64,000 bases of DNA from Ulva prolifera (Eukaryota; Chlorophyta; Ulvophyceae; Ulvales; Ulvaceae), in assembly GCA_023078555.1 (NCBI GenBank), contig CM041202.1, positions 4,708,022-4,772,021 of the forward strand, written 5' to 3'. The notes under the pieces were generated by a model that worked only from the letters and a program-made list of their open reading frames with translations, did not search any database and was not told the origin of the DNA. The first letter of the stretch is position 1. Every line of letters begins with the position of its first letter. The position numbers and the translations under genes were made by a program. Below are positions 1 to 64,000 of this stretch, in pieces.

Positions 1-128
1 CCGCGTTCACTTTGGTGGCAACCAAGCTAAGCTTAGCTTAGCATCGAACCCCGTTATATAGGGCCCGCCCGACCCGCCCGAACCCCCTTCATCGGGCAGC
101 TAAGGGGTATGCTCTGTACATACGCAGG

Positions 129-1411
129 TGCCCCATCTGCCAGCGGAGCAAGTCGATGCCTCAGCCCACCCCCGAGCTGCACCCTCAGCCCATTCCCCGG
201 CGACCATTCGGCTGGATTACCCTTGACCGAGTATCCGGTCTTCCAAAATCCAAGTGCGGTAATGATGGCTACCTCGCCATCCTAGATCGTTTCACGAAGT
301 GGTCTATTGCCTTACCATGCACCAAGCACATGAGCACTCAGCAGTTCATTGATTTGCTGTATAACAAAGCGTTCTCATGGGTAGGTCTGCCTGATTGCAA
401 TCTGGGCGACCGTGACTCGCGATTGACAGCTATTCGCATGAAGCGTGTTACGCACGCTATAGCTGTGAAGCTATTCATTCCACTGCATACCGTCCTCAAA
501 CGGATGGTCTGACTGAGAATATTCATCGTAAATTCTTGTTTATGTTGCGTGCATTCGTGTCCAAGCATTAAGAAGACTCGGAAGAGCTTGTTACTTCCCT
601 CTTGTATGCATACCACAACACTCTGCATAGTGCAACAGGTTTTCACCCCTCATCGACTCAAACTTGTATGGTCTCCTAGAGAATTGCGCGATTCGATGTC
701 TGTTTCGCGTGAGTGTCATGAAGTTGGCGCTCGGCTTCGACAGCGTGGCAGTATGCTGCGCCAGGGGCTACGCTTTATAGAGCATTCCAGACAAATGAGT
801 GTTGTCCACCAAACATCGCTACTTGTGATCGCGTTTCAGGTTGGTGATACTGTGAAGATTGCTTCTTCATTCCTGAGAGTGCGCTGCGTTGATACGCAGG
901 TTCGCAAGTGCTTCCACGTTTCGTGGGACCATTCTCTGTCACTGAAGTAGTCGGACCAAATGCTTATCGCATCCAGCTTCCAGATACCTATTCAGGCATT
1001 CACATTATGATCAATGTTCAGTGTTTGCGTTCCTACTGTGTGGACTCAGATCGGGAATTTGATCCTGATGTTCCGCCAATTGAACTGCATCTTGTCTTCA
1101 ATCCTTTGGTACAGGTGCTGGACAGGCGACGGCATGGCCGCACCCCGGCTGACTTACAGTCATTGCTGGACATCCCTGCGAGGTATCTCGTGGTAAGCAA
1201 AGATGGTTCTACTCTGTGGCTGCCGCAGTCTGTACTGCTGGCGCCAGAAGATCAGCAATTAATAAAGAAGTATAAGAAGTTCCCCAGGATTTCTGAGATA
1301 TCTTGCTACCCGGTGTCTTTCTACATTTCTGAAGCTACAGCGGAGCATAAAGTGGACTCTGATGATGAAGTCGACCTACTGCTGCTCCAGGAGCTCGACC
1401 GTAGATCATAG
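129..1411 (+). pseudogene. Ty3/gypsy integrase C-terminal half, frameshifted
   Basis: Remnant of a Ty3/gypsy pol gene covering the integrase, which inserts element cDNA into the genome. The second half of the HHCC zinc finger reads CPICQRSK at 129-152. The DDE core follows: ITLD with the first Asp near 222, then GDRDSRLT near 405-425. The third acidic residue is in PQTDGLTEN near 490-520, but in another frame, so there is a frameshift near 430-490. The core tail (LVWSPRELRDSM, about 660-700) and the GPF/Y module (FVGPFSVTEVVGPNAYRIQL, about 920-980) are in two more frames. After it comes LDRRRHGRTP (about 1120-1145), the position where many gypsy integrases carry a chromodomain-like tail. The last open frame ends at 1411. 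Reverse transcriptase and protease would lie to the left, but 1-128 does not look like integrase, so the copy is 5'-truncated. A second, more broken copy lies at 15.7-21.7 kb. Confidence 0.85.
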
Positions 1412-1700
1412 CAAGATTTATTCCTTCAGGCTATGTTTTGCCTAAGAAGATGACCTCCGTCGTTTTGCTTAATAACGTCTGGACGAAGACCTTAGGACCC
1501 TTTTGAAAGAAGATCTTGAAGATTCATTTGAGCTAGCATGACGCTGTGCTATTGCCTTGTTACCCCAGTGGATCACTGTGAGTCTGCGGACTTCAGGGGG
1601 AGTAGTTATGTTATTCCGTCCTTGACTGAGATTATGACCTATTGAGGTATCAAGGGTTTCAGAAGTTGAAGAGACTGGTATATTTTTGTGTTTGAAGTCT
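1412..1700 (+). repeat. 3' noncoding part of the gypsy element
   Basis: This follows the integrase stop and is repeated at 20772-20806 plus 21540-21745. Shared blocks include AATAACGTCT(G/A)GACGAAG and CCCCAGTGGATCAC. It is probably 3' untranslated region and/or the start of the LTR. I could not find LTR ends or a polypurine tract. Confidence 0.6.
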
Positions 1701-3144
1701 CAATGCACATGTACTGTCTCACAGCTTCGGACTTTACTTGTAACACTCTTCTCCCTTTTGTTACAACCCTCTGAACTGTCCCTCTGAGCGTAACTGCTCC
1801 AATTTACATATCAACATCCGTCTAGTCCACTCTGCCACCTAAAAATTGAGAATGCTCACCTCTCACAACTGGTAGGACATGTGATGTGTGTATGTCGCTC
1901 TCAATTGCACCTGCCATCAAGGTCCTGGGGAACCACTGTGAACACCAAACTGAATCGGAAAACAACAACATGGTCAACACATTGACATGACTGGGGTAGT
2001 TCTATGGAGTTGCAATTTTAGTGGGTTGGGTGGGGCTATAACCACTTGGCAAGTCCAAGGATATTGAACTTTGTGGTGTTTCTACATTACACTTCAGATG
2101 TTGATACCTCTCGGCGAAGCTGCAACATAGCCATTGCATGTAGCTGCCTTGGAGTCATCCGTGAATTACGACCCATGTGACCACAAATGGTGTTCTCCAA
2201 ACGAACCCGCGTACCTCCGATTCCCTTGTGATACAAAATTTGCCCAAAAGCGCAAGCCAGTCCAATCATCAGCCAACATGCTATCCTGGAAAGTGTACCT
2301 TGCTCCTGTACACAAACCCAACAGAATGCGTACATTATCATACATGAAAGCTGATGCGTTACCGAAAGTTGAGGTGCCTCAAAAGGCAAGAAAAATCAAA
2401 CACAACACGCGATTCCCACTCAACAAAGAACGGCAACACGCCAACAACGCAATAGCTTGTCCGACCTTTAATCTCTATATATAGAAGACAGCGCTACTTC
2501 TTGTTGATGTATGACGGCAACAACAAGTTGACGTTATCTGTACAACGACCGACGAGCACGATACCGCTGGGAAGCAGCTTGGCATCCGTACCTTGCCATT
2601 GAGCCCTTGGATATACGCCACCAGACCTGATGCCAGAAAGGAAGCGGCGAGGATGCTGAATCCATAAGGTGCGTCCACCACAACATGAGCGTATGAGAGC
2701 GTTCTCAGAGGCAGATGATGTTGGAAAACATCTGCCCTTCTATCAGCCAGCATATTTTCCGACGGCAAGTAGAAATCAGCACTTTGGCTGTTCAAATAGA
2801 AAACATTTTGAGGCGAGACTCGTGGAGACACACCCACGCAGAATGGCTGGCAACAGATTTCGAAGACCACTCCAGCGTTGAAGAGTTTGTCTCATGAAGC
2901 TGCTCTCTGGCAATGTCTCAGGACATAATATGAGGCTCTTTTGACCCGGCGGACGTGGCTTCTGAGGCTCAAGTGTGAAGAGCGACAGGGCGCTTTCGTA
3001 AGACCCCTGTCACCATTACGCAACTACATTTTCGAATTCAAAGAGAGTTCTGCGGGGTTCATGTTCATGACTAGTAGAGATGCGTGCGGAATGTGAGCGC
3101 CCGGGGTGTGCGCGCCCCACACACGCGGGTGTGTTGGTGTGTGC
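1701..3144. other. Unassigned stretch
   Basis: Short ORFs on both strands overlap each other and none shows a recognisable motif. There are no clear terminal repeats or tandem arrays. Probably decayed repeat DNA. Confidence 0.5.
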
Positions 3145-4780
3145 AGGGGGGCATGCACTCCCGCTACGAAGTGGTCCCTGTGTGGGCGCGCATCCAAACG
3201 GCCGAACTTTCATAATTAGGGACAACTTCGAGTATTTTGATGAACGTTTGGGGACTCGTACTGAGCGATCTCGGCTGTGGGGACTCTCCCCACCCCAGGC
3301 CCCCCTTTTGGCGAATAAAGGCGGTTCTCCCCAAAGGCCGGCATTCGCTGAGCTTTTCCCGCCCAAACGCACGCCATTGATCATAGTGCAGTGACAACAC
3401 AGAACAGTCACTATGATAGTGCATATTGTTGATGTTCGCACTGTTACGACTTCTGTGGCTGATGTGGTCGTCGTGACATCCGAGCAGACCAGAACGCACT
3501 GGAATGACATGGCTTCGCGTCCACGCAGTAGGCAGCAAATATTATATGGTGACGTGCAAGATGTATCCAATGCCTCTATAGTAAAGCGGGAGCCTGTGTC
3601 GGCCCTGCAGTTGCAGGGAGTCGAGCCGTGGGAGTCGCTAAAAACAGTGGTGGCGCTAGCTCTCGAGCAGCGAAACGAGGTGAATGTCGTGGCCATACGC
3701 CACTGTTGTTTCGAGGAATCATCTATGAGGCCTGGGGTGTTGCCGCGGGGGACGTCATACTTACTGAACAACTGTGATCGGGCAACACCATTCAATGGAC
3801 AGATCCGATCAAATCAACTTACAGAGGCATAGGACGTCAACATCAATGGCCGTGAATAACAGGCAAGGTAGCTTCAAGAGGTAACTAAACCGATTGCAAT
3901 ACTCCGACTTGTATTACACGTGATTCCACAGATTCAAGTTGGATAGGCTACTGGTAAGCTGGCCAGCTGCGCCTCGCCATGGGAGAATCACGTCTCGGAA
4001 CATTAAACACAAACATAGTTCCGCACAATGGTTGATTTGAGTTTCCTAAGGTCAACAAACATTACATGAAGGTATGCTGACCACGATTCGACAATGAGTC
4101 CGAAGAGCTTAGGCACACAGAGACGCAACATGACATTAAGGAGGGCTCTATGCCAGTAAATCATCAACAGAAGCATAATAGAATTAGTTTGGGGATGATT
4201 GGGGAGCAGTCTCGAGGTTTGGGTAACAAAACGCGGATTTGGGGGTGTCACAATGCATGCGCCTGCGGGCAGCAGCGTGGTGACAGGTGCACCCATGCAC
4301 GATCGATCTGCGGATCAGGTGCAGGGGTAAGCCGCCAGTAGGATTGTCCCGGAGTAGTGAGGGAGATCCTGCGAGGAGCTCCCGCTGTATCTTGACTATT
4401 CAGTGTGCATATATGGCTGTGCACACAGATGTAACCATTCTTCTCAATGTTTCACGGTACTAGAAGTATCCGATCTCTCCCTTCGCATTCCTCGGTTCTA
4501 CCTTTGTGCGCAGCAGGTATGGAATGCTGGTTACCTGACTTGACTTAAGACTGCGCGTCTGACCTGCAGATAGATAGCATTTTTGACAGGGGGGTTGGTC
4601 CCCACAGAAATAGCCTAAATCGGCGACTTTGGGCGGTTTTCCCCAAACCTTCGAGATAAATCGGCCATTATGTTCATCTAACCTAAATAATACTTAAAGC
4701 GTTCCCCAATCTATCAGATTCGTCGTCGATTTCGCGCGCCCTCACAAGGATCACTTCGTAGTGGGAAGTGCATGACCCCC
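3145..4780. mobile_element. Mutator-like (MULE-type) non-autonomous element, copy 1
   Basis: The left end (GGGGGGCATGCACTCCCGCT, then CGAAGTGGTCCCTGTG and GGGCGCGC) is repeated inverted at 4735-4780. The arms are roughly 45-50 bp and diverged. The flanks are ggtgtgtgc (3136-3144) and tgtgtgtgc (4781-4789), an 8/9 match consistent with a 9-bp TSD, although the region is TG-rich. Long TIRs with a 9-bp TSD suggest Mutator. A better preserved relative is at 35648-37531. No transposase was found inside. It carries a solo copia LTR (4246-4588). ORFs crossing 3016-3832 on both strands have no family features. Confidence 0.6.
4246..4588 (+). repeat. Solo copia LTR S1 (subfamily I)
   Basis: 343 bp running from TGTCACAATGCATGCGCC to TTTTTGACA, with TG...CA termini. 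It is flanked on both sides by GGGGG (4241-4245 and 4589-4593), a 5-bp TSD. There is no internal region, so it is what remains after recombination between the two LTRs of a full element. It is the same family as the LTRs of E1, E2 and E3 and sits inside the Mutator-like element. Confidence 0.92.
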
Positions 4781-5549
<769 letters not shown>

Positions 5550-7429
5550 AGTGGGCTCCCGCTTGAACTCATTCCGTCACTGGCTTACTCCAGGGCAGGA
5601 TGCTCTTTCACACTCGTTAGTTGTTGCCGCGGCACTAAGGGAGTGGGAGATTTTCGATAGTCAAACATACTTCACTTTTCAAGCAGGTTTGGATTTTGTT
5701 TCGCTGTGTCATGATGATTGTTTTGGCCTTGCGATCACGCATGATCTCTTTGCCGAGTGCCCATGCAAGTTCACCTAAGTCTCTGCCTTTGAATTTCGTG
5801 AGAATGATATCAACCAGATCCTACAGCCCCGCAGAGCTGATGAAAATGAACAAGTCATCAACCCACAAAAAATAAAACACCGACCAGGTGTTCCAACATA
5901 CAGTCCGGGATCACTCTGTGCGCACACAAATCCCATCTCAGGTAAGACCTTTATTAAAGCTTTATGCCACTCGCGAGCGGCTTGCTTCAGGCCATACAAG
6001 GTTTTATACAACCTCCATACATGTGTTATCTGTGAAGAACGGGGGCTGTTCAAAGGATACTTCCTCCTCCAGCTCACCATTCAGAAAAGCACACTGAATA
6101 TCTATGTGTCTAATCTCCAAATCCTCCTGAGCCGCAATGGACAGCAACACATGCAGTGTCGCATAACTACCGCCGGGGGACCAAGTCTCAAAGAAATCTA
6201 TCCCTTCTACTTGAGAAAAACCACGAGCTACAATTCGTGCCTTATAACGCTGATTCTCACCCGCAGGCCCACGCCGAATCTTAAGCACCCATTTGCCTGA
6301 GATAACCCGTTTGCCCGTAGGTTGATTGCACAATCCGAAGGTTCCGTACTCACCCAGTGCATCTACCTCCTCCTGCATGGCACGCAGCCATGCATCCCTG
6401 CCTGCACTCGCCAGTGCTTCCTTCAAAGAAGGCATATCAGGGTCGGAGCGCTTCTGCTTTATGGAGGCAGCTGCTCTGCGCGACCCACGACGCTGAGCAC
6501 TCTGCTGCTCGCCAGACTCCACATGCTAATGCTTCAGGCCTGCACAGGACACTCCAAAGTCAGCCATGGCTGATGTGTCATGATTGCAACCTGGAGCCTC
6601 AATAGCAGCTACGACTGTTTCACTACTAGCAAGTTTAGAGCCCGCAGGCTCATGCACAGCAGCTACATCCACAGCCAGTGGAACAGGGCGTGTGCGTACA
6701 AGGGGAATGAGTATGATGAGTGCTAAAGCAGTTGGAATGGCTCTTACCTCGTCAGGCAAATCAACCCCAATTGCGGCAGAGGGGGCAGCCTAGATCTGTC
6801 CCCCTAATTCGGAACCGGACTCGATCTCAATTTCATCAGGCTCATCCTCCCAGGAGGGCCTCAGCCCCTCAGCCCCTCGCAGGGGATTCGCTACTGCTTT
6901 CGCGGTACATGCTGAGGCCGCGGCCAAATTACTCCCAGAGCGGACCCGCTGAGCCTCGCGATTCTGATGGGCCGCAGCCGCTTCATCATCGCTGACGGTG
7001 TAGTCTATCTGTTCTACATCGTCGTCATCATAGATGCCTGGTTCGTCGTCATCATCATCCTCGTCCATGCCGGATCCGGATGAGCTGGACGTGAGGGGAA
7101 CAGGGAAGGCAGCCGCCGCCCCAGGATCGTGCAGCTCCGCGTTGCGAGTCACCACGTACTCCACGGTGTGGGTAGGCCTGGCCTCAGACTGATGCACCTG
7201 ACCAGCAACTCGAGGAGGAATGGCGATGTCCGGGTGCGCAGCAGCACGAGCAAACGCACGCGTGCGATGCATGGTGTGCCTTGCCGCCTCTCGGGTGTCC
7301 CGAGCTGGGTCACGCCGGATCATCTCCGAAGACGAACCAGACCCGAACCGTGGGGAATACACTGTGGTGTCAGGCAGGACGGCCTACTTGAACGTCATAT
7401 CCATGACAGGCACTCTACCGTGACCCGGG

Positions 7430-7781
7430 TGTCACAATGCCTACGCCTGCGGGCAGCAGCGTGGTGACAGGTGCACCCATGCACGATCGGTCTGCGGATC
7501 AGGTGTAGGGGTAAGCCGCCAGTAGGATTGTCCCGGAGTAGCGAGGGAGATCTTGCGAGGATCTCCCGCCGTAATCTTGACTATTCAGTGTGCATATATG
7601 GCTGTGCACACAGAGAGCTGTAACCATTCCTTCTACTGTTTTGCGGTACTAGCAGTATCCACTCTCTTCCTCGCATTCCTCGGTTCTACCTCTGTGCGCA
7701 GTAGGTATGAGATGCTTGCTGCCTGACCTGACCTGACGTAAGACTGCGCGTCTGACCTACAGATAGAGAGCATTTCTGACA
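7430..7781 (+). repeat. Solo copia LTR S2 inside E1 (subfamily I)
   Basis: 352 bp running from TGTCACAATGCCTACGCC to CATTTCTGACA, flanked by the perfect 5-bp TSD CCGGG (7425-7429, 7782-7786). E2 has an uninterrupted stretch at the matching place (near 48170). It lies in antisense orientation relative to E1. Confidence 0.95.
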
Positions 7782-8182
7782 CCGGGGGGGTGTGCAACTG
7801 GTCACGCAGACGGCGCAACACTCCCCCGTCGTGCGTGGCATCATCCATGAATGGAAGGACGTCACTGTCAGTCACGCGGACACCTCCATCATCACCCTCA
7901 AAAGCAACCGTGTAGAAGTTCAAACTCCGCAGGCTCCCTCATGTCCACCACAGCGGACGCATTGTACTTTCGTACGTGACGGATCATCTGATCCGTGGTG
8001 CACATGACTAGGCGCACCACCACAACCCTACCCCCAAGAACGTCCTGAGCGTACACACGCTGCATGCTGGGTCCCAACCCAGCAACAACCCAGTATGCAA
8101 CCATGGCCCGTGCGGAGAGTTTCCGCAATATGCATAAACGTCAACCCCCCCACGGACGCAACTAGCGCAGCAGGTCTTGGAA

Positions 8183-8266
8183 TCCGTGGCCGAGGCCGTG
8201 GCCGTGGCCGTGGATATCGTGGCAGTGGCAGAGGTTCTGGTGCCAATGCTAAACAAGCATCTGGCC
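8183..8266. other. Foreign ~84-bp GTGGCC-repeat segment in E1
   Basis: Aligned with E2 (48536-48610), E1 has about 84 extra bases between GGTCTTGGAA and CTCAACGGAGG. The insert starts with tandem GTGGCC/GAGGCC hexamers. Read on the plus strand it would encode an Arg-Gly run (RGRGRGRGRGYRGSGRGSG), like the RGG tails of RNA-binding proteins. That reading is antisense to E1. Its origin is unknown: a captured fragment of an RG-rich gene or a local hexamer expansion. Confidence 0.6.
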
Positions 8267-10120
8267 CTCAACGGAGGTGTCCTTGGAAAAAGGACATATA
8301 GGGAATGATATCCCTGTCACAAGACTTGACAAACAACTCATCTAACTCCGTCATGGCAAGCAACTGCCACTTCCGTTTTTCCTCCGCCTTCAACTTATCG
8401 CGCTCGGCCTTTTTCATGCGCTTGTTTGCTTTCTCAGCCTGCTGAACATCCTTAAGAGTATTGACTGCTCGTTGGGCGTTCTGGGAGCTCATCAATTTCG
8501 CCAGTTTATCATGGTACAGCGCCGAGCATGGCGTGAGATTGTGACCATGGATAACACTAGCGAGACATTCAACCCAGAGGAAAAGAGGAAGACCGCTCGC
8601 AAGCAGCACAGGTTGGAGCGCCTCAAAGGCATTCCCGATCCTCCATTCGATCATGCCGATGATCAGCTGTGGGAGTAGTGTGGTGAGCGATGCCACGACA
8701 ATGGAGGTAGGGCAACAAGGCCTCGACCATGAACTCCCCCCCTTTGTCTGTGTGTGGGATGCGCACACCCGGTTCACCTGGCTTCACCACATTCACCTGA
8801 ATGCGCTCAATGATGTAAGAGATCATGGCCGCAGCCTCACTCTTCTTGCGCAGACCGACTACGAAAGTATAACGGGTACAGGCACACATCACAAACAAAA
8901 CATATTTCACTCCGCCGATTCCTATTGGAGAACTGGGACCAGCTAAATCGGCATGCAGTTGCTCACCAGGGAACTTCGCTTGGCCTATGAGCTCACGATC
9001 ATTGGCAGAGTATCTGCCCGGAGGCACTTTGCCAATTATGCATCCATGACAACGATTTCCCATTGGCTCGGGATCAACTTTCAGACGCAAATCACCATAA
9101 CAATCAGCGTTTGACTGCGTTCTTTTCAAAACCCACGTTGACTGATGGAATGAAAGGTGAGCTAAGAAAGCAGGTTCCAGCAGGTAGGCGTCATGTGGGA
9201 CAACAGCTCCCCCAGTATTGCGCCGCTGGATGTCGATTGCCGCAGCAGCCATATGACACCACGCCTGCTGGTCCTCCACAACAGAAGTTGGGCTGCTCTG
9301 ATTAGACCAGATCACCCCCCTGTTCACCGGGTGACCAACAAGAACAGGCTTTGTATATACACTCATTCTAAACGCAAAGACTTTGTATCCGTCTTGATCC
9401 AGCTCTTGATATTTGGACGCATCCTCAATATCAGTAGCCATATCACCAAGACCAGGGACATACAACACACTCCTATGCGTTTCTAAGTACATTTGCTCAT
9501 GCCGAAGACCCATTGTACTCAGTATGTTGTATGGACACTCAGGGGCATAGTAAAAACCAGGGATTTCCACATCCAGAGGATGCTTATTCCCATGCCTATC
9601 CACATATGTGCGCAGGTTCATTTGAATGGTTCCCCTGCCCATGATGGGGAGCTTGCCTGGTCCCGTAGGATTGGCAGTCCTCTGGCACGAACCGTACTCA
9701 GTGAACATTTCGCGAATAGCCACTATATGCATGTCGGACCCACTATCTATAATGAAGTTCCAAGGCAATGGCGCATCGGGCGTTGGATAATCTTCAGGCA
9801 TTTCTACATCACATACATCTTTGGCCGCAGCCCGTTTGCGCTGGGGGCAATTCGCACGTAAATGTCTTTTCTTCTTGCAGAAGAAACATGTCCTTATCTC
9901 CTCGCGAGGAGACTGGCCTACCGCGAGAGCGGCGACTCTAGGACTGTCGCCGTGAGGATGCTTGCGCCAGCCATGGCCTGGTTTGCCCGCAGGCGCACCA
10001 GACATAGCATGCAACCGCTGTTGCTTGAGCAAGTTAGCATGTTCAGTCAAACGTGCGATGATTACGTGTGGAAAAGAGCGGAGAAACCACCGCGCACGGC
10101 GTTGAACTCCTCCCCCACTT

Positions 10121-10878
10121 CTAACAGTTTAATCGAAGCCATCGCTGGCCCACATCGGCACCTAGTGCCTCCAGTTGAGTGTACACACTCATGACATCAC
10201 CACAATCAGACCCAACATCTCTGTTTTTCGGTGGCAATGAATTGAAAGGACTCCACAATTTGTGGATCTCGGCTTCAGTGCTAGGCCTATACTTTGCAGT
10301 CAGATAGGCCCATGCTTCACACAAATGTGACATGCGATAGACAGTTGTCCAATCCGCGTCAGGCAAAGACATAAGGACTTGAGTCCTTGCTCTAGCATGG
10401 ACACGTTGTTCGTCCGCGGACGGTACGTTCTGCAACAGATGGTCTAGCTCGAACTGACCTAGCCACAGGCTTTCTGCTCGTACGCAACGAAGCTTTCGGT
10501 CTTACACTTCCACTGAGGCCGTTTTCCTCTCGTCAAATCAGGATCGCTACGTCCCCGAGATGCTCGCAGCGCTTCGGTCAACGTTCCGAGTGTGATAAGC
10601 GACTCAGCGTGACTTGCATCGTTCACCACATGAGAGGAAAAGGGCACCTGCTGGCTGCTCTGCCCAGTTTGAGAAGAGTCTCGTGGTCGGATGACTCGTC
10701 CGCCACGAAGTAACATGCCCGCGGGCTGCTTCTCGTCAGGGAGCTGCTTGTCGGCGTCCCTGTCGACGAGTGGATGCTGATCTGCCTCGTCTTGCCCTTC
10801 CTCGCGAGGAGGGTTAGCATTGGAGAGATCGAGATTAGACATCCTGCAGTAGGATAGACGATTCTTTGTTGCGCGCAA
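10121..10878 (-). pseudogene. E1 gag N-terminal region, frameshifted
   Basis: Two frames, 10878-10459 and 10435-10121, match the E2 and E3 gag. Shared segments are MSNLDLSNANPPREE (start near 10842), LTEALRASRGRSDPDL, ADEQRVHARARTQVLMSLPD and MSHLCEAWAYLTAKYRPS. The frame breaks near 10440-10460. This gag domain is the structural particle protein; its zinc knuckle is in the next frame downstream. Confidence 0.8.
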
Positions 10879-11149
10879 CAGTTAACCGATTGATGGCTCG
10901 CAAGCCGACAGGTTGAGAAATTAAGCGAACGCATTTGCTTTTGCCAGCGCTGATAATTTAAAAACAAGCGTCTCGAATTGTATCTAATTTCAATATCCTA
11001 CGAGAACGCTCAATGATGCCTACGCTTGTGACCGCGGTCTGAGCGCCGGCATAACAGTGGAATGCCTGCCGTGTTTGCTTACAGACTTTGGTCAACAGGC
11101 TTCCTGAACAAGACCATAACAGATATAACGCAAACATTCACCGATACCA

Positions 11150-11488
11150 TGTCAGAAACGCTATATTGGCAGGTCAGCCGTGCAGTCTTTGTACAGTTCA
11201 TGTCAGGGTAGCCAGCGGTCCATACCTGCTGCGCACAGAGGTAGAACCGAGGAACGCTAAAGCGGAGATTCTAGTACCGTGAAACATTGAGAAGAATGGT
11301 TACATCTGTGTGCACAGCCATATATGCATAGTGAACAGTCAAGGCACGACAGCAGATCCTTGCAGGATCTTTCTCACTACTCCGGGACAATCCCGCTGGC
11401 GGCTTACCCCTGCACTGGTTCCGCAGATCGATCGTGCATGGGTGCACTTGTCACCACAATGCTGCCCACAGGCGCATGCATTGTTACA
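11150..11488 (-). repeat. 5' LTR of E1 (subfamily I)
   Basis: 339 bp, TGTCAGAAACG to CATTGTTACA on the plus strand, so on its own strand it begins TGTAACAATGCATGCGCC. The bases just inside (11142-11149) form the primer binding site. The outer flank is ACCGG. Confidence 0.9.
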
Positions 11489-12233
11489 ACCGGCATCGAC
11501 GTGGCGCTGTTCAAGGTGCTTGGGCACTTCCGGGCTCATACGATTGCACCAACAAGCTTTAGGTGTTCCTGCTACCACAGGCTGTATCATCGTCAGCACT
11601 GCTCTTTGTGTACTTTGCACCGTGCCTTGGGCAGAGCACTGTTGTGAGTGACCTTCTCAAGCAAGTCTGGCACAGAAGGACGTACGCCACGTGTAAATTT
11701 GCGTACCCATCGGCGTGTAGATTCGGTGTATGGAATGGCGAGGTGGTGTTGTAGCTGCGTCAGTTGTGGTAAATCCAGCTACATTTCACCAAGAAACAGT
11801 GTTGGGTTGTCGGGCCCGATCACGTAGAGATGTGTCCTCTTCAGGATATCTTCCGGCCCAGTAAATCTAGGTTGGTTGTTCGTACAGGGGTTTTAGAGAG
11901 AAAATCCAGCTCTACTGCTTGGATTGTGGCACCACAAATGGTCCAAGGCGACCCGGTAGTGCTGCGCCCGTATGCAGGAACCGAAACCTTGCGCCGGCCC
12001 TGCACGCAGTTGACTGCGTCTATCCCAGGGGCACTAGGAATAGAGTTCATGCAGCAGCGCATATGCGACGTGAGCGCACGCAGGCGCAGGCCTGTGCGTG
12101 CCACGGCATGCTGCCATTCCGCCGGAGGCCGGTCCTAGGCTGCTTCTGGCTACTGCGCCTGCTTGGCAAATTGCCCCGGGCGCGCCGGGCGGAGCTCGAG
12201 GCGGACTTGGTGCACCCTACCCTCCTGTGTTGC

Positions 12234-12320
12234 TGAGGCTGCATTCAGTCCTCGAGTCTGACTTGCTCTTGTGGTGAGGCTGCGTTCAGTCCTCGTTCCA
12301 GTCTGACCTGCTATCGTTGG
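12234..12320. repeat. Two tandem ~43-bp units
   Basis: TGAGGCTGC(A/G)TTCAGTCCTC occurs at 12234 and again at 12275. In both copies it is followed by AGTCTGAC(T/C)TGCT. A decayed third copy of the CCTCGAGT core lies near 12355. Confidence 0.6.
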
Positions 12321-12710
12321 GGCTGGCGTGAGAAGCGGGATTGTCGGGGCTTGGTCCTCGAGTCGACCTGAAATCAGTTGCTTCACTCAGAAGACCTTGC
12401 CTGTGGAATATAATCGGGCCCAGCCTAAACTAGGTAGAAGCGGTCATAAGCGGACGCATGCGACGCAGTGATGAGCGGTGGAGGAGCATAGCCGACTTGC
12501 CCTTAGATACAGGGTGTGCCGTGAGCCGGGGCCGTCGCCCCTGTCTCAGGTTGGAGTTTCCCCGGACCGGTGCTTGGTTGGCTGCCACATGTAGTGCAAC
12601 TGGCGCGCTTCGATTGTTGTGTGAACATCTCGCGCCTGGCGATGTCTCGAGGCCAGTTTTGGGTCATCAGGCACGATCACATATAATAACTCCACGTATC
12701 TCATATGTCC

Positions 12711-12735
12711 TCTAGCAAGCAGAGGGCTTGCTAGA
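12711..12735. repeat. Perfect 10-bp hairpin
   Basis: TCTAGCAAGC, loop AGAGG, then GCTTGCTAGA. No function can be assigned. Confidence 0.7.
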
Positions 12736-13124
12736 CGTCAGCCCGGAACATGCTGCATGGCGAGCGTACTTTGCTCCGGGCCGGCGGCCTACGGGATGGG
12801 CTGCAAGCTACGTGCACACCCCTGCATTGCATAGGGATGGGTGGACAATTCGACAATTCGATCGACCACGCAGGTGGCCATGCATGCAAACCACGGCTCT
12901 AACAAACCAGTCGCGCAACGCCGGTCGCCAATGATTGTGTACGGGTGGCCTCGGAATAGGCGCCGTGCGTTCCGATAGAACACATGTGCACGCCGCGCGT
13001 GTGTGCGATGCCTGGTCCCTATGGGACTAGTTCTCCCGTTTTGTACTCTACGGTCATAGGGCCAAACAGGTAGAAGAATATTGCACATACATTACGTCCT
13101 TAATTAACAAGCTGACTGCTTTGG

Positions 13125-13290
13125 GTGCTCAGCCTGCCCAGCACAACATTAGCAACAAGCTCTTCGAACTTTTCGGTTGTGACAGTTGCTGCAATCGCCG
13201 CCAACGAGACCCGCACATGCTACGTATTCAAGAAGAGAGGCCATCTCCTGAAAGACTGCCGGTCATCCATATGGAGGTCAAGGAAATCCT
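13125..13290 (+). pseudogene. Retrotransposon gag zinc-knuckle fragment
   Basis: One plus-strand frame reads [20 protein letters not shown] at about 13207-13265. This fits the CCHC knuckle pattern CX2CX4HX4C except that the second Cys is Phe. It is not the same gag as E1-E3. The frame runs straight into the (TACC)n array. Confidence 0.5.
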
Positions 13291-13312
13291 CTCGGAGCAA
13301 TCCTCTCGGAGC

Positions 13313-13764
13313 ACTACCTACCTACCTACCTACCTACCTACCTACCTACCTACCTACCTACCTACCTACCTACCTACCTACCTACCTACCTACCTACCTA
13401 CCTACCTACCTACCTACCTACCTACCTACCTACCTACCTACCTACCTACCTACCTACCTACCTACCTACCTACCTACCTACCTACCTACCTACCTACCTA
13501 CCTACCTACCTACCTACCTACCTACCTACCTACCTACCTACCTACCTACCTACCTACCTACCTACCTACCTACCTACCTACCTACCTACCTACCTACCTA
13601 CCTACCTACCTACCTACCTACCTACCTACCTACCTACCTACCTACCTACCTACCTACCTACCTACCTACCTACCTACCTACCTACCTACCTACCTACCTA
13701 CCTACCTACCTACCTACCTACCTACCTACCTACCTACCTACCTACCTACCTACCTACCTACCTA
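13313..13764. repeat. (TACC)n tetranucleotide array, ~113 copies
   Basis: About 450 bp of uninterrupted TACC repeats. The Pro-Thr-Tyr-Leu ORFs here are translations of the repeat. The array directly abuts the left end of a composite hairpin-ended repeat at 13765. The same kind of junction, with TGTA or TCTA repeats, is found at 25.8, 26.6 and 27.4 kb. Confidence 0.97.
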
Positions 13765-14470
13765 TTGTCCGGCGGCTGCCTCATTGCGGCCTCGCTTCCG
13801 CGTCGGGGCTTCGGCGTCGGCTTCGCGTCGATGCATCTGCATCTAGAGACCCCGCGACGCCGGTCGCTACGCGTTCGCGTCGTTCCTCTGCAGCGGCATT
13901 GGGCGTCGAAGTTGTGATGCACCTCTGGCCACGCGGCTTTCAGCGGCGCTCCGCCACGGATGCGACCGCTTCGGAGCCATCTGTGGCATCACATAACTTG
14001 TGTGTAGTATTTACATTGTTTTTAGTATGTCAGGCATCACTTGCATCAGCGTCAAGCATCACTCTTTTCAAGCATCGAAGACTATGAGGCCCCCCTTTGG
14101 GCCCCCCTTCGGGCCACTTTCGAGCTTTTCAGCGATGCTCCCCCACGGACGCGGCCGCCTCGAGCACTGCTCAAATATACAATATTCTGATCATAACTTA
14201 TGCATTGTATTGGCTGCGACAGAAATCGATTGCATTGAGCGTCGAGTACCATGCATCGAGCAGCAAAGCGCCACAGCTACGATGCACCTCTGGCCATGCA
14301 TGCTGCAGCGCTCCGCAAGCATCGAGCTTCATGCTTCAACTTCGAGTTTCAAAGTGTAAGAGCCCCCCGAAGGGGGGCTAGTCGCTTGTCTATCTACTTA
14401 TCTACCTGTCCGGCGGCGGCCTCATTCTGGCCTCGAATCAACCTCGGAGCTTCAACATTGGTTTCGTATC
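13765..14470 (+). repeat. Composite hairpin-ended repeat, one unit plus a partial second
   Basis: The unit starts TTGTCCGGCGGCTGCCTC and contains repeated modules built on CACCTCTGGCCACGC and GCTCCGCCACGGA. It ends with a hairpin, AGCCCCCC-GAA-GGGGGGCT, then AGTCGCTTG (about 14360-14393). After a short TCTA/TCTACT tract the next unit begins (CTGTCCGGCGGCGGCCTC, 14406) but is cut at about 14470 by a Tc1/mariner-like element. The family matches 25826-28080. ORFs across it are shadows of GC-rich modules. Confidence 0.8.
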
Positions 14471-14472
14471 TA

Positions 14473-15263
14473 CCATATGTAATTAAGAAAGTCGTCAAAG
14501 TCTGTCCCAAACTTTTTAATTTTGGACGACGTTAATACGTTGTCTCGGCTTTTACATAGAAGAAATGACGAATGTAATATATTTTGTTTCTTGATGTCCC
14601 GGCTTCTCGTCGTTGTCGTGATGACTTGCAAAACATTGAAAATGTACCGTTTCCCGTCCCAACTAGCGCCAGTTTGGCAGATGTACAAGAATTGTCCTTT
14701 CATAAAGGGACAACTAAGCGCTGCACACTATGCAAACACTGACCCATCACACGTCCATAGCAGGCCTTGTCAATCTCCGCATGTCGTCTTGTTTTAGCTA
14801 ACTCTGTGCTCGGGCAAATTGTGCTGCCGAACGTCGCATCTACGCACGCTCAGCTTCTGTGCGATCGACATAGAGATCTCCATCTGCTTTTGCAACGACA
14901 TGCTCGGGATTAGTAAGATCATATATCGTGAAGAAGCTTGTGATCAATTTTGGGACCTTGCTAGATGGCTTGTCGCTTTACGTAACCTCAATGGACCTCG
15001 ATTTGCTCATAGCGACTACTCTCATGTGCTAATCCAAACAAAATGAACAGGTAATGCAGTACCGGTGCACCGCGGTGTAACGAGCATCCAAACAATATAA
15101 TGCAGTTGTCCCGACCTTTACAACATATGCCCGACGAACCACGGAAATATTCAACAGCCCGTCTGTCCCTCTAGCCACGTAAACAACGGCACATAAATAA
15201 ATTAAAGATCTTTTCGCGCAGAGTCTCAATGAAACCCACAACGACTCTTTAAATTACATACAG
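14473..15263. mobile_element. Tc1/mariner-like MITE, copy C
   Basis: 791 bp. The left TIR (CCATATGTAATTAAGAAAGT) matches the inverted right end (CTGTATGTAATTTAAAGAGT), and the element is flanked by TA on both sides (14471-14472, 15264-15265). Inner sequence is shared in opposite orientation with copy B (for example the GAAACCCACAACGACTC block and the region around 15100-15190). No transposase ORF was found, so it is non-autonomous. Confidence 0.7.
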
Positions 15264-15339
15264 TATGCATCTGCTTCAAAACACTCTTGAACGCTCGTCG
15301 TCTCGCGTTGGCGTTGTCACTCAGTTGGATGTCGAGGTT

Positions 15340-15683
15340 CGAAGCTGCGCTACACCTCTGGCCACGTACCTTGCAGCAACGATCCGCCACGGACGCGGCC
15401 GCTTCATGCGCGTCCGAGGCATCAAATCATATATAGTTACCATTTGCATCATTTTTAGCGCGATAGCTATCAGTAGCAACGAGCTTCAAGCATCATGCTT
15501 CAAGCATCCAAGCAATGCAGCTGCGGAGAACTTGTAGCCAAGCACCTCTGCCCAGGCTGCACAACATCCGATGAAGTGTTTGCATCATTCTTAGCGCGCC
15601 ACACAACATTTGCATCAAGTTTCAAGCATCGGGCTTGAAGCGGCAAAGCGTAAGGGCCCCCCAAAGGTGGCCTTGTCGCTTGT
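15340..15683 (+). repeat. Degenerate composite hairpin-ended repeat
   Basis: An older copy of the 13.8/26 kb family. It holds ACACCTCTGGCCACG, GATCCGCCACGGACGCGGCC and an end hairpin, GGGCCCCCCAAAGGTGGCC, followed by TTGTCGCTTG. It joins gypsy integrase DNA directly at 15684, suggesting that the repeat end marks an old insertion junction. Confidence 0.6.
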
Positions 15684-15909
15684 GATACCATGCACCAAGC
15701 ATTTGAATACTCACCACTTCATGAATTTGTTGTATGAAAAGGTGTTCTCGTAGGTAGGTCTCCCTGATAGCATTCTAGGTGACCGTGACACGCAACTGAC
15801 TGTTTGCATGAAGCGTGTTATGCGCGCCATGTTGTGAAGCTATTTCATTCCACTGCATATCATCCTCAAACGGGTGGTCAGGCTGAAAATGTCCATCGTA
15901 CATTCTTGT
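15684..15909 (+). pseudogene. Gypsy copy 2, integrase core fragment
   Basis: Matches 311-536 of the first gypsy copy: CCATGCACCAAGCA, then GACCGTGACACGCAACTGAC and AAACGGGTGGTCAGGCTGAA. The last encodes PQTGGQAEN, with the third catalytic acidic residue. Frameshifts and an in-frame stop are present. It continues at 16862 after a 947-bp insertion. Confidence 0.8.
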
Positions 15910-16856
15910 TGTCATAAATAAGTGTCTAGGTACACGTGCAACGCGTGACGCGCAAGTCTACGCATGGGTATGGTGGCCCAGGGCCCAGCCCGTGTTATGC
16001 TAGGATAGCATGCATGAGCATACTTGGGGCGCTCCGTGAGCGGCTCGCCCCGGGCCATTGTCATTGGGCCACTGTAGACGTGCACGAATGGTCGCATATA
16101 CCGTATGTAATTTAAAGAGTCGTTGTGGGTTTCACTGGGACCGGGCGCGGAAGGATAGGTTTTTTCTGCGCCGTCATGGACGTGGCTAGAGGGACAGACG
16201 GACTGCTTAATATTTACGTGGTTCGTCGACCACATGCCGTAAAGGATGGGACAAACGCATTCTATTGTTTGGACGCTCGTCAAACCGATACTGCATTATC
16301 TGTTCATTCTGTCCGAATCACCGCAAGCAAGCAGACGCTACGAGCGAACCGAGTTCGATTGTGGTTACAGAGGGCGACAGTTATGGATGTGTAATGCGAC
16401 AGTGCTTGCATGGTCCAAAACAATGAGTTGCCCCATTGTGAAAGTCATACTTCTGGTACATGCGCTTTGCTGGCGATAGTTTGGACGGGACAACGGTACA
16501 ACCTCATTGTTTTGCAAGTCGTCACAACATCGACGAGAAGCCGGGACATCGCGAGACGATGTACCTCACAATCGTCGATTCTGCTTTGAATAGGACGAGA
16601 CAACGCAACTAATGTCACCAAAATTAATTTTTTTGGGACACACTCTGACGTCTCTTTACATTACATACGGCAGTCGTATGCGTCCAAGTCAGGAGTATCC
16701 TTTCCCTTACATCTTTCATTGGTTCTTGCAATATCTTGCATCCAGTGCAGTATGCGCCTCGATCTGTGTAGCGTCCTTACGTACGACCCGGAGGCTCTCC
16801 AGATATAGGCTCTACTAACCTCGTAATGCGCACATAGTTGATCCTCATTTATATCA
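15910..16856. mobile_element. Unrelated insertion with TG...CA ends and 5-bp TSD, likely a solo LTR
   Basis: Begins TGTCATAAATAAG and ends TCATTTATATCA, flanked by CTTGT on both sides (15905-15909, 16857-16861). The gypsy integrase reads through the joint once it is removed. TG...CA termini with a 5-bp TSD suggest a solo LTR of an element not otherwise seen here. The ends are also weakly inverted (10 of 13), so a TIR element is the alternative. A mariner-like MITE (16101-16670) is nested inside. Confidence 0.7.
16101..16670. mobile_element. Tc1/mariner-like MITE, copy B
   Basis: 570 bp. The left TIR CCGTATGTAATTTAAAGAGT and the inverted right end CCGTATGTAATGTAAAGAGA match at 18 of 20 positions. 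Flanks are TA (16099-16100) and CA (16671-16672, probably a mutated TA). Same family as 14473-15263 and 24707-29465. No transposase. Confidence 0.75.
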
Positions 16857-16861
16857 CTTGT

Positions 16862-17249
16862 ATATGATGCGTGCATCTGTATCCAAGCATCAAGGAGAGT
16901 GGGAAGAGGTTGTTCCTTCCCTCTTGTATGCATACCACAACACTTGCACAATGCAACATGCTTTACCCCTCACCAATTCCTGTTGGGATGGTCTCCTAGA
17001 GATTTGCGCGATGCGATGTATGTTTCGCGTGAATCCGAGTGTCCAGAAGTTGACGATTGGGTGCAACAGTGCGGTGGAACATTGCACAAAGGGCAACGCT
17101 ATGTGGAGCACACCCGACAGGGATGAACAATGCCGATAACACGTCACAACGTGCAACGGTGTTCAAGGTCGGTGAAACTGTGAAGATTGCTTCTTCGTCC
17201 CTGAGAGTGGGATGCGTTGATATGCAAAATCGTAATTTGCTTCCACGTT
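16862..17249 (+). pseudogene. Gypsy copy 2, integrase core tail
   Basis: Continues the integrase interrupted at 15909 and matches about 540-915 of copy 1. SKHQGEWEEVVPSLLYAYHN and FTPHQFLLGWSPRDLRDAMY are readable in two frames, and the VGETVKIASSSLRVG region lies near 17170-17215. It breaks off at 17249, where a SINE and two hAT-like elements have been inserted. Confidence 0.8.
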
Positions 17250-17257
17250 GTCTAGTC

Positions 17258-18657
17258 CAGGGTTGGGCAATCTGGCCCGATTGGGAAATTTCCCGATTTA
17301 TCGGGCCCGACTTGAAAAATCCCGATTAATCCCCCGATCTGTTCGTCTTCAAGCTAAATCGAAGCCCGTTGACGAGTTTGAAGGTGTCATATGATACATA
17401 ATCATGTTTGCGGACTGTGGTAAGTTTCCTTGCTAAAAACTTTGATCTGTGGGTTTTATGAGCGAACAAGCTCGCCATGAAATGGTAGACTGCCATAGCC
17501 GTTGTGCGACGCACACTTGTAAAGACGCGACAGTAGACGTTGAGCCTATATATCATGTGAGCGAGATAATATTTTCATTGAAGTACATATCTCAGAGATA
17601 CACGCGGTCTCGTCAAGGTGCTGGCACGCTGCAAGCTCACATGGCTGGCGAGCAACTAGAGAACGTAATTTTGTGTCTGAAATGTCCAGTAGACGTGAGT
17701 CAAAGCTTTCGAAGTGATGTTCGCTCAACATGCCCGTAGCTGCAGCAAACAGAGTTGCATTAATACGCGTATCTTTCAATTTCGGTACGTTTAATACGCG
17801 TATTTTATGCTTACGCACTTTATCAGCGTACAGTACGCACGTGTGTTTCGGACTTGAGCGGTTTCGGAGAGCCTGTAGCTCTGTATTGTAGTGCACCTCT
17901 AACCACAAGGCCAAAGAAGGTCTTGAACATCCCTTGCATTGCATGATGAACCTGAGTAACCTGATCATCTGATTGACGGCTAGTTCATTGCACTATTCTT
18001 TTCAATAGTGTGCCTAAGCACAGATGATAGTGACAGTGGCACTTTCAAGTCTGGCCATCACGGGCTTGGCGCCTCTGGCGCCATGGCTTGCAAGCCAGCA
18101 ATGTAGCCCATACAACGTACTTTTCAACCCCCCCTGATTAGAGCCAACGTACCATACGCGTATTTGTGCTTAACGTACTTTATCACGAAACGTACTAATG
18201 CAACTCTGGCAGCAAACGTCTATGTCATCAGCCTTTCACTGGCACAAGCAGCACTGGAGACGTGAAGCAAACACACATGGACATAAAAACAATGATACTT
18301 ATCAAGCATGAAACTTCCAATTGGCACATTGACATGTGGGGTCTTCGGTTGCTTTGCTCCTAGAACACAGCTATACAAGTCTCACAGAGATAACAATGTC
18401 GACATCAGCACCGGATGTGCAATCAATCTCAGTCAGTATGAACACAAATTGCAAATGTAGGGCTCTTGATGATGCATCTTTGCATCATTGATATGTTATT
18501 GATGGTGCATCTGGGGATTTTTCTTACTTGATCGCATGAAATGGGCTACATCCTCAAAAATTCATATTTATTATCCGGATTTGCCCTGAAAACCCCGATT
18601 TATCGGACCCGATTTGAAGAATCCCGATGTCGGGGGATCGGGGGCGACCCAACCATG
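17258..18657. mobile_element. hAT-like non-autonomous element with CAGGGTTGGG end
   Basis: About 1400 bp. The left end CAGGGTTGGGCAATC matches the inverted right end CATGGTTGGGTCGCC at its first ten positions except one. Sub-terminal ends are rich in TCGGG/CCCGA motifs on both sides. Flanks are gtctagtc (17250-17257) and gactagtc (18658-18665), 7 of 8 identical, as expected for the 8-bp TSD of hAT elements. The flank is nearly palindromic, so a slightly longer TIR is possible. A second hAT-like element (17750-18208) is nested inside. Confidence 0.65.
17750..18208. mobile_element. hAT-like MITE nested inside another
   Basis: 459 bp with TIR CAGAGTTGCATTA(A/G)TACG and a perfect 8-bp TSD GCAGCAAA (17742-17749, 18209-18216). 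Short internal TACGCGTAT motifs recur near both ends. There is no coding capacity. Confidence 0.85.
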
Positions 18658-18665
18658 GACTAGTC

Positions 18666-18860
18666 TCAACGAGTGTGCAAAGGGGTTAATGCGCGTGCCT
18701 GAGCTGGTAAGCATGCTGACTGTGCATGATGACAAGGAAGGGAGCGTACCTTGCCACCGCGTACTGTCGCGTGGCCAAAAATGAAATGAGATTGAACTGG
18801 TGACCTCATGAGTACCCTCGACATGCTCTAACCACAGGGGTCACCGCAACGAGTCCTGTG
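18666..18860 (-). mobile_element. tRNA-derived SINE fragment
   Basis: Read on the minus strand from about 18850, a tRNA-like head appears: GCGGTGA, D-arm/A-box GTGGTTAGAGC (about 18826-18836), an anticodon-arm-like part and the B-box relative CCAGTTCAATCTC (about 18786-18799). An unrelated body follows. The spacing fits a pol III type 2 internal promoter. The arms do not form a proper cloverleaf, so it is not a working tRNA gene. It sits between the gypsy joint at 17249 and the hAT-like element, which inserted into it. Confidence 0.5.
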
Positions 18861-18928
18861 TTAAATGGCTCTTTCGTTGATTTAGTTGTCTATATCCTTG
18901 GATCTTTAGATATGGACATCCCACAACA

Positions 18929-19190
18929 CACGTTTTGTGGGACCATTCTCCGCCACCGAAGCGGTCGGACCGAATGCTTATCGCATCGAGCATCCGGATG
19001 CCTATTCAGCATTCACAATGTGATAAATGTTCAGTACTGTCGTCCTTAATTTGTGGACCCCAACTGGGAATTCGATTCTGACGTTGAACTGGATCATGTC
19101 TTCAATCCTGTGGTACAAGTTCTGGACAAGAGACGGCATGGCCGCGCGCTTGTTGGGACAAAGTCGTTGCTTGACATCCACGGGGTGTGA
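18929..19190 (+). pseudogene. Gypsy copy 2, GPF/Y module and tail
   Basis: Matches about 918-1180 of copy 1. CACGTTTTGTGGGACCATTC encodes the GPF motif, and GACAAGAGACGGCATGGCCG matches the LDRRRHGR region. The coding frame is lost in several places. Homology stops after TTGCTTGACATCC. Confidence 0.8.
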
Positions 19191-19758
19191 CGAGCATACT
19201 TGTGCTCAATGACGTATGCATGTGAATTCCGATACGCTGACAGCGCGTCTCGGAGTATAACGTGCATGTCGGATTGTAACTCCAAACGCAACTTCATAAC
19301 AATTATATGTTGCATTTTAGCCCCGTCGCGTAGCGGGTTCGGGGCGCTGATGGCTTAGTGACTCCAAATTGCTTGTGCACAGTTGATTGTGTGCATGCTG
19401 AGTTTGACTGATGACGTGTGACTACGAGTTCGTCATGCATGGACGCCAAGACTAGCTATAAGGCTAACTTCTGATATACTGAGTCGTTTGACATGATTTC
19501 ACTTGTTTTAGCGTGAAAATTAAATTGCACGGCGAATTCAGTGTGTTATCATGAGATGAAAGATGCTTGAGCAAATAGTGGTACGACTGATGCTCAACGC
19601 CCTCGTAGCCACATGGCTAGAGCTGACTGACGTCCGCATGTGACGCTATTGTGTCTAATCCATGCGCAGGGCGGGAATTTGACATCGCAGAATGATGAAT
19701 AATAATAAATCTGATTGTTATGTGATGTCAGGATTTCTGCCATGTAAGCGATTCTAGG
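19191..19758. other. Unassigned insert in gypsy copy 2
   Basis: No homology to copy 1 and no clear coding frame or terminal repeats. It holds CCCCGTCGCGTAGCGGGTTC near 19321, which resembles a decayed B-box region. It is probably another old insertion. Confidence 0.4.
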
Positions 19759-19766
19759 ATCGCTAC

Positions 19767-20640
19767 CAGTGCTCTACAGACCGATCGGTTTCCCGACAAA
19801 AATTGGAAAAAAGGCGAAAAAACCGATGGCCAGCGAAGCGAGCCATCGGTTTTCCCGTCAAGCCACGGGGGGGCTGGCGGGCGAAGCCCGCCGGCCGCCA
19901 CCGAGGCATGGCGGGAACCCCGACAGAATTCCGACAGCTCGGCGGGCCTGGTCAAGACTCGGGAGTCCCGGCAGCTTGTCGGGCCTGGTCTGGCCAGAAG
20001 AACACTAAACGGAATGAACTATTGCTGACATCGGTGTTACCTGTTGCGAGAATGACCTTGCATAACTTCGGGTTTACCGGCCGAGTGCCCAAGCGCACAG
20101 CTGATCATGATAATCATGATAATGCTTCATCATCAGCTGACAAAGACAGGAACGAAGCCAGTTGTTCGAAAAGAGTAGCTGCGGATGGCTCTGTCGTTCG
20201 GTAAAGGTTGTCTGATACCAAAGTGCACGCACGCCAGCTTGAGTTTCCATGGGTGGAATACGAAGTACGATCACAAATTAGTGAACGGGAGAAGACAAAA
20301 ACGAAGGCGTGGTCAACAATTCTCACCAGTGGCACTGTACGATATGTGACTCTTGTAAGAACAGCGACTTTACGAAGTACAAGTTCAAAGATGCGCACAA
20401 AGATGCGCACAGAGCTGTGCCGCACCCATTCTTTAATTGATTAGGCTTCGTGCAATAATCAGTTGGCAAATGCTGTAATGCAAATGACCCCGTAATTTGG
20501 TTTGAACATCCCCGACAGATTGCCACAGTGTTGGCGGGAAACCCCGACATCTACCGACCGTCTTGGAGGGGGCAGCCCGACCAAAACAAGGGTTTGGCAT
20601 CGGTTTTCCCGCCAAGAAAAGACCCAACTGTAGAGCACTG
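19767..20640. mobile_element. hAT-like non-autonomous element (CAGTGCTCTACAG family), copy 1
   Basis: 874 bp with a perfect 13-bp TIR CAGTGCTCTACAG and a perfect 8-bp TSD ATCGCTAC (19759-19766, 20641-20648). Sub-terminal regions hold many TCGGTTTTCCCG/CCCCGACA motifs. There is no transposase frame; the 133-aa and similar ORFs are in repeated GC-rich sequence. The TIR starting CAG and the 8-bp TSD place it in the hAT group. Confidence 0.88.
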
Positions 20641-20771
20641 ATCGCTACCACCAGATTTGAGTCGTATGCATGCAATAACCATATTGCACCCAAGGTGATA
20701 TAGCTATCTCACAACAATCGCTACCCTTCATCTCGATGTACAAGGTAGTCCACGATATAGGACCTCAATAT

Positions 20772-21745
20772 TTTGTTCAATAACGTCTAGACGAAGGCCT
20801 TAACCCCGGAGCTCTGCAGGGCGGTATTTTCCTGTCAGGAAAACCGAAGCCGTACCCCTGCTTTGGCCGGGTTGGCCCCGACATGCAGCCTGCTGGATGT
20901 CGGGGTTTCCCGACGACCCCCTCAAGTTCCGTCGGGGGTGTCACAAATACATTTCGGGTGATTTGTATTAGCATTGTAACTTACAATTTATAAGCGTCAC
21001 AAACAGAGCAGGTCCAATAGTGAGCCTTATTGACCGGGCCTTGCTATACACTCCATGGATACTGAAGCTGGCGATCGCGAACTTTCTGTTCAGACAATCG
21101 TGGCATATTGCCTGAGCGTGCCACAGTCATTTTCTTCGAATCGTTGGCTTTGTTGCTGCCTAGGTCGGCTGATGCAGAAGTTTCGGCCGTGCGCGTGCCC
21201 TTGACCAGTGAACCCGAACGCATGCAAGGTCATTCTCGCAATGCGCAAGCAGCAAGCAACACTGTTGTGCCTCAACGGGTGAATACTCTTTCATTGCAAT
21301 ATGTATTTGGTGCCTTCAGGCCCGCGAAGCTGTCGGGACCAGGGCCGACAGATTTCGGGATCCCGACAAGCTGTCAGCGTTTGTCAGCGGTCCCGAAAAG
21401 CACCGTTGGCGGCCTGCGGGCACGCCCGCGTGCACCCCCCTTGGCTTGTCGGGAAAAGCTACGGCTCGCTTCGCTCACCGTCGATTTTTTGCCCTTTTCC
21501 AAAAAAACTTCGGGAAACCAATCGGGATGTAGAGCCCCGCTTAGGACCCACTTGAAATGAGGTTTTGAAGATTCATTGGAGCCATCATGATGCTGAACCT
21601 TGATACCCCAGTGGATCACCGTGAGTCCGCGGACTTCAAGGGAAGTAGGTTTCTTCTACAGTCCTTGACTTCATGAGTTTAGGACCATGCAGGTATCAAG
21701 TGATAAGTCTGAGGATCTTTGAGAGAACAACTAGAAAAGCAGAAA
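20772..21745 (+). repeat. Gypsy copy 2, 3' noncoding part split by a hAT-like element
   Basis: 20772-20806 and 21540-21745 together match 1455-1680 of copy 1 (AATAACGTCTAGACGAAGGC, then CTTAGGACCCACTTGAA and CCCCAGTGGATCACCGTGAG). The insertion between them removes none of the gypsy sequence beyond the TSD. Confidence 0.8.
20807..21539. mobile_element. hAT-like element, CAGTGCTCTACAG family, diverged copy 2
   Basis: 733 bp. Ends are CGGAGCTCTGCA and, inverted, CGGGGCTCTACA, both related to the CAGTGCTCTACAG TIR of copy 1, with the same TCGGG-rich sub-terminal sequence. Flanks cttaaccc (20799-20806) and cttaggac (21540-21547) share 5 of 8 bases. The uninterrupted gypsy copy has cttaggac once, at the matching place. 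An older insertion than copy 1. Confidence 0.65.
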
Positions 21746-22246
21746 AAAAATCCCGGTGACATGTAAAACAACAGATTTCATATAGTAGATACACTAGTAC
21801 CGTGGTAACGCCATTCAAATGCACCATGTGTAATCACCTACGCCACTGTCACTCGACATAGCGCGAACGGCACATATCATAGGGGAAAGTTGAAGCGGAT
21901 GGTAAAGTTTTTGGGTTTGGACCGCATGCCCCACTCTGGACTCTATAAACACACATGCAATGTCCATCAGCTTATAATTCTCTTCGCCCTTTTCCACAAC
22001 CATGCTTTGTGTGCTCTGATCCTAACTGATCCAATTTACATATCATCATGAATACACTCGTTAGTGCATGACGTTTTCTTGGTCAAACACCCCATTGGTC
22101 CGATTGGAGATCAATGTCCGATCAATTTGGCGTACGACATATTGCACATTTATTCTCGATGCGGCCAATTTACAAGGATGGCCATCCACGATACCTTACA
22201 CATCCCCATTTACGCTATGGAAGCTTTGTTGTCTAGAACTCTTCCT
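21746..22246. other. 3' flank of the OTU gene
   Basis: No coding frame or repeat recognised. On the minus strand this is immediately downstream of the OTU stop codon and probably holds the 3' UTR. Confidence 0.45.
22149..22154 (-). terminator. Candidate polyadenylation signal AATAAA
   Basis: TTTATT on the plus strand gives AATAAA on the minus strand, about 93 bases past the OTU stop codon at 22247. The position suits a poly(A) signal, but a hexamer alone is weak evidence. Confidence 0.35.
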
Positions 22247-22384
22247 CTATGGCTTCATGACAACACTATTGTAATGTTGCCCGCAAGTGTAAGCATGTTC
22301 CAAGTAACAAAGCTGCAATGTGCCATTCCCTTCGTGCGCGTTCGTTTTGCCAATGTCAACAACGGGATACGATCCAGTGAACAC
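22247..22384 (-). CDS. OTUD6-like: OTU gene exon 4 (catalytic His, stop)
   Basis: 45 codons plus TAG. The acceptor is GGCCATGCAG. It contains HAYTCGQHYNSV, the His motif that completes the active site. The open frame continuing upstream to 23140 is intron read-through. Confidence 0.9.
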   Translation of the reverse strand: MFTGSYPVVDIGKTNAHEGNGTLQLCYLEHAYTCGQHYNSVVMKP

Positions 22385-25300
22385 CTGCATGGCCACCATT
22401 GTTGAAGGCATACGAAAAGATTCTCGCTTGCCTTGGTGTGACGATACATCACATGCATGCAGATGGCTGCTACAACACTCCGGAATGCTTAGGGATGTCC
22501 TATCGGACGACAAGCTTGTGGCTACCATCATGAGACTCTGTTTACAACGGTAGCCTGACCATATTGCGCCATGCAAGACGGCCACCTCAAAGCACGAGTC
22601 TAGAGCATTCTGATAGCAGTGTACATCATACATGCTTGCCTTACGAGATGGGAGCAATGTGAGTATATGGGCAGTGGGACTAAGTGTGGCATGATGTGGG
22701 AGGTTCCATACAAAAGCGAACTTATGGTGGTCACATGAAAGCTGATGGGGCCTTTCATTATAAACATCAATGTAAGTGGCATCAAAGGTGGGCAGAGGCT
22801 GCAAAGGCAGCGCACTAGCACGCACGCTATGTATATGTGTATATGCATGGGAGGGCGATGCACAAAACGACAGGCATTTGCAGTGTTCTCTGAAGAGGAG
22901 GCATGGATGGCCTAGTGACGGAGAGAGTTTGCTGAGTCTCTTGTTCCTCACACAGAGCATAGGGAGCACATATCTCACAGGGCATATGCATACTGGATAT
23001 GGTGTTTCAGCGTGAACGGCTCGAACAAATGCGTGTAGACACACGCATGTACTGGTATACAGAATGTTGTGGTCGCATGACGCCTGCCAGGAAATCGACA
23101 AAAGATATTTTCGAGTCAAAAGGCCTGATGCCCCACACAAGTTTGCCTGGCCAAAGCTGGATGAGTATGATGTCTCAGATCTTCACCATCAGCACAGTGA
23201 AGTGATCCCACAGTGCATACCTGTGCTGGAGCAAAACCTTTACCTGAGCTATTGACCCAGGAGCATCATGCCAGAATTAGTACAGCATGTTCAAGTCCTT
23301 GGTCATAACACTGCATGTGATGCCAAAGTGTTGTCTGCCTCATCATCTGGTGCTGGCAACTACATCACCGATCTAGCCAACAGCAAATCCTGTTTCGAAT
23401 AAATCATCCTCTACACTCAGCTCCCGCGACTATCTAGATGCCACCCAAATTGAAGGGCGTTCGGCCGCTCAGTTTGACCTACGGAACTGAGTTCAACATG
23501 TTGAAAGGTAATATGCAAAGTGAAGGGACCAGCTCGGAGATCACCCTTACCGTAACCTGAAACTAAGTACAAAATATGAGGGCCTCGAACCTTGGACCAT
23601 CACACCACAGGATGCCAATTGATGTAATCTTGTGGGTGAAGTGATTGAGCTCGCCGATCGCACCACATAAAAGATTATATGAATCCGCGACGGTCAAGAC
23701 AACTTGGTGCAATACTTCCCACAAGCAAACAGTACATGCATTTGAGCATTATTGACGGAAAGCACCATCATGCGCCAGGCTTGGCACTGAGATGGACTAG
23801 CGGAGCGTAAATGTTGCATGTTTGAAAGCTGATCGCTCAACCTTTCCGGCCATGATATGGACCATTTGCATGTGGTCTCAGCAATCGGCAGTGACAAGAA
23901 ATTCTCAGTGCGACGTCATTACCGCAATCTCAGGATAGCAAAAAACACTTGTCATGTACACATTCATAAAAACACCAATGTATCACGACCCCTGATTGAA
24001 CAGTCGACAACACCTGGACAACATCACTACCGAATACATGAAAGCAACCTGCTGCTTGTCATATTTGTGAGACCCTGGTCCACTCAGGCAGCAGCGGCCA
24101 TGCGCCCTTTTCTTGGGCACGCAGATTTAGACAATTCCATGCATAATGCTGGACCGGTGTCCGCAGCATGTCGAACGAAAGATTGGCTGAACCGCGACAT
24201 TCTGTCTCCATATTCCTATACAAATTTCCCTCTGGTCGGATCAACACCGTACTAGAATATAATGCCTTAAAAAGCTTGTATCTTGTGTCTGCTCAGCATG
24301 ATGTGCGTCCAATGCATCCACCTGACGATGCTGATTGCATTGCATACCACCACATGTGAAATGAAGCACACAACAGGAATACTCTACATTCACAACAGAT
24401 ACTGACCGCGAGCACCAGCTGCCTGTTTCAAATCGGTGCAACATGCTCTGTGTCACAAACATCATTGATTACCAAGTGAATGCATCGTTGTGGAAGTCCA
24501 GTGATAAGACCGCTCTACCACTGGACACTTACACGACACGACGTGTAAGAGTCCAGTGGTAGAGCGGTCTTATCGCTGGACCTCCACAATTGTGCACAAT
24601 ACCAAAAGTCCTACACTTGAAGACTGAAAGCCTTAACACCGCCATTTGTCCGCAACCATTTCCTCCATGCAAACACTTTGTTGTCATGGTCACAACAAGT
24701 TGATTACCGTATAAAATGTACAGAGTCGTTGTGTTTTGCTGAGACAGGAGGAATTCTCGGTTTTATTTAATTTTCAGCCGTCGTTACTGTAGCTACAAGG
24801 ACAGACAGGCGCTTTAATGTTGGCGAGGTTCGTCGGTCTGATGCCGCTCGGGTCGGGACACACGTATGTCATTTTTCGGGCGCTCGTCACAACTGCATTC
24901 AGCCACCTGTGCCTCGGGATTAGAGCAGCGAGTTTGGGTAACCGCTATGAGCGAATCTATTTCCATTGACAGTAACGTTGACGTGCCAGCAGACGACGAG
25001 CCAGCTAGTAATGTGCCATAAAAAATACTGGGTATTTTTAGACATTTGATGCTGACAATGCCGAGCATGTTGCTGCAAAGGCAGAGAGAGATCGCAAAGA
25101 AGCTGAGTGTTCGCAGCTGCGACGTGCAGAGTTTCGTCCGCTTAGACGATAGTGATGGTATGGTGGACGTTGACTCGCCTATCAATGATGAGGAGTCCCG
25201 ATTATGAGGGTCTTTAATGGATGTGTAACCGGGTGCATGTGCAGAGGCACCTGCAGTAGGACACACTTAGTACGGCTGCGTGTACCGGCATTCCTGAGAC

Positions 25301-28300
25301 GGGACATTAACATATTCATTATTTTTGCATGTCGTCTCGCTTCAGCGACGAGAAGCCCGGGACACGCGAATTATTATTAATTTTTGCAATTTCGTCAATT
25401 TCAGAGTCATGGGATGGGACACAGCAATCATTTCGTCGTTCTCACGAATTTATGGCGACACTGATGACTCTTTACATTATATAAGGCTGGCCCTGAGGGG
25501 TAAATTGGGTTCCATATACCGGTATATGAATATATCAAGTATAGTATTCAGCATCCTGTATCATAAGTATAATATTCAGCATCACTGTATGTATCATAAG
25601 TATTATATTCAGCATCACTGTATCATAAGTACTATATTCAGCATCCTGTATGCATCATAAGTATTATATTCAGCATCACTGTATCATAAGTATTATATTC
25701 AGCATCACTGTATCATAAGTATTATATTCAGCATCACTGTATCATAAGTATTATATTCAGCATCACTGTATGTATGTATCATAAGTATTATATTCAGCAT
25801 CACTGTATGTATCTATGTATCCATTGTCCGGCGGCTGCTCCGTTCCGGCCTCGCCTCCGCGTCGGGGCCTCGGCGTCGGCTTCGCGTCTGTGCATCTGCG
25901 TCCAGAAACTCCGCGACGCAGGTCGCTTCGCGTTCGCGTCGTGCGTATGCGACGCTGTGGGGCGCCGAAGTTGCGCTGCACCTCTGGCCACGCGGCTTTC
26001 AGCGGCGCTCCGCCACGGATGCGGCCGCTTCTGGTTCGACCGAGGCATCACGTATTCTAATTAGATTATATGCATCATGTTTAGTGCATCAGAAACGAAT
26101 TGCATTGAGCTTCGAGCATGACACATCGCGCGGCAGAGCGCTGCACCTCTGGCCACGCTGGCTGCAGCGCTCCGCCACGGATGCGACCGCTCCGGAGCCA
26201 GCCGAGGCATCACAGAACTTATGTGTAGCATTTGCATTGTTTTCAGCGTGTCAGGCATCACTTGCGTCGGCTTCACGCATCGGTTTTCTCAAGCGTCGAG
26301 GACCGACAGGCCCCCCTTCGGGCCCCCCTTCGGGCCACGTCTACTGGCTGTCGAGCTTTTCAGGGGCGCTCCGCCACGGACGCGGCCGCTTCGAGCACTG
26401 CTGGAACATCACAAATTCTGATCATGACCTTTGCATTATAATAACTGCGACAGAAAGCGCTTACATTGAGCGTAGAGCACCGTGCATCGAGCAGCAGGGC
26501 GGCGCAGCTGCGATGCACCTCTGGCCACGCTGGCTGCAGCGCTTCGCCAGCATCGAGCTTCATGCTTCAGCTTCGAGTATCAAAGCGCAAGAGCCCCCCG
26601 AAGGGGGGCTCGTCGCTTGTGTATGTATGTATGTATCCATTGTCCGGCGGCTGCTCCATTCCGGCCTCGCGTCCGCGTCGGGGCCTCGGCGTCGGCTTCG
26701 CATCTGTGCATCTGCTTCCAGAAACACCGCGACGCAGGTCGCTTCGCGTTCGCGTCGTGCGTCTGCAGCGCTGTAGGGCGCCGAAGTTGCGCTGCACCTC
26801 TGGCCACGCGCCTTTCAGCGGCGCTCCGCCACGGATGCGGCCGCTTCTGATTCGGTCGAGGCATCACGTATTCTAATTAAATTAAAAGCATCGTATTAAG
26901 TGCATCAGAAACGATTCGCATCGAGCTTCGAGCATGACGCATCGCGCAGCAGAGCGCTGCACCTCTGGCCACGCTGGTTGCAGCGCTCCGCCACGGATGC
27001 GACCGCATCGGAGCCAGCCGAGGCATCACAGCACTTATGTGTAGCATTTGCATTGTTTTCAGCGTGTCAGGCATCACTTGCATCGGCTTCGAGCATCAAT
27101 CTTCTCAAGCGTCGAGGACCGACAGGCCCCCTTCGGGCCCCCCTTCGGGCTACGTCTACTGGCTGTCGAACTTTTCAGCGGCGCTCCGCCACGGACGCGG
27201 CCGCTTAGAGCGCTGCTGAAACATCACATATTCTGATCATACCTTTGCATTATATTTACTGCGACAGAAATCGCTTGCATAGAGCGCCGAGGACCATGCA
27301 TCGAGCAACAGATCGCCGCAGCTGCGATGCACCTCTGGCCACGCTGGCTGCAGCGCTCCGCCAGCATCGAGCTTCAGCTTCAGGTATCAAAGCGCAAGCG
27401 CCCCCCGAAGGGGGGCTCGTCGCTTGTGTATGTATGTATCTATCTATGTATCGATTTTCCAGCGGCTGCTTCATTCCGGCCTCGCCTCCGCGGCGGGGCT
27501 TCGGCGTCGGCTTCGCGTCGATGCATCTGCATCCAAAAACTCCGCGACGCCGATCGCTTCACGTTCGCCGCGTCCGCGTCGTTTGCTGTAGAGTGCCGAA
27601 GTTGCGCTGCACCTCTGGCGGCGCTGGCTGCAGCACTCCGCCACGGATGCGACCGCTTCGGAGCCAGCTTAAGCATCACAGAACTTATGTGCAACATGTG
27701 CACTGTTTTCAGCGTGTCAGGCATCACTTGCGTCAGCTTCACGCATCACGTTTTTCAAGCGTCACAGCCTGGCAGGCCTTCGGGCCCCCCTTCCTTGGCT
27801 AGTGGCTGTCGACCTGTTCAGCGGCGCTCCGCCACGGATGCGGCAGCTTCGAGCCCTGCTGAAATATCACATATTCTGAACATAACTTCTGCATTATATT
27901 TACTGCGACAGAAATCGATCGCATTGAGCGTCGAGCACCATGCATCGAGCAATAGAGCGCTGCAGCTGCGATGCACCTCTGGCCACGCTGGCTGCAGCGC
28001 TCCGCCAGCATCGAGCTTCATGCTTCAGCTTCAAGTATGAAAGCGTAAGAGCCCCCCGAAGAAGGCTTGTCGCTTGTATTCTTCTTCCCCGGGTATAAAA
28101 GTATAGGATAAAGGTATAATGAACTTTATCGATTGTAGAGACGCAACGAAAACTCGGATCACAAAAGCAATTAGGTATTCAGAAAGCCCTTGTTTTTGTG
28201 GTTCGTACAAATGTTAATAGTTGTCAATTCATATCAATCGGCGCTGTGTAGACATCGAATAATGGATCAGAGTGGAAAATCATTCAATGCCTCACTCACT

Positions 28301-31300
28301 TTCCAGAATTGATTGTAATTCGCTCACAAAGTTTCAGAGCAAGATAAAAACATCGTTGGAATCTACATGAACAATGGTTTACGCCTATACAAGTCACTGA
28401 ATTGCCTGGCGATGTGTATGATGGTCAACAGACAGAATCAGCAGGACCTATTCTTGGCCCGTCCATAACCCATTCACAGCCCGTTCACAGCCCTTTCACA
28501 GTGCATGCACAGCGTATTCACCTATTCTTGTTCGATGGTGATCAGCATTAGTTAAGTGATCCATGCTAGCTTCCTGAGCTCGTCAATTGAAGCAACACGT
28601 GATCATGTGCTGGCTCGCTCACGGAACATAGCATTCCTAGCAGCAGTATGTATACATATCGGGACTATAGCAATATAGATATACATACTGAGAGTATGGC
28701 AGGATATATGTATCCGATCTGTGCGTGTCGGACACTCAGCTCGCTCTGGACAACGCACCATGCGATCGATGCTACTGGCCGTAGTGCACGTGCACAGCAA
28801 CCAGAGCCCACAAATGGCATACTTCGTTACGATTAACGCACAAGGGCTCACTTGACTTCGCAGCTGTTCTTTTAACTTGAGCTGCGCGACGCGTGCACTG
28901 AGTGTGGTCATTCGCTTGACACTTTGACGGGCTGCCGAGCTTTCAACCTTGCTCACATGACTGCATACTAACGTGAACGCGTGTGTGCGGACACTTGGGA
29001 CCTCGACAACTCTCAGCATGGTCCAAGCCGACCCAGGCTTCGCTTTGGACGACAGGACTGTCAGTATGTTACGCTCAACTTAGTAAGACGACAGACACAC
29101 ATTGTTGAACTGAATTGCGGACTGTGGATCGCTTTCAGTCTCCGCTGTGCATCCCTGACAACTAGCACGGATGTTCATCGTGTCTGATGTCGCAGTAACG
29201 CATGGAGTCGCCTGAAGCACAGATCCACAGATATTTAATGCACTGCAGATATTTAGTGCACTGCTAGGCTCCGTAGTTCCCAACTGTATCCCCGTTGCTG
29301 TGGGGAATAATGTTCTGCAAGGGTATATCACAGCCTGCATATACCCCTCTCAAGGGTGTACCAACATATCGCTAGTATACCCCTTATTCTGTTGATTTTG
29401 AACTTATACCGGTATATAAATCCTATACCCATATACCGGTATAGGCCAGCCCTAATTATATACGGTATACCTACAATAACTCCAACCCCCCCTTGCAAAG
29501 CTAACACCGTCACAACAACGCGGACAAATCCTGCAAATGTGACTGTACACGGATTCAGAACCACATGCTGCTGCAACTTTTGACAAGTGCCACTTGAATG
29601 AATAACCTAGGCGAGGGAGGGAGAACCAACATCCAAAGCACATAGGCTCGCTATGAATTGTGTAGCAGCAGCAATGATAAAGACTGCAGTTTGCCGTCCG
29701 GTTCAAGCACTACGTTGGAACAGCCTCTGCCGCCTCACTGCGGAGTACACATTCCAGCGGTGTCGAAGCTGATTTCGTGCAGCAATGTTATCGGCTAGGA
29801 AAGCAGAAGGGTATGAGCCAGCCATAAATTGTGCGATTCTACATGATGCACAGATTGCTCGGGAGCTTTGAATTTTCTGCAAACGACCGCCACAGGAAAA
29901 CCTTAACACAATGAACAGAATCTAAAGTCCATTGTACTGCCAAACAAATTCATCAAATCAGTCTCTTGGGTTGCTGTTCGCGAACGCCGAATCCACCATC
30001 ACTGGCACAGCCCGTGCAGTGTACTGCGATTGCATGAGCATTGTTGAGTCCCGCTCTGCTCAGAGTCACATTCCCGAATAACTCGCCAATACATTGTGTA
30101 CATCTCACACATTCGTAGCTATGTTGCCACGGATGCCTACGAAAGGGGCGTCCACAGGTTGGCTGGCGCCAAGCAAATAAGGCTCTGTGGCTCGGTCTGC
30201 TGTGTCAGCTTGCCTTGTGGTCCACATTGAAATGTGACACATGCAGAAATGTGTGCATGGCATGTGGTTTCATGACAATCATTGCGAAGATACATAGCTG
30301 CACTTGTGCATCATGTCAGGGTAATGATGTATTTGATAGGCAGCAACGATTAAAAAGAAAACCCGCTGATTTAGTATGTAACCAAAAGGCGCGTCCAGTG
30401 CCATTAATACAGTGCTCTCTTGTAAATTTGATGCAGAGGGGAGTTCCAGCAGCAGGTAGTTTTGCCCCTCAATTAACCTCACTGAAGACAGCCTGGTCTG
30501 CTGGTTGACACGGCGGCTGCATGTGGTATGCCTGCGATTGTATTGAGACCCCTGTTGACCGTCCCGGCAAATCTTGTGCACTTGAAAGGAGGTCGTGCTG
30601 GAGGTTCTGCTCCGCCATCCAAAAAATTCTACTGTACCAATACATGCATGGCAACGAGAATACATACCTGGATCTGCACACCCAATGCCTCAGCTAGAGC
30701 CTGCAACTCAACTTGAGACCCCCATTCATTTCCGCGGACCCCTGCGATATAGGCTGTCATCTGGGACTGTTCATTTGAACAGATATCAGAATTGATGATG
30801 AATGGAGAGAATTCGTCTTGTCGACTCTCAATGTAGTTTGCTGCCATTTCTCTCAGCAAAAGGTGAGGCAACATCTGACTGTCACCAAGCACAAGCCCAA
30901 GAACGCGGCACTGGTGCTCGAGAGCCCGATACATGCAGTTGCCATCTGCCTGCACACGAGGGCAACTCTCTGAAAGATGCATTGGCAACTTTCTTGGCAA
31001 ACTGTATTTGGTAAGCAACGAGCTATTGGTACATGCTCCGGGACAAATAGCACATACGTCACAGTGCCCACGCGCCAGCAGTGAGCGCCTGGCGTCCAGC
31101 CTACATGTGGAACTTGTCCACGCAAATTCTCAAACAATCACAGATGGGGTGAGCATTCGTCATGAATTGGGAACGAGAATGATTTGTGATGCGTAATTCA
31201 ACTGTTTGTGACCCAAGCCTTGTGAGATGAAACTTGTTGGTGGTGAGCAATGATCGTGATCTTTTACGAGCCACGAGTGGAGCGCGCACTGCTTCTGTAC

Positions 31301-34300
31301 TTGAAGCTGGTGTGATAGACGTGTGGCTACAGTTATGACATGCCAGCGCAAGGGAGTTGAGAGCAAGCGCTCTGCCAATGCTCTGGTCTCTGCCAATGCT
31401 GTGTCCACACTGTGTCAATGCGTCATTGCATATTCCACAATGAACGTGTCTCATCTCGCAAGTACCTTATCTGTGAGCAGGTTCAAATTGAGGTTCAGAT
31501 TGTGACGACTTTCGAATATGCCCTGACGACACACTATCACACAATATCAAGAAAGAGTAGGCTGAATTCAGGGAGAATGATTGGCGATCTGGGGCCAGAG
31601 GCCGAGACTAGCTTGAGGTTTCCATGTTGCTTCTGACATGTGGTGGTGAGCGCATGGCAGGAGATGGCCAACTCGTAGCAGTCCTACTGCCGATAGAATT
31701 CATACCTCGTCAAGTGGGCTGATTTGATTTAGTGGTTCCCTTCACCACCAGGAGCAGAATCATCTGTATATACGGTCTCGTTACCCCCTAGCCATATCGC
31801 AGATTGATTTTCTCTTATTACTATTTAGGGCTTCAAATATGATCTGGACATAGTGACGGCAGCCTCAGATGTCGATAATTTTGAAAGTTCACGTGAATAT
31901 ATGTGAAGATTACCGTACTAAATTAAACCCATCGACATCGAGGGCAGTGTTATTGTGTACAAAATATATCTGGGGCACGCCAATTTGGCCACCGTTATGC
32001 GTTATAGGTGTCGGCTTTTTTGAAATTTCGGAGACTCGGCGTAACAGCTGAGCAGTACACATGACGAAGGCGCGTGCGCAGAGCGCGCGACCTGCTGCAC
32101 CAGCGGTGCAGCGCGCTGTAGCGCGGTGACACACGGCACGAATTTGAAATGAGCACCGAAGTAAATGTAAGGGACATGCTGCAGCTAGGACACATCAGCT
32201 GATGTGTCTGTATGCCAACAATTCGCACAGTGAGACTGCTTTGTCGCCAATCGTGAAGTGTGTCTAGCAAACATGTCGGACAGTGACAGCATCGGAGATG
32301 ATGCCGACGTAGACGAACAACAGTATGGTGATGATCACTACGATTACGATAAGCACGTCAACTATGATTCAGATGTTTATGCTGGAATGTATGAGATTGG
32401 CGATAGTCAGTGCAGTATTGAATCGAGTCTGCCTAGCGACGATGGCCAGCAGGGTCGCGGTGAGTTGTTGCGAACGTGCTAGACGGTGAGCTGCGACATG
32501 CGGTACGTGACGTGAGGTGCTCTAAGCGTTACGGGTGTACGAAATATTCCTGGAGATACGGCCCATCTGGCCACCGTTATGCATTACAGCGAGGTGTTTC
32601 AATGCCACTGCAGGCCTGCGTTCTGCGTTACGTGTCGATGGGTTTGATTTAGTACGATATATACGATTTATACACCGTATCGAGTCTTACACTATAAGGT
32701 TTGCCATGTATTCGTATAATCATGCCGCATACAATGTACACCTACATGGTCTTTGCTTCATATTCTCTGGTGGACACTGCACAGCTTAGAGGACACCGTA
32801 TGCTGCCGCGTACACGCCGCATACACCGTTTAAACTTTCAAGAATCAAACGCGTATAATCGTATTTGCACAACTGTACCGTATGTGTATATGTAGGTATA
32901 CTGAGATGCAACTCCTGAGCTATGGCATCTTCGTAACCCTGGAGCCTCAGCACTGTGACCTAGCATTACGCAAGCCAACACCGAATGCACTAGCGGGAAA
33001 GTCTGGAATTCATTCAGCATCCTGAAATGCGCTGCAGCACCCTGACCCCACGTCATGCCGCAAAACACAGCCTAGGACCATGTACAATAAACACTGTTCC
33101 CATATAAGGCCGGATTCAGTGGACCAGTACACAACAACGATCCTAAGAAGCACAAACAGAGCATGCAGGTCACTGTTATGCACATTTGAAGCATTACTGC
33201 ATTGCTTGTTTGTCTCGAATCACTGTTGTTTGGAAGTGACTTGTCCAACTCATCCTGTACGCGAACGTCAAGACCAAGCCTGCGAACCCCTCGATGCACT
33301 TAAGTCTCCCGCTCAAACGGCACAGCAGCCTGAACGGAGCTCCACACCGCACCCAAACGACCAGGCTGCAAACTCTGGGGCTGATCTCGGCCTTGCACTC
33401 GCATGCGGCACCGTGCACCGCACAGCCTCTACCTGAGCAGGAGTACCACTGTATATCTCTAAGTCATGTCTGCATGAGTTCAGCCGCATCGAATGCTTCT
33501 GTGCGATCTCGACGCTGGTCGCTAAATAAGCAATGTTTGCCTTACAGCCCAACGCCTGCAGTAGCATTGGTCCCCTGCTTGCACTTTGTGTTGCAATGGC
33601 TGTCATCACCGTCTTCCGCGGGAATGCAATTCACTGGTAGTGGAAGGACACAGACCCGCTGTCATCAACACCATTGCCCCACAAGGGCCGCAGATCTGCA
33701 GAGGTATTGCATACATATCCGCTTCAATGCACATACAGGCAGACTCACACAGAATCCACCAAAACAAGAGTTGATATTCGATCATCACTTAAACAGCATT
33801 GCAGCGCAATAACATGCCTTACTACTAGGGCTGGCCCCAAGGGGTATATTGGGTTCCATATACCGGTATAAGGGTATATATTCTTATACCCAGGGTATAC
33901 AGGTATAAGATAAAGGTATAATGAACGTTTTCGATGATAGAGACGCGATGAAACATCTGATCACAGAAACAATTAGATATTCAGAAAGCCCTTGTTCTTG
34001 TGATGTCTACTGATACTGAAAGTATTCATTTCAGGTTTATAGGCGCTGTGTAGGCATTGTTGAGTGTTTCAGGTTAGGGTGGAAAAACACTCAATGCCTT
34101 ACTCACTTTCCAAGATTGACTGCAATTCGCTCAGAAAGTTACAGAGCAAGCTATTTATATTGTTGGAATCTACGTGAACAGTACTTTACGCCTACATAAG
34201 TCACTGAATTGACCGGCGATGTGTATGATGGCCAAGAGACAGTATCCACAGCACCTATTCACAGCCCGTCCATCACCCATTCACGGCCCGTCCATCACCC

Positions 34301-37300
34301 ATTCACGGCCCGTCCACAGCCCTTAGACAGCGCATGCACAGCCCATTCACCTACTATTGTTCCACACTGTTGAATGTTGTTGAAGAGATCCATGCTAGCT
34401 TCTTGAGCTCGTCAACTGAAGCAAAGCGTGATCATGTGCTGGCTCGCTCAAGGGACATGGCATTCCTAGCAGCAATATGTATACAAATCGAGATTATTGC
34501 AGTATATATACACATACTTGGAGTAAGGCAGGATATATTCATCCGATCTGTGCGTGTCGGACACTCAGCTCGCTCTGGACAGCGCACCATGCTTTCGATG
34601 CTACTGGCTGTAGTGCACGTACACAACAACCAGGAGCACATAAAATGACATAGTACGTTACGATTAAAGCGCGAGGGCTCACTTGACTTCGCGGCTGATC
34701 TTTTAACCTGAGCTGCGCGACGTGTGCCCGAGTGTGGGCATTCGCATGACACCTCGACGGGCTGCCGAGCTGACAACCTTGCCCACATGAGTGCATACTA
34801 AGTAGAACGTGTGCGTCTGGACGCTTGGGACCTCGACAACGCTCAGCCTGGTCCAAGCCGATCCAGGCTGCACGTTGGGCGACAGGACTGTCAGCATGTT
34901 ACGCACAACTTACTAAGACGATGAGAACACATTGTCGAACAGAAATGTGGATCGCTTTCAATCTCCTCTGTGCATCCCTCAGAACTAGCACGGATGTTTA
35001 TCGTGTATGATATCACAGTAACGTATGGAGTCGCCTCAAGCACAGATCCACAGATGTTTAATGAACTGGTAGGCTCCGTAGCCCCACTGTACCCCCATTG
35101 CTGAGGGGAATAATGCTCTGCAAGGGTATATCGCAACTTGAATATACCCCTCTCAAGGGTATACCGACATATCGAGATTATACCCCTTATTCTGTTGATT
35201 TTGAACTTATACCGGTATATATACCCTATACCCATATACCGGTATAACCCCTTATACCGGTATAGGCCAGCCCTACTTACTACCAAAAGTGAAATCATCA
35301 GCGGTGCACGTGCAACAGGCATGCCTGTTATGGCTGTGTAGGAGCTTCCTGTATAGGCAAAGGCACCGTAGTAAATGACCTCAGCGATGGAATGTACTCA
35401 TGCTGAATCGGGCATAGCTGTTTGAATGCCACAGAGCTGCCATTTTGTGTGCCAGGAAAGACACCGTCATGCTGTCATGCACTCAGTTTGCAGAGGCTGG
35501 GATTGAAAATTGGTGGTCAAATTTGGTGGTGTCTGAAATATGCACGTCCACATACGTGTAAGTCAGAAATGTATGATCTCAAGTGCCAGAGTTGTGAGCT
35601 CGGATGTGCTGCGTTATGACGCAGATGTGCTGTTTTGTCTGCTAGCGGAGGGGGTCATGCACTCCCGCTAAAGGGTGGGACCAGTAAGGGCGCGCACAAT
35701 CGACGGCGATTTTCACTGATTGGGCAAGCTCTGGACTATTGTTTACGTCTAATGCACAATCTGAGAGGTCTAACTCGTACGATTGGGGAAATCGGCCCGT
35801 ATTCGCCGATCAGGCTTCTTGGGTTGGGGAGAATCGCCATTTGGGGAGCACGGCTCCCCAATCCTCCCCGATCCTTCCCAATCGCACAGCCGCTTGCCCA
35901 ATCCTTCCCAAACCATCTCTGTTTAGGCTATCATTGCATTTAGGAGCCCCTGGGGGGTCGCGACTGTTTCTATGGCCCCGCCAGGTGCTCATGTGGTAAT
36001 GTTGGAGTCTGAAGTCCGACCATCATGCCACTACGGCCCGGAACTCAATGTGTACACACCTGTGTGATACCTATTTAAGGCATGAAATATGTACCTCAGT
36101 TTAGCATACATCCTCTCCCGTTGGAGCACGTATCAGCTGACAGACACCTGTGCATGATTTGTTGTCATTCACCGTCGCAGCACTCTGCTCATCCAGGTCA
36201 GAGCTCTTCAAGCAATTTCAGTTACTTGTATTTAGAGCTATGAGTTACAGTTCTGCGGACCGTATGATCGCAATGTAGCATCACTATCACTGCCAATGAG
36301 CAGCCTCAATGGCAACCATATACCATATCCGGCTGCATTAAGATACGATGCTGCCAATCGACATTGTCTGATATAAAAGGAAGAGTCATCCGCGCCATAT
36401 GCACGTGTTGGGTGCTTGTAATCGAAGGTGTCACATCCGTTGAGCTGATGCCTCTTCGATAAGGCAGCCGCAATACACTGTAGCCCAGTGTGGATGTGCG
36501 CTGGTGTGGATGCGTGGCTGACTGAAGCGGGCTAGCAGATTACCCAACCAGGTATCACCTCGGTGTAGTGTGGACATTGATTAAAAAATAAAGACGGTGG
36601 TTCAGAGCAGTTGCAATGTGAAGGCCTCCGTGCAGCTGCAGAGCTGGAAATAGTTCGCAGATCGTGCAGCTCATGAATCAATGCTTACTCCACTGAATCC
36701 CTGGACTGCCCTGTGTAGTCTCATCGTTGTATAGTGGGAGGTGGTGAGTAGGCTCAGTGAGTCTCTTGCAACATGTGCATTTTCAGTACATGCACCATAT
36801 GTGTCCAGTCTTTCGCAAGGAGGCTACATGAAAGTGAAGCATATCTCAGCTGATAAGTCTCCGGCGTATCTGTGGACTGATTTTATGTGTCGCAGTTGTG
36901 TCGCGTTGCGAATGATCACCGCATTCTGCTCTCACCGATGCGCAATTCATCAACCCAGTTTGCCAGCAGGCGCTACTGTCTGGCAAAACTGCAATATGTT
37001 ACCGCATGGTCCTATCGCAGATTAATCTGGCATTACCATTGCTGGTGCATGCGCGCGCAGGGGCTTGGCATCTCACGGGATCACGTTGGTAACCTTTGTA
37101 TGCCACACGCACATACATTCAGTACACTATAATTTAACAATTGACGTCCAGATAACCGCTAGCCGGCGATGGTCAGACAGGTTCACGGCAGCCCAACTTC
37201 GTTACACATGGTGAGGTCACCCACACACACAACGAAAATGTACCAAGCACCAACAGAAGCAACAAAATCGTGTGTTGTATATCAATTTTGATGCTCTCCG

Positions 37301-40300
37301 TGCACTGGACACGATGCCGCGCGATTGGGGAACAAATAAGCGCGATTGGGGAGAATCGCCCGTTCGCTGAAATGGGTCATCGCGTTGGGGAGGCTCCCCA
37401 ACGCTGGGATCGACCTCCCAGAGTGCCCAAACAACATAGACAATACTCAAATGCTTCCCCAATTTGGCAAATTCGCTGTCGAATTTGCGCGCCCTTACTG
37501 TTCCCACCCTTTAGCGGGAGTGCATGACCGCCTGCTAGCGAAGACACAGACCACCATCATGCACTGAAGTGCAGCAGCTGCATCTGACGAGGAGTAGCCA
37601 TGGTCCTTGACACATGCAGAAAATTGCTTGAGCATTTGTGGTTCAAAACATGGAAACACGAATGGATTCACAGGCGGTACACGAGTCTGGGCTCGCTCAA
37701 CTTGAAGTGCATCAACTGGCACCGGTACATGCTGGTCAAATTGAAGTATAGCAGCTACGACCGTTTGCTTTGAGATGCAACAAGTTGCTCCTGCAACTCT
37801 GTGACTGGTATGTTTCAGCTCTTGGGGGCAAGCGTGTCTAGCTGGTTTCTTCAATCAATTCCAGCATTTCCGTTGCAGCGAGGCAATGGCATCTCCGCAA
37901 CACATGATTGTATTCTGTAACCAAGAAAACAAACACTGCAGCCGGCAACAATAGGTACACCGCTCAGGCATCAGTTGTGGTGGGACCAGCACCACTGCAG
38001 ATAATCATGACAAACATTTCTAGTACACGCTACGCTGAGCTTGCTGCGATTGTTCCACCAACTGCAGTTCGAATGTTGCTGCATATTCACTGCTGTGCAC
38101 TCGGCTGAAACTGCATGACGCACACATGTGAACAACGAAATCTTCGTGTGAAAAACGGCTGCATCGATGGCGCTTCCAGCACCACACCAATCATTCACAG
38201 CAAGCATTGAACCATACTAATATCTTTGGGACGTTCACGAGGCAGCAGCAGCGGTTCAGCGAGGTTTTGCCTGTGGTGGCCGGACCTGACCCGGCAGACC
38301 ATCTACCACCTATGTCACGTATGCACAACATAGGTACAGCAGCTGACCAAACTACGTTGTGTGTAGGTATCACTGGCGCAGGATTCGTGAGGGAAAGGTG
38401 ACACGGACATCATCACCCTGGGGATCAAGGCACATAGCTACTAGCGCCATGATCGCAGGGGCGTTCGATACGGCTGAGACTATGCAGACATGATGTGGAG
38501 ATATACAGTAGTATGCCTGTTAAGCTGGAGGCTGTGCAGCACAGGATGGCGCATGCGAGTTCCAGCCTGTGATTAGACCCGGAGTCTGCAGCCTAGTGGT
38601 TTAGAATCCTTTGGATGTTCCCTAGAGCATATACTTTGACTACTCGGGTGGAGGCTTCAGGCAGCGCGGGCAGGCACGAGATCTGCCTGCAGGCCACTGT
38701 TCCCCAGCTGGGCCCAGTGAGCGGGAGACATAACCGCTCAAAGGGGAGTCACGCTGCCTTGTCGTGCTGTCCTATGTCAATAGCCGACGGGCGGCCATGC
38801 AATATGCATTACTTGTCGAGCCTTCCAGATCGGTTCGACGGTGGTTACAAAGCTTCATGGATGTGAATGCTTGCCACTATTACGCCGACACCATCAGCAA
38901 GCATAGTGTCGATGCAAATCTACACTACAATGTGCTGCAATGTGTTTAGAACGTGCGCACAGGAATGTACCCTTCTTTTATGGCCAAACCGAGCCGATGA
39001 CCTTCCTGCCTTGTTCTCTTGAATGATGAGAAAGAGCATGAGTCAACACGCATGATGAACCAAAGGCAGGATATGTAGATTCTTGCCTGTTGCTGAGACA
39101 CAGGCACGCCAGCGCAATGCGCATACTCTCGAGCACACAGGCGCCTGCCTTGGCTGTGTATCATGACCTGGGCACGCAGCTGCAACAAGGACCACGCGTG
39201 CATATGCATATGCAGCCCTGCAACTCGCGTAACATGCATGCAGAAGCAGCATCAGAACAATCTGATATGTCGTAGCAGGTCCATAGCTTGTCGCAGACCT
39301 AGCCCTCATGATCTGATGCTACTGGCTACACCGCTACGGTGAGTGTGAAATCACATATCACAGCTCTGAAGCAGGCTGCATGTTTGACAGGGGTGATGAC
39401 AACCATGCCTTGCTGCATGGTGTCTGGGTGTACAAGGATTCAACGACAAAGGACAGAGCAGGTCTACAGACATGACCTCGAATTGCAGAGGTCCCACGAG
39501 ACTCGATATGTCACCGCAAACTGGAGACAGAGTCGGACGCAACTAATACTTGGGCATCTCTCGATGTCCCTTGTAGCTCGCTCGACGGTAGAATGATCCA
39601 TTTGCATTGGGATCAAGCACACAGCCATGAATACTACCATCTACGTCCTTCATCGAATTCAATGATTGCAGCTGATGCTGGGCAGCCCCGAAGCTTGTGT
39701 ACGGATACAGATGCCAAATACACACGAACTACCTCTGACAGCAACATTTGCACTGGCTACTGGTAGGAAACGCACCGGTATGTCAAACACTTTGAGCCCA
39801 TGTTTTGCAAGGACTTGATCTAGAGCGTCCTGTTCTCTATCTCTGTCAGTTTCACCGGCTGCTCCAAGTTCTTCACTGATCCTTTTCTGGTCTTCCAGTT
39901 CCCTGATCTGCTTTCTCTCCCGCTTCTGCTTGGACCGCTGTCGCAACTGCATCACGAAGCCGAGTGGAATGTGAGAAAACTTCACCTGCGGACCTGAAAC
40001 TCACATAATGAGATACACTGAACTTGGTAGAAGCGCTAGTATACTTCGAGGCCCCTGAGCCTTTCAACCTTGCCGAAAACAAACGTTTTGCCCGCAGCTC
40101 TCTTGTGACATACACGCCAGTCGATCATTTATTTCGCCTTGTACTGCAGCCACAATCTTGTCAATAGTCAAAGCCAACTGGGCCTCCAGTAGACCTTCTG
40201 CCAGTCAACCCAGGGTTGAAACTCTGTTGGTGTAACTCCACTTTGCAAGAATCTCGCCACCGCCACAGCGATCCGATCCATCATGATATGGCCTAAGACA

Positions 40301-42886
40301 AGACGCAACACCAGGATGTCAGTGAAACGCAAAGAACAAGAAAGAACAAAAAAACATCAACATCAATAATATCCGATCTATGACACAGGGACGTAAGACT
40401 GCCGGAGTGGACCGTCTACCATATGTGTTCCACCTTCCGCCAACAGCATCAGGCAGACGCTCCTGGTCCGGAAGCTTCGGTGAGATTTCCGGTGCGCACA
40501 CTCTGAACTTGACATTGACAGCCAGTTCTGCCAATGACAGCCAGTTCTGCACCTCCCACCATCAGTGGTGTAGCAACAGCACAGGATCGCAGGAGCAGCC
40601 TGCCAGATTGACAGTGCAAGGATGACGTCCCTGACGGCTGAACCCATAACAACCATGCAATAGGGTAAGTGGCACACCGCTCAGCTCTGCGTTAGTTGCA
40701 GTGGACCATGTTGTAATACAAGTTGACACTGAAATTCTTCAGGCAAAAGCAGGATCAGAAACCACTCAGAGAGGCTGCGAAAGGGACATGTCAATCAGCC
40801 AGTCTAGTAACATTCAATAAAAATTCCACAATGCATTGCTATCTGAAATCCAGCGGCCACTCTCATAGATGGGCTTTGGGCGACTCTTGAGCACAAATAT
40901 GACTTTGCCGCAAGCTATGTAACTGATCAATACATATTCCTTCAAGATTCCCTCTTGGGTGATGTCGGGGAGGACGGAACAGATTAACATTTTGAAAGCC
41001 TCTGCGCTGGCATTTGCATGATGTGGCTGCTGCGCCGCAGGTGTCGCTGTGTTCTGTGGCGGCAGTATCTGACCATGAATGGAACTGAAAAAGCTGCTTC
41101 TGGCAGCACAGAATACTGCACTGAATTAAATGCAGTGACACACAACACATAATGCAGGCCCCCATTGTTGTTAAACAGCTCGCTATGATGCATGAAGCAG
41201 GCCTGATGGGTCATACTCCCATGAACATTTTGTACGCACATCTCGCTTGGGGCACCTCATGTCACCTACTTCATGTCACGGCTCACCGTCTTGCAAGATT
41301 GCAATAGTTCGCAACAACAACAACGCATAAATTCCTCATTCAATTATCCTCTTCACAGAATTGCGTTTGTATTGCGTCATCATCAGCCAAACCCTGGTAT
41401 GAGGACCCGCATCTGGCAATGTCCAACATGTTTGCTAAGCTTGCAACTTCACACACGGCGATAAAGCAGTTTTACTCTGGTACTTGTTGGCGCAGGGACA
41501 TATAGGATGCTAAATCTATATGCATTTGCCATGTGCACTGCACAACCGGAGCGCCATACATTTCATCAGTTCACAGGAATGGGTTGCGCCAAAGAAGACC
41601 AAGTACATTGCACAAGCACAATTAAATTATCTGCGTGTATCGTGAAGTTGTAAGAGTCGCTGCGTTGCAGTCCTTCTTCGGAAATACATGTGCAACGTGG
41701 ACACCCGATGTGCACCTGTGGTATACCTATTGTGCATCTCTCACTGCTCGACTTCATTTTGTCTGTAATAGCCGGTTTTGTCCAGAAACTAGATTCTCCT
41801 AACACTGTGCGTGATGCCTAAAAAAAAGGTTCTGAGCCTGTTTGGAAAATTCCCAAAGCTCAAACACCTTGCAGCCTCATGCGGAAGAATCCATTTCCCG
41901 AACAGACGTGGCCAGTCAGGTGCGGGATGTTATGCTTGTGAGGCACAAGTGCTGAGTCAGCACTGCTGACCCCCCTGACGGCACTATACGATCCAACTTT
42001 TCGAAGACCGAGCTATGCCAACTCATCGCGGCCTGAGGATGTCAAAGGAAAATACTAGCCCTGACTTGTAGCCAGCAGTGATAAGGATCCCCACTTGATG
42101 CGGTATCACAGATTGGAATTACTTCACTTACCAACCAAATCAAGACACCAACATAGACCATGCAAGGCACGCTGAACTGGGTTGTCCATGGCGCTGCTGC
42201 TCATGACTGCATGTCCCGTATATAGCGTGTTCAATCCATGTCGGCACCGATATTACACAAACTTGACGTTGCGCAGACATGTTTTGGCTGTGTCAGGTGT
42301 ACAGCAGACTTGAACGTGGCAATGCCCCTCCCCGGAACGGCCAGTCTTCACCAAAATTCTTGTAAAGCTGCGTGACACTAGGCAGCGCATGACAAGAGAA
42401 ATCTAATCACGGCCTACAACGGATATGGCCGCTGCACAGCTAAAATGGCAGCAGTGGGTACTTGCAGAAAGCTGTAGAGATACAAACCAGGAACTACGGT
42501 ATATGAGGCCACTGCATTAAGAGATTCATTAACACTGGGTAATCTACGTCGAACCGTGGGACACGTTTGCCGTGAAGCTCTCCCTGGCCTGCGTGGCTTC
42601 CCAGCATGGTAACCTGAGAACAACTCCAGGCACGCCATGTGTGATGCAACAAGCGAAGCATTGTAAATTCCCGTACCTTGCAGATTCGTTCGAGCGCGGC
42701 AGCCTCTTGGTCGTGCTGGATGGCATTCGCTGCGGAATCTCCGGCCGATCGCAGGCATTTGTCGAAGTCTTCGGTCTCGTGTCTATGTCTTGAACACATT
42801 TCCAGCTCTTTCATTCTGAACTCTTCCTTCGCATTCTTTCCCGCTCTTTTTGCCTGGTCTTTTAGAGTCCTCAACTCCTGCGACAT
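22247..42886 (-). CDS. OTUD6-like: OTUD6-type OTU-domain deubiquitinase, 4 exons over 20.6 kb
   Basis: Predicted cysteine protease that removes ubiquitin. Four exons (42886-42677, 39946-39776, 30949-30668, 22384-22247) join in phase 0 without stops into about 266 residues, close to the usual length of about 290. Residues 1-127 are charged coiled coil (for example LKDQAKRAGKNAKEEF and RSKQKRERKQIRELEDQKR). The OTU domain follows: DIPADGNCMYRAL with catalytic Cys about residue 132, then LREMAANYIESRQDEFSPFI, NEWGSQVELQALAEALGVQI, and YLEHAYTCGQHYNSVV with catalytic His about residue 258. The exon 2/3 joint DIP|ADGNCMY and the exon 3/4 joint VQIQ|VFTGSYP fall exactly where the family is continuous. 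Donors are GTACGG, GTGCGT and GTATGT; acceptors all end TGCAG. The Met at 42886 is the first in its frame. The family usually has a few more residues before this point, so an upstream exon may be missing. All nearby transposons lie in introns or flanks. Confidence 0.9.
22385..24487. other. OTU intron 3, part without recognised elements
   Basis: Nothing assigned. Two plus-strand frames look somewhat protein-like, 23064-23255 (RYFRVKRPDAPHKFAWPKLD) and about 23438-23560 (PPKLKGVRPLSLTYGTEFNM). They have no motif I know and are probably decayed transposon sequence. Confidence 0.4.
24488..24589. repeat. 47-bp near-perfect palindrome (fold-back)
   Basis: The left arm 24488-24534 and right arm 24543-24589 are inverted copies with three mismatches around an 8-bp loop (GACACGAC). 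The right arm reads GTCCAGTGGTAGAGCGG, which resembles a tRNA D-arm/A box. No TSD is seen. It could be a fold-back MITE or two head-to-head SINE heads. Confidence 0.85.
25535..25815 (+). repeat. ~29-bp AT-rich minisatellite, ~9 units
   Basis: The unit is approximately GTATTATATTCAGCATCAC plus TGTATCATAA, with small TGTA insertions in some units. It ends in TGTATGTATCTATGTATCC and then abuts the first composite repeat. Confidence 0.9.
25826..28080 (+). repeat. Three tandem ~0.8-kb composite hairpin-ended repeats
   Basis: Units at about 25826-26620, 26640-27425 and 27455-28076. Each begins (T)TGTCCGGCGGCTGCTCC or a close variant. Each contains three or four modules built on CACCTCTGGCCACGC(T/G)GGC and CTCCGCCACGGA(T/C)GCGGC, plus a GGCCCCCCTTCGGGCCCCCC tract. 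Each ends with hairpin AGCCCCCC-GAA-GGGGGGCT followed by CGTCGCTTG; unit 3 has a damaged hairpin. Units are separated by TGTA/TCTA repeats. Long ORFs on both strands come from the GC-rich modules and differ between units, so they are not genes. Confidence 0.88.
29468..30667. other. OTU intron 3, upstream part
   Basis: No repeat ends or domains recognised. Minus-strand frames at 29909-29703 and 30665-30279 are open but show no known motif, and the OTU protein is complete without them. Confidence 0.45.
30668..30949 (-). CDS. OTUD6-like: OTU gene exon 3 (catalytic Cys, core)
   Basis: 94 codons from ADGNCMYRAL to GVQIQ. The acceptor is CTCGTGTGCAG and the donor is CAG|GTATGT. It contains the Asp and Cys of the active site and the WGSQVEL segment. 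Confidence 0.92.
30950..31912. other. OTU intron 2, part adjacent to exon 3
   Basis: I see no coding domain, TIRs or tandem arrays. Only short overlapping ORFs are present. Confidence 0.45.
31913..32657 (+). mobile_element. TIR element with acidic ORF, internally deleted copy
   Basis: 745 bp. The left end CCGTACTAAATTAAACCCAT matches the inverted right end TCGTACTAAATCAAACCCAT (18 of 20), with TA on both sides (31911-31912, 32658-32659). Further inner TIR identity includes GGCCACCGTTATGC. The TA TSD suggests Tc1/mariner or a relative. Its ORF is shared with the inverted relative at 62.3-63.3 kb, which runs further, so this copy has an internal deletion. Confidence 0.75.
32258..32482 (+). CDS. 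Acidic N-terminal ORF of the TIR element, truncated
   Basis: A 74-codon frame. The likely real start is the second Met (32273, MSDSDSIGDDADVDEQQYGD). It is very rich in Asp, Glu and Tyr, and contains EIGDSQCSIESSLPSDDGQQ, which is conserved in the copy at 62.6-62.9 kb (about three quarters identical by eye). Acidic N-termini occur in several transposase families, but no catalytic motif is visible, so the function is open. The frame ends early compared with the other copy. Confidence 0.5.
   Translation: MCLANMSDSDSIGDDADVDEQQYGDDHYDYDKHVNYDSDVYAGMYEIGDSQCSIESSLPSDDGQQGRGELLRTC
32660..33817. other. OTU intron 2, unassigned
   Basis: 32660-32900 is dense in CGTAT/ATACG words (such as CCGTATCGAGTC, CCGCATACACCG, CTGTACCGTATG), suggesting a decayed TIR element. 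The overlapping 172-aa plus-strand and 98-aa minus-strand frames at 33.3-33.8 kb have no motif I recognise. Confidence 0.4.
33826..35275. mobile_element. hAT-like element, TAGGGCTGGCC family, copy 2
   Basis: 1450 bp with TIR TAGGGCTGGCC at both ends and a perfect 8-bp TSD CTTACTAC (33818-33825, 35276-35283). Sub-terminal sequence has many TATACCGGTATA and AAGGGGTATA words. Near 34255-34330 there is a 22-bp tandem repeat (about three units of the CCCGTCCATCACCCATTCAC type). There is no transposase frame, and the 105-138 aa ORFs overlap one another. Inner sequence matches 28083-29454 almost end to end. Confidence 0.92.
35614..37854 (-). pseudogene. Unrecognised ORF split by a Mutator-like element
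   Basis: From 37854 to 37540 a minus-strand frame reads like a real protein (KQTVVAAILQFDQHVPVPVD, VNPFVFPCFEPQMLKQFSAC, HGYSSSDAAAALQCMMV). If the element 35648-37531 and one TSD copy are removed, the frame crosses the joint and stops after eight more codons at 35614. I do not recognise it. It lies in OTU intron 2 on the same strand, but the OTU protein is complete without it. A decayed transposon ORF or a lost exon are both possible. Confidence 0.35.
35648..37531. mobile_element. Mutator-like (MULE-type) non-autonomous element, copy 2
   Basis: 1884 bp. The first ~45 bases (GGTCATGCACTCCCGCTAAA, then GGGTGGGACCAGTAAGGGCG) are repeated inverted at the right end with a single change in that stretch. 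The perfect 9-bp TSD CTGCTAGCG is at 35639-35647 and 37532-37540. A 9-bp TSD with long TIRs points to Mutator. Sub-terminal sequence is rich in GATTGGGGA and inverted TCCCCAATC words. No transposase was found inside. Confidence 0.85.
37855..39775. other. OTU intron 2, part adjacent to exon 2
   Basis: No supported feature. The plus-strand frame 38207-38401 (GTFTRQQQRFSEVLPVVAGP) looks mildly protein-like but has no motif I can name. Confidence 0.4.
39776..39946 (-). CDS. OTUD6-like: OTU gene exon 2 (basic coiled coil)
   Basis: 57 codons from LRQRSKQKRER to LKVFDIP. The acceptor is GTGATGCAG and the donor is CCG|GTGCGT. It matches the basic helix just before the OTU domain in OTUD6 proteins. 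Confidence 0.85.
39947..42676. other. OTU intron 1
   Basis: A 2.7-kb GT-AG intron. No TIRs or LTRs recognised. Minus-strand frames at 40552-40319 and 41241-40984 are open but are not needed for the OTU reading frame. Confidence 0.5.
42677..42886 (-). CDS. OTUD6-like: OTU gene exon 1 (coiled coil)
   Basis: 70 codons from ATG at 42886 to ICK, with donor AAG|GTACGG. The frame is open further upstream, and a possible acceptor (GCTGCTCCAG, about 42904) precedes the ATG, so it may be an internal exon. Confidence 0.75.
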
Positions 42887-44086
42887 TGCCCGCGCCGTGA
42901 ATCTGGAGCAGCGAATTGCGCATATGGCCAGCGCAGATCAGCAGATGCTAGCTCGCACGAACCCTTTTGTGACGATGCATCATCTGCCCTTTGGTCTCAT
43001 TCCGTTCGAGAGAATCTTGTACCATCTTGTTTCAGCGGTTGGTGTCAACTTTTTTTCAGGCAAGAGCAAGTACTAGCGTTGAACGTTCCAAGAAGTATTC
43101 AAAATCTCTTACGAAGCGTTATAGTTGAAGGCGAAAAGCGTGGTCACCGTGACAGATATATTCGGTCAGAGTGCAGGCCCATACGAGATGTAAAGCCGAC
43201 TGAGTCAGACAACTCGGGTCGCGCCTGACTCGGGGCACTAGCAGCGAGACTTACATGACTCGGACTGGCGCTGCCAAGCAGCACACGGCATCAGTGCCAC
43301 TGTTCATGGCCGTATCCTGTTGTGACGTGGCTAATGGCGTGCGTTCCCACATCTGACGTGACGGTTTGAATACCTGAAGACACATTTGCAGTCAGGCGGC
43401 CTGACTCAGGCCATTGCAGCGAAGCGAGCGCGCAGGTTGGTCGGATCTAGAAGCTATATGTGATGTGCATTGGAAATGTCTGGTAGACCTGAAACTTACT
43501 GGCTCCATCTCTTTGCCCTGACAATTCAACAGCTTCGCGACAGACCAGGCCTTGCAATGTGGTACGAACGACGAATGTGACAGATTACCTAATCCTTACT
43601 AAGATACGCCGAAAACGTATGATGTCAGGTCATGTACGCTTCTTACGTCGTATAATATCTGAATCTCCAATACTGCCGCATATGGCGAAACTGCGCCGTA
43701 AGGCGTATTAGATGCCATATAAACGTATGATGCACCGTATGACCGTATGATGTGCCGTACATGCCCTTGATGACCCATACGATGGTCATATACGCATGTT
43801 TGATTGCACACTGAGGGCATGAGGTAGGGCCGTTGATGGTTTGAGAGCGTTATCATCCCTAGTGTGAGCAAAGTAGCATACATATGAAATACTTTAAATA
43901 TACCCAACAATAGCATGCATGTATCTCGTTTAGAGATACGGGTTGTGATGAAGCTTGGCCCAGGGCGGCTGCAGCAGTGCAATTGGTCAAGCAGGCATAT
44001 AAAGCGCATCATGCACCCGTACATGACCAACATATTGAACTTATGTAACCATCGTATTGAACCGTATATGACCACAGTATTTATAT
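42887..44086. other. Region upstream of the OTU gene
   Basis: Should hold the OTU promoter and any missing first exon; I see no convincing promoter motif. 43590-44080 is dense in CGTATGA/TCATACG words and may be a decayed TIR element related to the one near 32.7 kb. Confidence 0.4.
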
Positions 44087-44915
44087 GTGACCATCATCCC
44101 CGTTAGAGCACTCGCGACCGCGTTTCCCGCGAAAGTCGCTACCCGGTTTGCGGGTGGGCAGACCATCCACTATTGGACCGGGTTGCGGCCGTCGTGCTGG
44201 GGCGAAGACGTCGAAGTCGGCGTCGATGTTTCAGACCCCAACGGCGCACACAACGAGCTGTCACAATGCATGCGCCTGCGGGCAGCAGCGTGGTGACAAG
44301 TGCACCCATGCACGATCAGTCCGCGGATCAGACGCAGGGGTAAGCCGACAGTAGGATTGTCCCGGAGTAGTGAGGGAGATCCTACGAGGATCTCCCGCCG
44401 TTATCTTGACTGTTCAGTGTGCATATATGGCTGTGCACACACAGAGCTGTAACCATTTTCTTCACTGTTTCACGGTACTAGCAGTATCCAATCTCTTCCT
44501 CGCATTCCTCGGTTCTACCTCTGTGCGCAGCAGGTATGGAATGCTGGTTACCTGACTTGACTTAAGACTGCGCGTCTGACCTGCAGATAGATAGCCTTGT
44601 CACAATGCATGAGCCTGCAGGCAGCAGTGTGGTGACACGTGTACCCATGCACGGACGATCCGCGGATCCAGTGTAGGGGTAAGCCGCCAACCGGGATTGT
44701 CTCGATGTAGTGAGGGAGATCGTGCGAGGGTTTCCCGCCGTAACCTTGAGTGTTCAGTGTGCATATATGGATGTGCACACTATGATCTGTAACCATTCTT
44801 CTTACTGTTTCCCGGTGCTAGCACTCTTTTTAAGCGTTCCTCGGTTCTACCTCTGTGCGCAGCAGGTATGGAACGCTGGCTGCCCAGACCTGACATGTTC
44901 TAAAGACTGCGCGTC

Positions 44916-45264
44916 TGTCAGAAAGTCTATCCTTCGTCAGGTCAGACGCGCAGTCTTATGTCAAGTCAGGAGGCCAGCATCTCATACCTGCTGCGCACAG
45001 AGGTAGAACCGGAGAGATGCTGAGGGGAGACAAGATACAACTAGTACCGTGAAACAATGAAGAGAATGGTTACAGATCTCAGTGTGCAAAGGCTTATATG
45101 CACACTGAACACACAAGGTTACGACGGGAAATCCTCGCGGGATCTCTCTCACTACATCGAGACAATCTCGGCTGGTGGCTTACCCCTGCACTGGATCCGC
45201 GGATCGTCCGTGCATGGGTGCACCTGTCACCACACTGCTGCCCGCAGGCTCATGCATTGTGACA
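44916..45264 (-). repeat. 3' LTR of E2 (subfamily II)
   Basis: 349 bp, TGTCAGAAAGTC to CATTGTGACA on the plus strand. The inner border has the polypurine tract, ATGGGGGAG on the element strand. It differs from the 5' LTR at five single bases. Confidence 0.95.
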
Positions 45265-48200
45265 CTCCCCCATAAACCCTGCTACGTCTCCACTAGCTGG
45301 AGTTTATTACGAACTTCTAGCGAAGCAGGTCCGGGCAGCACTTTAGTAAACACATCCGCTAACTGATCAACATTGCCTACCCATGCTACCTTAAGTTCAT
45401 TCATCTGGACATATTCCCGCACTCGCAAGTGCCGCACATGTCAGAAAAGCTATCATACGTGCAGGGCGGACGCGCAGTCCTCGTTCAAGTCAGGTCAGGA
45501 CAGCCAGCATCTCGTACCTGCTGCGCACAGAGGTAGAACCGAGAGATGCTGAAAGGAGAGTGCTAATACCGTAAGACAGTAATGAGAATGGTTACAGATC
45601 TCAGTGTGCACATGCTTATATGCACACTGAACACTCAACACTCAAGGTTACGGCGGGAAACCCTCGCACGATCTCTCTCACTACATCGAGACGATCCTAG
45701 CTGGCGGCTTACCCCTACACTGGATCCGCGGATCGTTCGTGCATGGATGCACCTGTCACCACACTGCTGCCCGCAGGCTCATGCATTGTGACAGCACACG
45801 AATGTGCTTGGATCTGTCAGTGGACACAGCATTAACAGCCAAGATGTTGGCACTCTTATTGTCACCCCACAGAGTCGGCTTATGTGGGACGAGTTTCAAA
45901 TCGAGAAGCAATTGCTTCACCCACATCAACTCGTTGGCTGTTGCACTCATCGCGATGAGCTCAGCCTCCGTTGTGTCCCCAGCCACTATACTCTGCTTCT
46001 TCGAACGCCAGAGAATAGAATTCCCATACACTCGAATAATCATACAAGACACACTTTTCAGATCAGCAGAGTTCGCAAAATCTGCATCTGAGAAAGCCTC
46101 TAGTAAACACCCATGTCCCTCAGAGCCTACAAATTTTATTCCTAAGTTCTTTGTGGACTGCAGGTATCTCAGAACATGTTGCACGGCAGACCAATGTTCC
46201 TTCAAACTATTAGACATGTGCCGGGCCAGGGCATGTGCCACATAGCTCAGGTCAGGTCGTGTCAATCCTGCAATATACTGGATGCTCCCTACAGCACTCA
46301 TGAACCTGGAATGCTCAGCAGCACTGGCTTTCTCCAGGTCAGGATGCTCTTTCGCACTCCTTAGTTGTTGCCGCGGCACTAAGGGAGTGGGAGATTTGTG
46401 ACAGTCAGACATACTGTATTTTTTAAGCAAGTTCCGAATTTTGTTTCGTTGTGTCATGATGATTGTTTTGGCCTTGCGATCACGCATGATCTCTGTGCCA
46501 AGTGCCCATGCAAGTTCACCTAAGTCTCTGCCTTCGAATTTCGTGAGAATGATATCGACAAGTTCTTGCAGCCCCGCAGAGCTGCTAAAAACGAACAAGT
46601 CATCAACCCATAAGAAAATGAAGCAACGACCAGATGTTCTAACATACAGTCCGGGATCACTTTGTGCGCACACAAATCCCATCTCAGCTAAGACCTTTAT
46701 TAAAGCTTTATGCCACTCGCGAGCAGCTTGCTTCAGGCCATACAAGGTTTTGTGCAATCTCCACACATGTACTGTCCCGTCAGTGAAGAACGGGGGCTGT
46801 TCAACGAACACTTCTTCTTCTAACTCACCATTCAGAAAAGCGCACTGAAAGTCTATGTGCCTAATCTCTAAATCTTCCTGAGCAGCAACTGACAGCAACA
46901 CACGCAGTGTCGCATAACTACCGACAGGAGACCAAGTCTCAAAGAAGTCAATCCCTTCTACCTGAGAAAAACCACGCGCTACATAACGTGCCTTATAGCG
47001 CCGAATCTCCCCCGCAGGCCCACGCTTAATCTTAAGCACCCATTTGCCCGAGATAGCCCGTTTGCCCGCAGGCAGATAGCACAACCCGAAGGTTCCGTGC
47101 TCACCCGGTGCATCTACCTCCTCCTGCATGGCACGCAGCCATGCATCCCTGTCAGCACTCGTGAGTGCTTCCTTCAAAGAAGGCATGTCAGGGTCGGAGG
47201 GCTTCTGCTTCCTGGCGGCAGCTGCTCTGCGCGACCCACGACGCTGAGCATTCTGCTGCTCACCAGACTCCACATGCTGAGGCTTCAGGCCTGCACAGGA
47301 CACTCCACAGTCAGCCGCGGCTGATGTGTCCTGATCGCAAGCTGAAAAATCAATAGCAGCTACAACTGTCTCACTACTAGCAATGTCAGAGCCCGCAGGC
47401 TCGTGCATTTGTACAGCTGCTACATCCGCAGCCAATGGAACAAGGCGTCTGCGTACAAGAGGATTGATTTTAATTCGAGGTAAGGCGGCTGGAATGGCCC
47501 TCACCTCGTCAGGCAAATCAACCCCAACTGCGGCTGAGGGGTCCGGATCCTCTCCCCCTAATTCGGATCCGGTCTCCACCTCATCTGGCTCATCCTCCCA
47601 GAAGGGCCTCGGCGCCTCGGCTCCTCGCATGGGCTGAGCAACTGCCCCCGCGCCAGATGCTGAGGCCGCTGCCGAATTACTTCCGGAACGGACCCGCTGA
47701 GCCTCCAGATTCTGATGGGCCGCAGCCCGTTCATCATCTGAGACGGTGTAGTCCATGCGCTGTTCATCATCGTCGTCATAGATGCCAGGACTGTCGTCGT
47801 CCTCATCCATGTCATCATCAGACGCACTGACAGACATTTGAACAGGAAACGCAACTTCTACACCAGGGTCGTGCAACACGGCATTGCGCGTGACAACATA
47901 CTGCGCAGTGCGAGAGGGCATGGCGACAAGATGATGCACTTCGCCGTGCACACGAGGGGGGACAGATACGTCAGGGTGAGCCGCAGCTCTGGATGTCGCA
48001 CGCGTGCGATGCAAAGCTGCTCTGGCTATTTCCGGTGTTGCCCTAGCAGGGTCACGTCGGATTATCTCCGCAGAGGAGCCAGCTCCAAATCGTGGAGAGT
48101 ACACAGCAGGACTGGGCTCAGGGTTGTCCTGCCGGAATGTCATTTCCATGACAGGAACCCTACCATGACCAGGGGGGGTGTGAAGCTGGTCACGCAGACG

Positions 48201-50540
48201 GCGCAACACTCCCCCATCATACGTGTGCTCTGCCGCGAAAGGAGGGACATCAGCATCGGTCACACGCTCACCCTCATCGTCCCCCTCGAAGGCAACCGTA
48301 TAGGAGTTCGCAAACTCTTTAGGCTCCCGCTTGTCCACAACGGCGGACGCATCGTACTTGCGTACGTGCCTGATCATCTGATCAGCAGTGCACATGACCT
48401 GACGCACAACAAAAACCCTACCCCCAGGAACATCCTGGGCGTACACACGCTGCATGCTGGGGCCTAGACCAGCCCCGACCCAGTATGCAGGCACACCCCG
48501 AGGGGACAACTTCCGCAGCTTGTCATCCCTAGGGTATGCATACACCTCAACCCCCCACGGACGCTGCTGCCGCAGCAGATCTTGGAACACCTCAACGGAG
48601 GTGTCTCTGAAAAAGGCCATATAAGGAATGATATCCTTGCCACAAGACCGCACCAAAAACTCGTCTAATTCTGTCGTCGCAAGCAACTTGTACTTGCGTT
48701 TCTCCTCATCCCTCAACTTATCGCGCTCGGCCTTTTTCATGCGCTTTCCCTTCCCCAGGCTTTTCTCAGCTTCGTCAACGTCCGCAGACGCATTGACAGC
48801 ATGCTGACCTTTCAGGCCCTTGAGGATGCTCGCCAATTTGTCATGGTACAATGCCGAGGACGGCGTGAGATTGTGACCATGGACAACACTGGCGAGGCAT
48901 TCGATCCACAGGAACAGAGGCAGGCCGCTCGCGAGCAGCACAGCACGGAGTGACTCAAAGGCCACTCCGATCCTCCTCTCGATCATGCCGTTACAGCGAT
49001 GAGCGGCTGTGGGGGTCAAGCGGTGAGTGATGCCACGACGCTGGAGGTAGAGTTTTAAGGCCGCGACCATAAACTCTCCCCCTTTGTCGGTGTGTAGGAT
49101 GCGCACACCCGGTTCACCTAGCTTCACCACATTCACCCGAATGCGTTCGATAATATAAGAGATCATGGCCGCAGCCTCACTCTTTTTGCGCAGACCTACC
49201 ACGAAAGTATAACGGGTAAAGGCACACATCACAAACAAAACATATTTCACACCACCAATTCCTACTGGAGAGACAGGACCAGCTAAATCGGCGTGCAGTT
49301 GCTCACCAGGCCACTTGGCCTGGCCCATGAGCTCACGATCATTTGCAGAGAACTTGCCCGCAGGCACTTTGCCAATTCTGCAGCCGTGACACCGATTCCC
49401 CAGTGGCTCGGAATCGACATCCAAATTCAAAAGACCATAAAATTCACTGTTGGATTGCATGCGCTTGAGAACCCAATTAGACTGGTGAAAAGACAAGTGT
49501 GCTAGAAAAGCAGGCGCCAGCAAGTATGCATCATGCGGGACCTCAGCTCCCCCAGCATTGGGTCGCTGCAGGTCAATGGCCGCGACCGCCACATGATGCC
49601 ACTGCTGTTGATCCTCAACAACTGAGGTCGGACTGCTCTGGTTAGACCAGACTACCCCCCTATTGACAGGCGCACCGACGAGAATTGGTTTGGTCTCTAC
49701 TGCCATTTTAAACGCAAAGACAGGGTGACCATCCCCATCTAGTTCCTGATATTTGACGTCATCCTCTACGTCGGTAGCCATATCACCCAGACCAGGAACA
49801 TACAACACGTTTCTACGCGTATCTAGGAACATCAGCTCATGTCTAAGACCCATTGTACTAAGCAGGTTGTACGGACATTCAGGCGCATAGTAAACACCAG
49901 GGATTTCCACATCCAGCGGATGCTTGTTCCCATGCTTGTCCACGTAAGTACCCAGGTTCACCTGAATGGTTCCCCTGCACATGATAGAAAGCTGCCCTGG
50001 TCCCGCGAGATTGGCAACTTTCTGACACGGACCGTACTCAGTGAACATTTCGCGATGTCCTACTATATGCATGTCCGAACCACTATCGACAATAATGTTC
50101 CATGGCAGAGACGCGTCTGGTTGAGGATACTTGGCAGGCATCTCTATAGTGCAAACATCTTTGGCCGCGGCCTGTTTGCGCTGGGGGCAGTTCGCACGCA
50201 AGTGTCCCTTCTTCTTGCAGAAGAAACAGGTCCTGGTCTCCTCGCGAGGAGCCTGGCCGGCCGCGAGAGCGGCGACCACAGGACCATCACCACGGTGCTG
50301 CTTGCGCCAGCCATGGCCTGGTTTGCCCGCGGGCGCCCCAGACCTAGCCTGCAGCTGCCGCTGTTGTTTGAGCAAGTCAGCATGCTCAGTCAAACGTGAT
50401 ATGATCACATGAGGGGAGGAGTGTTGGACTTCGCCGCGCACAGCGTTGAACTCCTCCCCCACCTCTAACAGTTTCAAACGAAGCCATCGCTGGCCCACAT
50501 CGGCACCTAGTGCCTCCAGTTGAGTGTAAACACTCATCAC
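45265..50540 (-). pseudogene. E2 pol: gag C-term, protease, integrase, RT, RNase H
   Basis: One 1594-codon frame from 50540 to 45756, interrupted only by solo LTR C (45439-45793) in its last part. CCHC zinc knuckle CFFCKKKGHLRANC is at residues 105-118. The protease DSG is at about 152. The integrase has HLSFHQSNW and NRCHGCRIGK (HHCC), then HADLAG (~413), HTDKGGEF (~483) and the Glu in NGMIERR (~520). RT has [13 protein letters not shown] (first Asp ~1230) and WVDDLFVFSS (~1312). RNase H has FSDADFAN (~1485) and AELIAMSATANELMW (~1528). The order protease-integrase-RT-RNase H is that of Ty1/copia. All catalytic residues are present. The last 12 residues of the open frame are LTR sequence. 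The true C-terminus lies beyond LTR C at about 45436-45280 (RVREYVQMNELKVAWVGNVD, DVFTKVLP). Confidence 0.92.
45439..45793 (-). repeat. Solo LTR C inside E2 (subfamily II)
   Basis: 355 bp in the same orientation as E2, with a perfect 5-bp TSD GCACA (45434-45438, 45794-45798). It splits the RNase H end of E2 pol and is the innermost layer of the nest. Confidence 0.95.
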
Positions 50541-51199
50541 ATCACCACAATATGTCGCAACATCTCTGTTGTTCTTTATTGTGATAAAGAATTAAAACGA
50601 CTCCACAGTCTGTGGATCTCGGCTTAAGTGCTAGGCCTATACTTGGCAGTCAAGTAAGACCATGCTTCACACAGGTGTGACATGCGATAGACAGTCGTCC
50701 TATCCGCGTCAGGCAAAGACATCAGGACCTGTGTCCTCGCCCTAGCATGAACACGCTGTTCGTCCGCAGACGGTGCGTGCTGCAACAGATGATCTAACTC
50801 GAATTGGCCTAACCACAAAAAGACTTTCTGTTCGTACGCAACGAAACTTTCAGTCTTAAAATTCCAATCAGGGAGTTTTCCTTTAGTCAAATCCGGTTCG
50901 CTACGCCCCCGAGATGCACGCAGCGCCTCGGTCAACGTTTCGAGTGATATGAAAGACTCAGTGTGACCAGGATCGTTCACAACATGAGAGGAAAAGGGCA
51001 CCTGCTGACTGCTCTGCCCAGTATGGGAAGAGGGTCGTGGCCGGACAATTCGTCCGCCCCGGAGCAACATACCCTCGGGCTGTTCTCCGTCAGAGAGCTG
51101 CTGGTCAGCGTCCCTGTCGACGAGAGGCTGCTGGTCAGCATCGTCACGCCTCTCCTCGCGAGGAGAGTTGACGCTGGAGTTGGCATTAGAAAGAGACAT
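50541..51199 (-). pseudogene. E2 gag N-terminal part, broken
   Basis: The frame 51199-50624 starts MSLSNANSSVNSPREERRDD and runs to AKYRPST, then TAA where E1 and E3 have a Glu codon (GAA). About 55 bases further on, relative to E3, a small length difference and a further TAA break the link to the pol frame. Gag forms the particle. The segment before the zinc knuckle contains HARARTQVLMSLPDADRTTV and MSHLCEAWSYLTAKYRPST, which are shared by all three elements. Confidence 0.85.
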
Positions 51200-51506
51200 C
51201 CTGCATTAGGACAGACGGTTGTTTGTTGCGCGCAGCAACTAACCGGTGGGATTGCTCGCAAGCAGACAGGTTGAGAAAATTAAGCGAATGCGTTCGCTTT
51301 TCTCAGCGCTGATCATTAAAACAAGCTTCTCGAATTGTGTCTAACAACAATATACTACGAGAAAGCTAAATGATGCCTGCGCTTTTGACCGCAGTCTGAG
51401 CGCCGGCAGAACAGTGGAATGCCCGCCGTGTCTGCGCACAGACATTGGCCGACGGCATCCTGAACAAGACCATAAACAGACATAACGCTAACAGTCATCG
51501 ATACCA

Positions 51507-51855
51507 TGTCAGAAAGTCTATCCTTCGTCAGGTCAGACTCGCAGTCTTATGTCAAGTCAGGAGGCCAGCATCTCATACCTGCTGCGCACAGAGGTAGAAC
51601 CGGAGAGATGCTGAGGGGAGACAAGATACAACTAGTACCGTGAAACAGTGAAGAGAATGGTTACAGATCTCAGTGTGCACAGGCTTATATGCACACTGAA
51701 CACACAAGGTTACGACGGGAAACCCTCGCGGGATCTCTCTCACTACATTGAGACAATCTCGGCTGGTGGCTTACCCCTGCACTGGATCCGCGGATCGTCC
51801 GTGCATGGGTGCACCTGTCACCACACTGCTGCCCGCAGGCTCATGCATTGTGACA
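51507..51855 (-). repeat. 5' LTR of E2 (subfamily II)
   Basis: 349 bp, TGTCAGAAAGTC to CATTGTGACA on the plus strand. The flank at 51856-51860 is the GCGTC TSD. Confidence 0.95.
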
Positions 51856-51902
51856 GCGTCTGACCTGACAAGATAGAGCATTTCTGACAACCCTTTCTGA
51901 CA

Positions 51903-51917
51903 TGGTATCGGTGAATG
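51903..51917 (+). promoter_or_regulatory. Primer binding site of E3
   Basis: TGGTATCGGTGAATG directly follows the 5' LTR end. It begins like the 3' end complement of initiator-methionine tRNA, the usual copia primer. The same start is seen beside the 5' LTRs of E1 and E2. Confidence 0.75.
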
Positions 51918-52209
51918 TTTGCGTTTATGTCAGTTCATGGTCTTTTTCAGGAAGCCGTCGGCCAAAGTCTGTGCGCAGACACGGCAGGCATTCTACTGTT
52001 CTGCCGGCGCTCAGACCGCGGTCATAAGCGCAGGCATCATTTAGCTTTCTCGTAGCATATTGTTATTAGATACAATTCGACAAACTTGTTTTAATGATCA
52101 GCGCTGAGAAAAGCGAACGCGTTCGCATATTTATTCAACCTGTAGGCTTGCGAGCCATCCCATCGGTTAGTTGCTGCGCGCGACAAACAACCGTCTGTCC
52201 TACTGCAGG

Positions 52210-55200
52210 ATGTCTGACTTCAATCGCTCTAATGCCAACTCTCCTCGCGAGGAGAGGCACGACGGGCTGACCAGCGGCCATTCGTTGACAGGGACGCTGA
52301 CCAGCAGCTCCCTGACGGAGACCAGCCCGCGGGTATGTTGCTCCGAGGCGGACGAGTTGTGCGACCACGACCCTCTTCCCACACCGGGCAGAGCAGCCAG
52401 CAGTTGCCTTTTTCCTCTCATGTTGTGAACGATCATGGTCACACTGAGTCTTTCATCACACTCGAGACGTTGACCGAAGCGCTGCGTGCATCTCGGGGAC
52501 GTAACGAGCCAGATTTGTCCAAAGGAAAACTGCCTGAATGGAATTTTAAGACCGAAAGCTTCGTTGCGTACGAGAAGAAAGGCTTTTTGTGGTTAGGTCA
52601 ATTCGAGCTAGACCATCTATTGCAGCACGCACCGTCCGCGGACGAACAGCGTGTCCACGCTAGAGCAAGGACTCAAGTCCTTATGTCTTTGCCTGACGCG
52701 GATAGGACCACTGTCTATCGCATGTCACATCTTTGTGGAGCATGGGCCTATCTGACCGCAAAGTATAGGCCTAGCACTGAAGCCGAGATCCACAGACTGT
52801 GGAGTCGTTTCAACTCATTGTCACAGCGAAATAGAGACGTTGGGTCTTACTGTGGTGAGGTGATGAGTGTGTACACTCAATTGGAGGCACTAGGTGCCGA
52901 TGTGGGCCAGCGATGGCTTCGTTTGAAACTTTTAGAAGTGGGGGAGGAGTTCAACGCTGTGCGCGGCGAAGTCCAACACTCCTCCCCTCATTTTATCATT
53001 GCACGTTTGACTGAGCATGCTGATTTTCTCAAACAGCAGCGGCTGCAGGCAAGGTCTGGGGCGCCCGCGGGCAAATCAGGCCAAGGCTGGCGCAAGCAGC
53101 ACCGTGGTGATGGTCCTGTGGTCGCCGCTCTCGCGGCCGGCCAGGCTCCTCGCGAGGAGACCAGGACCTGTTTCTTCTGCAAGAAGAAGGGACACTTGCG
53201 TGCGAACTGCCCCCAACGCAAACAGGCCGCGGCCAAAGATGTTTGTGCTGTAGAACTGCCTCAAGAGTTCCCGGATCACGATGCGTTGGCCCCGTGGAAT
53301 TTTATAATCGATACCGGTTCGGACATTCATATTGTGGGCAATCGCGACATGTTCACTGAGTATGGTCCGTGCCAGATAACTGCCAATCCCGCGGGACCAG
53401 GCAAGATCCCCATTATGGGCAGGGGAACCATTCAGGTGAACCTGGGCACTTATGTGGATGAGCATGGGAACAAGCATCCTCTGGATGTGGAAATCCCGGG
53501 TGTGTACTATGCCCCTGAGTGTCCATACAACATACTGAGTACTATGGGTCTTCGTCATGAGCAGATATACTTAGACACCCGTAGAAGTGTGCTGTGTGTC
53601 CCCGGTTTCAGAGATATGGCTACTGGTATTGAGGATGCGTCCAAATACCAGGAGCTGGATGAGGATAAGTGTCGTGTCTTTGCTTTCAAAATGTGTTCCA
53701 TCAAGAAGCCTGTTCTTGAGGGTCATCCTGTCAATAGGGGAGTAGTCTGGTCTGACCAGAGCAGTCCATCCCCTGTTGTGGAGGATCAGAAGCAGTGGTG
53801 TCATGTGGCCGCTGCGGCGATAGACCTGAAGCGCCCCAATGCTGGGGGTGTCACAATGCATGAGCCTGCGGGCAGCAGCGTGGTGACAGGTGCACCCATG
53901 CACGGACGATCTGCGGATCCGGTGCAGGGGTAAGCCGCCAGCCGTGATTGTCTCGATGTAGTGAGAGAGATCGTGCGAGGGTTTCCCGTCGTAACCTTGA
54001 GTGTTCAGTGTGCATATAAGCATGTGCGCACTGAGATCTGTAACCATTGTTATCACTGTTTCACGGTACTAGCTGTATCTTGTCTCCCCTCAGCATCTCT
54101 CCGGTTCTACCTCTGTGCGTTGCAGGTATGAGATGCTGGCCTCCTGACTTGACATAAGACTGCGCGTCTGACCTGACAAAGGATAGCCTTTCTGACAGGG
54201 GGAGCTGAGGTCCCACATGATGCTTACTTGTTGGAACCTGCATTTCTCGCTCATTTGTCGTTTCACCAGTCAAATTGTGTCTTGAAGCGGATGCAGTCAA
54301 ATAGTGATTTTTATGGTGATTTGAATTTGAGAGTTGACCCCGAGCCACTGGGGAATCGTTGTCACGGCTGCATAATTGGCAAAGTGCCTGCGGGCAGAAT
54401 CTCAGCCAATAATCGTGCGCTCTTAGGCCAGGCGAAATACCCTGGCGAGCAATTGCATGCTGATTTCGCTGGTCCCATCACTCCAGTTGGGATCGGCAGT
54501 GTGAAATATGTTTTGTTTGTGATGTGCGCCTTCACCCGTTATACTTTCATTGTCGGTTTGCATAAAAAGAGTGAGGCTGCGGCCATGATCTCTTACATCA
54601 TTGAGCGCATTCGGGTGAATGTGGTGAAGCCAGGTGAACCGGGTGTGCGCATCCTTCACACCGACAAAGGGGGAGAGTTTATGGTTGAGGCCTTGAAACT
54701 CTACTGCCAACGTCGTGGCATCACTCACCGCACCACCCCCACAGCTGATCATCGCTGCAATGGCATGATCGAGCGGAGGATCGGTATTGCTTTCGAGGCA
54801 GTCCGGGCTGTACTGCTTGCGAGCGGTCTCCCTATGTTCCTGTGGATTGAATGTCTTGCCAGCGTCATCCATGGTCACAATCTGACGCCGTGCTCGGCGC
54901 TGTACCATGACAAACTGGCGATAATGATGAAGGCTCAGAAAGCTCAGCGTGATGCCAATACAGCTGCGGATGTACAGCAGGCTGAGCAGGCTAATAAACG
55001 CATGACAAAGGCCGAACGTGCTTTAGTTGAGGGAGGAGGAGAAGCGCAAGTGGGAGTTGCTCACAATGACAGAACTGGATGAGTTTTGGACCACGTCTTG
55101 TGACAGGGACATCATTTCCCACATGTCCTTTTTCAGAGATACATCCGTTGAGGTGTCCCAGGATTTGGTGAAGCAGCAGCGTCCATGGGGGGTTGAGGTG

Positions 55201-57835
55201 TATGTGTATCCCAGGGATGACAAGCTGCGGAAGTTGTCCGCGCGGGGTATGGTCGCATACAGGGTTGGTGCCGAGCTGGGGCCCAGCATGCAGCGTGTGT
55301 ATGCCCAGGACGTTCTTGGGGGTAGGGTTGTGGTGGTGCGACTGATCATGTGCACCACGGATCAGATGATCCGACACGTACGTAAGTACGATGCATCCGC
55401 TGTTGTGGACAAAAGAGAACCTGCAGAGTTTGCGAACTCCCTACAGGTTGTCTTTGAGGGGGATGACGAGGGTGTCCGCGTGACTGACAGTGATGTCCCC
55501 TCGTTCGTGACTGACTCCGCACATGACGGGGGAGTGCTGCGACGTCTGCGCGAATTCTCGCACGCTCCCCCAGGTCATGGTAGGGTCCCTGTGATGGACA
55601 TGACGTTCAAATAGGACACACTGCTTGATGAGGCATTGTACTCTCCGCGTTTCGGCACAGGCTCCTCTGCTGAGGTGCTCCGGCGTGACCCTGCGCGGGA
55701 CACACCGGAGGAGGCCAGGCACACCATGCATCGCACGCGTGCGATTGCTCGTGCAGCTGCCCACCCTGACGTTGAAGTTCCTCCTCGGGTCCCAGGCCAG
55801 GCGCGCCTATCTGGGGCCCCTCCAGCACGCACTGTCGAGTATGTGGTGACTCGCAATGCCCGGCTCCATGACCCTGGCATCAAAGCTGCATCTGTCCTGC
55901 CCATGCCTTCACTGTCGTCTGATGATTCCATGGACGACGATGATGACGACGACGGTCCTGGCATCTATGATGAGGACGATGCGGATGAGATGGAGGAGTA
56001 CACCATCAGCGATGATGAACGGGCTGCGGCTCATCAGAATCGCGAGGCTCAGCGGGTCCGATTAGGAAGTAATTCGGCTGCGGCCTCAGCATCTGGCGCG
56101 GGAGCAGTAGCTAAGCCCCTGCGAGGGGCTGAGGGGCTGAGACCTTCCTGGGAGGATGAGCCAGATGAAATTGAGATGGAGTCCGGATCCGAATTAGGGG
56201 GAGAGGTCCAAGCTGCCCCCTCTGCCGCTGTTGGGGTTGATTTGCCTAATGAGGTAAGAGCCATTCCAGCTGCTCTTCCCCGCATTAAAATCAATCCTCT
56301 TGTACGCAGACGCCTTGTTACTTTGGCTGTGGATGTAGCTGCTGTGCATGAGCCCGCGGGCTCTGATCTTGCTAGTAGTGAAACAGTAGTAGCTGACACC
56401 AAGTCTCCAGGCTGCAATCAGGACACATCAGCCGCGGCTGACTGTGGAGTGTCCGGTGCAGGCCTGAAGCATCAGCATGGGGAGTCTGGCGAGCAGCAGA
56501 GTGCTCAGCGTCGCGGGTCGCGCAGAGCAGCTGCCGCCAGGAAGCAGAAGCCTTCCGACCCTGATCTGCCTTCTATGAAGGAAGGACTCGCGGGTCCAGA
56601 CATGGATGCTTGGCTGCGTGCCATGCAGGAGGAGGTGGAAGCACTGGGTGAGCACGGGACATTTATGTTGTGCTATCTGCCTGCGGGTAAGAAAGCTATC
56701 TCGGGCAAGTGGGTGTTCAAGATCAAGCGCGGACCTGCTGGTGAGATTCAGCGTTACAAGGCACGATATGTAGCTCGTGGTTTTTCTCAGGTGGAAGGGA
56801 TAGATTTTTCCGAGACTTGGTCCCCTGGTCCCCAAAGTGACCCTGGACTGTATGTCAGAAAAACTGGTCGATGCTTTGTTTTTCTGTGGGTAGATGACTT
56901 ATTCATTTTCAGTTGCTCCGCGGGGCTGCAGGAAATCATCAGTGTCATTCTCACAAAATTTGAAGGCAGAGATCTAGGTGACCTGTCTTGGGCACTTGGC
57001 ACTGAGATCACGCGTGATCGAAAGGCCAAAACAATCACAATGACACAACGTACCAAAATCCAGAACTTGCTGGACAAGTACAGTATGTCAGATTGTCGTA
57101 AATCTCCCACTCCATTAGTGCCGCGGCAACAGCTAAGGAGTGTGAAAGAGCATCCTGACCTGGAGAAAGCCAGTGCTGCTGAGCATTCCAGGTTCATGAG
57201 TGCTGTAGGGAGCATCCAGTATATTGCAGGAGTGACACGACCTAACCTGAGCTATGTGGCACATGCCCTGGCCCGGCACATGTCTAGTAGTATGAAGGAA
57301 CATTGGTCTGCCGTGCTACATGTTCTGAGACACCTGCAGTCCACGACGAATTTTGGAATAAAATTTGTAGGCTCTGAGGGACATGGGTGTTTACTAGAGG
57401 CTTTTTCAGACGCAGATTTTGCGAATTCTGCAGATCTGAAGAGTGTGCCTCGTATGATTGTTCGGGTGTATGGGAACTGTGTTCTCTGGCGCTCGAAGAA
57501 GCAGAGTATAGTGGCTGGGGATACAACAGAGGCTGAGCTCATTGCGATGAGTGCGACAGCCAACGAGCTTATGTGGATGAAGCAGGTGCTTCTCGATGTG
57601 AAACTAGTCCCACATAAGCCGACTCTGTGGGGTGAAAAAAAGAGTGCCAATATCTTGGCTGTGAATGCTGTGTCCACTGACAGATCCAAGCACATTCGTG
57701 TGCGGCACTTGTGAGTGCGGGAATACGTCCAGATGGATGAACGGAAGGTAGAATGGGTTAGCACTGTCGATCAATTGGCGGATGTGTTTACAAAGGGTGC
57801 TGCCCGGACCTGCTTTACAAGAAGTTCGTAATAAA
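52210..57835 (+). pseudogene. E3 gag-pol, multiply inactivated
   Basis: Gag begins at ATG 52210 (MSDFNRSNANSPREE), shifts frame near 52320-52340, then is open to 53848 through the zinc knuckle CFFCKKKGHLRANC and the protease motif DTGSD. Solo LTR D interrupts it. The frame resumes at 54198 with the integrase (HLSFHQSNC, NRCHGCIIGK, HADFAGP, HTDKGGEF, NGMIERR). It shifts near 55020, has a TAG at 55612 (CAG in E2), then runs 55618-57712. RT lacks about 85 residues, an in-frame deletion from after ETWSPG to QSDPGLYV near 56826 that removes the first catalytic Asp region. [10 protein letters not shown] and RNase H (FSDADFAN, AELIAMS) remain. A CGA-to-TGA change stops the frame at 57712, about 40 codons early. 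It could move only with help. Confidence 0.9.
53849..54197 (+). repeat. Solo LTR D inside E3 (subfamily II)
   Basis: 349 bp, TGTCACAATGCATGAGCC to CCTTTCTGACA, with the 5-bp TSD GGGGG (53844-53848, 54198-54202). It lies between protease and integrase coding parts of E3; E2 reads straight through the matching site. Confidence 0.95.
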
Positions 57836-57873
57836 CTCCAGCTAATGGAAACGTAGCAGGGTTTATGGGGGAG

Positions 57874-58221
57874 TGTCACAATGCATGCGCCTGCGGGCAG
57901 CAGCGTGGTTACAGGTGCACCCATGCACGATCGGTCCGCGGATCAAGTGCAGGGGTAAGCCGCCAGTAGGATTGTCCCGGAGTAGTGAGGGAGATCCTGC
58001 GAGAATCTCCCGCCGTAATCTTGACTATTCAGTGTGCATATATGGCTGTGCACACACAGAGCTGTAACCATTTTCTTCACTGTTTCACGGTACTAGCAGT
58101 ATCCAATCTCTTCCTCGCATTCCTCGGTTCTACCTCTGTGCGCAGCAGGTTATGGAATGCTGGTTACCTGACTTGACTTAAGAATGCGCGTCTGACCTGC
58201 AGATAGATAGCCTTTCTGACA
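57874..58221 (+). repeat. 3' LTR of E3 (subfamily I)
   Basis: 348 bp, TGTCACAATGCATGCGCC to CCTTTCTGACA, preceded by polypurine tract ATGGGGGAG and followed by TSD CGAGC. Confidence 0.95.
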
Positions 58222-59235
58222 CGAGCGACAGCGCCGAGGCCAACGCCTCCGACATGCAATGCTCTTCACAGCCGACGATATCACAATGATGCAAAGCGAC
58301 GAACTGGACGCGATTGTCGCCGCCCTTGACAAAGTCAACTTCCGTGGCGTGTTTGTCATCACAGGCAACTGTGCATAATTAGGCGCCGTGATGCCAGGTA
58401 CGATAGACTATCTTCTAGCGAGGCGTATCCAAATTACACTTCTTCATCAACGAGTTGCAATTATCATAGTTTCTGCCTTTTGAACTGAAATGTTCCTCTC
58501 CACTCCTAGATCTCTCACACTCCCATACATATTACGTACAAATGCGTCTCACATTCCAACACTGTAACGCCGTTGCTTGACCTGCAGGAGTAGACCTTGC
58601 GACCATTCGCGCATACGCACTCAAGAAAGCCAACTTTTGGCCGCGTTTCCGCCACCTCCATCTCCAACAGCAGATGCGTGCGCAAGGCGACTCTGAGCTC
58701 CGAAACTGGCAGCGTCGCAACGGCTACGGCGAGCTTCCAAAATGCGACCACCACGAGAACCCGATCCAACGCATACGGCTACCTACGCGCATCTTCCCCG
58801 TGCCCGGTGGGCGCGCCCGTCCACATACAACACACCATCGATCGCACCGCGGGCCTCGTCAAGGGCGCCCTAGCAGATGTGGTGCAGACACAACGTCACC
58901 TCGTGTACGTCCGTTTACGTCAGACCGGTGCCATCTGGCCTCTATGCCGCACCACAATGAGACTCGCACCGCCGCACCTCCCGATCCAAGTCAACCGAAA
59001 CCAGATATCTCTCCGCCTAGCTTGAGCATCGACAGTGCACAGCATCCAGGGCGACGACCTCGACAAGGTCTTCATCGACCTCCGGCACCCCATCTTCGCA
59101 CATGGGCAACTTGAAGTTTGCGTTAGCAGAGGACACAGCCGTGACCAGACGCTCTTCCTAGTCAACGCAGAAGACATGCACGACGACGAGTTTGAAACGA
59201 ACAACGTCGTCATCCCTGATCTATTCACAAATTAA

Positions 59236-60785
59236 CGTTATCAAATTTTAGCATCCTACTTCATATCACATGTGTAACAAAATTGAGGTGTCTGTTGTGC
59301 GTTTTGTCAACTGACATCATTGTCATCCCTAATCTATCAACGAACTTTATGCTTTCCTTTCTTACACTCATTCACTCTTCTATATTCACAAAGTCGCATT
59401 TGTGGTGATACTATGCAAATTACATAACATATTTTCGTCTATGCTGTCACTTTGCAAGCAATCAACAAAGCATGCAATTGCATAGTGAGAATTGCATAGT
59501 GAGAATTGCTGCAAAAATATTCTAAGCATTTTCAGCGGTATATCAACTGCAATGTATCGACTCACTACCTAACTTGCAACATATGTAGATGTAGCTGTAT
59601 GTAATTGCTAATGCAAACCTGCATATTAATCACCAAGCCATATCACACCACGGTACCACCACACACATTCTCAACTACTGCAATCAAAGTTTGCCATCAT
59701 AATTCGTAATTTGTAATATGCCATGTAAATTTTTTTAAAATGTATCTGCTATGTTTGACGCGTCTGCTGGTCAACCACACATAATATGTCAACGTTAACA
59801 ATTGCTTCATTTATGCTTGAATTGCACATCAGTACCTGCGATACTGAATGGTCGCTACATAAAATTGTTGCTACAATGATATTTGAGTTTTCCTGGTTCA
59901 TGCTCGTTCACTCTTCTATGTTAACGAAGTCGCGTTTGTGATGATACTATGCAAATTTCATCACATACTTTCGTCTATACAGCCACTTTAAAAGCAATCA
60001 ACAACGCATGCAATGGCATACTGAGAATTGCTGCAAACATATTCCACACATTCGCATCCGCATATCACCTGCAATGTATCAACTACCTGACTTGCAACTA
60101 CCTGACTTAAACGCCAAAGCGACGGACCTCTACAGCTGTAATTTGCGTTCCTAAACCTGCGCATTACACGTTCCTAGCTCAGCCGCAGATACGCTACAGG
60201 TCTATGCTATTGGTCGCTTCAGCAACACGCTCCAGCTACAGTTGCTTTTCAAGTACGCAACTCATTCAATGCTTCTAGTTGACGTATACCTATTCGGTCT
60301 TCTGTGATTTGATCGTTGAAGCCTTCAAACGTTACCTGATAGCATCGCGTCCACACAACCACTTCGCAAACACCAACAGCAACAGCAACATACACCTACA
60401 CAATCGTATGGTTTGCTGCGAAATCTAGCCACACATATGTTACTTTGTACAAACTGCACGACCGCATCAGTTGCAACCGCATTGCTCCTCTACATACGAC
60501 GCTAATGCAAATGTATCCTCAAGCATCCATCGAGCAGTAACAATACCTCTATAAATGATATCCAAGTGCTCGCTGACGCATATGTACTTAGACCTGCATG
60601 CTCTGCTGCGTTATCTAACGCTGCAGCCTCATTTCCCCTGTAGCCACTGCGCTGTCTGCAGCTCTCCGCCTCGGTGGTGAACGCCATCGCAGCATATGAA
60701 CGCCAAATAAGCTGCCAACGCTTCTGAACTTATTCAATGTATCTGTCGTGTTCGCCGTCGCCTATGTGTTACATCTACCGCCACG
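59236..60785. repeat. AT-rich stretch with ~210-bp direct repeats
   Basis: 59363-59580 and 59899-60110 are direct copies, diverged. They share TTCACTCTTCTAT, GATACTATGCAAATT, TTTCGTCTAT, GCAATCAACAA and GCATGCAAT. No coding frame stands out. It lies just 3' of the helicase and may be the noncoding tail of the same Helitron-like element, but I found no clear terminal hairpin plus CTRR end. Confidence 0.5.
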
Positions 60786-61541
60786 ATGGCTAACGCTTTC
60801 AAATTATTTTCGTTCCTCCACATGGAACAGATCGCAGCATTCGGTGCATCAGTTCTAGACCTTTGCGAAGATGATGACATCAAGGCCATGCACACTCGGG
60901 ATGACTGCATCCACTATAAACGCCGAACGTGCCGGCATACATCAACAGAATTCTCGATACACAACTATTCAGACTGATTTCAAAAACCATCACACAAGAG
61001 ACCTGACAACATTTCCCCCAAATGTCTTCCTTGAGGAAGCATTTACTGCCATTCTCAATGACACTCCAACTGATGTCAAGATATACACTTGCGAAGATCA
61101 AGTGAAGAACATCGGTGGGTCATATCCTTCCTCAATCCAGCGCCGTGCTGCAATAGCGAAACATTTCCATTTGCATATACCTTCAACTTACGACACCTCA
61201 ACTGAAACACATCGATATCACTGCCGCATGTAGGTCTGCAATGGGACAGCGCGTACAAATTATGCGAAATATACCACATGGGTCAAGACATTCCAACTCT
61301 CAAGAATGCCGTCAAATCCACCGATCCCGACAAAGCTATCAAGACACTCTTTGACAAAGCGTTCGCTTTGTACTAGACGTTCGCCAGCCACAACCACATC
61401 AAAGTCTCAGGCATCACAATGCCTGCTTTCAAAGACGTTGCAGCACAAGACTCCGACGCCTTCGTAGTTTTTGACCGCGACATGGCCGTTCAACTGAAGC
61501 CTCCCAAACGCAGAAGAATCTTAGAAAAGTTTGGTATTTAG
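60786..61541 (+). pseudogene. Unrecognised decayed gene with basic C-terminus
   Basis: Coding-like sequence in successive frames: MANAFKLFSFLHMEQIAAFG (60786 onward), then FPPNVFLEEAFTAILNDTPT and QVKNIGGSYPSSIQRRAAIA (60871-61233 frame), then VGLQWDSAYKLCEIYHMGQD (about 61230). A TAG at about 61373 interrupts the last frame, which ends in AVQLKPPKRRRILEKFGI and TAG at 61539-61541. The basic KRRR patch could be a nuclear localisation signal. Frameshifts near 60960 and 61205 could be real damage or small introns. I do not recognise the family. It follows the helicase on the same strand and may be cargo of the same mobile element or a separate gene. Confidence 0.4.
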
Positions 61542-62340
61542 TTGCACTTTATAGCAGCTACATAGTGATGTGTTATGTGTTGCCATCGTAGCACGTTATA
61601 GCATGCCTCCTCTGTAACCTACTCCATGTTGTTGTGTACTGTCATGATCTTACAAAGGCCCTGCACCAAGATGGTTCCAAGGCAGCTAGGCATGTGAGTG
61701 GCCTAGACAACACAAGCTTATGAGCCAAAGTCATAGGGAGTAAGATGAACTAATTGTCACCATGCGAATTTATGCAGTTTTAAGTGCTAATGCAATGCCG
61801 TAAAGTACCTATGAGAACGCCAGTCTTGCTTGATCTTGACTTGGTACTGCTTGACTTGAACTCGAATCTTGTATCTTGATATCTTAATTAGTTTGAATGC
61901 ACCATCTTCCACTCCCTTTCAACACTGCTCCGCACCGACGCCTTTGCTTCCCCTTACATGCTCATAACGCAGAGCACTGCCTATTCTTCACTGTTAGCTC
62001 GGCATGTCACAACATAGAGGCCATTCATCCCGATTTAGTATAATTAATTTCGTTCTCAGCCCCAATCCTCAAGAATGAGAAGGCTTATGGGCACTGCAAC
62101 TACACCAAGCAGTGCAGAGACAAGCGTGCATCAGAGCTGATGGCACGGCTGGGCGCACAGTGGCACATGCATGCATGTGATGTGCGTGTTGTGTTGTGAA
62201 CCAGGCCTGCAACAAACATGTCTCAGTGTTGTTGTGGTGGCAGGTCCAATGTATCCAACACTTGAAATAGACAATTACCCGCCTTGCCCGTGATGTGTCC
62301 GGCTGGGTGTTCTTAGGCCTTGCCACTCTAAACTTTGTGA
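61542..62340. other. Unassigned stretch
   Basis: No supported coding frame or repeat boundary. The minus-strand frame 62326-62069 may be a continuation of the neighbouring element's decayed ORF. Confidence 0.4.
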
Positions 62341-63284
62341 CAGATCCGCGTGGGCGTCCTCTCTTGCTTTTTGGTGGCTAAGCAACTTGATGTTCTTGGT
62401 TGATATTCTCATTCATGTCAATGGCAGCGGTTCCAGATGTGTCCCGGTCTAAATTTGCCACGGCTTTGGTTCTGCTGGCCACAACTTTGATTCCCTCTGA
62501 TTGATGTTTCAAGCAGAACTGTTTTGCCCGGGCTCCTGTTTGCATGTGAATCTTCCGCTGCTTTTTAGCAATGAGCTCCTCCCTAGTGGGCATTGGTGCA
62601 CGCATCTGCCACTGCCTCTCGTTGGTCTTGCCGCATCCTCGCGCCGGCTTCTAGAGCATCCGTTTTGCGAACGATGAACGCTTCCAAGCCCTGCGTTTGC
62701 CCGCGCTTATCGTGCAAATGTTGAACGACATCATCTTCCTCTTCACCGCGACTCTGCTGGCCATCGTCGCTAGGCAGACTCGATTCAATGTTGCACTGAC
62801 TATCGCCAATCTCATGCACTGCAGTATAAAGATCTGGATCATAGTTGACGTACTCATCGTAATTGTAGCTTTCATCACCGTACTGTTGTTCGTGTACATC
62901 GGCATATTCTCCGATGCTGTCACTGTCCAACATGGTTGCTAGACACACAACTTCACGATTGGCGACAAAGCAGTTTCAATGTGCGAATTGTTGGCATAGA
63001 GACACACCAGCTGATGTGTTCTAGTGGCAGCATGTCCCTTACATTTACTTCGGTGCTAATTTTCAAACAAGTGCCGTGTGTCACCGCGCTACAGCGCGCT
63101 GCACCGCTGGTACAGCAGGTCGCGCGCTCTGCACACGCGCCTTCGTTATGTGCAACGCTCAGATGTTACTCCGAGTCTCCGAAAAATTTAAAACACCTAT
63201 AACGGTGGCCAAATTGGCGTGCCCCAGATATATTTTGTGCACAATAACGCTGGCCTCGATGTCGATGGGTTTGATTTAGTACGG
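62341..63284 (-). mobile_element. TIR element with acidic ORF, longer copy, far end not found
   Basis: On the minus strand the element starts at 63284 with CCGTACTAAATCAAACCCAT after TA (63285-63286). For its first ~700 bases it matches 31913-32482 closely, including GGCACGCCAATTTGGCCACC and GCGCGCTGTAGCGCGGTGAC. Its coding part runs further than in the short copy. The opposite TIR is not visible, so it is truncated or its end has diverged. Confidence 0.7.
62583..62948 (-). CDS. Acidic ORF of the TIR element
   Basis: 121 codons. The N-terminus is acidic and Tyr-rich (DSDSIGEYADVHEQQYGDES, EIGDSQCNIESSLPSDDGQQ). It is followed by RGEEEDDVVQHLHDKRGQTQ and a charged helix-like end. In the next frame (62605-62378) the reading continues as MPTREELIAKKQRKIHMQTG, and past a TAG comes KSKRGRPRGS (about 62375-62345), which looks like an AT-hook. 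So this is probably one decayed DNA-binding or transposase-associated protein. The two copies share the frame, which argues that it once coded. No catalytic DDE motif is seen. Confidence 0.5.
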   Translation of the reverse strand: MCLATMLDSDSIGEYADVHEQQYGDESYNYDEYVNYDPDLYTAVHEIGDSQCNIESSLPSDDGQQSRGEEEDDVVQHLHDKRGQTQGLEAFIVRKTDALEAGARMRQDQREAVADACTNAH

Positions 63285-63610
63285 TACAAGCACCTAATTA
63301 AAGCGCATTAACTTGTGTTCGTGTGCATGATTAAGTGCACTTCTACTTTGAGATGGACTCGCTCAGGAGCGCCATTGTGACTGTGATTGAGATGGTCGAC
63401 ATAGTGCACTCTTAGCCACATCGATCGTCATCGCACGATGCTTTGTATGCTTGCATTTCGTGGGCACAATCTTTCAAAATGTATAGACACGAACATCAGT
63501 TTGTACATGATATTTACATTGCGAATTTAATGATCAATAATTTTGAATAATTGTGCACACCAAACGCAACTGGCTATAACGACTAGCCTGCGCAAGAGTG
63601 AGGTGCCACC

Positions 63611-63975
63611 TTACAACAATGGTGCACGACCAAACCGTTTCCGATCAAGTAGCTGTACAATTTTGGTCAGAGCAAGCCTGCTGTCCATGTACATCAGGAT
63701 ATTCAGCATCAAATGAACGTCCAGACAAAGGAAACCAAGGTCAAATATTAGCAACACTGAACACATCATGGGTGGCTGAATAGGTAGGAGGCAGCTGCAA
63801 TTGAATAGCGCCAAGATTGACAACTTCGGTGGCAGGGAAGGGCCCAATGTACTTTGGAAGCAGCTTGGCACTCTTGATAGAAGAACAACACATGGGCAGC
63901 ACTCGGATGGAAACCTTGACCAGGTCTCCAGCATGGTACACACGAGTATTTAGCAGCGGCCCATATGCAACTCAA
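63611..63975 (-). pseudogene. Gypsy integrase C-terminus, minus strand, runs off the window
   Basis: Minus-strand frame 63941-63741 reads AGDLVKVSIRVLP, then AKLLPKYIGPFPATEVVNLG and IQLQLPPTYSATHDVF, the GPF/Y module of Ty3/gypsy integrase (compare FVGPFSVTEVVGPNAYRIQL at the window start). It shifts frame at about 63740 and continues with VQLLDRKRFGRAPLL (about 63655-63611), matching VQVLDRRRHGRTP of copy 1. The rest of pol would lie beyond the right edge of the window. Confidence 0.8.
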
Positions 63976-64000
63976 TCATGATTACACGGGCATGCTCCAC

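Follow-up and report, generated by a model that had tools for sequence, protein, structure and literature searches.

The 64,000-nt stretch of DNA analysed here (the window) carries on its minus strand a predicted gene for an OTU-domain protein, spread over ~21 kb (Table 1). The original prediction had assembled it from four exons (A-D), and all four were recovered on the minus strand at exactly the positions given, with every A-B-C-D joint in phase 0 and bounded by GT-AG, and a joined frame of 801 nt that runs without an internal stop to a TAG. Two of the accompanying figures had to be corrected. Introns occupy 96.1% (1-801/20640) of the four-exon model and 95.9% of the five-exon model described below, rather than ~98%, and the codons of the catalytic Cys and His, starting at 30937 and 22276, lie 8661 nt apart and not 8.3 kb, since 8283 is the length of the intron. 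To locate the exons by homology, the 2006 six-frame segments of the window (≥20 aa) were searched with yeast Otu2. Exon C lay in the top-ranked segment (E = 2.5e-5), exon D in the second (E = 0.081) and exon B in the third (E = 0.1), ahead of a fourth-ranked segment at E = 8; the three were collinear on one strand, which goes beyond chance. At E values of 0.081 and 0.1, exons D and B are weak when taken alone, and yeast Otu2 did not pick out exon A among these 2006 segments. The claim that a gene finder would miss this gene applies only to finders that rely on ORF length, and such finders are not the usual choice for eukaryotes.

Table 1 Features of the predicted Otu2/OTUD6-like gene, its introns and the neighbouring DNA (window coordinates).
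Feature	Position	Strand	Description
Proposed exon 1	42963-43025	-	63 bp, MVQDSLERNETKGQMMHRHKR; RHKR-E in register with Otu2 RHRKE
Proposed intron 1	42878-42962	-	85 bp, GTTCGT...GCAATGTCGCAG; holds the start codon of the original prediction
Exon A (four-exon model)	42677-42886	-	210 bp
Exon 2 (exon A minus its first 9 nt)	42677-42877	-	201 bp; N-terminal helical region, by homology
Intron 2 (A/B)	39947-42676	-	2730 bp; GTACGG...ATGCAG
Exon 3 (exon B)	39776-39946	-	171 bp; basic helix (Otu2 alpha4 region) and helix preceding the OTU domain, by homology
Intron 3 (B/C)	30950-39775	-	8826 bp; GTGCGT...GTGCAG
Exon 4 (exon C)	30668-30949	-	282 bp; N-terminal part of OTU domain; Cys codon 30937-30935
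Intron 4 (C/D)	22385-30667	-	8283 bp; GTATGT...ATGCAG
Exon 5 (exon D)	22247-22384	-	138 bp including TAG; C-terminal part of OTU domain; His codon 22276-22274, Asn codon 22270-22268
E4	41105-41503		Intron 2; diverged E3 relative (73%)
E2	35649-37533		1.9 kb; inverted ends of ~120-135 bp; flanks GCTAGCGG/GCTAGCGA, 7/8 alike
E1	33826-35275		1.45 kb; ends TAGGGCTGGCC/GGCCAGCCCTA; 8-bp target duplication CTTACTAC
E3	31911-32659		0.75 kb; 27-nt inverted ends; copy on contig C5 89% identical
E1'	~25482-29454		E1 family, ~3.97 kb; ATTATATA at both ends; left end uncertain by 2 nt
Fold-back repeat	24481-24596		Intron 4; 55-nt arms, 89% complementary
Copia-type retroelement 1	45756-50540	-	1594-codon open frame
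Copia-type retroelement 2	52335-57714	+	Spread over several frames
Retroelement piece	908-1411	+	Tf2-type integrase tail
Retroelement piece	6004-6522	-	Copia reverse transcriptase
Retroelement piece	8623-10050	-	Copia-type integrase region

The joined product matched the Pfam OTU family (PF02338) over the complete profile (1-128 of 128) with 63.5 bits against a cut-off of 23.3 (E = 3.6e-17). An overlapping match to C65 (otubain) scored 25.9 bits, just over its cut-off of 24.3, and NCBIfam, a library of bacterial and archaeal families, returned no match. The nearest chain among solved structures was yeast Otu2 (E = 9.8e-16, 61.5 bits), matching residues 68-262 of the 266 in the product and leading OTUD1 (E = 3.2e-6, 30.3 bits) by ~30 bits; OTUD3 (E = 1e-4) and OTUD5 (E = 8.6e-4) came next. 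The predicted catalytic triad of Otu2 is Cys178, His300 and Asn302 (PMC10175282). DGNC and HYN of the algal product align with these positions and all three residues are kept, so that the proposal of one OTU protein with a catalytic Cys and His is upheld and an Asn can be added to it. Otu2 is described as the yeast orthologue of OTUD6 (PMC3950621, PMC11316749), in a group with OTUD6A, OTUD6B and Arabidopsis OTU5 (PMC3950621). The OTUD6 identity originally suggested agrees with the clear lead of Otu2 over OTUD1, OTUD3 and OTUD5, and the locus is very probably an ordinary Otu2/OTUD6 orthologue whose introns have been inflated by transposons, a class assignment made from the nearest solved structure and the literature grouping. 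The Otu2 ubiquitin-contact residues Tyr223, Phe225 and Leu255 are replaced by Phe, Ile and Gln in the alga, none of the three being retained. We have not treated these residues as defining the Otu2/OTUD6 clade. At basic patch 1 of Otu2 (KKRR, residues 116-119, the start of alpha4) the alga has RQRS aligned, i.e. two basic residues of four, with more basic residues following.

OTU exon matches were found at two places in the 88.9-Mb genome (six candidates scored), the second being in a different OTU gene, and no second Otu2-like exon match was found among the six candidates scored in this exon-by-exon search. The gene is therefore apparently single-copy, although a search conducted exon by exon could overlook a further copy whose exons are split. 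The other OTU gene (L002, positions 1100-2780) carries its DGRCMFRA, FWGGEVE and HYDLL pieces on short exons of their own (grouped by eye), and we take it to resemble plant-type OTU proteins.

The 5' end of the gene was re-examined by searching the window upstream of 42.9 kb for a first exon, as had been advised, and a 63-bp candidate was found. Its ATG at 43025 has A at -3 and G at +4, and an in-frame TGA lies 9 nt upstream. A phase-0 GT follows directly, in a weak donor (GTTCGT). The candidate carries the RH[K/R] motif of the family and lies 85 bp upstream of exon 2, and splicing over these 85 nt to CAG|GAG gives RHKRELRTLKDQ, in gapless register (by eye) with Otu2 RHRKENKDLQNK. The motif RH[RK][KRNQ], picked after it had been seen, occurs at two of the 63,998 minus-strand codon positions in the window. 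With a stricter motif, no first exon was found on the minus strand between 42886 and the end of the window, and the looser RH[RK] occurs at four places, of which 42974 is the only one in the window to adjoin exon A in an ATG-led frame. BLASTP aligned residues 15-280 of the five-exon product with Otu2 in one piece at 22% identity (E = 3e-21, a single-pair value), the Otu2 sequence consisting of residues 16-91 and 112-304 with X between. The alignment thus begins at residue 15, in the N-terminal region with its RHRKE-like start, yet exon 1 adds nothing to the phmmer score against 8c83, which was 61.5 bits without and 59.4 bits with this exon.

A five-exon model of 284 aa, beginning at the upstream exon, is therefore likely to be the correct one, and the start at ATG 42886 in the original prediction is probably wrong. 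Under the five-exon model, its ATG TCG CAG (MSQ) would be the last nine bases of intron 1. It is rather unlikely that translation does start at 42886 and that there is no upstream coding exon, which would leave the function unchanged. The frame is open from 42937, and both the weak donor and the unimproved structure score speak for this shorter model. However, Otu2 has RHRKE ahead of the segment that matches ELRTLKDQ, and close upstream of exon A stands an RHKR in an ATG-led frame, with its phase-0 GT and gapless join. That the motif is so rare, chosen post hoc as it was, also argues for five exons.

Six repeat insertions were marked in the introns, making up ~8.57 of 19.92 kb of intron (43%), a lower bound because only 40 of 429 candidates were scored in intron 3 and 40 of 384 in intron 4. 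The claim of at least six transposons is therefore roughly right as a count of repeat insertions, although one of these is only a fold-back and a transposon protein was demonstrated for none of the six. Copies of E1 on contigs C9 and C1 match it at 99.6% and 99.5% identity, respectively, which marks it as a recent arrival, and 8-bp target duplications flank all three copies that were read (CTTACTAC, ATGATGGC and TATATTGG). E2 has 20 near-full copies in the genome at 92-95% identity, with exact 8-bp duplications in each of three fetched copies; in the window copy, 7 of the 8 bases agree (all read by eye). The longest open stretch is 139 codons in E1 and 123 codons in E2. Both elements combine terminal inverted repeats with an 8-bp target duplication, as do hAT-type DNA transposons, and we regard them as hAT-like; P-type elements also give 8-bp duplications. 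E1' is a more diverged relative of E1. Ten of the larger intron ORFs were selected by hand and scanned against Pfam: none matched above cut-off, and one gave a sub-threshold match to DUF3481 (E = 0.0077).

E1' also contains tandem arrays (window positions 25537-28061), one with a 29-bp unit and the other with a unit of ~815 bp in three partial copies. The 815-bp repeat recurs widely in the genome, several occurrences being on contig C7 at 3.5-4.7 Mb, with neighbouring copies. Possibly a transposon brought this satellite along or seeded it.

To place the introns in context, their size was compared with that of other genes in the genome (88.9 Mb in 44 contigs), which is that of a photosynthetic eukaryote, given its 38 matches to light-harvesting proteins. 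As a yardstick, 41 chaperonin pieces form 12 loci of 0.95-2.6 kb, on contigs C1, C3, C5, C6 and C8 and none on C7. The 29 gaps between these pieces have a median of 221 nt and a maximum of 1108 nt, the largest of which may hide unmatched exons and one of which is an overlap (-56). Light-harvesting pieces that look like parts of one gene are at most ~1.6 kb apart, with unmatched profile between (by eye), and the exon pieces of the second OTU gene lie within ~2 kb. In annotated relatives of Chlamydomonas, the median intron length is 198-343 bp (PMC8226300). Introns of 8-9 kb are far outside this small housekeeping sample, none of which comes from C7, the contig of the present gene, so that effects of the gene and of its place on intron size are not separable here. 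The spread of the gene over 21 kb would be due to mobile DNA that has swollen its introns. Lengthening of introns by transposons is a known phenomenon.

The surroundings are also rich in retroelements. Upstream of the gene (45.7-57.8 kb) lie two Copia-type retroelements on opposite strands and within 15 kb, and three further retroelement pieces are present in the window. Copia reverse-transcriptase matches on C7 numbered 18 among the 150 scored of 676 candidates, against 3.3 expected. All 18 lie within 3.43-5.39 Mb, around the gene at 4.73-4.75 Mb. The matches were counted by eye, with the window's own copies outside the 150, and the P of 7e-9 for this enrichment is too optimistic because the interval was drawn, after the fact, around the observed matches. 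Rfam and tRNA scans of the window found nothing. A 320-codon frame at 13125-14087 (+) matches the Pfam PT disordered repeat (E = 7e-15) and may be either a gene or a low-complexity repeat.

Such introns raise the question of whether the gene is still functional. It is very unlikely that it is decaying, its exons intact while giant introns block productive splicing. Introns far above the sampled norm, one recent insertion (E1) and a weak first donor speak for decay, but 284 codons over five exons have remained free of stops and frameshifts, every joint is GT-AG, the catalytic residues are retained and no second Otu2-like exon match was found among the six genome candidates scored. In Arabidopsis, full-length transcripts of genes with heterochromatic introns, most notably IBM1, depend on special factors (PMC11265718). 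By analogy, full-length expression of the algal gene could depend on an IBM2/EDM2-like read-through of intronic heterochromatin in a possibly heterochromatic stretch of the chromosome. We consider this highly improbable; if true, it would couple transposon silencing with 40S recycling in an alga. Finally, OTU domains are carried by some retroelements, and retroelements are dense nearby, but it is extremely unlikely that the exons belong to different genes or that the OTU domain was carried in by a transposon: exons B, C and D all match Otu2, in order and on one strand, and thus do not fall into different families, no further close copy of the exon-4 OTU match turned up among the six genome candidates scored, and no Pfam match above cut-off turned up in the ten hand-picked larger intron ORFs.

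The predicted function follows from the assignment to Otu2/OTUD6. Helices alpha1-alpha4 of Otu2 hold the free 40S subunit while its OTU domain acts on eS7 monoubiquitinated at Lys83 (PMC10175282), and eS7 is also the substrate protein reported for OTUD6 in flies (PMC11316749). On the ubiquitin linkages tried in one study, no activity was reported for either Arabidopsis OTU5 or human OTUD6B (PMC3950621). This fits a role on monoubiquitin at the ribosome, and a chain-cleavage assay of the algal enzyme may likewise come out blank. The algal eS7 keeps the motif RELEKKF, whose KK corresponds to yeast 83-84 when positions are derived from the printed ends of the alignment (query 7 = chain 62, taken as ungapped up to the lysine pair); by the same derivation, positions 72 and 76 in yeast numbering are Ala and Arg. 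One match to a Not4-type RING (zf-RING_4, PF14570) is present in the genome.

We therefore propose the following model, in which we infer expression, splicing, 40S binding, eS7 as the substrate and exon 1 from the sequence. A nuclear gene of this alga, a photosynthetic eukaryote, would encode an Otu2/OTUD6 orthologue of 284 aa, probably in five exons. By homology, the free 40S ribosomal subunit would be bound by the N-terminal helices of the protein (exons 1-3), and the OTU cysteine-protease domain encoded by exons 4-5 would strip monoubiquitin from eS7, which would ready the subunit for another round of translation. The 8.3- and 8.8-kb introns, which lie in a Copia-rich chromosomal region, would have grown as short non-coding elements of hAT-like and related kinds inserted one after another, and would be removed as ordinary GT-AG introns. 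The enzyme type is already well known and the gene is one more algal member, which leaves the understanding of OTUD6 unchanged. Nevertheless, the analysis improves the model (probably with five exons) of a gene that could be broken up or overlooked by annotation pipelines expecting short introns, and it illustrates recent intron growth through transposon insertion in a conserved gene. It also adds an alga with an OTUD6-like protein, a Not4-type RING and, in eS7, a lysine pair at the target site.

Among known systems, IBM1 and other Arabidopsis genes with heterochromatic introns resemble the algal gene as functional genes with repeat sequence in a long intron (PMC11265718). Arabidopsis OTU5, human OTUD6A and OTUD6B and Drosophila OTUD6 are likened to it only through their grouping with Otu2 in the literature (PMC3950621, PMC11316749). 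The closest comparison is with yeast Otu2 itself (PDB 8c83, 7pl7). The two proteins are only 22% identical, differ in length (284 aa in the alga, 307 aa in yeast) and differ at all three ubiquitin-contact positions, the change from Tyr to Phe being conservative, and at two of four basic-patch positions; long, repeat-filled introns are a feature of the algal gene. Equally, an N-terminal helical region, a basic helix, a pre-OTU helix and an OTU domain would, by homology, follow one another in the same order in both, both have the Cys/His/Asn triad, and both end in HYNS[LV].
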